Shown here: positions 1 through 64,000 of the stretch, piece by piece
Layout: every line of letters starts with the position of its first letter
Position numbering within the stretch: position 1 is the first letter of the stretch
Source of the DNA: Telmatactis stephensoni
Taxonomy: Eukaryota; Cnidaria; Anthozoa; Actiniaria; Isophelliidae
Length of the DNA: 64,000 nucleotides
Assembly: GCA_029948255.1 (NCBI GenBank)
Contig: JALIZF010001818.1
Span: 496,001 to 560,000, forward strand
Reading direction: 5' to 3'
Notes under the pieces: model-generated
What the model was told of the DNA's origin: nothing
What the model saw: only the letters and a program-made list of their open reading frames with translations
Databases searched by the model: none
Made by a program: the position numbers and the translations under genes

Positions 1-1655
1 ATTCTTGGCATCCTCTTTGGTGATAACTACGATAAAGAAGACGTCGACTACGTCCTCACCTTTTCTGACCATTTCCGCGAGACTGTGGGCTGTGGAATGG
101 CAGTGGATTTCATGCCTTGGTTGAAACACTTCTCAGATCCCAAGCTCGACAAGTTCTTTGACCTGATGGACACATGCAAAGAAATGATCAGCAGGCTTTA
201 TTATGAAAACCGACTCACACACAAGAAGGGACAAATCCGCAACCTTGCTGATTCCTTGCTTGAAAGCATCGAGAACCTTAAAGCTGAAAGACGAAAAGAG
301 AACGCATCGTCTGACTCCAAGGATGACCTTGAAGACCTTCCAACAGATCACCGTGATTCAATAATCACCCTTTTGGATCTCTTTGGAGCAGGCTTCGATA
401 CAAGTTCAATTACATTGTACTTTGCAATTGCATACTTGGCTGCCTACCCTGAAGTCCAAAAGAAGATTCAAGAAGAACTGGACCAAGTAGTTGGAAGAGA
501 CAGGAATCCCGAGCTCGAGGATCTGAAAGAGCTTCACTATACCAACGCCTTTATGTACGAATTGTTTCGTATCTCCTGTTTGGCTCCATCGTCCTTTCCA
601 CATTCCACGACAAGTGATGTCACTCTCCGTGATTTCTTCATTCCTAAAGGTAAGACAATAAGATCTAATGAACTTTCTTGTTGTATTATTGCTGATGATG
701 GGCCTTGAGGTTGGTGGATAACCCGTCACCTTTGTGAGAAGATATAAAGTTGGAAACATATCATGTAATAAAATAATGATGTTGACGATGGACCGTGTCT
801 CCAAGTTGGTGGATAATCCGTCATTTTTGTGAGATATAATGATGGTCTTCTTATGACGTATTAATGTTTATAATGGTCCTCGTGGTTGGTGGAGAACCCG
901 TCTCTTTTGTGAGGGAATAAAAAGTGGAAGATGGTCTTTCATAAGTGGCATTAATGTTGATAGCGGGCAGGTCTCGTGCGTGATTGATGGAAAAATCCGT
1001 GTCCTTTGTGAGGGGGATATAAAGTGGAGGATATGATGTTGGTCTCTTATTTGTTGAATTAATAAGTTGATGATGAACCGTGCTTCAAGGTTGGTGGGTA
1101 ACCCTGTCCTTTGTGAGCATATAAAGAGGAGCATATAACGATGGTCTTTCATTAGTCATAAACGTTGATGTAGGAGCCGGGCAACTCGTTGTTGGTGGAG
1201 AAGCGGCATCTGGTTTGTGAGAAACTATGAAAAGTAGAAAACAATTTGTGGATGTCAATCCGAATGTTAGATATTGAAATGACAAAAAATATTTGTTTAA
1301 CTTTAAGCGATTTCTTTCTTCCCAGGGACTGTGGTATTTGTAAACCTGTGGTCAGTGCTACACGACCCCACATCGTGGAAAGACCCTGATGTGTTCAACC
1401 CCGAGCGTTTCCTTGACGACAAAGGCAAAGTGGTCCATCCCAAAAGCCTCCAAAAATACCTCCCGTTCAGTGCTGGACGTCGTAGCTGTGCCGGTAAAGC
1501 TCTGGCTGAAGCAGAGATCCCTTTCCTGATCGCCAACATGGTTCATCAGTTTGAGTTCACGAGTAAAGAGCTACAGGAAAAAAAAGGAGATAAAAATAGA
1601 GTACGGCTTGACTCTCAAACCTGAGAAATTTACAGTTATCATAAAGGCACGATAA
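1..1655 (+). CDS. Cytochrome P450 (CYP2-clan), 3' part, frameshifted near the end
   Basis: Haem-thiolate monooxygenase, normally bound to the endoplasmic reticulum; substrate unknown. The reading frame is open from base 1, so earlier exons lie outside the window. Exon 1-649 carries the I-helix motif AGFDTSS and the K-helix ExxR (ELFR). The intron is 650-1325 (GTAAGA...CCCAG). The last exon begins at 1326 and joins in phase; it carries the PERF motif (NPERF) and the haem loop FSAGRRSCAG with its cysteine ligand. The direct frame ends at TGA 1622-1624, but the expected CYP2 ending GLTLKPEKFTVIIKAR is found one frame over and stops at 1653-1655. A run of eight A at 1578-1585 is the likely place of the shift. 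This is either a recent inactivation or a base-calling error in the homopolymer. Family assignment is firm; the subfamily is not. Confidence 0.9.
698..1235. repeat. Diverged ~85-110 bp tandem repeat in the P450 intron
   Basis: Six degenerate copies share a core like GTTGGTGGATAACCCGTC followed by CTTTGTGAG, often with ATATAAAG. Copies start near 700, 787, 872, 964, 1073 and 1174. They fill most of the intron. Confidence 0.8.
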
Positions 1656-2338
1656 ATTCAACAAATCAGCCACTTACCAGGAAATTAATATACATATAGC
1701 AAGTGCACCGCGTACTACCTAATCGTTACGTTACTATGAACTTGACGTCATCGCTACATCATACCAACCGCCTTTATGACGTCATCAACACGTCCTCATT
1801 ATGTACTACTTGCTTATCTCGTCCTGACATCTCTTATTATATTATTATTAACCTCTGACGTCTTTACCTCTGACGTCATCACCCAATACCGCTGACGTCA
1901 CCATCACCGCTATCACCATCATCACCTCTGACATCATCATCCAATACCTCTGACGTCATCAGACGTCACCATTGATTTAGTACATCGTAGAACTGCAAAT
2001 CTGTTAAAATGTCATCTGGTGGTAGATGCATATGTAAAATATGAGTAGATATATAAAGTCAATACGCCGGACACAAGCCAGCGGTGTCGTTCGTTCAATT
2101 AAGTGATATTTTAAAACTTTCACAGCTTTTATGTAAATGGGAATCAAGTCATCATTTTGGCATGATTTACATCATAGACAATTTGTCTCCATTTGCAATG
2201 TTCATACGCTTCTAATTCATTTCAAAATTCAGAACAGAACTGAAAAATGTATATAACATATTTGTCATACCTACATGGAATCGCGTTAAGAATTAGATGA
2301 AATTCACTGACTGCGCGCATGACTGAATTTTATGCCGC
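1656..2338. other. Intergenic; TGACGTCA-rich stretch
   Basis: No gene seen. Between about 1735 and 1975 there are many TGACGTCA/TGACATCA words mixed with CACCATCATCACC-type low-complexity sequence. They are CREB/ATF-site-like, but the regularity suggests a degenerate short tandem repeat rather than an enhancer. Confidence 0.5.
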
Positions 2339-2344
2339 AACATA
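2339..2344. repeat. Target-site duplication, left (AACATA)
   Basis: AACATA directly precedes the left terminal repeat and reappears directly after the right one at 11980-11985. A 6-bp duplication is the size known for Polinton/Maverick integration. Confidence 0.85.
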
Positions 2345-2437
2345 AGTAGTAGGAAAGTGCCGGTTTTGGGTCAATGTGGTACGATGGTACGATGGTACGG
2401 TGACGTCACGTCTATTTTTAGCTCTGGGTACAAGAGT
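2345..2437 (+). repeat. Left terminal inverted repeat, 93 bp
   Basis: Matches the reverse complement of 11887-11979 with four substitutions and no gaps. It contains GGTACGATGGTACGATGGTAC, then TGACGTCA, then TCTATTTTTAG, and ends at GGGTACAAGAGT. Homology stops abruptly afterwards. Confidence 0.93.
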
Positions 2438-2525
2438 GTAAGATTACGTCACACCTGTTTTGTGGTACGGTGGTACAATGACATCACGTCTATTTTAGAA
2501 CATTAACGGAAAGTCTATATTTAGA
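2400..2525 (+). promoter_or_regulatory. Left subterminal composite motif copies
   Basis: TGACGTCAC followed by GTCTATTTTTAG (2401-2421) is repeated as TGACATCAC plus GTCTATTTTAG (2479-2498). A weaker TCTATATTTAG follows at about 2514. Each strong copy is preceded by GGTAC-rich sequence. The same block is inverted at the right end. Candidate binding site for a terminal or replication protein, or an early promoter element. Confidence 0.6.
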
Positions 2526-2557
2526 AGAAGAAGAAAAAAAAAAAGGCCTACATAGTG

Positions 2558-2565
2558 TATATAAT
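2558..2565 (+). promoter_or_regulatory. TATA box of the PC4-like gene
   Basis: TATATAAT lies 72 bp upstream of the ATG. Confidence 0.5.
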
Positions 2566-2629
2566 ACGTGAACTGACAGTGGGAATCAAATCATTGTCAG
2601 TAAAACTTTGACAAGAACGAAACTTAAAG

Positions 2630-2956
2630 ATGTCGAAGCCACCAGCCCTTGATGAATTGTTTGTACTAAGTGAACGTTTATATTGTGCGACGGTGACCAA
2701 ATATACGGGGAAATTAAAAATCCACATTAGAAAGTACTTTGAACCAGAACCAGCCCCTGGTGAAGTACCACCACTACTGCCAACTAAATTTGGTGTGGCC
2801 TTGCACGTGGACGAATGGAAAGAATTGGTCAGAATTGCACCAATGCTGAGTGAAGTGATTGAACAAAACCAGGAACCACCTAAAGACAACTATGGTCCTA
2901 CAAAAGTGAAAACCAGGAGAAGTGTAAATGAAAAAAAACCATACGATCGAAAATGA
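2630..2956 (+). CDS. PC4/p15-like single-stranded-DNA-binding protein, 108 aa
   Basis: Resembles the C-terminal domain of transcriptional coactivator PC4 (p15), a small beta-sheet plus helix fold that binds single-stranded DNA as a dimer. The signature is a strand KLKIHIRKYF, a PTKFGVALHVDEW segment and a closing helix ending in EVIEQ, matching the PC4 pattern IRxYY...KGxxLxxxxW. The tail is Lys/Arg-rich (KVKTRRSVNEKK). In a virus-like element it could coat replication intermediates or modulate transcription. The ATG at 2630 follows a TATA box, and AATAAA lies at about 2982. A protein this short leaves some doubt, but the pattern over residues 25-80 is good. Confidence 0.7.
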   Translation: MSKPPALDELFVLSERLYCATVTKYTGKLKIHIRKYFEPEPAPGEVPPLLPTKFGVALHVDEWKELVRIAPMLSEVIEQNQEPPKDNYGPTKVKTRRSVNEKKPYDRK

Positions 2957-3130
2957 TTATAAAGTTTATGAAAGACAATAAAAATAATGGAGTAAAAATA
3001 ATACAATAAATAAAAAACAAAATAAAACAAATGTGTTCAAAGTGGAAAACCAAGAAAAGTGTAAATGACAAATTAAATCATACGATTGAAAATGTATGAA
3101 GTTTATGAAAGACAATAAAAATAATGGAGA
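2915..3130. repeat. Direct duplication of the PC4-like gene's 3' end
   Basis: The sequence around the stop codon and polyadenylation region (2915-2998) recurs at 3048-3130 with moderate divergence. Shared words include GAAGTGTAAATGA and TTTATGAAAGACAATAAAA. The second copy is not coding. Confidence 0.75.
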
Positions 3131-3139
3131 AAAAAGAAT

Positions 3140-4080
3140 ATGTGTTCATTCTGAGTCTTATTACACACTTGAGTTAGCAGTAAATCCACGTACTTACAAA
3201 TGCATAATAGCACACTTGATCACCCCTCCAAAAGTAACACCTACTGGAGTATCGTGAAATCATTCGAAAAGCGAAAACAAAAACAAACAAACAAAAAAAC
3301 CCGAAAAAAACACTGAACAAACAAAACAAAAACAAACAAAGAAAAAAATGGATCACATTATTTAAAAATCACTGTCGAACCCATCAGCACGCTTTCTTAT
3401 TTCATGAAAGAGGTCCTTCTATTTGTCCACTTCTGTTTTATACTTTGTGCTCAACGTTTATCTCAAATCCTCACAAACAGAATATATTTACCTTTCTGGT
3501 CTGGTGGTTCCGCCGGTACGTTGCTAGTTCTACCGGCACTAAATCATTTGTCTAACCCGATCTCCACTAGTGATCTTAACACTGACTAAAAGTAGCTCCA
3601 CCGCACCCTAGATTTTTGGATATGAAATTGGTTATGAATATAAAACGATAAAATCACGTTCATGCAGTTTGTACAAGCACGATAAATTGTTTATACAGAT
3701 CATACAAACACGAAGAATTACGTTTTATCTTCTTGTCTAACTACTGCATGGTAATCCATAGTTTATCTTTGAAGTTTCACAAACAGCGACAGAACCAGTC
3801 ATCCGATTATTCACCAATTGGTATTCTGAACAAGTTGAGACACATACCTGTTTTATCGGTTGCTTTACAATCATCGCTTATTTTAGAACGGCTGTAACAA
3901 GACTATTTTTAGAACACCGCTTGCCTGGTACGAAACACTTATACCTCAGAAGTATGAGGTACAGTAAGGCACGTACCACCTATTGTTCTCTACACGGAGT
4001 CATCACTATTTTTAGAATAGATCGTGGTGCAACAGGGATCTATTTTTAGTTTTTGACCGACAAACCTCGCCGGACTATAC
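3140..4080. other. Non-coding interval within the element; promoter-like motif array at its right end
   Basis: No convincing gene. A 61-codon ATG frame at 3404-3589 has a hydrophobic start but no other support. From 3878 to 4049 four CTATTTTTAG-type words recur (3878, 3902, 4004, 4040), one preceded by GAGTCATCA and a GGTAC-rich segment like the terminal blocks. They lead into the TATA box of the 191-aa gene. Confidence 0.5.
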
Positions 4081-4087
4081 TATAAAT
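4081..4087 (+). promoter_or_regulatory. TATA box of the 191-aa gene
   Basis: TATAAAT lies 41 bp before the ATG at 4122, an ordinary spacing for a short leader. Confidence 0.65.
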
Positions 4088-4121
4088 CGGACGTGTAAAA
4101 ACCAAAAATCAATTGTTCAAG

Positions 4122-4697
4122 ATGTCTCAAAAAGTGTCACTAAACGACGATGGGGTTGTGAATTTAGTGAACGAAATTGATGAGGAGAAATGCTCAATGG
4201 TTAATGTCATCGTACAATTCCTGTATGCAGAACTCTGTATCAGGAAAGCGTATGGAAAATTTGAATGTGAAGGTTGCATCCAGAACTGGTGTAGTCAAAG
4301 AGATCACGAATGTTGCCTACGAAGTGAAGGGGACATTTTTGAGAGTTTCTATGATGACATCAAGAATGACATTAACTTTGATGTAATTCATGAATTTTGT
4401 GAAGAGAGCTGTAAGCTACTTGGGATACCCATGACATCAGAGTGGGATGCATTCATTAATACCCTTCCAAGCAAGTCAGCATCCTCAGTTTACGGACTTT
4501 ACAACGAGGTAAAACATTCCAATCACGATGAGGATGATAAAATTATTGTAGACTACGTGAGCATGTTATGTGACGCCATGTATGACGCTGATGCATGGAT
4601 GCGCCAGACATTTGAATATTTTGAGTCAATGATGATTGATTTCAAAAATGAACCTCATTATGTTTTGGATGATAGTGGGTTGATAGTGGGTATTTGA
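4122..4697 (+). CDS. Cys-rich hypothetical protein of the element, 191 aa
   Basis: No family recognised. The protein is acidic. Residues about 35-65 hold a cysteine/histidine cluster (CEGC...WCSQRDHECC) that could bind one zinc. The rest looks alpha-helical, with further cysteines (CEESCKLLG, MLCDAMY). I chose the ATG at 4122 because the codon at 4113 in the same frame is TTG, and 4122 sits 41 bp after TATAAAT. AATAAA lies at about 4734, 37 bp past the stop. It stands alone between non-coding intervals, so it is probably its own transcription unit. Confidence 0.75.
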   Translation: MSQKVSLNDDGVVNLVNEIDEEKCSMVNVIVQFLYAELCIRKAYGKFECEGCIQNWCSQRDHECCLRSEGDIFESFYDDIKNDINFDVIHEFCEESCKLLGIPMTSEWDAFINTLPSKSASSVYGLYNEVKHSNHDEDDKIIVDYVSMLCDAMYDADAWMRQTFEYFESMMIDFKNEPHYVLDDSGLIVGI

Positions 4698-4942
4698 AAG
4701 AGTGTTAGAAATGTAAGACTTGTTTGATAAATGAATAAAATGTTGAACACCAGTTGTAATTGGTTTTATTTTATTCTATTTTTTACGACGGTTCACACAA
4801 TGCTCCTATTAGTTTCTTTACACTTTTTTTCGACATTTCTACACTTTTTTCGTTTATTATAAATGTCCATATATATATGTAGTGAATTGCAACCAGCTTC
4901 CAGAGAAAAGAAGTTCATTCGTTATAGGTTCTCTATGGATGA

Positions 4943-5155
4943 TCAAGTTTCTTTCTCTCTTCTTTGTTGTTTATCTTCTTGTTGTTGCTGTAGTCCCGTC
5001 AATTTCCTTCGACGCATTTGCCCTTTTAAGGGTACACCACCGAACTGACCACGACCTGATGTAACCCCGTTTTGTGGTCCCACTTTAAATGTGAGCTCTT
5101 TGAACCAGTCAGGGTGAGGTGAATTGCATGAGAAGTTGATCCTAACATCATCCAT
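4943..5155 (-). CDS. Small basic Gln-rich protein, 70 aa
   Basis: Function unknown. Starts at ATG 5155; the upstream in-frame codon at 5188 is GTG. The N-terminus is MDDVRINFSC. The middle is glycine-rich (GRGQFGGVPLKG) and the C-terminus basic and Gln-rich (MRRRK...QQQQED). A TATATAAA lies about 100 bp upstream (minus strand) and an AATAAA about 85 bp downstream at 4853-4858. The promoter and polyadenylation signals on the matching strand are the main support. It may be a short nucleic-acid-binding or virion core protein; this is a guess. Confidence 0.45.
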   Translation of the reverse strand: MDDVRINFSCNSPHPDWFKELTFKVGPQNGVTSGRGQFGGVPLKGQMRRRKLTGLQQQQEDKQQRREKET

Positions 5156-5255
5156 AATTATTTTTCGATATTTTAGTTTTTCAACCACTCTGTTTTAACC
5201 TTTCCGTACAATAAATCGCGTATGGGTTTGTGACGCGTAAAGTATGGGAGAACCG

Positions 5256-5263
5256 TTTATATA
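5256..5263 (-). promoter_or_regulatory. TATA box for the 70-aa gene
   Basis: TATATAAA on the minus strand, about 100 bp before the ATG. Confidence 0.35.
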
Positions 5264-5457
5264 TTTATCACACCGAACTAAATGGCATAATTACAAAATC
5301 AACCATCCGAATGAGATCATAAATCACTCTGCAGTTACTGAACGGTAGCTGTTCTGACACATGCAAATTAATTCAGATCTTTTCATGGTTGAAAGGCACA
5401 CAGACACAGCAGACTCAAATTCAGTGTGAAAAGTCCTTTTATTCAAGTTTTTATAAT

Positions 5458-6249
5458 TCAACATGATTCCTCTTGATCATCATCATGATCATCAATGAGT
5501 TTTAATTTCTTAAATTTCAACGACAGCTGATGGACTGCATCACAATCTCGACAACGATAAAACTTGGCTTTCATGGTATTCGCATCCACTGGAAAGATGT
5601 AACGGCAAATGTCACACTCGACCAGTTGATTGTCTCGACAATAGTACCCTTCTCGCCACAAGCATCGGGGGCATTGAACTACAGGTATGGTGTAGAACGG
5701 TTTAAAGTCACGACAAACGTGACACTCTTTGGGTTCTTCGTCCGAACTTTCAACCGATTCTGAACTTTCTGACTCTTCATCGGTTTCTTGTCCGTCATCT
5801 TCATCCTCTTCGTCGCTGTTTTCACTTTCAGACAAGTCACTGTCCTCCTCTTCCCCGGGTTGCCTAGCAACCAGATCCGCCAGCACCTTTTTGTTGCGGA
5901 TGAGTTTTTTGTCAATGCCTATTTCTGCCAGTCCTTCTGTGAACGTTTTGAGCCCTCTTGGAACTTTAACTTCGAGATGGTAAGGTAGCATGACATACTC
6001 AACGAGCTCTGCTATGTTGGTGACAGGGATTCTTCTTTGATGGTACATCATTTCGCCGTGAGAATTCCAGTACAAAATATTTTTCGAAGACGCCAGGGTA
6101 TGAAGAAATGCGAGGGCCTTTTCTTTGGGGATACTCGGGGAGAGATCCTGGCCAACCTCTTCAATTTCGTCGTCGTCAAAAGTGTCCCCTTCGGTGTCGG
6201 AAACCATATTGTCTTCAGAATCAGTGGAATCGCGATGTGCTCTTTTCAT
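5458..6249 (-). CDS. Acidic zinc-ribbon protein, 263 aa
   Basis: No named family recognised. Residues 1-40 are acidic and serine-rich. Residues about 45-135 form a globular domain (FLHTLASSKNILYW ... VPRGLKTFTEGLAEIG). Residues about 136-175 are an extreme Glu/Asp/Ser stretch. The C-terminal 80 residues carry four CxxC pairs (CHVC, CPRC, CDIC, CRDC) plus further cysteines, enough for two treble-cleft or ribbon zinc sites. The frame starts at ATG 6249; the upstream codon at 6258 is GTG. A TATAAATA 55 bp upstream overlaps the stop codon of the next gene. AATAAA is at 5438-5443. Likely nuclear and nucleic-acid- or chromatin-interacting; this is inference. Confidence 0.8.
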   Translation of the reverse strand: MKRAHRDSTDSEDNMVSDTEGDTFDDDEIEEVGQDLSPSIPKEKALAFLHTLASSKNILYWNSHGEMMYHQRRIPVTNIAELVEYVMLPYHLEVKVPRGLKTFTEGLAEIGIDKKLIRNKKVLADLVARQPGEEEDSDLSESENSDEEDEDDGQETDEESESSESVESSDEEPKECHVCRDFKPFYTIPVVQCPRCLWREGYYCRDNQLVECDICRYIFPVDANTMKAKFYRCRDCDAVHQLSLKFKKLKLIDDHDDDQEESC

Positions 6250-6303
6250 GTTGCTCACTCAAATGATCAACCACGAAATGAGCTTCTTCTTAACAGGCTG
6301 GAG

Positions 6304-6311
6304 TATTTATA
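6304..6311 (-). promoter_or_regulatory. TATA box of the 263-aa gene, overlapping the upstream stop codon
   Basis: TATAAATA on the minus strand. Its first TAA-containing bases include the stop codon (6307-6309) of the pX-like gene, so one sequence ends one gene and starts the next. Confidence 0.6.
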
Positions 6312-6633
6312 ACAAAAACAGCCTCAAAGCCGACATCAGGGGTGACATGATATCAGACACAAAACCACCACCTCGTTGAGCTAGAGTTTGTTTCTTGATT
6401 TTGAAAGGAACGGATGGGTTAGTTAATTCACGTATGTCGTCCACATGCTCTCTCAGTCTTTCTTTTTGCGCAGCGGTGATGGGTAACAACCCTTTGGATA
6501 AATTCGAGCAAACTTCACAAATGACATGAACCTGTTCTGGACTAGCGGTGGCCAGTAAAAGCGTTCTCTGATGTGGAGGACAATAGGTTAAATGATACAA
6601 ATATCCAAAATGATCACAGATCAAACGGCTCAT
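6307..6633 (-). CDS. Small pX-like protein with Cys motif and GGGF hydrophobic tail, 108 aa
   Basis: Starts at ATG 6633; the frame extends upstream only through a TTG. Residues about 20-45 read LLATASPEQVHVICEVCSN. A helical basic region follows (ITAAQKERLREH), then KKQTLAQRGGGFVSDI and a hydrophobic end. This layout (ATPEQ, CEVC, helix, QRGGF, hydrophobic tail) matches short proteins I associate with adintovirus/Polinton-type genomes and compare to adenoviral pX or membrane-active core proteins. That link is recalled, not searched. A virion-associated or membrane-interacting role is plausible. It is divergent from the ATPase gene across the 6711-6965 repeat block. Confidence 0.7.
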   Translation of the reverse strand: MSRLICDHFGYLYHLTYCPPHQRTLLLATASPEQVHVICEVCSNLSKGLLPITAAQKERLREHVDDIRELTNPSVPFKIKKQTLAQRGGGFVSDIMSPLMSALRLFLL

Positions 6634-6710
6634 GTTGCCTGGACGGAAGACAACTTTAAATGAAACGTTGACAGAAAACAACTCTATTTATTAGCCTGTT
6701 AGCGTGTCCA

Positions 6711-6965
6711 TCTAGATTCTAATCTAGAATCTAATAGAATCTAATAGAATCTAAAATCTAGTATAGAATCTAATAGACTAGATAGACTATATTCTAATCT
6801 AGAATCTAATAGAATCTATAGCTAAAATCTAATTTAGAATCTAATAGAATCTAAAATCTAATATAGAATTTAATAGAATCTAATAGAATCTAAAATCTAA
6901 TAAAGAATCTAATAGAATCTAAAATCTAATCTAGAATCTAATAGAATCTTATCTAATAGAATCTC
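6711..6965. repeat. AATCTAATAGAATCTAAA satellite between divergent viral-type genes
   Basis: About 250 bp of short A/T-rich units (TCTAATAGAATCTAAAATC and variants, several containing TCTAGA). It sits exactly in the intergenic region between the pX-like gene (-) and the ATPase gene (+). It may simply be microsatellite growth, or it may act as a replication or promoter spacer. Confidence 0.85.
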
Positions 6966-6972
6966 TAGAGGC

Positions 6973-6981
6973 CATAAATAG
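6973..6981 (+). promoter_or_regulatory. TATA-like box of the ATPase gene
   Basis: CATAAATAG lies 51 bp before the ATG at 7024. Confidence 0.5.
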
Positions 6982-7023
6982 CACTTCATTCTAGAATTGG
7001 TTTCATTTAGTACAAGACATGAC

Positions 7024-7887
7024 ATGATGCGGATGTGTCCTATTTGCGGCAAGCCACAACAGAATCTACACACTCATTTAAGTCGAACTCATCAGTTGGA
7101 CAATTCACAACGACAGTATTGGCTTAATCAAGAAAAAATACAAAAAGGGGGTCAGCGGTTTACTCCCTATCCTCAGATTAAACCCGACATGGAAACCAAA
7201 TGTGACCGCTTTCAATTACTCCACCCGTTTACAGCCTTGGTGAGTGGAATGACCGGCCCTGGAAAGACCGTCTGGGTTCAAAACTTACTGGAACATGCTT
7301 ACCAAGTCATTCAGCCCCCGCCTCAACATATTGTTTGGAGTTATTCCCAGTGGCAACATGCTTACAACCAGATGTTCAGAACTGTACCTGGGATTGAGTT
7401 TGTCAAAGGCATACCACATAATCTTGACGAGGATTGGTACTTTGACCCCAAAATCAACAATCTGATGGTCATTGATGACCAAATGACCGAGACTTCCAAC
7501 GACAAACGTATCTTGAATCTGTTCACAAAGGGATCCCATCACCGAAATCTCAGTGTCGTCTTCCTCTTGCAAAATGTCTATTTTAACGGTAAAATCATGC
7601 GCACTTTGAGTCTGAATGCAGCTTACCTTGTCCTGTTTAAAAATCCCAGAGACAAACTACAAATGATGACGTTAGGAAAACAAATGTACCCAGGAAAAAC
7701 GGAACAATTTCTCCAAAAGTATGAGGCCGCTGTTCAGCGGCCTTACGGCTACCTTTTTGTGGATCTCAAGCCCAACACCAGGGAGGAGTGTCGACTGCGT
7801 ACCAACGTTCTTCCAAATGATGCCTACCTACCACAGACTGGGGTTCAAACAGATGTCACAAAGACCATCGCTGATTGCAGGGATTAG
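7024..7887 (+). CDS. Packaging-type P-loop ATPase with N-terminal C2H2 finger, 287 aa
   Basis: Residues 5-22 form a C2H2-type finger (CPICGK...HTHLSRTH). The ATPase core follows: Walker A GMTGPGKT near residue 80, Walker B NLMVIDDQ near residue 150, then GSHHRNLSVVFLLQN and a LFKNPRDK segment. This order is typical of the A32/FtsK-HerA-like genome-packaging ATPases of Polintons, adintoviruses and virophages, which pump DNA into preformed capsids. Start chosen at ATG 7024; the frame opens earlier only with TTG. Length is normal for the family and the frame is intact. Only eight bases separate its stop from the next ATG. Confidence 0.88.
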   Translation: MMRMCPICGKPQQNLHTHLSRTHQLDNSQRQYWLNQEKIQKGGQRFTPYPQIKPDMETKCDRFQLLHPFTALVSGMTGPGKTVWVQNLLEHAYQVIQPPPQHIVWSYSQWQHAYNQMFRTVPGIEFVKGIPHNLDEDWYFDPKINNLMVIDDQMTETSNDKRILNLFTKGSHHRNLSVVFLLQNVYFNGKIMRTLSLNAAYLVLFKNPRDKLQMMTLGKQMYPGKTEQFLQKYEAAVQRPYGYLFVDLKPNTREECRLRTNVLPNDAYLPQTGVQTDVTKTIADCRD

Positions 7888-8212
7888 AAGAACAGATGGA
7901 CGCCATTTTGAAAGACCCTACCCTACCTCCAGATGTGAAAATCAAAGAATATGGTCCATTGTTGAATCGTTACCTTGCTCTACAACAACAACTCTCCAAT
8001 AACACCGTTTTAAAGATACCGAGACAGGAACCTATTTCAACCGTACCAACAATGGTCGACCAGATTCAGCCCCCTAACGTGACGACTCCGCAAAACGTGC
8101 CTTCGACAAGTCTGACTAGTGACAGTGGCATTGCAACAGCTACACCGAAAGAACCTTCCCTCCTCCAACGTCTGACATCCAAAGTCAGAGTTGGGAGTTG
8201 GGGCTGCTGTAA

Positions 8213-10072
8213 GTATTCCATAAATGGGCTGAGTATAGAAATCTCAAAAACCAAGTAAACCATCAAATCAAAGCCACCAAAACTAGGTATTTTCAATCGT
8301 ATTTCTCTGAGAACCAAGGAAATGTTAAAGATACCTGGAAAGGTATTAATTCAATACTTTCACGGAAGAAAAAGATAACTAAAATTACAAAACTTAGAAA
8401 AGGCAATGTAGAGATTAGCAATCAACTTGAGATCAGCAATGCGTTTAATAATCACTTCACAGATATAGGTCCAAATCTGGCGTCTAAAATTGTCACCCCT
8501 AATACAACATTTGATAAATATATGTGTCGAGTAGAAACTTCTTTTTTACTGAAAGAATTGACTACTGAAGAGGTTATTAAGCTTGTTGGAAAACTTCCAT
8601 CTGGCAAAAGCGAGGGTCTTGACGGCATCCCTACGCGACTCATTAAGTTAGCCATACCTTATGTTGCCTCTTCATTAACGCATATATTTAATCGAATTAT
8701 TGCAACAGGGTGCTTCCCCAGGGACTGGAAAAAGGCTAGAGTTTCCCCAATCTATAAGGAAGGCTCCAGAGCTGATCCAGGAAACTACAGACCTATATCT
8801 GTTCTGTCCGTGATTTCTAAAATTTTCGAAAAAGCTTTGTTTAATCAAATGTACAGCTACCTAGAGGAGCATAAAATCTTGGCTAAATTCCAATCAGGCT
8901 TTCGGCCTCTCCACTCAACTCTAACGGCACTCCTTGATGTTACTAATACCTGGTATTTAAACATGGACAGTGGTTTAACGAATGCCATCCTTTTTATCGA
9001 TCTTAAAAAGGCATTTGATACCATTGATCATGAAATACTTTTGAGCAAAATGGAGTGTTATGGGTTTCGAGGTCAGAGTCTGAACTTATTCAGAAATTAT
9101 CTAATTGGTAGATCTCAATGTACAGTAGTTAATAATGTAGTATCGTACTCGACTAATATAAGGTGTGGTGTACCACAAGGGTCAATTTTGGGTCCTTTGA
9201 TGTTTTTATTGTACATTAATGATCTACCAAATTGTAATTTGCTATCAGTCGCTCGCATGTACGCTGACGACACCAACTTAACCTATGCCTCTAGTGACCA
9301 CGATGATCTGCTTCCCTCTATGAATCATGATTTGGTAGAACTGAAAAAATGGCTAGACAGTAATAAACTGAGCCTCAATGTCATGAAAACTAAATGCATG
9401 TTTATAGGCACAAGGCAGAAAGTTTCAACATTACCCGCTGAGCCCGATATTAGTCTTGACGGGACGGCTATTGAGCGTGTAATGACCTATAAGTGCCTGG
9501 GTGTGCATTTGGATGAACGACTCACCTGGGAAACACATGTTTCGGAGATTTCAGCTAAAATATCAAAAACGCTTGGTGCTCTAAGACGACTCAAACCAAT
9601 TCTTCCCCAACAGGTGCTGATCACGATTTACAAATCGTTGATCTTACCATATCTAGATTACTGTAGTGCTGTTTGGGGTAATTTTGGTAAGGGTCTCGCT
9701 ACAGACCTCCAAAAACTACAAAATAGAGCAGCCCGTATAATTACTGGGGCTGACTACAGTGTTCGATCTACTCAGATTCTTCATAATCTAAACTGGCTGA
9801 CTTTAGAAGAGAGACGTTCTCAACAATTTAAAAAGCTCATGTTTAAAACAACTAATAATGATGTACCGGAATATCTTTACGAAAATTTTACTCGAATTAA
9901 TACGGTACATTCTCACAACTTAAGAGGCGTTAATGACAATCTTTTCATTCCAAGGCCTCAAACTGAAGCGCTCAAAAAGAGCTTTGTATATCGAGGAGCT
10001 TGCTTATGGAACAGTCTCCCTACTAAAGCAAAACAGGCCACCACTTTAAGTTCCTTCAACAATAATCTTTAG
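8213..10072 (+). CDS. LINE reverse transcriptase, partial
   Basis: Non-LTR (Jockey-superfamily, CR1/L2/Rex-like) reverse transcriptase. Motifs in order: GLDGIPTRLIK, NYRPISVLSVISKIFEK, QSGFRP, LKKAFDTIDHEILL, GVPQGSILGPLMF, the catalytic YADD, then the thumb region and a C-terminal LPYLDYCSAVWG domain. The frame is open from 8213 to the TAG at 10070-10072 with no internal stop. The N-terminal endonuclease domain is missing because of 5' truncation, so this copy cannot move by itself. An intact frame in a truncated copy suggests a recent insertion. Confidence 0.92.
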   Translation, partial: VFHKWAEYRNLKNQVNHQIKATKTRYFQSYFSENQGNVKDTWKGINSILSRKKKITKITKLRKGNVEISNQLEISNAFNNHFTDIGPNLASKIVTPNTTFDKYMCRVETSFLLKELTTEEVIKLVGKLPSGKSEGLDGIPTRLIKLAIPYVASSLTHIFNRIIATGCFPRDWKKARVSPIYKEGSRADPGNYRPISVLSVISKIFEKALFNQMYSYLEEHKILAKFQSGFRPLHSTLTALLDVTNTWYLNMDSGLTNAILFIDLKKAFDTIDHEILLSKMECYGFRGQSLNLFRNYLIGRSQCTVVNNVVSYSTNIRCGVPQGSILGPLMFLLYINDLPNCNLLSVARMYADDTNLTYASSDHDDLLPSMNHDLVELKKWLDSNKLSLNVMKTKCMFIGTRQKVSTLPAEPDISLDGTAIERVMTYKCLGVHLDERLTWETHVSEISAKISKTLGALRRLKPILPQQVLITIYKSLILPYLDYCSAVWGNFGKGLATDLQKLQNRAARIITGADYSVRSTQILHNLNWLTLEERRSQQFKKLMFKTTNNDVPEYLYENFTRINTVHSHNLRGVNDNLFIPRPQTEALKKSFVYRGACLWNSLPTKAKQATTLSSFNNNL

Positions 10073-10262
10073 AAACCATTAGACATATTTTTATAAATAA
10101 TTTTAATCTTGGAAATCGTTTTTTATTTAAGTGTAAGTAGATTAGCAAATTAGTATTTATTTTCCTTAGAAATTTTTTACACGGCTCAAAGGGAGAGCAC
10201 TTGTAAAGTTAGTGATTTGACACCGTGTTTAAATAAAGTTCATTCATTCATTCATTCATTCA
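8213..10262 (+). mobile_element. 5'-truncated CR1/L2-like LINE inserted in the viral-type gene
   Basis: About 2.05 kb: an open RT frame, a 3' untranslated region and an (ATTC)n tail at about 10240-10262. The 5' junction lies between about 8180 and 8213 and cannot be fixed by eye. No clear target duplication is visible. The same 3' tail type appears in the fragment at 40475-40545. Confidence 0.88.
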
Positions 10263-10780
10263 CCTTTCAAATCTACTAGTCCACAGGGTACAGAGGAGAT
10301 ACCGTCGACTCAATTGAAAGTAGACCAACCCTCTACTTCCACTCCAATCACTCTATCGAGTGTAGCCCCACCAGAGTTTCCACCCACACCTCCATCCAGT
10401 AAAGAAAATCCCCGAGCTCCCAGGTGGATACGTTATCAAGATGAACATAAGTATAGAGGACAGGTGTTCCAACCCCCTAGACGTTCAGAACGAATAAGAG
10501 CCATGATTAAGTCCATACCCGGTTGGGAAAAATATTAAATAGCATTTGACTCATGTATTGTAACTAAAAAAAAAAAAAAGAAAGAAAGAAAGAAAGAAAA
10601 TAAAACCGATTGCAACTAGTGTTACTGGTGTCTTGTTCTTTACGATAGTTGATAGCTTTGCTTTTTGCAGTTAGCCTTTTGATAGTAACTTGTTGCTAGG
10701 ATAAAGACAAAAAACACACACACGTTTTTCTTTATATAAAACGTTTTTATTGTACCATAACAAATCAATTTACAATTTCA

Positions 10781-11590
10781 TTAGTAGTTCGAAGGACAAC
10801 AAGAAGGTTGACATGTATATTTTTCAGGAAATTTTAGTCTTTTTACATCAAAGATTACCGATGGTAATTCTGGATGGTGTCCATATTTCATGATAAATAG
10901 TCGATCTCCTTGCTCACAAGACTTTTGCCATCCAAGTACAGCCCTTTTAGTTAGTTCGGGTAGATACAGAGTCAAATTTATTTCTCCTTGTTCTATTAGT
11001 TCGTGAACCCATTGAACTTCGTCTTGTAGAGACTGTGGTGGGAGTGGGTGGTTGTTGACTAGTCGATCAAAACATTTAAGGCATATTTGACTGTTGTGCC
11101 ATCCACACCAGTCGCAGTTGTAGTATCCATACGAACAGTAATCACCTACACTACGATCTATACATTGTGGTTTTTGAGGACACTGTTCTAGCCAGTTGGC
11201 TGGGTCTTGTATGCCATGGCAATAAATGGGAGCACATCCAAAAGAAATGTCTTCGTCGACTTCATCTTTTCCGTCCCAAAAACTTTTAGCCATCCAATCA
11301 AAAAACTGTGGACTACACAAATGAGAAAAAATGACTGATATGTCCGGTGACTTTTCATTTCTTTGTTGAAGAATCCACTCGACGCGACGTCGTATCTGAT
11401 AAGCGGCTTGATGAATGATTGGGTTTTCTGTATGCTCTTCGTTTGCTTGCAACAATACATCAAAATACAGGTATTCTGGGACTGGAGACTCTCCCTTTTT
11501 CCAAGAACGGTGTTCTTCATGTAAATCTCCTAAAATGGGGATTGTACTGACTGCAATAGCCCATGCTGTGGTGTTTTTATCTGAGGACAT
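10781..11590 (-). CDS. Cys/Trp-rich hypothetical protein of the element, 269 aa
   Basis: No family recognised. The frame is open further upstream to 11812, but that extension runs through the subterminal repeat motifs, and TATAAA (11631-11636) lies 41 bp before ATG 11590, so I start there. The middle (about residues 125-180) is cysteine-rich (CAPIYCHG, CPQKPQC, YNCDWCGWHNSQICLKCF) and could hold two or more zinc sites. The C-terminus ends CQPSCCPSNY. AATAAA at 10746-10751. It is the last gene before the right terminal repeat and converges on the split gene. Confidence 0.75.
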   Translation of the reverse strand: MSSDKNTTAWAIAVSTIPILGDLHEEHRSWKKGESPVPEYLYFDVLLQANEEHTENPIIHQAAYQIRRRVEWILQQRNEKSPDISVIFSHLCSPQFFDWMAKSFWDGKDEVDEDISFGCAPIYCHGIQDPANWLEQCPQKPQCIDRSVGDYCSYGYYNCDWCGWHNSQICLKCFDRLVNNHPLPPQSLQDEVQWVHELIEQGEINLTLYLPELTKRAVLGWQKSCEQGDRLFIMKYGHHPELPSVIFDVKRLKFPEKYTCQPSCCPSNY

Positions 11591-11630
11591 AGTTGTTCTT
11601 CGACTAGTCTCATGTTCTTTACCCAAAGCA

Positions 11631-11636
11631 TTTATA
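11631..11636 (-). promoter_or_regulatory. TATA box of the 269-aa gene
   Basis: TATAAA on the minus strand, 41 bp before the ATG, the same spacing as for the 191-aa gene at the other end. Confidence 0.6.
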
Positions 11637-11670
11637 GGAACGGTTCTTAAAACGGTTCTCAGTAGTTTCT

Positions 11671-11790
11671 TAAAATAGATCCATCTTCCCAAAATAGATG
11701 TGACTCCCTCTGGAGAACAATAGGAGGTACCTACCACCCCTGCACCTCGTTCCGCTCGTCTAAAAATAGATATGACCTCATCGTACCTCG
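11671..11790 (-). promoter_or_regulatory. Right subterminal composite motif copies
   Basis: On the minus strand, GAGGTCATATCTATTTTTAG (about 11761-11780) and GAGTCACATCTATTTTGGG (about 11688-11706) repeat the block found in the terminal repeats. A shorter ATCTATTTTAAG (about 11671) follows. A GGTAC word accompanies the first. Confidence 0.55.
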
Positions 11791-11886
11791 CTCCGCTCAT
11801 CCACAAATACACCTGTTCACCCGTAGGGGGCTAGTCTGACTTTGTCTGGGGAGGGGGAGGGGCTAGCCCCGGGGTCCCCCTGGCCA

Positions 11887-11979
11887 ACTCTTGTACCCAC
11901 AGCTAAAAATAGACATGACGTCACTGTACCACCGTACCATCGTACCACATTGACCCAAAACCGGCACTTTCCTACTACT
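11887..11979 (-). repeat. Right terminal inverted repeat, 93 bp
   Basis: Reverse complement of 2345-2437 with four substitutions. Followed directly by the second AACATA. Confidence 0.93.
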
Positions 11980-11985
11980 AACATA
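11980..11985. repeat. Target-site duplication, right (AACATA)
   Basis: Second copy of the 6-bp host duplication. Confidence 0.85.
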
Positions 11986-12467
11986 TTATTGAAATCAACT
12001 TTTCGTTATAATTATTCAATGCACTTTGTAACATAAGAAAAATGGTCACTCTTAAAAATTGTAAAATTGTTCCACGTCTTTATTGTAGAGATAAATCGGG
12101 GGGAAGAAGAAGAAAAGGACAGGGGGAGGGAGAAACGGGGGAGGGAGGGAGGGAAGGAAGGAGGAATCGGAGGGGGCAGAGAAAACGATTAAGGTGGAGT
12201 GCTCTCAAAACTTTACAAAACGTCTCTGATATAATTAACTGTCAAAAAAGGAAGCTGTCGTGCATTTTAAGTTCGAAAACGCGTAAAATTGCTTGTGATG
12301 TAAAACGGTGACGTCATTGTTTCGTCGCTATGGTAACCCCGATGTAAACAAAACACTTACCATTAAAAACTTCAGTCTTTATATAGTAAGTGGACGAAGG
12401 TTCATAACTGTGGGTCCTTTCATGTAAGAACTACAGCCGTTTCAAGTTGATCTGACCGGTCGAACAC
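11986..12467. other. Intergenic; purine-rich patch
   Basis: No gene seen. About 12100-12180 is a G/A-rich run (GGGAGGGAGGGAAGGAAGG). Confidence 0.5.
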
Positions 12468-14199
12468 CAGAGGAGGGTGGTCAACTGGCACGTGACAAAA
12501 ATAAGCCAATCATAGCGCGTAAAATTTTGTAAACATGATTAGCCGGAAGTCAACAAAATCGACGGGTAAGCTTTCAGAAAATGCATGTTTATTTCCTTTT
12601 CTTCTTATACAAATACTGTTTCTGTCGGGAAATCATCTCAATATGCATACATGGTACTGGTGTAAAAATCTTACAGCATATGATAAACGTTAGCCGCGAA
12701 AAATTAAAGGAGATTTGCACAATTTCCCAATGACGTAAATCATCGTCAAGCCAAAAAGGGAGACCCGAAATAATGTATTTTTCTCAATTATTATTGTGTG
12801 TGGATTCACTGTAACATCTGAAATCGTTAGAAAAATGTCTGTTCTATTTAAAAAGTGAACCCCACATAACCCCACATCTTATCGTTTCGGAGATATTTTC
12901 AGTTTTGTACGACAAGAGAACAAGGAAAACAGATCGATAATGGCGTCAATGACAACACATATGCAGTGAGACAGAAAGGCACTGAAAATAAAATTTGTAT
13001 GTTACATTGTTGTTTTAGGTTTTAAAGTGTAACGTGGAATTGAGGGAAAGTGATCATAACCTTCAAATGGGCTTTCACGGACTGCACCCACGACTAAAAA
13101 ACCAAAAGACATTTGGGGAAAACAAGAAAGGATTATTACGAAAGAAATCTTTTATATACGGAAACTTCCACTCACAACCTAAAGTTGTACGAAAACAAGT
13201 GTGAAAAGAAAGTCAAAACAACATTTTTCGTTGATACTGAATCGAAATTGCTGCAAATAAAACTTGTTTACTGTGCTTTTAACTTCTTTTTAGCATTAGC
13301 GTTTTGTTTTTTGAAATTTTCTATTCTCCAGTTTTTCTCTCTCTAGTTTTTCCTCTGAGAATTTACGAACCATTCGATTTCAGTGCTTTTTATTTTCCAT
13401 GCAATATGAATTTATCTTGCTGTTCAAAATTACAAAGAAGCTCTTAACTGTCATATTTGAGGATTTTGATCTATAGGTGCGATCAGAGAAAGTGTTGTCG
13501 TGGTCTTGCACAACAAGCTACTGAACGTGTGGTGCTTTGTAGCTTTGCGAAAAGACTGAAGCTAAAGCTCAAAAATCAATTTAATAACTTATAATCATGC
13601 ATGTAGAAGCGAAATCAAAACAAAACGATAGCAGGCTATATTCACAGCATTTTCAATGGAGATGAAAAATGTTGTTTTGAATATTTACTTACCGGCTTGC
13701 CTGCCTGTTTTCATTTTCCCGCTCTTTTCGCTTGATTGCACAACTTTGTAAGTGAACGTGATGTTTTTTCCAAAACTCTTCAGTAATTTTACTGGAAAAT
13801 CCGCCAAAGGTCTTCACAGATTAGATTACTAGACAGTTTGTTTTCCATTGAAAATCAACATGATAACGATTTGGGCATAATATGGTTTGGTTCTTGGCTT
13901 TTCTTTTATTAAATTCTCCTTATCTCTGACCAAACTGAATGATTTGATCTCAAATGTTCACTGACACAGTCTTGACAGTCTTCACATGTATTTCTTCATG
14001 TTATTCTCACAAAAGCAGATTTTTTTTACATAAACATAAGTTGTTCATACTTTTCATGTTGTCTACTAACACCAAACGAAGACAGTTTCGTAAATATTTT
14101 GAAGCACGGAGATCCTCACAGTTCGACGGTCAGAGAAGACTGACAAGAAAAAAGCAAAATTGACCATCATGCTTTGCGCGCGTTGACCAACCTCCTCTG
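12468..14199. mobile_element. Non-autonomous DNA transposon, 1.73 kb, 9-bp TSD
   Basis: Begins CAGAGGAGGGTGGTCAAC and ends with its inverse (17 of 18 matching). It is flanked by direct copies of GTCGAACAC at 12459-12467 and 14200-14208. No transposase is visible; the longest frames are under 80 codons. A 9-bp duplication is typical of Mutator-like elements, whereas the CAG...CTG ends recall hAT (8 bp), so the superfamily is open. Confidence 0.75.
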
Positions 14200-14208
14200 G
14201 TCGAACAC

Positions 14209-16044
14209 TAAAGAAATTGTAGGAAGGCCCCTTAATGCTTCAAGGTTATATCATTAACTTAAATTTATACTGCATATGTGTATAAATTTGGCTGTAGATT
14301 TTAAAAGTGCACTACAATTATCTGTTCTGTTGTTGAATTATTACCCCGAGCAAAAACCACATCGAAATCCTGGGTGAAATGTTTGGTTGTAGTTTGAAGA
14401 GAAAGGAGTACATATAAAGGATTTTTTCTACTGACTTTAACGCTGCAAAACAACTCATATAGAACGAATTTTTCAATCATAACAAAATGTTCAATAGTCT
14501 GAAATTTGTATCTTGTCCGTTAATTTCCTTTACTGATTGGCTAATAGTCAGAACCCTTCCCCGGTCAGGCCAGCAGTTGCGCATTATTTTTCACCAGGGG
14601 GAAGGTGTACTGCTAACAAGTTTCGCCAGTTCACTTCACTCTGATTGATTAATTCCCTCTGGAGGAATCAAACAGACTTTAGACAAAAGAAAAATGCTGT
14701 TTTAGAGTGGACTGATAGCCTAACCATAGCAAAAAAGATATGTTTTTACATTAAATTTATCAGGATAAATGTGCAATCAAATCTTGATGGTCCAGTGATA
14801 TTCATATGTACTCTATGTCTATATTTCACTGTATCACAAGAATGCTAACAAAGTCTACACAAAGAACAATAGAAACTTTATCAAACAATCAACAATGTTA
14901 CCATTTTCAAAATGTCAGGCTGATGGTACAATCTAAACTTACACAGACACGTTGTACACTAATAAAATGAAGTAGAGCGCTTTAAAAATGACGATAGTTT
15001 GCTGTTGAAAACAAAGTTTGTTTGCTGAGCTTAACTATTTACACCGCAGGGCTTCGCTGCAGGAATGCTACCACTGAGCAAGGCTTTTATAATCAAAGAA
15101 ATTAATTTTAGCGTCTTCTCAGCGCTAGCGTGATCCGTCGGCTTCCTGGAAGACTAGGTCAGCTAAAGGAACTACCGACGTTAAACAAGGTCCTTTATCT
15201 TTATCCGTGGGAATTGAAAAAAATTGATGTTGATCTAAAAGATCGACATTACTTTCTGAAACACAAATCGCTAAATGGAGATCAATGGGAAGTATGTGAC
15301 TTCATAGTTTTGAACAAGGAGGTCAACAGACTGGTCCAAATTAAGAATGAGCTTAAATATTCAAAGATTTCTAGCATATAAATATGATGACGTTAATTGT
15401 CAATAAATTGGTATCCACAGGACTGGTCACATTCTATTTTTATTTCTCTCTGTTCAACCAATCAAACAACAGTAACGTATCAAAGATAGGTCAAACCTTG
15501 GACCCCTAATGACGTCATAAGAGGTCTACAAGCAATCCTATTGGTTGATTGTCATTAAGGTGTGTCTAGTCATGTGCGCTACTTAGGGCCAAGACAGCGC
15601 CCAAGTCAGCATTCGAAGTTTGAGTAACTTTCAGATTCAGTACCCGTTAACGTACAGACTCAACGAAAGCAAGAAATCGTTTGCTATTTCTCCATAGAGT
15701 AAGTAAAGAAGATCTTTGTTTTATTGATAACAATTAATTACTATTAATAGTGCTTGAATTGGCTTGTTACTATTTAACACTATAAACGCAAACCTAAACC
15801 GTCTTCTCTGTGTCGACGCATAAGCCTGATATGCTACGGTCTGCCTTCTCCGTGTCGTCGCCAAATCCGGGCGCCAAATCCAGTTTGAAAAGTTGTGCCT
15901 ACTCGATTCCTGCTTGTGCAATCGTTCTAAACCCATGTCAGTGTTGATAGGGTGTAAAGCTTCCCGCACTTACTCACTGTTGTTTTATAATTGTAGAGCA
16001 AGGAAAGAATTATACTCAACAGAAGCAGTGTGATCTATCAAGGT
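14209..16044. other. Intergenic, no supported gene
   Basis: An 83-codon open stretch at 15130-15381 (KEL..LNKVLYLYPWEL) lacks any ATG, and a minus-strand stretch at 15721-15969 starts with GTG. Neither has splice or family support. I see nothing else of note. Confidence 0.4.
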
Positions 16045-16081
16045 AAGCTATCAGACTAAATAAAGAAAACTGTTAACCTTT

Positions 16082-16181
16082 TTTATTGCTGTTTGTCGTC
16101 GCTGTTCGGAACTCTCTTGGCGATATACCATTCACCTTATAAGGCTATATGTGTTGAACAGCGACGACAAACAGCAATAAA
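16082..16181. repeat. Perfect 26-bp inverted repeat (hairpin)
   Basis: TTTATTGCTGTTTGTCGTCG... at 16082-16107 is exactly complementary to 16156-16181 with a 48-base loop. It overlaps the left arm of the surrounding element. Confidence 0.9.
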
Positions 16182-16221
16182 CTAGACGCATAACTGCGTA
16201 AACATGGGCTTCCTGTCATAA

Positions 16222-16889
16222 TTAGTCATAAGCTTCGTTTTTATTACGTATAACAATGTACAATTTAGCTATAAAATCAATATGTAATGATAGTTCTATC
16301 AAACAAGCTACGCATCTATTCTTGAAAAAGCGACTTATTATCCAATTTATCTTCAGCTTCAGATATGTGTTATGATCTGTGTGCTCATTGCTAATATTTG
16401 TACAATCAATAACAACATCTTTATACAACGTGTTATTAGCTTTAAGCCATGTAAGTGCTGCTTGTACAGATGTTGGTCTGACAGCTTCAAAATATACATG
16501 ACCTCTAAATTGTAGTTTTCTTTTCAACTCCGTATCACATTGCACTGGTATGCTGACCTTTAGGCATATTAAATAACATTTTTTTTCAAATACATGTACA
16601 TACGCTGTGCTATCAATATTTTTTGTAATTTTCGTAGACATTCAAGTTCAGCGGGTTTGTAAAACTGTTGTGGTACATTTGAGCGTATTTTATGATAAAC
16701 AAAACTTCTAAGCTTCCTACCTTTGGTGTTTAAACGCTTTATTACTCGTATTGGTATTCTACTGAGTTCACGGCTACGATGACAACGTAAATGCCTATAA
16801 TTATAATAAACAAACCTTGAATAACGAGATCTAATGTTATCTGTGATCGTTATTGTGACTTCTGCATCATTATATGCATGTACAGTCAA
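16222..16889 (-). pseudogene. DUF6570-like fragment (Helitron-type helicase polyprotein N-terminal region)
   Basis: Two overlapping frames (16569-16889, then 16222-16641) continue one another across an A8 run near 16580. The upstream part has PAELECLRKLQKILIAQR. The downstream part has RGHVYFEAVRP, then ALTWLKANNTLYKDVVID. This resembles the pattern of DUF6570, found upstream of Pif1-type helicases in animal Helitrons. The frame break and missing helicase mark it as debris. Family recalled by pattern only. Confidence 0.45.
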
Positions 16890-17416
16890 GCAACTAGTCT
16901 TATCTCACAATCACTGAACGATGAAATGACAGTTTGAGTATAGCAGTCGAAGAACTTGACTGTTTTCAAAATTTGTACCCTAATAAAGTTAATAGTATTA
17001 AATACGGAAAATAAACTGACATACTTTAATTCTTGAAGTAAAAAGAATAAAAGAAACAGTGTACTTAGCATTATTACAAAAGAAATGATCATCTTTGCCT
17101 TGAGTGTGGGATGGTTTTGTGTAAACACTGACAGTCGCTAGTATCTTGTTCGCTTGAAATCCTCATTTTTTGCTCGGTATATCTTTGTTCACATTCTGTA
17201 CTTGGATTCTTTGTGGTTTTAGAGTTATATAAGTCGCTTTTGTATAGATAGGTAGCTTGTTTGGCTTAAGTTTCACGATAAGTTTCACGATAAATTCGCG
17301 GTATCTTTTGCGTGGATATTTCCCGATCAAGACGACAACACGCATGCGTGGACATTTTGACGACCAAGACGACAAACAAAAAGGTTAACAGTTTTCTTTA
17401 TTTAGTCTGATAGCTT

Positions 17417-18027
17417 GGATTTTGGTTCATTAGCATAAATAGTTGCGAGCTGCATACAAACAGACTCAACAAGCTAGAAACAATGTCATACTTAACTCAC
17501 ATTAACATATGCCCAATACCTGGGCGTGGGGGGTAGGGGAAGTTAATCCACTAAAAACGTATGTAGTTATGTTTGGCCCTTAATAGTATAGTTTTCAGCG
17601 TTTTGCTAACAGTTCTATTGCTTGTCAAAAGCTGACAGAAGGGATATTAATTCTCTAGAAAATAAGTAGTTTCAGCCTCAGACCGGCTCTCCTCCCTACC
17701 CTAAACATTCGGCAGTTGGCAAACAAACAAAACTTTGATGGTTCGAAACTCCATACGTATACGATCAATGGTCACCACCATCACCACTTAATTCCCCCCT
17801 CCCCTCCCCCCCCAAACGGCCCCCCCCCCCCCTCCCAAAAAAAAAGAAAAAAAAAAGGATTTCAGTCAAATTTTTACGGATCTCGACCTAACCCAGTAAC
17901 ACAATATCATGAAATGGTTTTCTATGTGTGAATTCAAGTGTTTTAGTCACGCCTTCAGTGTAAATGATTTAGATTCGAACGATATCCTCCTTATGAAAAC
18001 GTAAATCTTAACTGACAGGCATCTCTC
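17417..18027. other. Intergenic; poly-C/poly-A tract
   Basis: No gene seen. About 17795-17860 is CCCCCTCCCC-type sequence running into poly-A. Confidence 0.5.
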
Positions 18028-18102
18028 AAGCCTCCTGCGCAGACGTTTTTAGTCTCGATCCAGTAAATTTCCCTAGACTAAAAACGTCTGCGCAGGAGGC
18101 TA
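18028..18102. mobile_element. 75-bp hairpin MITE with 9-bp direct repeats
   Basis: Perfect 27-bp arms (18029-18055 and 18075-18101, AGCCTCCTGCGCAGACG...) surround a 19-base loop. GCATCTCTC flanks it at 18019-18027 and 18103-18111, as expected of a target duplication. Confidence 0.8.
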
Positions 18103-18680
18103 GCATCTCTCTTATCAGAGTTCCCATCAAGAGCTAGGGAGGGGAAGGGCCGGGACTGTCATGTTTAGACTAAGACAAATGAGCATTAACACGAGAAGAT
18201 CAGAAGAGTAGTTTTCGTATAGCTCTCAGTAGTCTCTCAATAAGAAGATAATAATGTTTTGGTAAAAATCCGCCTTTACTTTGCCCTGCGAGTCACAATT
18301 TTTCTTGTAGTTTTAAGTTTCGATACTGATCTCATCATTCTGTCTCTTTTCCCTTAGATCTCTTGTTTTGTCATCAGCTATTTAACATAAACATCATTCA
18401 ATTTTTGAGATATAAATCAGTACTTCAGTCAACGATAACATTTCATCGCACCTACTAAAATAATTTCAACGATTTTTCCTGTTTACGCGGTTTGGCCCCG
18501 TTTCCAAATTAAGGAAGCTGTAAATGAAATAAAAGTATGACATTTATATTTTGGGGGAAATAAACATGTAAATTAATGTAAGCCTGTTAAAGATTATCAT
18601 GAGAAAGGTAAAAAATTACAAGATTCTTTAGGTCAACGCCTAATTTCGATAAATTATCGATTGCTCTCTTCATGTTTAGC

Positions 18681-18883
18681 CACGTGATCCCAAGTACCCA
18701 ATCAACAGCCTTAATAATCTACCAATAAAATTCAAGTATCATCCAAATCCTGTGTGAAGGAAATATCAGCAACTCCAATTTTAGTCCAATCAATATTAAG
18801 CACCCACTCACGTGATCTCAAAAAGCCAATCAGCAGCCTTAAAAAAATCAGCTGCATTAATCAACAAGCGAGTCACTATAAAT
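18681..18883 (+). promoter_or_regulatory. Promoter of transgelin first exon 1a, with duplicated module
   Basis: CACGTGATC, a CAAT word and AGCCTTAA occur together at 18681-18713 and again at 18809-18845. A TATAAA follows at 18877-18882, about 100 bp before the ATG of exon 1a. This E-box + CCAAT + TATA layout recurs upstream of exon 1b. Confidence 0.6.
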
Positions 18884-18980
18884 TGTGGGTGGGATTGAAT
18901 TTGTACACTTCTTCACAACCTTTGCATTCTCCTTGCTTTACGGTCTCAGCTTAAGACTGTTTTAGGGATTTCTTTTCAAA

Positions 18981-21900
18981 ATGTCCAGCAGGCCTCGAGG
19001 TTATGGCGCATCAGCCCAAGCAGCGAGAAAGGTAAGATAAATTTCTTTCACTATAGTACACCTTTTAAAATAACTTTATTTATGTAAGCGATTATCAGGG
19101 TAAGCGATTATGTAAGCGATTATCAGGGTGCAACTTTGTTTTTAAATTGCACATTTGTTTTTAGAACAGTTTTCGACTTTGTTCCACAAACATTGAATTG
19201 AAATTCATTTACAAGTATTTTTTTAATTTCAAAAATCATATTAGAAGGTGTTTAACTTCAAAACATGTATGTCTTTACAAGGAGTAAATATATCTAATTT
19301 GAAAAAAATGCAATAATTTGTGACGGAACCTATCATCTGTCGAATAAGATTTCTTTCAAGTTATCAATAAATGTTTTCAAATTAGTAAATCTTTAAGTTA
19401 CAGATGTTGACGAAAACCACGAATTCTATTCTAAGTGGGCTCTAAAACTTAATAGCACTTAATATCTGCTTGATAACCGTGATGATTTAGAACCATTGTA
19501 TTTCGCTTAACAATATTTACATGAATACTGCTCTTTTTACAATGAACTCTTTTGCTAGTTCACACCATTGTGCATTGAACTTGAATAAAATATATTTTCC
19601 AGCCAATAAAAGTCAATAGTGATTTCACGTGGTTTTTTTGACCAATGAGAACTCTGTATCTACACTATAAAATACAGTTAGGTCTCCCTTAGAAATCGGA
19701 CCTGTGGCTCGTTCTGCAAAGGGCATTGTAGTTTTATTAATTTAAATTTAATTTCAAAATGGCGTCCCGTCCTCGTGGATATGGGTTGTCTGCTCAAGCA
19801 GCAAGAAAGGTGAGAGAAACATCATTCAGAATTTTCATTTTTTTTCGTGAAATTCTTGAAAGGCCTTTTCAAGGACGCGTGAAGAGAATCATTGAAGCAC
19901 TCTAAAACTCCTTGACCTTTTTCACTGATACTGACAGGAATACTAGATAGCTTTTGCCTAGCACTTGTCATCGAGAATTTATAATATTGTGAGGAAAAGG
20001 TTGCTGTTCGGAGAATTCATGTGTTCATTCAGTTTACGCAATTGCCTTAATGATTTATTTTTGTTAAAGTATTTGACATGTCTATACTGTAATTTTTCGC
20101 TGTAACGACACAAAAAATATCACATGAGATCAGTATATTAACCAATGCTGTTCCGTAGTTTTTTAACGTTTTATTTCAATAATTTCTAAGCAGAAATGTT
20201 CTCAAAATCTCTGGAAAATAAACAGGAACATATCTTTATTAAATATCTAAACAATGTTTCTTTTTAATCGTTTTAAACAACAAGATTAATTGCCAAAAAT
20301 TTTTCAATCTTGAAATCGCCCTTACCCAATAACCTTAAGGTCACGTTCAAAATTTCGAATGGCATTCCAGTTCGAAATGACTGTTTTTCGGATTTTAACT
20401 TCAAAGACGCTCCACGAGGACATTAAATTATCTATTCGATGCATATTTTAGTGCATTTTGCAATTAGGAGAGAAAAAACTGTGTGAACAGTCAGAAAGAA
20501 GAGTTCAGGCAAACAGGGAAGTTTAATAGTTGAGTGCTTCATTACACACGCTCAGGCTATCATTTTCATCAAGTAGTTACTCTGAGAAACCAATCGAATT
20601 CAAGTTGAAGTCAGATGGAATTATTTTGATTTCAAGAACGCAGTTAAACACACATTCAAGATATTTAATCAAGAAAATCACAGAAGAATTAAAGATAACA
20701 TGAGGGGAGGTATACAATGAGTGAATATTTCGAGAAATGAAAAGAATCCAGTATCAATTCAAATTCTAGACACTACAACCGACAAGTAGAATGCAAGGCA
20801 AGGCAAATTCCTTCTTAACCTCAAAATTACTCAAAATCTTGTCCAAAACACACCCAAAATTATATGTTCAGTTAGAAATGATTGTTGTGATAATTGTTCC
20901 GTTCTTTTTCTTTTTTCGTGTTTCTTTTACATTCACAATAGTTAAGGAAAAAATCTTGAGAAAATGGAGGTCTGATTTTGTAATGTAGAAGGCCACTGGT
21001 ATCTGGCTTGCGTGTTGTTGGATGCACCCATTTCAAATGGGTGTATTCAAATGACCTAAAGCCCACTCGACTAGTAGGCTTTTGGCCACCAGAATGGGTT
21101 GATTCGGCACTTCACTCACTACGTACGTATGTTATGAAGAAGTTAAAACAACAGCAACTAAAAAGGGCTAAAAGTCAAACGATCGAGTAGTTTACAACTT
21201 TATAACTTTATTGCAAAACAACTTTGGCCTTGCAGGACCTTGCAGCCTCTGGCCTGAATTCCACCAAAATTAAAATAAAAATCGGAATCGAATCGGCTGA
21301 TATTACTGTTAGAGGAAGGAAGGCCTTGAGATTTTTAACTCCTAATCGACTTAGTAGTTCAGGAGTCAATAGATCCTTTGCATAAAGCTACTAATAATAT
21401 AGACTAGGCCGAGCAAAACTGAAAAAGTCGATCGCAAAAAAGTGCAGAAGGCATTTTAAGGCAGAGGCTGGTAACATAACTATTCTAAACTAATTTTTCA
21501 TGCTGAATCCGAATATGACTGTTACCAAGACTTATTCTGCAATCTTATACGTGTAAATGACGTATTTTGTATTTTGCTACAGTCATTTCATACTAACGGC
21601 TTTTTCATGTAATTCCAAAAGTTCTCAAACTTAAAAACGGTGACCATAGCTGGAAAGAGCACATCAAAATTAGTAAAACTGTGAAGTTGGAAGGATATAA
21701 GTTGAAAAATCAAGGAGATACGAATTTTCAAAAATCGAAATTTGTTCAGTTGTATCTCTTGCATAACTGTAAGTGTTTTCATACAAAATTTCGTTTTTCA
21801 CAATTTCAATTCACAAAATACGTCATTTACGCGTATAAGATTGCAAAATACGTCTTGGTAACAGTCATATTCGCATTCAGCATGAAAAATCAGTTTAGAA

Positions 21901-24900
21901 TAGTTATGTTACCAGCCTCTACCCTATGCCTCCAGGTATCTGATTTTTCGAAAATGCGCCTAGTCTAGTGAAGAAAAATTCGGTCACATATTCGAGAAAT
22001 TACTGGAACAAAATTTGCATACAATTTGCATGCATATTAATGCGATTTAATATTTATGTTAAAATAGATTGAAAAAAAAAACACTCAAAGATCACAAAAA
22101 AGCTGAAATTTAAGCATTAAGAAAACCGAGAAAGAAAGTAGGAGGAAAAAGAAAACGAAAAAAAAGAAAAAAAAGAGAAAAGTATTCCGACCTTCACAGG
22201 ACTCGAACCTGTAACCCTCAAATCGGTACCCCCGGAATTGGGGAGAAGAATTACTAGATTTAACTAATAAAAAGGGGAAAAAATTAAATTTTGGGACGAT
22301 TCTCCCGAGACATTCATAGAAGCTGAGACATCGAATCGACTTACGTTACGGATGAAGATTTCGGCCCCATCCACGCTATCCCGGTGCTACATAAAACAGT
22401 TGTCTTGGCCCAAAGGCCAGGGAGGGAGACGATATCCGGACCCTAATCCATACCTTTAGATATCACCTTAGACCGCTGCGCTACCTAGACACTTAATGAA
22501 TTTAATATCTAATTGGGATAGTCTATTCGGCGAAGTTTCATTGTGATGCTAATAGGACTGTCCCAAATCCTTGGGGAAATAGGAGAGCCAATCAAATTCC
22601 AGTAATCGCAAGAATGATTTCATAAACAAACAGAGGAAAGAATAAATAAAAGAATAAATTTCCGTGAACATTTCTTAGTGCATAAGACTTCTTTGTAACA
22701 TCAAGAAGTTACGCAATGATTGTTTGTGGTTTTTCGATCTTTTCCTTTGCTGGATGATCATCAAAACATTTCCTATTTCAAGAAGAATCTTCAGGCATTT
22801 CTAAACGAACTTCAGTAAAGTTAAGTATTTTCAACAGTTTTAAAATTTAGATAATTTAGTTGTTAGTTTGTTGATTCTACGTCGAGTAAGCCCATACAGT
22901 TCATCTCGACTACAACACAATGTATATTAAAGCCCTACGGGCTCGGTCCGCTCTGTCAAGACCTCCTTATGATATTTTCCCGTATTAACTCCTAGATAGG
23001 CTGGGATATTATCACTGGGCTACCTGTGGTAGAGTGAGTAAGTGCGCAAAATTACCCAGATGGCCTTTGCAAGCAAGCTTTGCTACTCGGGCTTCCCCGT
23101 AGCCCGAGTAAACGCTATTGTAGTTTTTAATATTATGAAAAATAAATAATTGAACTTGAACAAGTTCTAAAAATACCCAAATGTAACACGTTACATTTGG
23201 CTGTCCAAGGTTTTTATAGAAGCGCGCAATAAGCCTTTACCTTTATGACGATCCATCTATTGAAGAGGATTCTATACCAGAATCCTCTTCAATAATCTTT
23301 CATATTCAAATTTGAAAATCCCTGGAGAATACAAAGACTTTATTCTTAAATTGATGAACAATAGATCCTCCAAAGGGATTGTGGTATAGAGAGAGGTATG
23401 AAACGTCATGATGCTAAAGGCTTATTACCTTGGCTCAGATTTCAACCGTTAGGGATTCGTGCGCCCGCGCGCGATACACGGGTATATGAGTATCGCGGGC
23501 ACACGAATCCCTGACGGCTGAAATCTGAGCCTAGTATTACCTTGGCTTGGTTTTTCCAAGGATCTCAAGAAGCTAAGAGTTGGGTGAATGAGTGGGATCT
23601 GTGGACGAGAATGGAAGCTAGGGGACTATTAAACTCTTCGATCCCAACCCCCCTCTCCTTTTTTGGCAAGCTAAATTAACTTGATACTTTTTGTACATCT
23701 TTTTATAGTTGGCCGAAAAGTATGACTCCCAACAAGAGGAGGAAGCGAGGGTTTGGATCGAGGCAGTGCTAGGAGAACAAGTTTTTGGTGGAGCAGAAGG
23801 ACCCGACGAAGTACAACAAAAACTAAAGGATGGAAAAATTCTTGCAAGGTAATCTTTAAAATAACTATATTGGAACAACTGTGATGCAGTTACATTCCTC
23901 TAGTCCAGATACAGGCCGATGAGGAACTGCAAAGGAGAGGCCATATCTGAACCAAAGACTGATGAGTTTGGGCTTCCTGTGTATGACAGGCACACAGGAA
24001 TTGGGTGTGACTACTAATGTTTATTGAGGAGGCCATGATGTCATGGCGTTTTTTTTTTTTTTTTTTTTTTGAATCAGATGACACCCTAAAGATGAACGCA
24101 GATGGCGCACAAGAAAACATGATAATGCTGAATAATTATCATTTTCGCAGGCATGGATGCGTTCGGAAAAATAAAGAGAAAAATTAGCTAAGAAACTGTG
24201 GTACGCAGCTAGAATGACATCGCGCTGTAACGATGTAGTGTAGTCCATCATTTTCGACGGAAGACGCATACGGACAATAAGAGAAATATAAACTAAGAAT
24301 CTGTGGTACGCAAGACAGGAGAGGGGCATTGCTCGGTAACTGTGTAGCTCTTCTGTGGTGAGAGATTAATAATTCAATGATTATGCATTCTATATTTTAT
24401 TCAGACTTGCCATAGCTCTTGGTGCAAAACTTAAAATAAACGAACAGAACATGCCATTTAAACAGGTACGTGGCTACGATGTAAATAATGGATGACATTT
24501 ATCGTTCGTGTCCTGAATTAATCGTCCAAACGGACGATGCGCCTTCTACCCGCCTTCCTTCCTCCCTTCATCAGTACTCCATCCTATGGGTATTTAAAGT
24601 TACACAGATTAGAGGGAAGTTAAAACAAGGATGTAAGACAGTGCACCCTCTACCCCCTCCCTCCATCAGTACTCCATCCTATGGGTATTTAAAGCTACAC
24701 TAAGCTACACAGATTAGAAGGAAGTCAAAACAAGGATATGAGACAGTGCACCCTCTACCCCCTCCCTTCATCAGTACTCCATCCTATGTGTATTTAAAGC
24801 TACACTGAGCTACACAGATTAGAGGGAAGTCAAAACAAGGATGTGAGACAATGTACCCTCTACCCCCTCCCTGCATCAGTACTCCATCCTATGGGTATTT

Positions 24901-27313
24901 AAAGCTACACAGAGCTACACAGATTAGAGGGAAGTCAAAACAACGAGGCAGTGTACCCTCTACTCCCTCCCTCCATCAGTGCTCGGACCCGTGAAATGTT
25001 TTTTCAACACAACGATTTTATTTGTACCCTTGAAAGTTGGTAGAGGTTATTTCGCGAGCTCCAGAACGACATTTCGCGTCCAAGGACCCCATTATTAGAG
25101 CTAGATTTTAGGTTTTAGGGTTAGGTTTAGGGCTAGGTTAGGGGTAGACCCTATCCAAGTCCCTAGCCCTAAACCTAACCTTTATCTAGCCCTAATAACG
25201 GGATGTTTTGATTCGAAATGTCGTTCTGAAGCGCGCGAAATAACCTCTACCTTGAAAGTTCACAATTTTACGCTTATAATATCAGAATCACTAAAAGGGG
25301 GTAGGAACCCCGGGTAGGAACCATCTAAATAGGCCGACAGCTTGGCTACGAGAGATAACAGTTTCAACACTCTTCTATTTCAGTGTTCTAATCTCTTTAT
25401 TTCTTATATCTTTTTCTCAAGATGGAAAACATTTCTAATTACTTAAAATACGCCGAGTCAATGGGTGTAGCATCAGGAGATTTGTTCCAAACAGCGGATC
25501 TCTATGACAACCAGAACATGGGCGCTGTAAGTTTTAAGTTTTAGCTGAGGCTACGTTTACACTATAATCTGCATCTTTTTTCCCCATTTTCGCACCTTAA
25601 GCTCAGACAAAAAAATGCCATTTGAGTGTGGAAGACAGGCCTAAAAATACCCTGCGCGCAGAGGCTCCCTTTTACCTTATTATAATATTTATTTCTTTTG
25701 TTTTAAGTTTTTGTTTTAAGTTTTAGCTTAGGCTACGTTTACACTATAATCTGCATCTTTTTTCCCCATTTTCGCACCTTAAGCTCAGACAAAAAAATGC
25801 CATTTGAGTGTGGAAGACAGGCCTAAAAATACCCTGCGCGCAGAGGCTCCCTTTTACCTTATTATAATATTTATTTCTTTTGTACAAAACTCCTAGTATA
25901 GTCATTACTGAATTAGGAGTAAACCTATTAAAGTATTAAGTAAAGTATTAGGGAGACTGCTCGCAGGGTAGCCTAAAAAATACGTTATTTATTTTTCCTT
26001 ATTTTTTAATTTCCATATAAGTAAATTTGTACTTACCATATTTGGAAGTTGGAATAAATTTTATCGTGAAAAAAAGCGATTTTCTTCGAAAATGCCCTCC
26101 AAACTTACATACTTTCGAGTAAAAACATAATTTCTGGTCAGCCATCTTGATTTCTGGCTGAAAAAGGACTGGAAAGTAAAAACAGGGATCCCAGTTTATT
26201 TTACCACAGGAAGCCCAAAAATGGCACCAATTTAGCGCTAGGTTTTCTAAACCGATAAAAGCAATTTTTGACCATGGCATTTTTAATTAGTTTTATTTTG
26301 TTCCTAATAGGTCGTTGCATGCATTCATGCTGTTGGCCGAAAGGTGAGCTTCAGTTAATTTATCCCAGGATAATGAGCTTTTATCAGGTATTTTTAAATT
26401 CGTAAAACAGAAAAAGACTGATTACCATAGCTGGAAAGAGCATGTTAAAATTAGCAAGACAGTGAAATTTGAAGGAATTAAATCCAAAATTCGCAAGAAT
26501 ATGAATTTTTGAAAAGTGTGAATTTGTAAGAAAACCTTTGCTGGGGCTACCAGCGAATGTTTTCATACAAAATTTCGATTTTTGAAAATGCATATCTTCG
26601 TGAGTTTGAAAGTTACTTCACTCAAACTTCACAGTTTTACTAATTTTGACGTGCTCTTTTCGGCTATGGTAATTATATTTCTGTATTGTGACTTTTGGAA
26701 TTACATGATAAAAGCTCATTACTAAGAAAGTTGAAGTGCCTTAGTACACGTCTACGAGAGTCAAAAGAAAAAGTCCCTGACTCAAGCTGGACTTGAACGG
26801 CACAACGCCTGGGATACATGTCCAGTGCTCTACCGGCTATAGCTTTTCCTTATTTCTCTGTGATTGTTAATTAATATGAGCAATATAAAACGCGCGAGCA
26901 TGTCTCTGTACTGTGATATAAGCACGATGGAAGATGTAGAGCAGGAGAAAAGCAAGCTTTTGTTTTTATAAGAAATTTGACAACTGGACACTCCTCCGCC
27001 TTTCCTGGTTATTACACACATGACCCTCCCTCATCCTGTCTGATAAACACCCTATATATATACTTCAGTAATATAAAATGCCCTAAATGACCTAATCAAT
27101 CTTTAACTATTTTAGAGCAACGCAAAAGGTCTTCCTGTCCCCCAACTTGGACCCAAAGAAGCTGAGGCCAATCCACGAGAATTTAGCGAAGAGCAACTTC
27201 GTGCGGGCGAGGGAATGCTATCAGCACAGGCAGGACCATCCTTGGACCAAGTGGCCTCGCAGTCTGGTGACCATTATGGGCGTGGTCGTCAAATCACCGA
27301 CGTCTACAAGTAA
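18981..27313 (+). CDS. Transgelin/calponin-like actin-binding protein (195 aa, alternative first exons)
   Basis: Single calponin-homology domain protein of the transgelin/SM22/Mp20 type, expected to bind and bundle actin. Exons: 18981-19031 (1a) or 19759-19809 (1b), then 23709-23848, 24405-24465, 25422-25526, 26311-26343 and 27116-27313; all junctions are GT..AG and in phase. Exon 1a reads MSSRPRGYGASAQAARK. The CH domain runs from about residue 20 to 130 (ARVWIEAVLG, DGKILARLAIALG, MPFKQMENISNYL, LFQTADLYDNQNMGAV, CIHAVGRK). The C-terminus has one calponin-like repeat (GMLSAQAGPSLDQVASQSG ... YGRGRQITDVYK). Length equals typical transgelins. AATAAA at about 27393. Which paralogue it is cannot be told. 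Confidence 0.92.
19626..19672 (+). promoter_or_regulatory. Promoter of transgelin first exon 1b
   Basis: CACGTG (19626), CCAAT (19642) and TATAAAA (19666) in the same order as upstream of exon 1a, 87 bp before the exon 1b ATG. Confidence 0.6.
19759..19809 (+). CDS. Transgelin alternative first exon 1b
   Basis: Encodes MASRPRGYGLSAQAARK, differing from exon 1a at two of 17 residues, and ends AAG|GTGAGA in the same phase. It must be used instead of 1a because both carry a start and the same N-terminal segment. It is a tandem duplicate of exon 1a about 0.8 kb downstream. Confidence 0.85.
21463..21925. mobile_element. Foldback MITE in transgelin intron (family A)
   Basis: Arms of about 120 bp, starting GAGGCTGGTAACATAACTAT and inverted to ATAGTTATGTTACCAGCCTC, surround a centre with CTGTGAAG and GGAAAGAGCACATC. 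Related copies are at 26395-26720 and 55583-55985. Confidence 0.75.
22185..22500 (-). other. tRNA-derived sequence (SINE-like or broken tRNA)
   Basis: On the minus strand a T-arm ACAGGTTCGAGTCCTGT (box B, 22199-22215 region) and, about 270 bp upstream, a box A-like GGTAGCGCAGCGGTCTAAGG. The spacing is far too long for a tRNA and the acceptor stem does not close, so this is tRNA-derived repeat sequence rather than a working gene. Confidence 0.4.
23262..23400. mobile_element. Small inverted-repeat element (family B, copy 1)
   Basis: Contains ATACCAGAATCCTCTTCAAT and the inverse-type end GGGATTGTGGTATAGAG. The same unit occurs at 36850-36999 and 57418-57568. Confidence 0.6.
23432..23534. mobile_element. 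103-bp hairpin MITE
   Basis: GGCTCAGATTTCAACCGTTA... pairs with ...CTGACGGCTGAAATCTGAGCC around a GC-rich centre with CGCGCGCGATAC. TATTACCTT flanks both sides (23423-23431, 23535-23543). Confidence 0.7.
24540..24985. repeat. ~100-bp minisatellite in transgelin intron
   Basis: About 4.5 copies; the word CATCAGTACTCCATCCTATG recurs every 95-105 bp, followed by GGTATTTAAAG and GATTAGAGGGAAGTCAAAAC. Confidence 0.85.
25041..25255. repeat. Imperfect inverted repeat with TTAGGG-like words
   Basis: GGTAGAGGTTATTTCGCG on the left is mirrored by CGCGAAATAACCTCTACC on the right. The centre has GGGTTAGGTTTAGGG and CCCTAAACCTAACC, which pair with each other. A foldback element; the telomere-like words seem incidental. 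Confidence 0.7.
25531..25882. repeat. Near-perfect 170-bp tandem duplication
   Basis: 25531-25700 and 25713-25882 differ at about one base (GCTGAGG versus GCTTAGG). It lies directly after a transgelin splice donor and repeats intron sequence only. High identity implies a very recent event or an assembly duplication. Confidence 0.9.
26395..26720. mobile_element. Foldback MITE (family A, copy 2)
   Basis: Shares TACCATAGCTGGAAAGAGCA and the opposite-strand arm TGCTCTTTTCGGCTATGGTA with the copies at 21463 and 55583. Confidence 0.65.
26775..26845 (-). other. tRNA-like pseudogene
   Basis: Minus strand: box A-like TAGCCGGTAGAGCACTGG, an anticodon-type stem-loop around CATGTAT, and box B-like CCGTTCAAGTCC. 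Position 33 is not T and the stems are imperfect, so a working tRNA is unlikely. Confidence 0.4.
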
Positions 27314-28293
27314 ACTAGATGAAGTGTGGTGTATTAGTTACTGTTAGTATGGTCTTCAGCTAGGCACGATATGAAAGCTTTATAATATTCCTTAATAAAG
27401 AGATCCGTTAAAAATCATAATGTTTATTTTGACCACTAGTAGAGACTGACCACTAGTTATAGTAGATAAATCAAGATATAGATTGTACAGAAATGAAGAT
27501 TTTGGAAGTTGGACTGGGAACGAGGTAGTTGAGCCTCGTTCCCAGGTAAGTAACTATGCCAACAAGAGACTACTGATTTCTGCTGTTGGTCAATAAAACG
27601 TGTGTCCTTCATTTAATGTGTTTCTTGCTGTAATAATAATGACGATGTTGATGTTGATGATGATGATGATGATAGTAATGGCCATTTATAATGAAAAAAC
27701 TCTTTAGAGTGCATATCAGGTAGTTGTTTCATTGTCAGTTACTACAACTAATTAAAATTCAAAACATGTAGCCATTTAGATTTTCACAAAATTCTTCACT
27801 GGTTTCGAAACGATTTACACACAGTTTTCATTAACCGCGGTGGACTGGGTTCTCCTGCCGTGGTCATACACGGTGAATAGCTAATATGCAACCAAGCTTG
27901 CACAGCACTCTGGGAGTTGTAGTCCAGTACCATTACTATCTGTACCTTTAACAGGATTAGTCACTTATGCGAGATGTTCAATTATGAGAAATAGTCACTT
28001 CTGTGAGATGCTTTGCTCATGCTAAACAGGTGTTTGCTTATCTGCGCGCTATGTTCGCTTACAAGAGGTGGTGTTGTTGTTCGAGTTGGCGTGCGAAACT
28101 TCACCTTTGCAAAAGAATTTATGAGTTTGGGGCTTCCTTTGTTCCTATTTCTCTCTCTGTCCCTTTTCTCCCTTTTCTAGTCTCGTCACGCAAAACTCCT
28201 TAATTATCGATAGAAGTGGGTCGTCACGCAACGCCCCTGAACTTGAATCGATGGCTCATGAGGTCAGCGGTGACTCATTGCATAACAACAAAT
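27314..28293. other. Intergenic between transgelin and DNAJC28
   Basis: No gene seen. A short GATGATGATGAT microsatellite at about 27650-27675. The DNAJC28 promoter must lie at its right end; no TATA box is evident. Confidence 0.5.
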
Positions 28294-31200
28294 ATGGCGG
28301 CAGACGTGATGAAAACTGTAACTTTGTTTAAATTTTTCAAAGCTAAATCCATCTCCTACGTTACATTTTGTTATCTAAAAAGGCAGTTACACTGTTCAGT
28401 TTCGTATTTCCGACCCAAAAATGCTCTTACGGTACGAGAATCGTTTCTGTTACTGGGTTTAAAAGAGGAAGAGGCCAACGAAAGTGAGGTCCGAGCGGCG
28501 TATTTCAAACTAGCAAAACAGTACCATCCAGATAGCGGCAAGTCTACGGCTAACGCTGAGAAGTTTGCAAGCATTGACCGCGCTTATAGAACGGTGCTGA
28601 GTCATCTGAGTAAAAAGATTACAGAGGAGACAATCGATGAAAGTAATGAGGACAAATTTCATATCAGACACACGGCTCCTCAACACAGGTAATCCAATTA
28701 TTCACCGTTGTGATATTTGTTGTTGAATGCTCGGGGTTGAATGGTGTCTTTGAGATCCTATTATTTGGTCGTAATGTTGTAGAACTGAGGAGGGGGTTGG
28801 GGCTAACTGTTCCACACACACAAGATATACATTTGCAATCCAGTGCTTTTAGCACAGGAAGCCCATACAAGCAAAAAAATTAATCACTTACATGAAGTCT
28901 TGTTTACGTCATCTTTAGTCTTTATTTAGGAAGCTGGGAGATTTTTTAAAACTCACTTTAATGGCTTGAAATCGCTAATTAATAAAGACTATTAAAGACG
29001 ACGTAAACAAGACTTCATGTAAGTGATTAATTTTTTTATTCATTTTTTACTCTCAGCTCTCAAAGCTTGTATGGGCTTCCTGTGATTAGATGAGTTATTA
29101 ATTAGTATTTTAGGTGACATCACCTAAATTTGAATAATTCACATGAAAACAGTTTGTTTCTTCTTGGGGGTAGCGATAAGGTAGAATGCCTTGTTTCTGC
29201 ATTCTTTCTCTAAATATGTTTGCTCATCGATAAGTGGAGCCCCCCTGATTTGCTTGACTGTTGCTTCTGCGGGCTTTTACTATTTTTGGTGACATCACCT
29301 AAATAACTAACTAAATTTATGTAACAATTCAGCAGTGAGACTAAAAGCACTCTACAGCATGTGAATGCTGTTTCAGACAAGAACTTAAACAGTGCAAAAA
29401 TGCAACAACTGTCACGTGGGTCCCCTGCTTCATGACCCACAGTTTCAGAACAATTTGAATTCATGTAATCCCATAAAATGGAGTATCCCCTTGTTATTCT
29501 TTTATATGCATTATGCATTAATGCCATTAATTTTGAAAGGAGGAAGTGGGGAGGAGGAATTAGCAGATAAGCCCTGAGCATCTGCATCAGGAGCTACCAT
29601 TCATAGTAATAATTTGATCCAGAAATTGTTTGACTAGAAAAAGAGATATTTTCACAAATTGAATTTTACAACTTAGCTCATCATTTTATCATCTGATTCT
29701 TTATTCCTCAAAGGAAGTATTTAGAGTATGGTGGCCTTGGCACAGGAACCCCAACCATGAGAGAAAAACAGTATAGACAACACAGATTTGAAAAGGCTAT
29801 AGAAGACGTGCATTCACATAAAACTACAAAATTTGGCTCAGATGAAACATCTATTGCACAACCAGAGAAAAAGGCAATTAAAAAAGCTATGATTTCGGGA
29901 GCAATAGAGCGTATGGTGGAAGACCTGATACAAGAGGCCATGTCAAAGGGGGAATTTAAAGAATTACCTGGAAGTGGGAAGCCGATCAAAAGTGATCCCC
30001 TTAAAGATCCTTATATGGGTGAGGTTTTCATTTAATATAAGAAGCTACATACCAAAAAGAATTCTGAAATTGGATCCAAAATGTCATGTCATTTATAGGA
30101 TGATGACGAGGAGGATGATAATGGCACAGACAGTCTTATAAGTAGTCAGGCTTTCTTAAAGGAAGGAAAGGGAGAAATTGGGGGAGAAGGGTAAAAGAAA
30201 AGTGTTCCCCCTCTTTGCTCTCTTCCCCTTGGCCCTACCCCAAGGGCCTGATACTCAGGCTATGGTGATGAAGAAGATCAGACCTGTTGCCAAGGAGTTG
30301 CTGAGTTGTTCAAGGAGTTATACAAATACCCCTCCCAATTCTCTTCAGTCTAAATGAAGATGTACTGGATATCAAAAATAACTAAATTTGACAAAAATGA
30401 ACCACCTTTTCTGAGGTTCTGGTGACAGACATTATTATGATGGTGATGATAAAGAGTTTGATGACCATCACCATTGGTGATGAATATTAGGCAAGAGTGA
30501 TTTAGCAATTATGACCAATGCAATGTTAAAGAGGATGCTGCGTGCGCTGACAAATTTTGTTCAAAATGACCATTGACGTCACTGTCATCCAAAAGAGGAT
30601 GTGAAAACAAGTGAAATGGTGTCCAATATGTGGTGTTGTGATGTTGTCACGGTAGTCACACAATGAACCAATGCAATAAATTCATCTAACGTCCTGCTTT
30701 AGTGTTGCGTCACGTTTGCTAATTAAATTGAATTAATTATAAAATTAAATGTTAATTAATTTAAAATCACTCTAATATGATAATGATGACCTCTGCAATG
30801 ACAATTCAAATTAAGTAAGTTGTACATACATTGTAGGTATCATCATTTAGAATAAGAAAGTTTCCTCTATGTACTAGATAGATATTTTGGATATCCTAGC
30901 TTTTAATTTTGGTCCAACAGAGATTAAATAAAATTACAAATTTTAGAGAAAGAAAGCAAAAGTTCATGATAGCTAGTGCGCACTCTCAATACTAGTCACT
31001 ATGCACGTACTTTAATACATGATGACAAATTCTACTGTTCATTAGAGAAATATAATTTGCTAGAAATATTCTTCTAGAGTCTCTTTGATTTTTTCTTTTT
31101 CATACAATAACTGAAAATTTGTAACTTATTCAATCATTCCTGGTGATGGGCCAAATGGCCCCAAAGCTTGGATATTAATGCAGAAGAAACTTTCTAATTC

Positions 31201-31748
31201 TTAAATCATTGCTTTTTTCTGCAGATTCAGGTACCCATAGACTCAACAAAGTGCTAATAGACTCGGGATACGTACCAGACTGGATAGCTCTTGAAAAGGA
31301 AATCCGTGATGACACCCAAAGCCTTAGAGAGTCCATAGAATACAAGAGATCAAAGCTTGGTCCTATGCCTTTCACATTGAAAGATTCCAAAAGATGGGAT
31401 GAAAATTATAATGGATTTAAAGAAAACGTCAAGTTAATTGATGAAAAAATTGATAAACTGAATCTCATTGTTCCCATTTTGACTCGACAGAGAGTTCATG
31501 TAAATTTGGAAAAAGAAATCTCAAAGGTACTTCGTGAATATGGCTACAGCAGTCTTAATCAGTATGCAACAAATGAACAGAATTCAAATAATGCTGCTTC
31601 AGAACAATCTGGGAAAGAATATGAAGAATTTCAAATATATTTGAAAGCAATTTTTAACAAATATGTTATTTCTGTAATTAATGTAACATGGTTTTATGGT
31701 CACAAAATTCTTACTTTTCTCAAAGTGAAATATATGAATAAAAGTTAA
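28294..31748 (+). CDS. DNAJC28: DnaJ homologue subfamily C member 28
   Basis: J-domain co-chaperone with the DUF1992 conserved domain. Exons 28294-28688, 29714-30018 and 31225-31748, with in-phase GT..AG introns. The N-terminus is basic and hydrophobic with aromatic and Arg/Lys residues, possibly a mitochondrial presequence. The J domain has the HPD triad (QYHPDSGKST) needed to stimulate Hsp70. Exon 2 starts the DUF1992 region (MVEDLIQEAMSKGEFKELPG, GSGKPI) and exon 3 continues it (GYVPDWIALEKEIR, then helical segments). The C-terminus is hydrophobic (NVTWFYGHKILTFLKV). I chose ATG 28294 (AATATGG context); an in-frame ATG at 28258 is possible. The total is about 407 aa, in the family's range. 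Confidence 0.92.
28853..29084. mobile_element. Foldback MITE with CACAGGAAGCCCA ends
   Basis: Termini CACAGGAAGCCCATACAAGC and its inverse; internal arms with TAATCACTTACATGAAGTC also mirror each other. It lies in DNAJC28 intron 1. Partial ends with the same 13-bp motif occur at about 16205, 23967, 26205, 48797, 59648 and 59720, so the family is frequent here. Confidence 0.8.
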
Positions 31749-33225
31749 AATTTATAAAAAACGAAAAAGTAATGGTTGAGAAGTGCTGTCGTTCGTGTTC
31801 AACTGCCGTGTGCCGTATTATTATGCGAATTTCTCGGGTATTATTTGACCAGGGAAAGAGAACAACTTAAGCAATCAGTTTAGGAAAAGATAAGCACTAA
31901 CTTTTTACGGACTGCTTTAAAGCCGCGGCTACACGAGCGATTTTTTGCTTGCACAGGCGACGCGATTTTCTGAAATGATCGGCGCGTGGTGGTGGCTACA
32001 CGAAGCAACAAAAGCTGACGATAAATGTTGGCGATGAAATCCAAAAATATAAATAAACAAATCGTGGTTTTGTCGGTCAAAATAATCTGGAAGAATTGAA
32101 ATTTGGTCGCGTCGCGAGTGCGAAGAAAAAGTCGCGGAGTGGCTACACGAGAGAGAAAGTCCGAGACTTTGTCGCGAAAAATTCAACTTTGAATTTCTCG
32201 CGACTTTTTTTGGCCTAAAGGCTCGGCAAAATACGTACGCGACTCGTAAAATATCAGCCCGTAATACACAAGAAAATATCTAATAAGTGGTATATATATG
32301 CATTTGAAATAAAATCTTATTGAAATCTTATTGAAATCTTATTTGTAGAGATTCTATTGTTTATCATTTATACTCGCTTGTGATTGGATAATTTACATGG
32401 AAATTTGTTTGGGTGGCCTTGGTTGGAGCAGTTGCACTGTAATTGTCAGTATTTATTGTCTGATTCCTGATTACTGTGCTTTTGCACATTTTGGTGTTGA
32501 AACAGCAGGCTTTTCGCGCTGACTTGAGATTACCAACCTTTTCCAAAATCGCGATTTTGGCCACTTTTTGATGTCTCAGCAGTAGGCCGATTTCGAAAAG
32601 GATGTTTCACATTCTGACATTCTTTGCCATACATGCAGGACATGTTGAATGAAGGCTCGAAGACGATCATACAAAGAGAAAAAACAATGCCATTCAAGCT
32701 CATTCAGGTTTGAGAAACAAAACTGGGATCAATTTGAAGGAAACACTGAACTAAACTAATAGTGAGGCATTTGAATGTGAGCGACCTGTAACAGAAAGCT
32801 GTATTAAACAGCCGGCTACGAGTAACTAGGAAATTACTAAAGTGGGTTTTCTTTTTCTCAAAGAATAAGCGCTCTAGTCTGGATTTGACATTGTTATGGC
32901 ATTCAGCGTATAAACCGAATTTGAACTTTTATCTAAATTGTCTTCTTAAGATTCGAAATGTCTGGCAGTCCGCATTTGCATGTCTTCATCTTCAGTTCAC
33001 AATTGCGCTGTCTGCAGAACTGTTTAAAGAGCTAGCATTTCCGTTTTTATTTTTCACTTTTCTTTCTATTATCTATTATTGGTTCTATGTCAGTCCATTT
33101 ACGTGTTCGAAACTTATTTATCGAGGGAGGGGAGAGAGAGCAAGATGTGGTAGGCAAGATCCACATGGGTGGGTCGGTCGGTCGGTCGCAGAAAATAGCC
33201 TAGAATTGAATAATGAAATGAAATG
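31749..33225. other. Intergenic with diverged repeat copies
   Basis: No complete gene. About 31880-32230 holds a repeat with AAAGCCGCGGCTACACGAGCG and several TCGCGAC words. A diverged relative is at about 43180-43420 (AAGCCGTGGCTACAGGAGC), and its flank TTTAGGAAAAGATAAG recurs near 47020. Confidence 0.5.
32639..32707 (+). other. Possible isolated calponin-homology exon
   Basis: A 69-bp open stretch lies between TGCAG and GTTTGA; it is phase 0 and contains KTMPFKLIQ. This resembles the KxxMPFKQMENI part of CH domains, such as the transgelin exon at 24405. No companion exons were found. It may be a relic of a second CH gene or chance. Confidence 0.25.
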
Positions 33226-33328
33226 AATGCGCTCGTGATTCCACTTGAGTTTTGAAGATTTTATGATGTCAAGGGTGTGTCAATAGGACAGACAACTCAA
33301 AACCATGTTCAATTTGTTAAGTTTTTTA
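33226..33328. repeat. Dispersed repeat (family C, copy 1)
   Basis: CACTTGAGTTTTGAAGATTTTATGATGTC and TTCAATTTGTTAA-type ends match 61896-62000. Confidence 0.6.
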
Positions 33329-33345
33329 GACTTCGTCCAGAAAAA

Positions 33346-33490
33346 TAGATTTTGTACGAGCGTGAATCGAACTGCGCCGTGTCGTGACCGTGTCAGTGCC
33401 GTAATGTCTATAAAAAACATTCGAAATTCCTGCCGTAACCATGCCCTGACCGTGCGGTACCGTTTTCATAGTCATACGAAATCCACTCTA
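33346..33490. mobile_element. Palindromic MITE (family D, copy 1)
   Basis: About 145 bp with ends TTTGTACGAG / CATACGAAATC. The core is built from CGTGACCGTG words (CCGTGTCAGTGCCGT ... CCGTAACC). Other copies are at 52661, 53454 and 60822. Confidence 0.75.
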
Positions 33491-33985
33491 AACAGGCACG
33501 TACAACTCAAGGAACAGTCATGACACCTGCACGGAAATGAATCGTATGTAGTATGAACTTTTTAAAGGGATGTCCCCAAATATAATGCAATTTGACTATT
33601 AAATATAGAGTTTTCCAGTTATAAAGATATTTAACAAAAATATTTCCAAAAATAAGGTTTATCTCTTTTAGATTTGGGGATTTTGAAAACGAAAACAATA
33701 TATACTTTCCCCCAAAAGTCATTATGACAACTGAGTTATGAGAACGTCGACGCGTCAGAAGTGCCAACGTATGCGAACCCGAGGACAAGCCGATCAGTTA
33801 TCGATTGAGTTTTCCGGAGTCACGTGCCCGATCGAATGTTATTTGCCAGTCCCGAAGAGAGGTTAGAGAAGCTTTCAAACAACCAGCAAAATGGTGGAGT
33901 TTTAGCTCGATAATCTTGAAAATAAACCCCTCTGCAACGAAGACAACACTATAGATGTGTTCCTCACTCTCTTAAAGAAAGCCAA

Positions 33986-36900
33986 ATGTCGAAGGTTTGC
34001 ATGGCGGCCGTGAATGATAACGACAAAACTTTTACAATTGGAAGACTACAAGAACGGTTCCCTGAGATTCCGGAAGCCGTCATTTCTAAAATACTTACTC
34101 AGGTGAGTCCATATTTAATTACTTTAAACACTTTTCACCTCGAAATTGAACTGCGATAAGTTGAGATCGATCACTGTTGCAGCTCATGGTTGTATTTTGA
34201 TGGCAAAAGTCGGCTAAAACTCGCCAGGTTTTCAGCTTTATTATCGTGAGGTAAGCCCATTTGAACTTGGGGAACATAAATTATGGACGATTTTGCTGAG
34301 CTAGGGAAGTTTATATCTTCCATCGAAGGCCTCCAACCTACAGTTTTATGAAAGATAAGAGTATGAAAGTGACCATCTGAAAATTCTGTGGCTCAGAATC
34401 TTGAATCGTTGTGAAAAATCGTGTGCAAGAACAATCGTCTTTCGTTTTGGTTCAAAAGTCCGTTTGGGGCTGCATATTTGTTATTTTGTGCATTCAGTGA
34501 AGACTTTCTGAGCCTGACAACAATGGCAGTGTTTATTAGTGTTTATTGGTGACCAAATTCGTTCATTTATGTAGTGATGAATCACAAGATAGAGGGCTAT
34601 ATTTTATCTCTCGTTTGAAGACAACATTAAAACTGGCTAACTCATTCATTTAGTTGCAAAAGGAAGTGGTTTAGCTCATATATCCAAGATCATTCGCCGC
34701 TCATAAAATAACTTTTAATTTTATCAGCAATTGCCTTGTCAAAACAATTTAGGGTCATATAAATGTACCTAATATCAGCTATCTGTGATAAAACTTTGAA
34801 ATAGAGGTTATAATGATATTAATCTAATAATTTTGCAACATATAAATACATTGACATATGTTGATGTTATTTGTATTAGTGCAAGCCTGAAATGGTGACA
34901 AAATGATTTTAAAAAGCATAAAAACTGTATTGAAACAAGTTCCAACCTGATAAATGAATAAATATTTCTGTAATGGAATAGGCCCCTCAACACAGCAACC
35001 CATGGGCCAATTAAACCGAATCGGTTATATTAATGGATGGCCAATTAACAAATACTTGGTATTTTTATAAGAAATTAAGTACAATTGCAATGTTTAGTTG
35101 CTGGGCTAAAATGAGATGGTTGTACATATTACAGTGACTTTGATAATTTCACAGCCCAAGAGGTTCAAATACCAATGTGCAAAAGGATTTTTTCCCTTTG
35201 ATATTTGTTATTAAAGGTAGCAAAACAATGCCTAATGCATGTTGGTATTTGAACTTCTGTGGTCGCATAAAATGAAATGTATAAAAACATTAGTTATTTT
35301 TCTGTTAGGCAGACAGACAGACATAAGCAGATATTCAGACAGTCCACCAGTAATGAAGACATGCACACTGACTTGTACCAGACAGATATTCAGTATAAGT
35401 GCTGTCACAGCTACAATGATATGTATAGACAACTTTCAAAAATGGCAGCCTAGTACTTGAGAATGAGGCCACAAAGGCCTTGTTACCAGAAAATAAGTGT
35501 GGCGACACTTCTATTGCTATTTAAGATGGTGTGTTCCTCTTCCTTTCAAAATACCTATTTTCAGTGCATTTTACAGAAGATACTTTGACTCATTTCAGAT
35601 GCCACAATGATTTTGGAGGCCTTTCTGGCCTCATTCTCATGAACAAATGAGCCCACCATTTTTGAAAGTCATCTATACTAGGTAGATAGTGAGGTAGCAC
35701 TGCACTCAGAAATATTATGACTCACAGTGTCCTTGCAAAGTGCCAACATCCAGCGATTTTACTGACAACTAGCGTATCAAGTTTTCAAAATCATGGGAAG
35801 TAAGACAGCCAAACAGTCTGCTGCAGTTGATTGATTTCGCTTCCATCAATCAAAATTTAAATCCAAAATAACAAATGAATTTATAAAGAAGATAATTTTT
35901 ATCTAAGTTATAATATAAGCCAGTTCAGAGTTTAAGAATAACCGTGAGTCGTGGGACCAAATTGGGATAAAATTGGACTGGAAGCTGAGTTTCTCTATAC
36001 ATTCACTGTAACTTTGAGGGAAAATTGTGCTGAAAAGATTGTCGATATTGTGGAATTTTTAGCACAAATCTGGAATTTACTGGTATAAGGTAAGTGTTTA
36101 ACACTTCATGCGTCCAAGTTGACCAAAAATTTAATATTTAAATTAATTAATATTTAAATTATAACACAATTTTCCCTCAAAATTACAGTGAATGTATAGG
36201 GAAACTCATCTTCCAGTCCAATTTTATCCAATTTGGTCCCCAGGATAAAAATTTACGGTTACTCTTAAACTTTGAATTAGCTTATATTATTTGAAGATCA
36301 TATTGCATCCTTTGATAGGTTTTGGGCTTTGACATCAACATTCATCATTTTGATCATAATTGATGGAATCCAGCAAAATGTTTTGATGTCTGAGTTTGCA
36401 TGATTTTGAAAATTGCTATAAGTCATTTAACAATTAAGCTACCCTGTAATGAAGACTTTCCCTTGAGATACTAAACTGGTAGGTGCCTACTACTAAATTT
36501 GAGATTGACTGTTTAAGAATATTTGGAGTTACAAGGGAGTTAGACAGCTTTGGATACTTAATTTGCACAAGTTTTTATTTTACTTCCATAAAGCTGCTTC
36601 CTTTAACGCATGGATAATTTCATCCCCTATATGAGGAGACAACATTTTTGTTGACATTTTGGCTTGACATGTATTTTATATACACATTGTACCCAACTTA
36701 AAAGTAATTTACAGTTCGTGTATGATCCATAACAGAAAGGGTATACCATTGTAACAGAAAGAGAAAACAAATCAAGAATGCCCATACTTGTATCCTCCCA
36801 TATTGAATATTATTGTTAAATCGCCAGCAATGAGCCCCAAGGATTAAGACATTTTGACCCCCTCCCTATACCAGAATCATTTCGATTTGCTTTTGTTCAC

Positions 36901-39900
36901 TAATTAAAACTATTGTGTTTGTATTCTCAAAGGAATTTAATATTTAAATATTAAAGGCCCTTGAAAAGGAACCTGGTATTGAAAGGGTGTCAAAATGTCA
37001 TCAATCTTTGGTCTTATTGGCAATACAAGCCATTGTATTTTTGCCCATTGAAAAATGTCAGTCTTGAATCTTGAGTTATGGAAAGCTGCAAGGCTCTTGT
37101 TGGCTCCTAGCAACTGAGAAAATTTTTAAATTATGTTCAATATCTTCGCAGTAATATTTAACTTTTTCTGTCTTTTTTATAATACATTAATAAATCTGGA
37201 ATTACAAAACAGAATGTATAAACTTGCTCAAATGGCATTGTCTACCTGGTCTATACATTCTAGATTGTAGTGTTGTGCTCTAAAAATGACACATCACATA
37301 AAATACAGGTTTTCACAGACTAAATTCAATTAGATAATAATTATTTACTGACAATAACCTTGCATACTGAGCTAGGAGATGGGATTGCACAATGTAAATA
37401 AAAATTTGTTTCTTTAGATCTTTGTTGATAAACTAGCGTAGTTACATGTACCAAAATGCTTTTTGTTGAATAAGCACACTGGTGGCTTAATATTTCAATT
37501 TTTGTGGACTAGGGAGCATTTAATCATTAACAGGAGTGCATAGTTGAGGACATATCATATAATCATTAATCTAGCCTCAGCCAAGCCATGTGCCTTTTCC
37601 TCATTATTCATATCTCTGTCCTTCACAAATGTAGCCATCTCAGCTGTGTTCTCTAATACAAGGTCTCTTTTAAGTGTATCAATAAGGGTCAATGGAGGGT
37701 CAGGCCCCTCTCCCTGTGTCCATGTAATGGCACCCGCAGCACTACCTTGCTTGCAGGAAGTTCTTGATTCCTGTCAGCAGTAATGGCCAGAGAGTCCTAG
37801 CTGTCTGTACGCAATCTTGTTGGAAGCTCTAGGGAGATCTACATACATGTATAACTCTCTGTTAGTTATTCAGTCTTGCCAGCTTGTACTTTGTCATGCA
37901 GAGTACATATCATATCATATATATCATACAGCAACATTAATATTGTACACCAGTTACATTTAGCTAGACACCCTTTGCATAATACTGCTAATCATATGCA
38001 AATACAGCTCTTGCCTCACTTTGGCACAGCTAAACAATAGCATGGTAAGGTGATTCTTTTGTTTTACTTAGCCAAAGCGAGGCAAAGGGTGTATCTGCAT
38101 ATTATTAGTAGCTTTATGCAAAGGGTCTGTGGTCAGGAGCAAACTTCCTCAAGTAGTACATTTTGTCTGTTTGGTTTTCACTTTCCTGTCACTAACTTCC
38201 AATCCTTATTAATCCTATTGTTGGTTATTTTTCAGCATGCATACAACATGGAAAAATGTATAATGATCTTGTCACAAGAAAGTGAGAGATACTTGTACGG
38301 AAATCAACCAGACAGCCCTGTTTCTTTTCCTCAGCCAGCAAGAGAACCATTAACAATTCAAATTCCAAATAATCCTCCACCAGACATCAGTGCTAACTAT
38401 TATCATGCACTTGACTCTCCACGTCTAACTCGTGAAACATCTACAGTTGGTCTTCCATCATCCACCAGTACGACTTCTGTTTCTGGGGCTCGAGGAGAAA
38501 GACATCATGTTGATGAATACAGTAGAAGTGAGTTGTTGTTTTATTTATGATATTTTCACGGTGTGAAAATTGGATGCCTTGACACAATTTGAGACACAAA
38601 AGACATCAGTTTTGTCTGTGTATTTGATTGTTTCTTGAGACTGATATTTGGTCTTTTTTGTCAGGATGGACAAAATATCAAAAACATGACTTAAATTCAC
38701 AATATCACACTCGGTTTCTCTGTCTGGATGATGTGTGAAAATGGCCAATAATTTTAATTGATAGTATTTTGCAGTACACATAGGTGCATTCACATGAATT
38801 TGCAAAATCAAATTCAATAAATTGTGACAAGTTTTACTACTTTCACAGAACTTATACAGCATCAACAACAAAGATTACAAAGACTTATCAAAGAAGTTGA
38901 AGTAGAAAAACAAAAACTATACGACCTGAAAAGTTGTGTCAGCACCAAAAAGGAAGAGTTGCTGAATAAAAGATTCCGAGTGGCTGGGAATCCTTCGGTG
39001 AGTACAGTAATGCACATATCTGTGTAGGTCAATTTATTGACTGAATCGAAATTATATGGCAGCAAATTTAAATAACTTGTTCTGGACTGATTAGCCTTGT
39101 GTTCAACACAAAAACACAAAAACATTTTCACATGAATGTAGAGGCTAGTCACTATATAACAATAGTTATTCAACTTTGCTGCCATATTTCGATTCGGTTT
39201 ATGAGGTACTCATCAATGACTGGGGAATGGGCTCGTTGAGGGCCATGCACTGGGCAAATTGACTGCCTGTGAACACAAGTTTGCTGGATTTTGCCCAGCT
39301 GTATATAGAGAAATTCAAACCAACTTCTGATAATAAATACTCTGAAGTCTTGCTTAGGTGTCATAGTGAGATGTCCTCCATTTTTAATGCCTTGATGAAC
39401 CCCCTCTCTCTGGTAACAAGATGGGCCAAAAGCAATTTAGCTTCAACACTTAAACTACATGTAGCTGTGGATCCACAGCAAACCAAATTATCACACACGA
39501 GGGCCCTGCCCTGCGGTGTTTTCTTTTTCCTATTTTCGTCTATTTGCGGGTTTGTTATTTTGTAAAAGAAATAAAAAACGGTTTACCGTGTCCGATAGCC
39601 TGATCAAAACACTTGTGATGTTGGGAGAACACTCGAGAGCTGTGAAAGCACTCGCCTACGGCTCATGTTTCCACTACGCTCTGATGTGTTCTCCCAACAT
39701 CACGTGTGTTTTGATCAGGCTATCAAACACGGGAAACCGTTTTTTATTCCTTAATTATAGTCTGTATAAACAATCCTCTCTGTGGCACTGTTTTGATATT
39801 CATTATTGAATTTGTTGTCTTGTGTTTCTTTATAGAAAACTGATGTTGATCATTTGGAAGAAGAAACACAAGTGCTAAGAGAAGAAATTGACCAGATGTC

Positions 39901-42900
39901 ACATGAAATTGATAGAATAAAGAGCTGTGAGTACTTGTTGAATATGTATTGGAATTCCAAATAACTGGAATTTTACTCCATCTGAAGTCTGACCATATTC
40001 TTTTAGACATGATTAATTTTATTATATGATTTGCTAAGGAAAACAGCTTTATTTTTGCTTCAGACACTTTTCTTATTTAATTGGTAGAAGTACATCCTCC
40101 TTGGGAGTCTAGGGGTATTATAATAATAATAATAATAATACTTTAATATTTATATAGCGCCTTTCCTAGTGCTCAAAGCGCTGTATTATATTCTTTTGTT
40201 GCTTGTTTCTTACTCCCAGAACAAATACCCCTGGAAATGTTGTCTATGCTTATTTTGGAAGTTAAAATTAATTAATTGTGACATCCTTTTAATGGCTGTT
40301 CTTAGACTAATTTTCTATACTGCTAGATGCAGCTTGGTAAGAAAACATTCCTTCTAGAAAAAAGTTCTAACAGTTATAAACTGATTATTAATGAAGCATG
40401 AAAAACACTAACTGCTACACTTTTACTGGCTTAAGTAAAAACTTTTTACAAAACCTTAATTGTGACATTACATTAGAGGGCCACAGGGTCATCGGCGAAA
40501 GCTGTCACGTGTCACCCTCTTTAAATAAAGTTTATTCATTCATTCATGCATATGATTCATTACAGTAAAGCTTTGCTGGGATATTTATTAAAACAATGAT
40601 TTTTCTGCTGATCAAAATGTCACCTCTCCCAAAGTACAGGGCATTATATCTCAGAGATGCCAAATTTTCATATCATTTTTTAATTATTTTTAATATCATT
40701 TCATATTTTTTTTCTTTGTGTCTAAAATGGCCTGTACATGCAAATTATTGAGCTTAAAAACCAATGGTGTCCTTATAATGAGGGATTATTAAATGTTTTT
40801 CCACCCTGTTGAACATAATACTTTATGTAGTTGTTGTAAATTGGTAATTATTTCTTATGTATCTTTTTCAGTGCCTCCACCAATAAAGAAAAGCCAAAGT
40901 TTTCCTCGTCCCCATCCTCCCCATCCTCCCCATTATATAAACAATCTTCCACATCCAATGAATGGTCAGTAGGAATAATCATATTAACTTAACCTAAAGT
41001 TTAAAGCCTGGTTTTCACTAGCGACGCAAGCACAAGCGCAAGCATAAGATTGTCTGTTTTTACTAGTAAAACACGAATGCAAGCACAAGCGCAAGCATAA
41101 GCGCAAGCACAAGATATCTATGTTTGCGCTTGTGCTTGCGCCGTAGTGAAAACCAGGCTAAAGACAGCAGTACAATTTGAGGTTTAACAGATTCCACCTG
41201 CTTAAACAGGAATCTACTATACTTTTCCAAGGTGTTAGTCTTAAAGAGATGTCTGCCTTAGAGAGGTGTCTGTCTTAGAGAGGTGTCTGTCTTAGAGAGG
41301 TGTCTTCCCTAGAGAGGTGTCTTCCCTAGAGAGGTGTCTGTCTTAAAGAGGTGTCTGTCTTAGAGAGGTGTCTGTCTTAGAGAGGTGTCTGTCTTAGAGA
41401 TGTGTCTTCCCTAGAGAGGTGTCTGTCTTAAAGAGGTGTACCTTAGAGAGGTGTCTGTCTTAGAGAGGTGTTTCCCTTAGAGTGTTGTGCATATTAGGGA
41501 GATGTCCATATTAGAGAGGTGTCTATTGTAGGGAGGTGTCATTGTCATAGCAGTGTCCATTCCTAGAGCAACTTGTCTTAAAGCAGTGTCTGTCTTAGAG
41601 CAGTATGTTGAGCAGTGTCTTTTGTAAAGTCATGCCGTCTTGAAGAGTGCTTTGTTTTAGACAGATGTCCCTCATAGAAAGATTTCTGTCTTGTGGTGTC
41701 TGCCTTTGAGTGGTGTTTGTCCAGGATGATGATCTGATCTAAGAGCTCAGTGTTATCATTAGAGATGTCAACCCTATTTGCCTCAAGGGAGGTCATCATG
41801 ACTCTAAAAGTGATTATGATTAAAACCTAAGTTCTTCTTTTTAACATTAACTGAAAAACATAAGGGGGAAAATAGTGGTGCATTTAAATATATATTTATA
41901 AAATTTATGCCTTATAAATTAATAAATTATTATTATTATTAATTATTAAATAGTAGCTAGTCATTTTATGTTCATGCTGCTTAAAGTTAAAAGTTTTTGT
42001 TTACTCTTTGATGAAGGTCCACGCCCAATTGGTCCTCGCCCTCCATGGCTAACCTCACAGAGTACGTGAATATAGATATTAAATTATTAATAAAAGTTAA
42101 TGGTTTATTTTGCAAAATGACACTATTGACAATGGATTATGATACTAAACAGATAGTTTTAAAAGAGTACATGTACCAAAGTGATGATGTGATTTCTTGT
42201 CATATTATTTTAACAAATTTTCATTCTCAATTTCAATTGAAGATCCTAAAGATGTTTAGGTACCAAATTTCACCAAAATCTGTTAAAGGATTTTAATTTT
42301 TTTTACTGCGAAAACCTTTGTATTGCAACCAACAACTTCAAACTTCCAGCTGGATTTTGGGTTTTTCTGGTCCAGTAATCATGTGAAGAGGGTGAAGCTT
42401 CAATCCAACCTTGATTCACATTTGAAGGGTTCCATGTGAAAATGACCTAGTAAGTGACTTTTTGATGGATATCCAGACCATTGATTTGTCAGCATAGGAA
42501 AGTTAATTGATATCATTTTAGACCTTTGAAAAAATCACCAAAAAATTCACTGTAAGCCATTTTCACATGGAACCCTTCATTTGTCATCCATCTTGAGGTC
42601 CCTTCACATGATTGGTGGATCAGAAAAACCTAAATTCCAACTGAAAGTTTAAATTTGTTGTCAATCGCAATACAATGGTTTTCAGTAATTTCATTTTTTA
42701 ATTGATGTCACATTTTGGTACTGTAACTCTACTGTTTATTGCACAAGTTAACCCTTTTATGTCATTCCATAATGCATAATGTTACTTTAACATTACTTTA
42801 ACATTATATTAACACTGCTACTAATACTTTATAGCTAATTCTGTAAACTAATGATAATTATTAACACCTTGAGTGATGTACATTATTGTATGTACACGTA

Positions 42901-45520
42901 CTTATAACATGACTTAACCACCTGAATAATAATATTATTAGTGCATTTACCATAATTTTGTTAATTCATAATACAACAGTTTAGTGTAACCATTTCAGCA
43001 CTACTGATAGAAATTCAGCAGCCAAATGAACTAATAATAACCACTGAATTACACTGGGACAAATAATTAATTTGACTTGTTGGCAAAAGTAACCATATAG
43101 AAATAATCTAGAAATTGTGTAGGGATTTCATGGATGTCACCTCTTGGCCAGATACTGTTGAACATGGAATGATGATTTCTCTAAAGCCGTGGCTACAGGA
43201 GCAATCTTTTGCTTACACAGGTGACACAATGTTTTGGTACCTACATGTGCATGAGTGAGAAATGCTGGCAGTAAATGCTCACAGTAAAGGTGGTATGACA
43301 TGAAGGACTGGTTTTCATAACCAAATGTGGTGTATGAAATTGCTAATGCTGGTGATGTCAAAAAATTGTGTTGCCTTTGCAAGCAAAAAATTGTCCGTGT
43401 ACATGTAGCCCTGGCTTAAGAAAAAGACTATTTTTACCATAAAGATAGTCACCATGAAATACCTCTAGAGCAGTTTTATTAGACTGTGAAAGTCATAGCA
43501 AATCACAGCACAGTCATTGCACTACATGATCTGCATATAAGTCTTTCATGATCATATTGAGACTGCTCTATGAAGAATTGAAGGGTTCCGTGTGAAAACG
43601 GCCTAAAGTAAGTGATTTTTGATGATATTTTTTCATTGGTATAAAATAATACAATTAACATTCCTGTGCTGACAAATCAATGTCTGGACATCCATCAAAA
43701 AGTCACTTAGGTCATTTTCACAGAGAACCCCTCAATTGTTATAGATGGTTTTCGATGTGATGTCACAAAGCTAAAATCTAAATTATAAATTGGAGAAAGC
43801 TGTTTGCCAGATATTTTCTATATATCACCAAAGGAACTGGCTTTGCTGAAAACTTGGACAATTTATGTACATCGGCTTTTGAATTATCACTCTAAAGTTC
43901 TGTCACATTATACTGTCCAACATTTTGACTTGATGGAAAAACACATCATTGAATTTGCCACAAATTTCACCTTATTTGGTTAGCCAATACTTTTAGATAT
44001 TTTCAACAAAATAAACAAGTTAGATATAGTTTTGATGCTCAGTGTTGTGACATATTGTAGAATATTTTTTCCAGTGATATCAGTGCACCAAAATGGCAGC
44101 TCCATACTTTCTTACCAAATATGAGAACACATTAAAATGTTCATATCTTTGCAACAAAAACTTATTTTGACTCAATGTTTTGCTTGCTCTTCCAAATACC
44201 AGTTCTTTGATTTTATTTAAGGATGTAAACAGACTAAATTTGTTTTGGTGGCACGGTGAAAATTATCTGTTATTAGAGCGTACTGTTTCTTGTTTTAATC
44301 TAAAATTTGGTTCACCCTTCAAAATTAAGTCTTAGTTGTCTATATGTTCTGTGTTTAATAGGGTCTCAAAGTCCTGTTCATGATCGTAGCTTAGAGGATC
44401 AAGGGTGGATTTTTCTTCCTCCAAGTCACCCCTTACCTTCTGTCTCCACAGTAAACCCACCAGAACCACCCAACAGAGCTCCTGAAGACACAGGTAACCC
44501 AAAATATAACTCAACAGCATTTTCTATGTAGATTTACATTTGAAAGTTGCAACACAGACAACAAAACTGTGCAATACGTAAAAGGACACACCACAATTAT
44601 ATGGAGAGCTCTTACTCTTCCAGAATAGTCATGTGGACGCTTACAATGTACATTTAAATCCCACTGAATCAGTATAGAGAGATTAGGCCTGGAAATAATA
44701 GTATGTTTAAGTGTCCAATGTGTTCTAGTCTTTGAACACTAATTGAGGGACACTGTACTGTATCACACAGTACCAATGCACTGTAATATTCAGTTCACAC
44801 AACTGACAGCTCACTTGTTTGTTTGCTATGGTGTGCTATGCTATGTTATGTCATGCTATGCTATGCAATACAATGCTGTACTATGTACGTATATGCTATG
44901 CTGTGCTATGTTATGCTGTGCTATGCTATGTTATGCTATGCTATGCTGTGCTGTGCTGTGCTGTGCTGTGCTATGCTATGCTATGCTATGCTATGCTATG
45001 CTATGCTATGCTATGCTATGCTATGCTATGCCGTGCCATGCCATGCCATGCCGTGCCGTGCCGTGCCGTGCCGTGCCGTGCTATGCTATGCTATGCTATG
45101 CTATGCTATGCTATGCTATGCTATGCTATGCTATGCTGTGCTGTGCTATGCTATGCTATGCTATGCTATGCTATGCTATGCTATGCTATGCTGTGCTGTG
45201 CTGTGCTGTGCTATGCTATGCTATGCTATGCTATGCTATGCTATGCTATGTATATGCTACATGTATGCCATTCCATTCCATGCTATGCTGTGCTATGCTA
45301 TCATTCTCACCACTCAGCAAACTTTGCTTTGATCCCTGGCCAATATTATAATATGCTTACCTGAGAAGACATCAAATGTCTAACCATAAGGGTGAAGGTC
45401 TAGCTATTAAGAAAAAATATTTTCCTTGTTTCAGAAGTCAACTGGGTTTGTAAACACTGTACGTATGAAAACCATGGAGCACTAAAAACCTGTGAAGTAT
45501 GTGAACTACCAAGAACATGA
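33986..45520 (+). CDS. TAB2/TAB3-like TAK1-binding adaptor, 334 aa
   Basis: Homologue of TAB2/TAB3, which link K63 ubiquitin chains to the TAK1 kinase upstream of NF-kB and JNK. Exons: 33986-34102, 38236-38527, 38849-38997, 39836-39926, 40872-40964, 42017-42061, 44362-44493 and 45435-45520; all phases agree. The CUE domain spans the first intron (LQERFPEIPEAVISKILTQ then HAYNMEKCIMILSQES). A Pro/Ser-rich linker follows, then a coiled coil in exons 3-4 (QHQQQRLQRLIKEVEVEKQ, LEEETQVLREEIDQM). A Pro-rich stretch comes next, and the last exon is an NZF finger (WVCKHCTYENHG...CEVCELPR) with four zinc cysteines and the TY pair used for ubiquitin. Shorter than the vertebrate proteins (about 690 aa), mainly in the linker. 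Confidence 0.92.
35423..35679. mobile_element. MITE (family E, copy 1)
   Basis: TIR-like ends ATAGACAACTTTCAAAAATGG and CCATTTTTGAAAGTCATCTAT. A second, partly cut copy in opposite orientation begins at 63786. Confidence 0.7.
35908..36292. mobile_element. Foldback element in TAB intron 1
   Basis: Left arm ATAATATAAGCCAGTTCAGAG...CATTCACTGTAA is mirrored on the right, ending GCTTATATTAT. Arms are about 130 bp and diverged by roughly 10-15%. Confidence 0.75.
36850..36999. mobile_element. Small inverted-repeat element (family B, copy 2)
   Basis: Left end TTTTGACCCCCTCCCTATACC, right end GGTATTGAAAGGGTGTCAAAA. Confidence 0.6.
39041..39199. mobile_element. MITE (family F, copy 1)
   Basis: Ends ACTGAATCGAAATTATATGGC and GCCATATTTCGATTCGGTT; internal GAGGCTAGTCA and its inverse. 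The second copy is at 46556-46707. Confidence 0.75.
39571..39752. mobile_element. Long hairpin element in TAB intron 3
   Basis: Arms of about 70 bp (AAAAAACGGTTTACCGTGTC ... ATGTTGGGAGAACAC) pair almost perfectly with the right half. Confidence 0.8.
40120..40180. repeat. (ATA)n microsatellite and SINE/LINE tail
   Basis: AATAATAATAATAAT followed by TTTATATAGCGCCTTTC and CAAAGCGCT, a word pair common at tails of invertebrate SINE/L2-type elements (minus orientation). Confidence 0.55.
40475..40545 (+). mobile_element. 3' end fragment of the same LINE family as in the viral element
   Basis: GTGTCACCCTCTTTAAATAAAG followed by TTTATTCATTCATTCAT mirrors the tail at about 10215-10262 (ACCGTGTTTAAATAAAGTTC then ATTC repeats). 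Confidence 0.65.
41005..41162. mobile_element. MITE made of GCGCAAGCACAA words
   Basis: Ends AGCCTGGTTTTCACTA and TAGTGAAAACCAGGCT; inside, GCAAGCACAAGCGCAAGCAT repeats and their inverse. Confidence 0.75.
41225..41620. repeat. 18-bp minisatellite
   Basis: About 20 units of GAGGTGTCTGTCTTAGAG and variants (GTGTCTTCCCTAGAGAG), decaying towards the right. Confidence 0.9.
42300..42690. mobile_element. Foldback element in TAB intron 6
   Basis: TGAAGGGTTCCATGTGAAAATG and its inverse CATTTTCACATGGAACCCTTCA lie inside longer mirrored arms starting AAAACCTTTGTATTGC. A partial relative spans about 43570-43735. Confidence 0.75.
44827..45300. repeat. Pentanucleotide (CTATG/CTGTG/CCGTG)n array
   Basis: About 470 bp of 5-bp units, with a centre of GCCGT/GCCAT variants and CTGTG blocks. 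It is open in all three forward frames because the unit contains no stop; these frames are not genes. Confidence 0.95.
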
Positions 45521-45654
45521 CCATAATGGTTCAATTTAAATTTAAATGTAGTTTATATGACTCAATTCTTGGTTAAATTCAGCAGAGTTATGCTTTTGTC
45601 GTGCCAAAGTAATATACTTTATGTATGGTTGAATATAGTGTCTTCATATAGGTG

Positions 45655-45955
45655 AATAATTAACAATTAGACCTCGAGGCCGAATGGACTATGAGTCAAT
45701 AGCCCATGAGGCCGTAGGCCGAATGGGCTATTCAAACTCGTAGTCCATGAGGCCGAGAGGTCTAATTGTTTTAGTATTCACCAACATATTGGGCCAAAGG
45801 TGAATGAGACTAAACAAAACAAAGAGAGAAAAATGTTTTATTGATATTATTACTCGCGCTTCCTCTCAACTCGGGCTATCACCAATAGCCCGAGGTTAGG
45901 AAGCCAATCAGAATGCAGGATTTGTAATGGCCCTTATGTTGGTGAATACTAATAG
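45655..45955. mobile_element. Foldback element with GAGGCCGAATGG core
   Basis: CAATTAGACCTCGAGGCCGA pairs with CGGCCGAGAGGTCTAATTG-type sequence; outer ends AGGTGAATA and TTGGTGAATACTAATAGG. Confidence 0.65.
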
Positions 45956-46142
45956 GTGATATCATAAGCTGCCATGCACAAAGTATATACTTCAAAATAC
46001 CTTTTGTATGGTTAAATGTACTTTAGTGCCCTTGTATTATATTTAGATTATATCATGATCAGCCATACACAAAGTATTTACACTGATCAAGTAAAATCCT
46101 TCGTTAGTAAACCATCTTGGTGTTACAACTGTTGTTTGATGA

Positions 46143-46350
46143 ATCAAAAGTTATAAGGTCGTGGCTAGATGGGATCCTCGTAAACAAGGTTTGGTTAGGG
46201 TTAGTATTAGAGAAGACTTTGTAGAAATAAACACTCAAAGGTTAAGTTTAGGGTTAGTATTACGGAAGACTTTGTAAAAACGAAACCCTGAACTAGCCCT
46301 AAAACTAACCAAACCTTGTTTGCGAGCGGATCCCATCTAGACACGACCAA
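46143..46350. mobile_element. Foldback element with GGTTAGGGTTAG words
   Basis: Left GGTCGTGGCTAGATGGGATC and right GATCCCATCTAGACACGACC mirror each other, as do AAACAAGGTTTGG and CCAAACCTTGTTT. Confidence 0.8.
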
Positions 46351-46555
46351 GTTATAAACCATAAGTAGCAAAGCTAGCAATGCCTGTACAAAGTTAAAAT
46401 GCAACCGCAGATTATGTTTCTCATATATAAATTATTATTGCAGAAAATGTTTTGTTTAAAAAGAAAAATAGTCTGATTTGTGTACCAGCAAACAGTAAAA
46501 CGTTCACAGCAGTATTCTTTTCTAAATACAAAAATGAAAATGTTAAATAGTATTG

Positions 46556-46707
46556 ACCGAATCGAAATATGACGGCAAATTTGACAAACTATTGTTCTGG
46601 ACTGGCTAGCCTCGTGTTCACGTGGAAACACAAAAGCCTTTTCACGTGAATGAGAGGCTAGTCAGTATAAAACAATTTAAATTTGCCGCCATAGTTCGAT
46701 TCGGTGT
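46556..46707. mobile_element. MITE (family F, copy 2)
   Basis: Ends ACCGAATCGAAATATG and CATAGTTCGATTCGGT, matching the copy at 39041. Confidence 0.75.
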
Positions 46708-49324
46708 ATATCAAATGAAACTCTAATACTGACACTAATGCAAAAATGTTTGTTGTAAAAGTGTCAATTGAATCAGAGCTTTTGTCAATGAAAATAGCTC
46801 TCAACTGTTGCTGGGTATTACTTATTCACTTTTGAATCAAAAAATGAAGAAGCGGTAGCCATGTTGGATGAATGAACAAACCATTGAAGTTCATTCGACA
46901 CGGCTGAAAAACGCATTGCGCATGCTCGATTATTCGGCGGGAATTCGTAGACGCGTTCGTGTTTACAAATACAAGTACCGTTGATTCAATTGTCGTGTAT
47001 TCGAATTTCTAGCTGTTTTAGGAAAAGATAAGGACTAACTATTCACGGACAGCCTTAATTTTCAAGATTTACTAAACCTCTAGTGGTTTTATTTAAAACT
47101 TTCGAGCGTGCGCAAAGGGTTTTTCATCCAAGATGGCTGCCTTTATGTCACGTGCAACTCAGCAGCTGTGAACATAATAGTACTGATCTTTAGTTTATAA
47201 TCTTAAGGTGCCTGTAAGAATAGGCTCCATTGTATAACTTTTTACTACTCTTTGTGTCCAAAGAGTTTAGAGAGATGTAAAGTTTTAGAGATTTCGAATT
47301 ATTTTGTGAGGAAAACGACCTGTTTTTATGTGACTATAATTACTCAATATGGTGTCTCCTTGTAAAATTGCTCTCAGTTGTACTTTGTCCGTGGGAGCCA
47401 CTCAGTCGTATGGAAATGTGACATAAACTGAAAATATTGTACAAATGTTTAGTCTATATCTTAATATATGCTAGAGGGTAACTGAAGCGGCTTGGAGTAT
47501 ATTAAGAATCCCCTTGCTTAAACTTTATCTATGCACCCCTGCAACTGTAGAATTGCGTCGTGTGTCCAGCCCTGTTGTTTTTAAATTTACGTTTATCACT
47601 TTTTTCTACGTTACAATTTTCATTTTAATTCAGGATCCGCTGTAGTTGGTCTCGCTGTAGCGGTGTTCCTGCCATGAGGCATGCAAAGCAAATAACATTA
47701 AAATGGAAAAATAATAATAATAATAAACGTTGAGCACAACGGTAGAGTTGCACCGTGTGTATACCCCTACAACAAATGTTTACGTGCTTTTGATGAATTA
47801 AGCAGCCTTCAGTATGGTGAATTGAAAGTCGTGTCGTTTTTGGTTTGAAAAAGCTAAGTTTGAAATTAAAGAGACTTGCTTGTAAACGAGAAGCTGTTGA
47901 TTTGAATTATCTATTGGCTGTTAACCGATAGCTTGTGTTAAAACATCTCTACACTGGCGTAGTTGGTTTATTGACGAAGGATGAACAAGTTTTCTCGTGG
48001 CGACGGTCAGTTTTGGCGCCTGTCTTTCAAAGTGCTGTTACACGGTGCAATTTTTCTCGCAACTTGCAATGCAATGCTGATGAATTAAAGCATAGCATTG
48101 CAAGTTGCTGGCAAGATGTCAGGCGCTTGCAACGCAGCTCTTTCTTGGTCTTTGATAAAATCAGATAAGTCGGCGGTCACGGTGCTCTGATTGGTCATTT
48201 GCGACAGAATTTGCAGGTTCGGCTGGATAGATGTTACACTTACTTGCCTAACGGTTAAATGTGTCAGTCATGCTTGCAACAACTGGCTCTTAACTGATCG
48301 CATGACAACATCATTTTCTTCAACATTTCAAATCTTATGGAGTCAAAAATTTCATTTTTACGAAGGTTGTTTTGTATGTCACAACAAATAAAATGTCTTC
48401 AATATTTCATAATTTGAAAAAGATTACAAAAGATGTATGGGTTTGTAATGGTCTAGTTTGAATGCAAATTCACGTTAAGATATCCTAAGTTGTTTTTGGT
48501 ATTCCTGTCAGTATTAAACTGAGGGGTGAATTAATTAGGGGGAGGGATGCTGAGGTTGCCTAATACTCCCCCTCCCGAAACGACCATGTTTGGGCCGTTT
48601 TTTTCTTGATAATTTTCCAAAATATGCTCTGGATCCTCTTGATAGCTTCTGATTTCGATAACGCTGCATCTACTCCTTTAAAGTGCATGAGCGCCTCGCG
48701 GCAGCACTTGCAATATAGTCCACAATTTTACCATATTTTTTTACAGTTTTAATTGATATATTACTACTGAACCTCTAAAGGACCAAACATATTGTGTCGT
48801 TTTGTGGGCTTCCTGTGTTTCTGCTATTGGGTTGCCTGTTTACCGAAAAGCTAGGTTTCTAAGCTAATTTCAAGATGGTGGACAATGTGCTAGAATGTGA
48901 TGTGTTTCATCGCTACAATATCTGCAAGTTTTGATGGAATTTTGACAGTTTGAGGCTCCGAATTGCAGGAAAATCAACAATAACAAATCACTACGTGACT
49001 TCCAAATAAGGTAATGCCTACCCAAATGAGGAAGAGAATTCATGGTCGTGCGAACGACACATTTTTATACGGAGCTCAATGCATATGGCTCGGTAGGGAA
49101 TTAATAGACCCTTTGCATAAAAATACTACTAATAATAAGCTGAGATACATCCTTTGCCTCGTTTTGACTCAGTTCAACCAAAGAATCTCACCTAACTAGA
49201 TGTGATTGTTTAGTAGCGTCAATGCTACGCTCCCTCATTTGTACCAACGATCTCACGCAAAAAATTGTTACGCAACAAAACTTTTGCTCTCTGCCTGCTC
49301 CGTGATATTAATTTAGTTTAATAT

Positions 49325-49465
49325 TGCAGATCAATCTCGTACCCAGAGCCTGCGTGAACGTAGGCTCTGGCTACGAGCTGAGATTGTATTGCAGATATGA
49401 GGGCAATCTCGTACCCAGAGGTCGCTGACCGAGAGGAACGCAGGCTCTGAGTACGAGATTGATGA
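49325..49465. repeat. Nested palindromes with CAATCTCGTACCCAGAG
   Basis: Two direct and two inverted copies of CAATCTCGTACCCAGAG with GCCTGCGTGAACGTAGGC. Confidence 0.7.
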
Positions 49466-49894
49466 GGGAACAAACCCCGGGAGCAAAGTATTATATGCAG
49501 TAAGCCTCCCGCTGCATGCTCCCTCGTACTGGTTGTGCAAAATGACCCTGGAGCATGTTACGGGAGCATGTTTTTTTTCTTTCCTTTTCCCTTACAACCA
49601 AGATAAAAAGAAGAAAAATGCCTGATTTTTTATATATTTCTAGTGCAAATACCCCGGGGCAAATATATCTCCTGCTGTGTTGATTCTTTACCAGGGAAAC
49701 CCAAAAACATCCGCTTTTAGCTGCCTCTTATTAAATCTTTTATTCAGTGTTTCTTCATCTTTTATTTCAGCGCTTCCTTCCTCAAAATTACGCTGCGGTC
49801 TTTCAGTTGAGTTTTCAATGTCACTTCTGTTGCAAATGTCAAGAAAACTTTCTATTCAGTTACTAGAACAATTTCACATAAACAACTTTTACAT

Positions 49895-50275
49895 GCAAAT
49901 GAGTAATTAAAATTAATATGCAAATGACAAAATAGCAAGTTAATGATTTAAACGTACGAAACCGCACAACAAGCAACAAGTTGACAAGGTGGCTCTGAAT
50001 TTATAGTTACTGAGTTTTCATTTCTGACGCTTTTCAAATGAGTTTGAATGTTGTTCTACTAATATTTAAGTATTTAAATATTTGTATAAAAATTGATATA
50101 TTATGTATATTGTAAATGAATGTTTTATTTGTGCTAACAAAGTTGTTGTTGTTGTTTGTTTGTTTGTTTATATGATTCATCATGCTCATGTAAATAATCA
50201 AAGCTTGCGGTTTCGTGCGTTTACATCATTAACATGCTATTTTGTCATTAGCATATTATTTTACTCATTTGCATC
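49895..50275. mobile_element. Foldback element upstream of TRPM
   Basis: Arms with ATGCAAATGA, CAAAATAGCA and TTAATGAT...GTACGAAACCGCA are mirrored at about 50200-50275. Confidence 0.65.
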
Positions 50276-50637
50276 TAAAAGTGAGCTATGTGAAATCGTT
50301 CATTAATATTGTAATCTGTGGAATTCATTGTGAGAATAGACGAGAAGTTTTCTATTGAAGCGTAAAACAACAGCATTCCAACGCTGAAGTGTATTCACTT
50401 GCAATGCAGAGCTTCACAACGCAGTTGCTCTTTCAAACCTCCAGTTGACATTCAACGGCGAACATTTTACAAGTGAAAACGTGAATTCAAGAGACTTTTG
50501 ACCATATTCATTAGTAAAAACGGTACATTATACTTTTTCTACATGTTTTGAAATCTCTAAGTTGAGAAATAGTTGTACAGGAAGCTGTTAACACACTGAA
50601 AGCCGGTTGGATTTTTCGGAAAAGATTTTGGCCAGGA

Positions 50638-53600
50638 ATGTCTAAGAAAGAACAAAGACGTGAGAGTAGTCGGCCTTCTATCTTGGGCAAGTTGTCTGCT
50701 GCTCACTCGCTAGGAAAGAAGCGAAATGTGGAGGACGAAGTCGACATGGGAAAGGTACACATTCAAAATTTGTTGACTTTTAAACTTCGCTCTCTCAAAA
50801 TCAGGTTAAACAAGCTCTTACTGACTCTCAATTCCAAATAAGATTTTGAATCAGTTCCGTAAGGAAGGTTCATGAAATTTTTAGGAAAGAAAATATATGA
50901 AAATCCTTCAAACTCACCAAAGGATGTGAGTTTGATGTTGTCATTTTGTTAACGTCAGTAATTTATTATACAAGCGAAAATGAATTCTTGTGTAAAATTT
51001 ATTCCAGTTTGGGTAAAATCTTCGATGTGAGAAATTTTCAAAAATTAATATAAAAGAAAAGGAGGCAATTTTTTTTATCTTTAATTCTGCTGTAGACTAT
51101 AATGCATCCAGTCTAGAACATCTTCCACTTGCCTCAACTTGTACTCATTCGGATTATGAGAAAGCTAATTTAAATCAAAAGAAAAAATGAAAGCAAACAA
51201 GATCCATCCCCCAGGGTGAATCAATTAAGAAAGCATGGAAATGGAAGAAAAAGGGTGCCATCAAGATAGATAATATAAGGATAGTACATATTTAAGTCTA
51301 TAAACGAAACAAAAAAGTTTCAGCCAAAACGTATAGGATAATTTCAATTATCTATTGTCTAATTGTTTCTCGGGCTGAAATACTTTCAGTTGTTCAAAAG
51401 GAGTGCTGCTAGGTGTATAACGCTTTTGTTTATGGTGTCTCAAGGGAAAAGAAAACAAAAGAGTTATATCGGCCCCGCTACATCTCAGCGACAACTTTAT
51501 TCATATCAAAAAAATTGGATACGAAGAAGTGCTAACCTTAGTACATGTTAGTATTTATGCTCCCTTCCCTCCCCTCCTCTACCAACATTAGTCGTTGGAT
51601 TTATACGTGAGCCGATTTACATCTTGCACTCAATTCCAAAGAAATGAGAATACTTTTTATCAAAAATTTTATCATTTTGTAGGCCAGATTACCTACACAC
51701 CTTGTCTATAAGGAGTTTTGCAAAAGAACTTGTGTCCAGTTTGTACCAACCAAGGACAACCGCCAGAGGTATGGAAACTACGACATCTTCAATAGTCCAG
51801 TTCCGAGATATGCTTCATCTGGCACATACATAGAGGATATTACATGGTCGCGCGGAGATACTAATTTTATCTTCGAGTGTTGATATCTCTCGTTCGCTGT
51901 GCTCACTCGGGAGAGATATTTAACACGAGAAGATAAAATTCGTATCTCTGAGTGACCATGTAATGTTCTGTTTACTTTATAAATATCAATGAAATATCCA
52001 GGATCAGGGAAGAATTTTAAGGCCATTTGTGATTGGTTGATACAAGGGTAGTCATGGCAACAGTGATATCTTCACATGTGAAGGATAAAAATGATATCTT
52101 CACTGTGTACGAAGTTTTAGAAACAGGAGAAATCCTGGTATTTCATCGATATCTATATAATAAAAAGGATTTAGAACGAGGCTACGTGCTAAAACTTTTG
52201 TCTTGTTAAGCAGCATGTGATAACATCTGCGCATGTCTCCAACTTCTATTGTCTTGGACAAATGGATAATTTTGAAAGGATAATTTCTAGCTGTTCATAC
52301 TTCTGCACTCGACTGCATGTAATGTTCCGAAAAACTTTGGGGAGACTATACACGACTCTATTCATGAGAGGGATAGCCCTAAGCCAGGTTAAAACGCTAA
52401 TTGAGGCCACTTCCGTCCAGCGGCTCGCGCATACTCGTCATGTTATCACTTGCTGTTGTCTTGTTACAAATGCCCGAGCTTTATGCATGTAAGCCTCATC
52501 TTGATTGCAAGTGGAGTCTATCTCGGGAGTCGGCTATTTATCTCAATTTACAGTATTCTCTACTTTCACATAACGATAACCGGTCTTCCTATTAAGCTGG
52601 TGAATGCAAGAGAAAATGTGTTCTTAATCCGAATGTATGAGTGCTTTTGTGGGACCTAGAGCAGATTTCAAAGAGTGTGAAACGGACCGCGCCATGCTGT
52701 GACCGTGTCAGTGCCGTGATGTCTATAAAACATTCGAAATTCATGCCGTAACCGTGACGTGATCGTGCGGTGCCGTTTTCACAGTCATACGAAATCTACT
52801 CTATACAAAACTATCCACAATGAACGCGAGTCCGTATTAGCAGGTGTCCGTATTAAACGGGTTCCAATGAAGTAGTGTCGGCTGTAAAAATGGCGTAAAG
52901 GCGTGACGTGCCTTCGCAGTTCTAAACCTTCATACAATTGACACCTCTAAAATACGAACTCACCAGTCATGTTAATACAATTATAGCAAGCACCTCTATA
53001 ATACGGACACCTATTTATCTTCGTACCTATTAAGTGCGTGTTAAAGAGGCTCAAACCTCTATACAATTGACACCTCTAAAATATGAACTCATCAGTCATG
53101 TTAATACAATTATAGCAAGCACCTCTGTAATACGGACACCTATTTATCTTCGTACTTATTAAGTACGTATTAAAGAGGCTCAATTTCATTTTACAGATGT
53201 GCTTGTGGTTTCCTTGACAACGAGCATAGTTCAATAGCATTACGTCATATCCCAAGTAGCGAGGTCACGTGGGACCCTATTTCAAATACAGTAGCTGAGC
53301 CTACGGATGCGTTTGGACAGGTCGAGTTTTCGGGTGCTGGACAAACTAGTCGTGCAAAGGTAGGTGTTGACGTTATGCTCGTCAGCCAATCAAAGTTAAT
53401 ATCATTAACGTTGACATACCCTCCAATCAGTCGTTTTTGTAGAGCGGTTTAATATATTATGAGTGTGAAACGGAACGCGCCGTACCGTGGCCGTGTCAGT
53501 GCCGTGATGTCTATAAATACATTCAAAATTCCTACCGTAACTGTGCCGTGACCGTGCGGTGTCGTTTTCACAGTCATATGAAATCTACTGCACAGGGCCC

Positions 53601-56600
53601 GGTTGTTCGAAGGTCGATTAACGCTTATCCTGGGTTAAAATGAATGGTTTACTTTAGAGGTAATCCTGGGTTGACGCTTATCGTCTTTCGAACAACCGGA
53701 CAACATGCAATGTTCATTAGCAGTGATCGATTGTCCTTTCTCATAAAAGGAAAATACACAGACTCAGTAATCTGGTAATGTACTGCTCACTAGCAGTGCT
53801 TGCATTTTCTCACACAAGCAACATACACAGACTCAGTAATGTACTGCTCATTATCAGTGCTTGTCTTTTCTCACACAAGTAACACGCACAGATTCAGTAA
53901 TGTACTGCTCATTAGCAGTGCTTGTCTTTTCTCGCACAAGCAACATACACAGACTCAGTAATGTACTGCTCATTAGCAGTGCTTGTCTTCTCTCACACAA
54001 GCAACACTCACAGACTCAGTAATGTACTGCTCATTAGCAGTGCTTGTCTTTTCTTACACAAGCAACACTCACAGATTCAGTAATGTACTGTTCATTAGCA
54101 GTGCTTGTCTTTTCTCACACAAGCAACACTCACAGATTCAGTAATGTACTGTTCATTAGCAGTGCTTGTCTTTTCTCACACAAGCAACATACACAGACTC
54201 AGTAATGTGCTGTTCATTAGCAGTGCTTGTCTTTTCTTACACAAGCAACATACACAGACTCAGTAATGTACTGCTCATTAGCAGTGCTTGTCTTCTCTCA
54301 CACAAGCAACACTCACAGACTCAGTAATGTACTGCTCATTAGCAGTGCTTGTCTTTTCTTACACAAGCAACACTCACAGATTCAGTAATGTACTGTTCAT
54401 TAGCAGTGCTTGTCTTTTCTCACACAAGCAACACTCACAGATTCAGTAATGTACTGTTCATTAGCAGTGCTTGTCTTTTCTCACACAAGCAACATACACA
54501 GACTCAGTAATGTGCTGTTCATTAGCAGTGCTTGTCTTTTCTTACACAAGCAACATACACAGACTCAGTAATGTACTGCTCATTAGCAGTGCTTCTCTTT
54601 TCTCACACAAGCAACATACACAGGCTCAGTAATGTACTGCTCATTATCAGTGCTTGTCTTTTCTCACACAAGCAACATACACAGGCTCAGTAATGTACTG
54701 CTCATTATCAGTGCTTGTCTTTTCTCGCACAAGCAACATACACAGACTCAGTAATGTACTACTCATTAGCAGTGCTTGTCTTTTCTCATACAAGCAACAT
54801 ACACAGACTCAGTAATGTACTACTCATTAGCAGTGCTTGTCTTTTCTCATACAAGCAACATACACAGACTCAGTAATGTGCGTGTACTGCGGCAGTACTT
54901 GTCTTTTTTCACAACCTATGTTATATGAAACCGTGTGTTTTGATTTTTGTTTATGTTTAGATCACTAGTGAAAACCAGGCCTTCTACATTATATGTTGAC
55001 TCTTTGACATCTTCATTTCCAGTACATTCGCATTGCGCATGACACAGATCCAGAGAGGGTCCTTAATGTAGTGTTCAGTGAATGGAAACTTGAACTACCA
55101 AAACTATTGATCTCAGTGACTGGAGGCGCCAAGAGTTTTGTGTTGCACCCGAAACTAAAACAAGTTCTTCGACAAGGGCTTCTTAAGGTAGGGAGGGACA
55201 CCACCAACTTCAATAAAACTACTGCGGATGCGCGAGGTTTCGCGGGCTTTTGCGCGCTCGCGTCTTCACCACAGAAAGCCCAAGAAATATCAAAGCTCGA
55301 TCAATCATCCATTTCTTAATCAATCACAGGCAATCCCATACTAAAATGTCGCTCTTTCATACCTTACCACAGGCAGCCCGAACTACTGGTGCATGGATCT
55401 TCACGGGGGGTACCAACACTGGAGTCATGAAACACGTGGGGGAAGCAGTACGTGGACAGACCGTGACGTCACGTGTGGATGACGACACACAACTTCATTT
55501 GATAGGGATTGCTACTTGGGGGATCATTGACCATAGAGAAACACTGATTAACAATAAGGTAAAGGTATAGCCTTACGCTTTAGACAAGGCGCATTTTCGA
55601 AAAATCGGCGGATACCTGGAGGCATTTGGGGGTAGAGGCTGGTAACATAACTATTCCAAACCCATTTTTCATGCTGAATGCGAATATGACTGTTACCAAG
55701 ACGTATTCTGCAATCTTATACGTGTAAATGACGTATTTTGTGAATTGCTACAGTCATTTCATACTAACGGCTTTTTCATGTAATTCCAAAAGTTCCCAAA
55801 CTTGAAATCAATTACCATGGCTGGAAAGAGCATATCAAAATCAGTAAAACTGTGAAGTTTGAAGGATATCAGCTGAAAAATCAAGGAGATACGAATTTTC
55901 AAAAAACGAAATTTTGTATGAAAACACTTACAGTTATGCAAGAGATACAAACAAATTTCGTTTTTTGAAAATTCGTAAACTACTACAATCCTTTTCCGAA
56001 TTTCTTATCATATTCAAATTTTAAAACCCCCTTTACCGCCGTTTTCGATGAAACGCGACTACCTAGACATCAACATTGTAGATTGCACTTTGCATTACAC
56101 GGACGTCAATCGTTCACGAAAGACTCAAAACCCACTGAAATAAACCTTTCCTAACTTCCAAAAGTAAAAAAAACATCTTTTAAATTTTTGCAATTAATAT
56201 CAATCGATGTGTCTCGTAAAATGTGTACATTTATTGAGAGGTAAAGAATATTGACGTACGTCTAATGCAAAGTGCAATCTACAATGTTGATGTCTAAGTA
56301 GTCGCGTTTCATCAAAAACGCCGGTTAGAACACTTAGACAACAATGAAGACTAACATGATAACAAAAGAAACTAGTGAAAGGATTCTGGAAGTGTAGGTA
56401 TAAATGTCATCATACACAAGACATTTTCAGCTTGGTACTGACGTCATAATTTTGATACAGGACACAGTGACGTATCATATGACGTCAAGTATGTCGTCAT
56501 CTGGAGCATGTCTGGACAATAACCACACTCACTTCATTTTGGTGGATAACGGGACCACCGGTAAATATGGCGTCGAGATATCCTTTCGGGCTTCGTTGGA

Positions 56601-59600
56601 GAACGCGATCTCTAAGAGAAAATTAACTTCAGGTATTTGCTAGTATTAAGGTGTCACACTAGACAACTTTTAGTGCAGCATTGTTAAGTTAATTAGTGTA
56701 AAATGGCTTGAGCATGGCTGCAAGAAATTGATGGCAACAATGTTGTGAGTTTTTAAAGCTCGTTCAAAGACCTGCAACGTGTTGCCGCAACGATGTTGTG
56801 CTAAATATCGGTTAAAATCGTATATCCGCGCGCCATGTTTAACTACGCCGGCTTCTAACGCAGCCATGTTGCGCTAAAAATCGTGATGCACTTTGCTAAT
56901 TTATTTTAACGTAATAATATTGCGCTAAAAATCTTAGCCGCAGGCCATGTTACACTACGCTAACTTTTAACGTAAGGATGTTGCGGACTAGTAAAACATC
57001 ATCTTAATATAAGAGCACGATTTCGACAATTGGTTTCCTTGATGATTTTCATGAATGCAAACTAAGCTACTAAGGTACCCTGCTTGTAAGGGAAGTTTCT
57101 CGCAATTGAGAGATTTCACGGCAGCCATGTTTGTGGTCAAAATAATAGACCTTTCTCTCATGAGAAATGAAATCTTTTGTCATTCAAAAACTTTCTATTG
57201 TACTTGCCCACAAACATGGCTGCCATAAAATCCCTCTCTATCTCAGTTAGCAGGGTACCACATGTACAAAGGTTGTCAATATTCAAAACCCAATTATTGT
57301 GGAATCTTTTGCCAGTTCTTCACTCGGCGTTTGCTTGTGTTTAATAAAAGGTGAATTTGATGGAAAGGTCATAAGACATTAATTACCGAATTGAAAATTA
57401 TAAGCAAAAGCGTGATGAGGTTTTGACCCCCTGATACCAGAATCCTTTTCCAGTAGCATTTTTCTCTAATTAAAACTACTGTGCTTGTATTCTCGAAGGA
57501 ATTAACATTTGAATATGAAAGGCTCTTGAAGAGGATTGTGGTATAGAGGGGGGTTCAAAATGTCCTCACGCTTGGGGCTTATACAATAACCGACTTCCGA
57601 GTTACACTTCACTTGCCACATAAAAGTATCAAGACGAGGCTACGCAAGCTCAGTCATTCGTAACAAGACAAATGTTTTAGCGCGTAACCTCGTTCTAAGT
57701 CCTTTGTATGTGGCAGGTGAAGCATATCTCGCAACTGGACTATTGTTCGTTTCTGTTTAGAAACCGGTCATGGGATTCCTGTGGTGCTGTTAGTTCTTGA
57801 AGGAGGTCCCAATACCATACTTACAGTATTAGAGTCAGTCACCAGGAGTCCAGCTGTGCCCGTGGTGATTGCAGAGGGCAGCGGTCGTGCTGCAGACATC
57901 CTTGCGTTTGCACATCGCTTCATAATAGAGAATGAAGGGTAAGGAGATTTAAGGTGGCTCACAGTATTTTTTTTTCAACGACGTCGACTTCGCTGATACT
58001 TTTCATTTTAGGAATAGAAGGATTTCACGGCAGCCATGTTTTGGGCAAGCACAATAGAAAGTTTTTAAATGACAAAAAATATATTTCTCTTGGGAGAAAA
58101 TCCCTATTATTTTGACCGGAAACCTGTCTGCCGTGAAATCCCTCTATTGATCAGCTCATCCTAGACTGATTCAAACTTGTTTTAAGGTGTCTCACTGCGT
58201 TTTTTAATTGGTTACGCTGCCACTTTTTAAGAATTTCTCAGCTAATCAAATATTCTTTGTACTAGTAGTTATCAGGCTTACAGATAAAAAGGTTTTGATT
58301 GATGGCAATTTCGGTCGGTCGGTTGGTTGGTTGGTTTGTTGGTTTATGGATTGCTGTTTATTATTAATTCCTTGTTCTTTTTCTGTTTTGTTTTGTGTTT
58401 TGTTATATTTTGTTTTTCGCTCAGACCTGAAATCAACGAACTACAAGACCTTGTTGAACATCGTCAATTACTGCACAAGATTGAGTTGGCGTACCCTGAG
58501 GTCAAAGAGGAACAAATAATCAAAATATATAAGAATGTGTTGAAGTGTGTGGGAAATAAAAGATATGTAAGTTTAGAAATAAAATATCTACAAGTTTGTT
58601 AGATTTTTGGTCGGATAAAAAAACACATATATTGGAGGCTTCCTGTACTTGTATAACGCGCATGCGCTTTTAAGATAGATACCTTGTCTTTTTCAGAGGA
58701 CTGACAAGACTCGTACTAAAACGTCGGAAATATAAAAAAAAAATATATATATATATAAAACGATTTCTTTTTTCTCTATACTCTGATATAAATACACTCT
58801 GCAAGATGTAGAGTACTCTTAGCTCTTTATAGTGTTCTTAACCGCCGCCCGGTTGGCTCAGTCGGTCTCTTGTGCGGGAGGTCGAGGTTCGATTCCCCGG
58901 CCGTACCAACACTTAGGGTCTTTAAACATTTGAGGAGAAGGTTTTGCTTTTTTAATTACATATACACGTCTTCTTGGATAAGGACGTTAAACCGTAGGCC
59001 CCGTCTGCTTTCACTCTAACCTTGTATAGTGGACGTAAAAGTGTTCGCAAAGAGTAGGGGATTGTCGCCCGGTACAACAGTCTGTCCTTACTATTAACAA
59101 ACTCTAAGCGCATTTGATTACATACATATAGATATTTGCGCTATATAAATTCATTTTTAACCCTGCTTTTCTCGTGCTCTGCATCTCCACGCGCGTTTTA
59201 CACTGCTTTAGTAGACCTTAGAGAAATAGGTCATTTAAAGTGGCCTTCGGTTCGTTATGGTGATCCAACAGGATTCTTAGTAAATCCTTTAGTGAGAGAT
59301 AATTATTAAGCTGTACTCCGTACTCCCTATTCCAGATCACAATTTTCCGAGTCGACGAAGAAGGAGTTGAAATCGATAAAGCCATACTGAAAGCTTTATT
59401 AAAGGGTGAGTGATCACGTGCGAAGCCCAATTTGATTGGCTAGAACTAGATTACGTCACTAATCTTTCTCGTTTTTCGTGTACAGCTGAACAGGCTTCGC
59501 CCGCTGACCAGTTGAGCCTTGCACTTGTGTGGAACAGAGCGGATATTGCGATGTCTGAAATTTTTGTAGAAACCCACAGATGGAAGGTATGACAAACTGC

Positions 59601-62600
59601 ACTACCATAGTAAGCCATAAAAACTATACATTCATTTTGCAAATTTATCTGGGCTTCCTGTGTCAGAAAATGAAAAGAGGGGGACTTGGAATCAACGGCT
59701 GCCTCTACCATCAGCACAGGAAGCCCAACATAAATGTCTGAAATGATTAATAGAAGTATACGGAGAAAGCCAGTGACGATAGCTTGAACATTTTTTACAG
59801 ATGGAGGATCTCGAGTCTGCTATGATGGACGCGCTAATGAACGACCGTGTTGAATTTGTTAGCCTGTTACTTGAGAACGGAGTGAGCATCGGCCACTTTC
59901 TGAACAGAGAACGACTCTATGATCTTTATAAAGCGGTAAATATCTTAATTTCATTTTGTTGTTAATTGTTGTCATTCAAACATACGTTATCAATTGAATT
60001 TAATTGCACCTCAAAATTGCCCTATTTCGTGACGACATCACGACTTGTTTACGGCACGATATGATGGGGACAGCTTTCGAGAGAACAACAGGTTTTTGAA
60101 CAGAATTGTCATATATATAATGTTTATTGCATTTGATGGCCGTTACCGCTTTTCTTCGTTCTATAAACTGCATTCTATATCAATTTTCTTTGTGTTGTTT
60201 CTGATTTATCCCCTCGCACGACCATGATCCTTAGCGTTTAAACAATAGATTGTTTTGATGTGACATCGTAGTGAGATAGGGCAGTTATCATATTTGAGCG
60301 AAAGTGAAATTATTATCAGAAATTTACTTGTTTCTGGTGTCATCCGATTGATCAGTTTGTTTACCGCCGTTTTGTGTAATTTCGCGCTGTAAAGTCTCGA
60401 CTGAGAATTGGTTGATATAGGCTATCAAAAATCCAACTCAACTTCAGAGGCGAATTTAATCATTGGTGTCTGAAGACGATTTGTTGGTTTTACAGTAGTT
60501 TATTATCACCCAATTCCCAGTTAAGACTGTTGGGTGAAGTGCGTATTTATGCCAACGGTGTTACTAGTCTAAGTGGTACTGGTTACCGTGCCAACACTGA
60601 AAAATCTCTTGGTTTACTTGCTTTTAATTATCGTTGTTTCTGATATCAATTGATATTGTTTTGTTGTTTTTGTTTTGTTAATTGTTTATTTGTTTGTTCC
60701 TCAAATCGTGTTGTGTTTTGTTTGTAGCGGTCTAAAGTCAGTATTGCCTTTCAACAAATAATCGGCGAGAACAAGGTTAGAAACACTTCATAAGCTACTC
60801 AGCTTGTATACTAACGTTGTAGTGCAGATTTCGTATGAGTGTGAAAAGGACGGCGCCGTGCCGTGACCGTGTCAGTGCCGTGTTGTTTCCTATCAAAACA
60901 TTCGAAAATTCTGCCGTAACCGTGCCGTGATCGTGCCGCGGCCTTTTCACACTCATACGAAATCTGCACTAGGCTCCCCAGTCTCCGTAGTGTTACACCC
61001 TCGTTTTTCATCTCCTTTAATCCATGTAGGACTGCACGCTGAAAAGTGCGGTTTATTCTTCCCTATTTTCGCTTATATTTGACCGGCTGTTAACAGACAA
61101 AGTTCCTATACTGAGCTTTCTTTCTTGTCATTTTAGTTAAGATCTTTCGAGCTTCAAGACATTGATTTGATAATCAACCGGATGCTTGGTGGTCGGCGGC
61201 AGTTTCGAGAACCTAAGAGAAAGGTAACGTTTGAAGAGAGCAAATTTTGAGTGCTCATCATATGTTATGGATCGAACTTCGCTTTACTTGCAATACACAT
61301 TAAACAGGTTACGCATAAAACAGGTAACAACTAAAAAGATACAGGATACGTGAATTTTAGGTTATCAAATATCTTTAGTTAAAACAAAAACAAAAACAAA
61401 CAAACATACAGACAAACAAACAAACAAGCAGACAGACAAACAAAGTTCAAAGTTTGAAACTGAAAACTGTGTCACTGCAAGCGCAAGGTTCAAAAGAAAT
61501 GCACCAAAGCGTGTTTTGCTTTTAAATATATCAATATGAACAATAAAATAAGGTGTCTTTATCTTTATTTACACCTGTTATTTGTTTTCAGACCCTTGAC
61601 GAGAGTATACTAAGATTTACTCTTCAGTTGGGGACAGACGTCCAGCATCCCTACGATGACTTGTTCTTGTGGGCTGTACTCTGCAACATGCAGAAGATGG
61701 CGCTGTTCATGTGGGAGCGAGGAGACAACAACCTCGCACGGGCTCTGATCGGAGCGAGAATGTACATGGAAATGGCGGAGAAAATAGAGAGCGACGAGCT
61801 TAGGAATGACGTGTACTTAGAAGTGGCAACCAATGCAAAGTAAGTATGCCGACATAATCTAACTCATGAATAATTCATTAGAAAGCATAATGAAAATCGC
61901 TGCACTCGTGATCTCACTTGAGTGTTGAACATTTTATGACGTCAAGAGTGTGTCAATAAGAGGACAGACATCTCAAAACCCATTTTCAATTTGTTAAATA
62001 TACACGTATTTCGAAACGCGTTGTCGCGGTTCAAAGTAACAAGCGTCAACCCAAGACCGAAATGATTGCTGGTTTTCACTGGTAACGTATTTATATCAGA
62101 CTTGCATTGTTATCGATAGACTGATCGGAGTCTGATATACTAACAAACACGTGAAAATGTTCACATTTTTAATTAGTTCTAACTGGTTTTCATATATTAC
62201 CAATATTAAATCAGAATATAGTCATTTGAAGAAACGTTGTCGGGTTTTAAAAACATAGCCCGGAAGCTGAGACCGAAATGGTGCATGGGATGTCAATAAT
62301 TATATTCTGATTTATTCATTTAAGCTGTAACCGATAAAAAATCGAAGCCAGACGGTCCGCCAACCCAGGTCCTGAACACGCTTTTGGCATTTTGCATCGA
62401 AGGCAAAGTGTAAATGCATAAATCAAAATATTACTAGCCATTTCTAATAGAAAGTGAAGTGCTGCGAGCAGAAAACAGCTGGTGTATCCACGTTAGCAGA
62501 AATGTTCCCCTAAAACTCACGAAAGTACACCGCTTTCTCTGATATATATGAAATGTTTCTTGTCTATCCCCTGTGCGTTGTGTGACGAACTTAACACTGC

Positions 62601-63733
62601 TTAGTAGTTGACCTTCAATGTTGAACTACAAAACATAATTCTCCAGGATCAGTGTTGGACACACACAGTTCAAAATATTTAGCACTTTGAGTAAAGCAAT
62701 TTTCAGGAATTTTTCAAACAATCACAAACGGCTAGCGTTGGCAATGATTATAAAACTAACTGATTTTAAAAGCTATAGTTGCACGTTGCATCACGGTCAA
62801 AGATGCCGCATTAGACATTTGACGCTTTAGATCAAACGAATGATAAATACAATTCCATCACATACAAAGTATAAAATTTTCTTTCATAGAGTAACCAAAT
62901 ATATTGCAGAGATTCTCAGCGCGACCTCACTTCATACTTATTATCTTGGCTTGAATTGATTCGGCCCGTAGACGAGCTTCGATTCGAACAGTAACACGCA
63001 AAATGACCCGTAACAGAACATTGCCCTCTCGAAAAAATATCACTTAGCATTTTGTGACTTTCTTTATACTTCGAGAAACATAAAACCTCTCGAATGGAAT
63101 CGCACAGGAATCCCAATTCATCCCTGTGACGTCAAGTTCGCCATGAACATACCACCGTACATAAAAATCGAGTTCGCGGATCAATATTAAGGTGACGTCA
63201 TTAATCGCACAGGAATCCCACACCAAGAATAGTGTTGCTGCTCGCTTCGCTCCCAGCAATTATTGACATCCCAAGCACCATTTCGGCCTCAGCTTCTGTT
63301 CTATGTCTTTAGACCCGACAACGTTTCTTCAATTGACTATATATATATTTAGGTCTTGGCTTGAAGCTTATTGCTTTGAAATGCGACAACGTCTTTTGAA
63401 ATAAGTGTATTTTGTTGAAGTTCATCCAAGATGAGTTCATTCAAGATGGCTGCCGTGACATCACATGCGACCCAGAAATAATAAATTATGAGCTTTGTTT
63501 TTAGGGAGTTCAAAGACGTCGCCTTGTCCTTACTTGATGAATGTGCCCGGGTGAACGAAATAGCTACACAAAAGCTGCTAACCTATTCATTGTCCGACTG
63601 GTGTGGCCACACATGTTTGTCTCTTGCTGTGATGACCGAACACGAGGAGTTCGTCGCGCATGCGTCATGTCAGTGTCTGCTGACCGAGATATGGATGGGA
63701 GCCATGAGGAATGTTAATTTGCCGTCGTTGAAG
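50638..63733 (+). CDS. TRPM-family cation channel, N-terminal part (709 codons, continues off the window)
   Basis: Fifteen in-phase exons: 50638-50754, 51683-51768, 53197-53359, 55023-55187, 55373-55558, 56461-56632, 57761-57938, 58425-58566, 59336-59405, 59486-59586, 59801-59935, 60728-60775, 61137-61223, 61592-61839 and 63505-63733. They encode the cytosolic TRPM homology regions. MHR1 shows [12 protein letters not shown], then [37 protein letters not shown] and [17 protein letters not shown], ending [16 protein letters not shown]. Later MHRs carry [26 protein letters not shown] and [21 protein letters not shown]. The membrane pore domain is not reached, so the TRPM2-like enzyme-fused type cannot be told from others. 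The last visible donor is 63734. ATG 50638 is the first in frame. Confidence 0.93.
51843..51962. mobile_element. Hairpin element in TRPM intron 2
   Basis: CATGGTCGCGCGGAGATAC...TTTTATCTTCGAG pairs with CACGAGAAGATAAAAT...GAGTGACCATG. Confidence 0.75.
52661..52803. mobile_element. Palindromic MITE (family D, copy 2)
   Basis: Same CGTGACCGTGTCAGTGCCGTG core and CATACGAAATCTACT end as at 33346. Confidence 0.75.
52917..53182. repeat. ~127-bp tandem duplication
   Basis: Two copies of a unit with ACAATTGACACCTCTAAAATA, AATTATAGCAAGCACCTCT and TTAAAGAGGCTCAA, a few per cent different, just upstream of TRPM exon 3. Confidence 0.85.
53454..53592. mobile_element. Palindromic MITE (family D, copy 3)
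   Basis: Ends ATGAGTGTGAAACGG and CATATGAAATCTACT. Confidence 0.75.
53720..54900. repeat. 61-bp minisatellite with higher-order structure in TRPM intron 3
   Basis: About 19 units carrying GTACTGCTCATTAGCAGTGC, TTGTCTTTTCTCACACAAGC and ACACAGACTCAGTAAT. Variants (GACTC/GATTC, ATACA/CTCACA) recur in the same order 305 bp apart (53941 and 54246), showing duplication of a five-unit block. Confidence 0.92.
55583..55985. mobile_element. Foldback MITE (family A, copy 3)
   Basis: TAGAGGCTGGTAACATAACT and CAAGACGTATTCTGCAATC arms as at 21463; the right arm is cut short near AAATTCGTAAAC. Confidence 0.7.
56036..56325. mobile_element. Foldback element in TRPM intron 5
   Basis: CGCCGTTTTCGATGAAACGCG pairs with CGCGTTTCATCAAAAACGCCG; inner arms CAACATTGTAGATTGCAC also mirror. 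Confidence 0.8.
57112..57250. mobile_element. MITE (family G, copy 1)
   Basis: GATTTCACGGCAGCCATGTTT and the opposite end AAACATGGCTGCCATAAAATC. A second copy lies at 58015-58148. Confidence 0.75.
57418..57568. mobile_element. Small inverted-repeat element (family B, copy 3)
   Basis: TTTTGACCCCCTGATACCAG and GTGGTATAGAGGGGGGTTCAAAA mirror each other. Confidence 0.65.
58015..58148. mobile_element. MITE (family G, copy 2)
   Basis: GGATTTCACGGCAGCCATG start, GCCGTGAAATCC end, internal AATAGAAAGTTTTTAAATGAC shared (inverted) with the copy at 57112. Confidence 0.75.
58843..59160 (+). mobile_element. tRNA-derived SINE
   Basis: The head resembles a tRNA: box A TTGGCTCAGTCGGTC and box B GAGGTTCGATTCC 35-40 bp apart. 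A body follows with GGATAAGGACGTTAAACCG, then a LINE-like tail TTTGCGCTATATAAATTCA. It sits in TRPM intron 8. The body looks like a conserved SINE central domain, but I cannot name it. Confidence 0.75.
60822..60970. mobile_element. Palindromic MITE (family D, copy 4) with perfect 29-bp ends
   Basis: AGTGCAGATTTCGTATGAGT... at the left is exactly inverted at the right (ACTCATACGAAATCTGCACT). Flanking TA on both sides fits a Tc1/mariner-type 2-bp target duplication. Confidence 0.8.
61380..61450. repeat. (CAAA)n/(CAGA)n low-complexity tract
   Basis: AAACAAACAAACATACAGACAA-type run in TRPM intron 13. Confidence 0.8.
61896..63460. mobile_element. Large inverted-repeat region filling TRPM intron 14
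   Basis: The block about 62235-62340 (CGTTGTCGGGTTTTAAAAACATA..., GCTGAGACCGAAATGGTGC) is inverted at about 63250-63335. An outer pair (about 62005-62070 and 63340-63410, GCGTTGTCGCGG / GCGACAACGTC) lies around it. The start matches the repeat at 33226. No coding sequence seen; probably one or more nested non-autonomous elements. Confidence 0.6.
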
Positions 63734-63785
63734 GTGAAGTTTTGTGATCGATTAATTCTCAAAGAGAATCAATAGAAATGAAAAG

Positions 63786-64000
63786 TCATAGACGACTTTC
63801 AAAAATGGCGGGCTTATTGTTTACGGGAACGAGACCAGAAAGGCCTCCAAAATCATCACGTCATCAGATGAGTCTAAGTATATTCTGTAAAATGCACAGA
63901 AAATAGGTATTTCAAAAGGAAGAGGAATACATCGTCTTTGATAGCAAAAGAAGTGTCACTATGTTTATTTTGATTCTAGTAACAAGGTCTTTGTGGCCTT
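63786..64000. mobile_element. MITE (family E, copy 2), cut by the window edge
   Basis: GACGACTTTCAAAAATGGC, GGCCTCCAAAATCATC and AAGGTCTTTGTGGCCTT match 35423-35679 in reverse orientation. Confidence 0.7.

What the first reader, a model, noticed from the sequence alone, without database searches (positions are those of the whole stretch)
2345..11979. Complete virus-like transposon with ATPase but no visible polymerase, integrase or capsid
Seen: 93-bp TIRs, AACATA duplications, eight intronless genes including a C2H2-finger packaging-type ATPase, a PC4-like protein and a pX-like small protein. Known: Polintons/adintoviruses make 6-bp TSDs and carry this ATPase class along with PolB, integrase and capsid genes. 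Inference: this 7.6-kb (LINE-free) unit is either a satellite mobilised by a helper or a separate lineage whose replication and capsid genes are unrecognised. Its clean boundaries mean it moved as this unit, not as a degraded larger copy.
Basis: partly seen in the sequence, partly recalled or inferred. Interest (0 to 1): 0.9.

Follow-up and report, generated by a model that had tools for sequence, protein, structure and literature searches.

The report
Virus satellite with own packaging motor
This element belongs to a family of short virus-like insertions whose ATPase gene occurs at no fewer than 136 places in its genome and whose ends begin like those of 15.6-kb Polintons in the same genome that carry polymerase, integrase and predicted capsid genes; the window copy has none of those genes, so it is likely a satellite that borrowed them and is predicted to have loaded the borrowed capsids with its own packaging motor.

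Summary
In detail: 93-bp inverted ends, AACATA duplications, a packaging-type ATPase, no recognised polymerase, integrase or capsid gene. The host genome decides between the explanations. This ATPase occurs at 136 scored places. Nine satellite-type elements, the window included, were bounded at both ends; all nine have their own 6-bp duplication and, LINE-bearing window copy apart, measure 5.3-7.8 kb. Their usual core is g263, pX and an ATPase with a fused tail, plus variable arm genes. The same genome holds 15.6-kb Polintons with the same first bases (AGTAGTAGGAAA), carrying PolB, integrase, protease, predicted hexon and penton, and their own ATPase (about 33% identical). Satellite arms match helper arms at 87-90% DNA identity. 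1 of 136 satellite ATPases lies within 30 kb of a predicted hexon; 54 of 60 hexon places tested have an integrase within 20 kb. So this is neither a simple deletion nor a lineage with hidden capsid genes, but most likely a helper-dependent Polinton satellite that keeps its own packaging genes. The window copy is broken, one sister (C5) carries an integrase remnant, and packaging into helper capsids is a prediction.

The parts
2339..2344 (.). left target-site duplication AACATA
2345..2437 (+). left terminal inverted repeat, begins AGTAGTAGGAAAG, contains TGACGTCA and CTATTTTTAG
2470..3116 (+). arm 89-90% identical in DNA to the right arm of helper Polintons C72 and C1196
2630..2956 (+). PC4-like gene; 94% identical protein in helpers
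4122..4697 (+). g191, Cys-rich 191-aa protein; 42% identical homologue beside the helper integrase
4943..5155 (-). g70, small ORF conserved in sister copies
5458..6249 (-). g263, WNxxGE domain shared with Polinton protein X, acidic stretch, Cys pairs at C-terminus
6307..6633 (-). pX-like 108-aa protein
6710..6979 (.). TAGAATCTAA-type repeat array between the divergent pX and ATPase starts
7024..7887 (+). packaging-type ATPase with N-terminal C2H2 finger; frame broken after residue 287
7896..8189 (+). middle piece of the same gene (tail; similar to the N-terminal part of Polinton protein X)
8190..10260 (+). later LINE insertion (RVT_1 in ORF 8522-10072), not part of the element
10261..10540 (+). 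end of the ATPase tail after the LINE
10781..11590 (-). H269, Cys-rich 269-aa protein (ORF open to 11800); 97.6% identical next to two sister ATPases over the part covered
11887..11979 (-). right terminal inverted repeat
11980..11985 (.). right target-site duplication AACATA

Best explanation
This is a copy, now broken, of a short Polinton-ended element that carries its own packaging-type ATPase and a pX-like protein but no recognised polymerase, integrase or capsid gene, and it is likely a satellite that complete Polintons of the same genome replicated and inserted and whose own ATPase is predicted to have loaded it into their capsids. Shown: the short family with its ends, duplications and gene content; complete Polintons with the same first bases in the same genome; arms shared with them. 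Inferred: (1) the helper's PolB copies the satellite from its AGTAGTAGGAAA termini; (2) the helper's integrase inserts it, giving the 6-bp duplications; (3) the satellite's ATPase, pX and g263, counterparts of a three-gene block that stands together in Polintons, load satellite DNA in preference to helper DNA into helper capsids; (4) satellites stay matched to helpers by recombining onto helper arms (PC4, R117, g191, once integrase).
For: Own genome G000 (483.5 Mb): ATPase at 136 scored places; 77 of 135 rows tallied have an uninterrupted frame of 470-570 aa. Nine satellite-type elements with both ends found, nine with a 6-bp duplication: window AACATA; C396 ACTGGA, C703 CACCTA, C75 ACTAAC, C48 GACTCG, C786 GGTGTG; C269 GACGAC; C5 TGCAAA, C354 GGGCAT. 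Helper integrase, penton, protease and PolB pieces and the L002 hexon gave no match in the window, in 7 ATPase-centred pieces or in the outer pieces of 5 copies, while helper ATPase and X did. Helpers: C1196 15,626 bp (ATGCGA), C72 15,601 bp (TCTGTT) with protease, X, pX, own ATPase, PC4, predicted hexon, integrase, predicted penton, PolB PF03175 E=3e-9 in C1196. Arms: window 2470-3116 is 89-90% identical to the helper right arm; R117 arms of three short copies are 87-89% identical to the helper left arm. 1 of 136 satellite ATPases lies within 30 kb of any of 74 hexon places; 54 of the 60 hexon places tested have an integrase within 20 kb. ATPase tree: satellites group with Actinostola and other database proteins (98/98), apart from the host's C1196/C72/C1300/C151 clade (100/99).
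Against: No movement, particle or expression was observed. The two complete helpers share only about the first 26 nt of the window TIR (88%). C151, with the full window-type TIR, has an inserted tnp2-type transposase and no left end was found. The hexon matches of C72 and C1196 each hold one TGA, so these helper copies may be impaired; other hexon places, such as C813, C69 and C620, have none. Hexon and penton names rest on gene order, size and recall: Pfam, PHROGs and the PDB sequence search gave no match. Satellite C5 holds a split integrase remnant and a g191 homologue in its right arm; C344 has integrase fragments 12.8 kb away, unresolved. The helper ATPase of C813 is closer to the satellite's (45%). 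That the ATPase drives packaging rests on family membership. Both structure predictions failed. g263-to-X similarity is modest (22 bits at best).
Confidence: 0.77

Rival explanations
1. Simple internal-deletion derivative of a Polinton: the short unit is a shortened helper whose remaining genes are leftovers without use.
For: PC4 and the adjoining arm are 89-94% identical to helpers; C266 shows that shortened same-TIR Polintons do arise.
Against: The ATPase is 32-35% identical to that of four helpers and the tail is fused to part of X; 77 of 135 tallied copies keep a full open ATPase frame; pX keeps 108 aa in most of its 14 database relatives at 61-86% identity.
Confidence: 0.08
2. One half of a two-part virus: satellite and Polinton are two obligate segments that complement each other.
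For: The two types share first bases and arm genes and coexist in one genome.
Against: The larger elements have their own ATPase, pX and X, so they do not need the small one for these.
Confidence: 0.05
3. Interference or defence element: the satellite's ATPase and pX act as decoys that block helper packaging, and the host gains from it.
For: Many copies with an open ATPase frame beside helpers with many copies; virophage and PLV precedents seen only in listings.
Against: Repeated recent insertion with duplications shows that the elements themselves multiply, which a pure decoy does not explain.
Confidence: 0.07
4. Separate self-sufficient lineage whose replication and capsid genes are unrecognised.
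For: H269, g191, R117 and g70 have no assigned function and their structures could not be predicted.
Against: Short copies of 5.6-6.2 kb hold only ATPase, pX, g263, g70-type and one arm gene; g191 and R117 are helper genes; the ends carry the Polinton end motif.
Confidence: 0.03

Closest known systems
Polinton/Maverick elements, here C1196 and C72 of the same genome
   Same: 6-bp duplications, (AGT)2 termini, packaging ATPase, pX, WNxxGE domain, PC4 or R117 arm genes
   Different: No PolB, penton, hexon or protease found and, except for a remnant in C5, no integrase; about one third to one half of the length; ATPase diverged and fused to part of X
Adintoviruses (definition seen in passages of PMC11071296)
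   Same: packaging ATPase and a pX-class protein
   Different: The defining PolB and hexon are absent
Virophages (comparison recalled)
   Same: small DNA parasite predicted to depend on a larger DNA virus and found integrated in a host genome
   Different: Virophages encode their own capsid and use giant viruses; here capsid genes are missing and the predicted helper is a Polinton
Phage satellites such as P4, PICI and cfPICI (analogy, recalled)
   Same: small helper-dependent element that would redirect helper structural proteins
   Different: Eukaryotic host, Polinton helper, no sequence relation tested or claimed
Non-autonomous DNA transposons and MITEs
   Same: helper-type ends, integration function predicted in trans
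   Different: Carries a conserved protein-coding packaging cassette

Membership tests
Polinton/Maverick (autonomous) | 6-bp target-site duplication | tested here: met
   window; sisters
Polinton/Maverick (autonomous) | inverted ends with (AGT)2 / (ACT)2 motif | tested here: met
   motif from a passage of PMC8097293
Polinton/Maverick (autonomous) | protein-primed PolB | tested here: not met
Polinton/Maverick (autonomous) | RVE integrase | tested here: not met
   window; sister C5 has a remnant
Polinton/Maverick (autonomous) | hexon and penton genes | tested here: not met
   with predicted hexon and penton proteins as queries
Polinton/Maverick (autonomous) | packaging ATPase | tested here: met
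Adintovirus | PolB with OTU-like domain, and hexon | tested here: not met
Virophage | own major capsid protein | tested here: inconclusive
   no match to a Polinton hexon; virophage capsids were not used as queries
Satellite of a Polinton | short unit without replication and capsid genes, inserted repeatedly as such | tested here: met
Satellite of a Polinton | candidate helper with matching ends in the same genome | tested here: met
Satellite of a Polinton | replication and encapsidation depend on the helper | not testable with these tools
   needs particles or living material
Simple internal-deletion derivative | all retained genes near-identical to the parent's | tested here: not met
   PC4 94% but ATPase 32-35% against four helpers

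The most novel reading that the evidence does not exclude
Animal genomes host an old lineage of Polinton satellites that steal helper capsids by bringing their own DNA-packaging motor and core protein, so that helper shells are filled with satellite DNA: an animal counterpart of phage capsid pirates that outnumbers its helpers and re-docks onto whichever helper arm circulates.
Probability: 0.4. Interest if true: 0.93.

Novelty: new variant of a known kind. Interest (0 to 1): 0.85.

Why it matters
My searches of the held papers listed no satellite of a Polinton that carries a packaging motor without a capsid (only titles, abstracts and some passages were seen), and at least one Polinton survey removed elements under 10 kb as incomplete (passage of PMC4028283), which would hide this class. 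The genome offers short copies with open frames and complete helpers side by side, so whether Polintons form particles, and whether those can be hijacked, becomes testable. The same ATPase family has at least 2841 database relatives; how many of them sit in satellites is unknown.

Tried and rejected
Led nowhere: AlphaFold of H269 (9-row alignment, pLDDT 37.6) and of g191 (single sequence, pLDDT 35.5), too poor for fold searches, so none was run. Six scans of viral contigs gave no relatives. PHROGs and Rfam gave nothing useful for the element. The PDB sequence search with the ATPase gave no real match. g191 and R117, which look alike around a CxxC, gave no significant alignment. PHROGs and the PDB sequence search did not confirm the hexon label, nor PHROGs the penton label.

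Considered and rejected: simple deletion, two-part virus, hidden capsid lineage (see rivals). The tail-to-X match was checked against 20 sets of shuffled ORFs (best shuffle 7.5 bits, real 18.5-26.8). Results against my reading: integrase remnant in C5, one TGA in the hexon matches of the two complete helpers, C813 ATPase at 45%, unstarred wider tree join. Rows dropped: ATPase tally left out 3 of 138 match rows (C37 in two pieces, one C973 piece); one search used 74 places merged from 97 hexon rows; one search used the first 60 of those places, 83 places merged from 118 integrase rows, and all 28 PC4 rows.
Full report
What is in the window. The element spans 2345-11979, with 93-bp inverted ends (96%) and AACATA on both sides. 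Its termini read AGTAGTAGG...CCTACTACT. A passage of PMC8097293 gives 5'-(AGT)2//(ACT)2-3' with 6-bp duplications as one end type of vertebrate Mavericks. ORFs of 191 aa or more occurred in 0 of 200 dinucleotide shuffles of either part; ORFs of 108 aa or more did occur (43 and 9 of 200), so the small genes rest on conservation. The ATPase gene of this copy is broken after residue 287 and again by a LINE at about 8190-10260; seven sister copies run straight across that point.

What the proteins are. The ATPase has at least 2841 relatives (3020 candidates scored, 120 listed), among them Actinostola and Oculina entries. Of the 120 listed, 101 have a tail of 60 residues or more after the ATPase core and 66 a C2H2 pattern near the start. 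The 269-aa protein has 8 relatives and the pX-like protein 14, at 61-86% identity; none of these 22 carries a name. A scan of genome contigs returned three loci in bacterial assemblies that encode this ATPase type: L001 and L002 (tubeworm symbiont assembly) and L003. In all three, ATPase, pX and a third protein, X, stand side by side. L002 continues with an integrase (rve+chromo), a penton-like and a hexon-like ORF and a protease (Peptidase_C5 19.6 bits, just under its cut-off). The hexon and penton names come from gene order, size and recall; Pfam, PHROGs and the PDB sequence search gave no match. Against 196 ORFs of these loci the window pX matches L003 at E=1e-10 and g263 matches X of L001 at E=9e-7 (L002 5e-4, L003 0.03). 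A profile of the ATPase tails matches the first part of X in all three loci (E=6e-8, 2e-7, 2e-5; best shuffle 0.05). X therefore appears split in this family: its first part fused to the ATPase, its second in g263.

The family in its own genome. G000 has 483.5 Mb in 1782 contigs. The host is most likely a sea anemone, inferred from Actinostola proteins being 79-86% identical to the ATPase range listed. The ATPase occurs at 136 scored places, a lower bound; of 135 rows tallied, 77 have an uninterrupted frame of 470-570 aa. In the seven fetched sister pieces, pX and g263 lie divergently upstream of the ATPase in six; C48 differs. ATPase DNA among the six plus-strand copies L006-L011 is 99.2-100% identical, which points to recent spread. 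Ends were found for C396 (5637 bp), C703 (5611), C75 (5738), C48 (6125) and C786 (6217), each with inverted ends of roughly 250-350 bp and its own 6-bp duplication. C269 (7046 bp), with the window's TIR type, g191, g70, g263, ATPase and H269 in the window's order, has GACGAC; its ATPase holds 8 stops. C354 (5321 bp) has GGGCAT and C5 (7836 bp) TGCAAA. With the window that is nine of nine bounded satellite-type elements. C85 gave only a right end and C344 none.

What the short elements contain. C396, C703 and C786 hold a g70-type ORF, g263, pX, a 492-494-aa ATPase and one right-arm gene, R117 or H269. H269 next to the C49 and C786 ATPases is 97.6% identical to the window's over 210 residues although those ATPases are 89% identical, so the elements are mosaics. 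C48 lacks pX and g263 in the pieces read; its left arm holds a piece resembling the first part of the helper ATPase. Helper integrase, penton, protease and PolB pieces and the L002 hexon gave no match in the window, the 7 ATPase-centred pieces or the outer pieces of 5 copies; helper ATPase and X did. The exception found later is C5, whose right arm holds a split integrase remnant and a g191 homologue.

The helpers. The L002 hexon finds 97 matches in G000 and the C72 integrase 118, six of them 98-100% identical with full open frames. C1196:2605-18230 (15,626 bp, ATGCGA) and C72:488400-504000 (15,601 bp, TCTGTT) are complete by ends and duplications. Order in C72: R117, g191 homologue, integrase (rve E=1e-15), predicted penton, a pVI-like ORF (recalled name), predicted hexon and protease on +; X, pX, ATPase, a weak PolB piece (E=0.012) and PC4 on -. 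In C1196 PolB reaches PF03175 E=3e-9 and an overlapping ORF has an Endonuclease_7-like match just under its cut-off. Their hexon matches hold one TGA each. C151 has PolB (E=7e-24 and 4e-14), integrase, predicted penton and hexon, protease, X, pX and ATPase, and 18 kb beyond the hexon a right end with the window-type TIR and PC4; a tnp2-type transposase lies between and no left end was found. C266 (6416 bp, ACTATA) has the window TIR, PC4 and remnants of X, hexon and protease. All 18 element ends printed, from 11 elements, begin AGTAGTAGGAAA.

How satellites and helpers are related. Window 2470-3116 is 89-90% identical in DNA to the helper right arm, PC4 included, and three further stretches match at 67-86%; the R117 arm of three short copies is 87-89% identical to the helper left arm. 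13 of 28 PC4 matches lie within 25 kb of one of 60 hexon places. By contrast 1 of 136 satellite ATPases lies within 30 kb of any of 74 hexon places (C754, 24 kb) and 3 of 136 within 20 kb of any of 83 integrase places: C5, inside the element; C354, outside its ends; C344, unresolved. 54 of 60 hexon places have an integrase within 20 kb. Satellites thus combine a long-separate core with arms taken from, or shared with, helpers. In the ATPase tree (34 rows) the window and four sister copies fall in a starred set of 12 rows (98/98) with database proteins including Actinostola, outside the C1196/C72/C1300/C151 clade (100/99). The helper C813 goes with the tubeworm loci (85/69, not starred) and the wider join with Oculina proteins is not starred (85/91); whether the coral proteins sit in satellites is untested.

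How it likely works. Helper PolB would copy the satellite from the shared first dozen bases; AGTAGT repeats suit the jump-back start of protein-primed copying (recalled). Helper integrase would insert it. Since the satellite keeps counterparts of the ATPase-pX-X block and lacks the shell genes, the most economical role is to direct helper shells to its own DNA. The decoy alternative is not excluded. All six CTATTTTTAG sites of the window lie in the element (0.35 expected), at the TIRs and upstream of g191 and H269, and the gap between pX and ATPase holds a TAGAATCTAA array (11 copies, 0 in the rest of the window): a possible two-class promoter system, untested.

Literature. Passages seen: PMC11071296, PMC8097293, PMC4642659, PMC4028283; other papers only in listings. 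PMC4028283 says that nine elements without a capsid gene also lacked ATPase and protease, and that elements under 10 kb were removed as incomplete. The present family is the reverse case and lies below that limit. Searches for non-autonomous, mini, truncated or satellite Polintons listed no such family; subscription papers and repeat databases were not searched.

Noticed in passing
window 6710-6979: Array of TAGAATCTAA-type repeats between the divergent pX and ATPase starts; DNA similar to it lies in the same gap of the seven sister pieces.
   Followed up: partly
window 2412, 3903, 4006, 4040, 11760, 11903: CTATTTTTAG, which fits a MEF2-type consensus (recalled), occurs 6 times in the window, always inside the element; TGACGTCA lies in both TIRs but also 14 times elsewhere in the window.
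   Followed up: partly
L001, L002, L003: Polinton contigs with animal-type relatives sit in bacterial assemblies QGON01 (Escarpia symbiont) and JAJRUL01, likely contamination.
   Followed up: partly
G000:C56:1114656-1120594, C1022:35480-41315, C29:776602-781767, C344:223038-228463: Pairs of integrase fragments in opposite orientation about 4-6 kb apart, as if another short family has integrase sequence near both ends.
   Followed up: no
L062 (C1196:12500-15200): An ORF overlapping the helper PolB ORF carries an Endonuclease_7-like match slightly under Pfam's cut-off.
   Followed up: no
window 44824-45301: Pentanucleotide TGCTA tandem array, 95 copies, open in three frames.
   Followed up: no
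window 97-708 and 28204-28692: Host gene pieces that look like a cytochrome P450 exon and a DnaJ-type protein (by eye, not searched).
   Followed up: no
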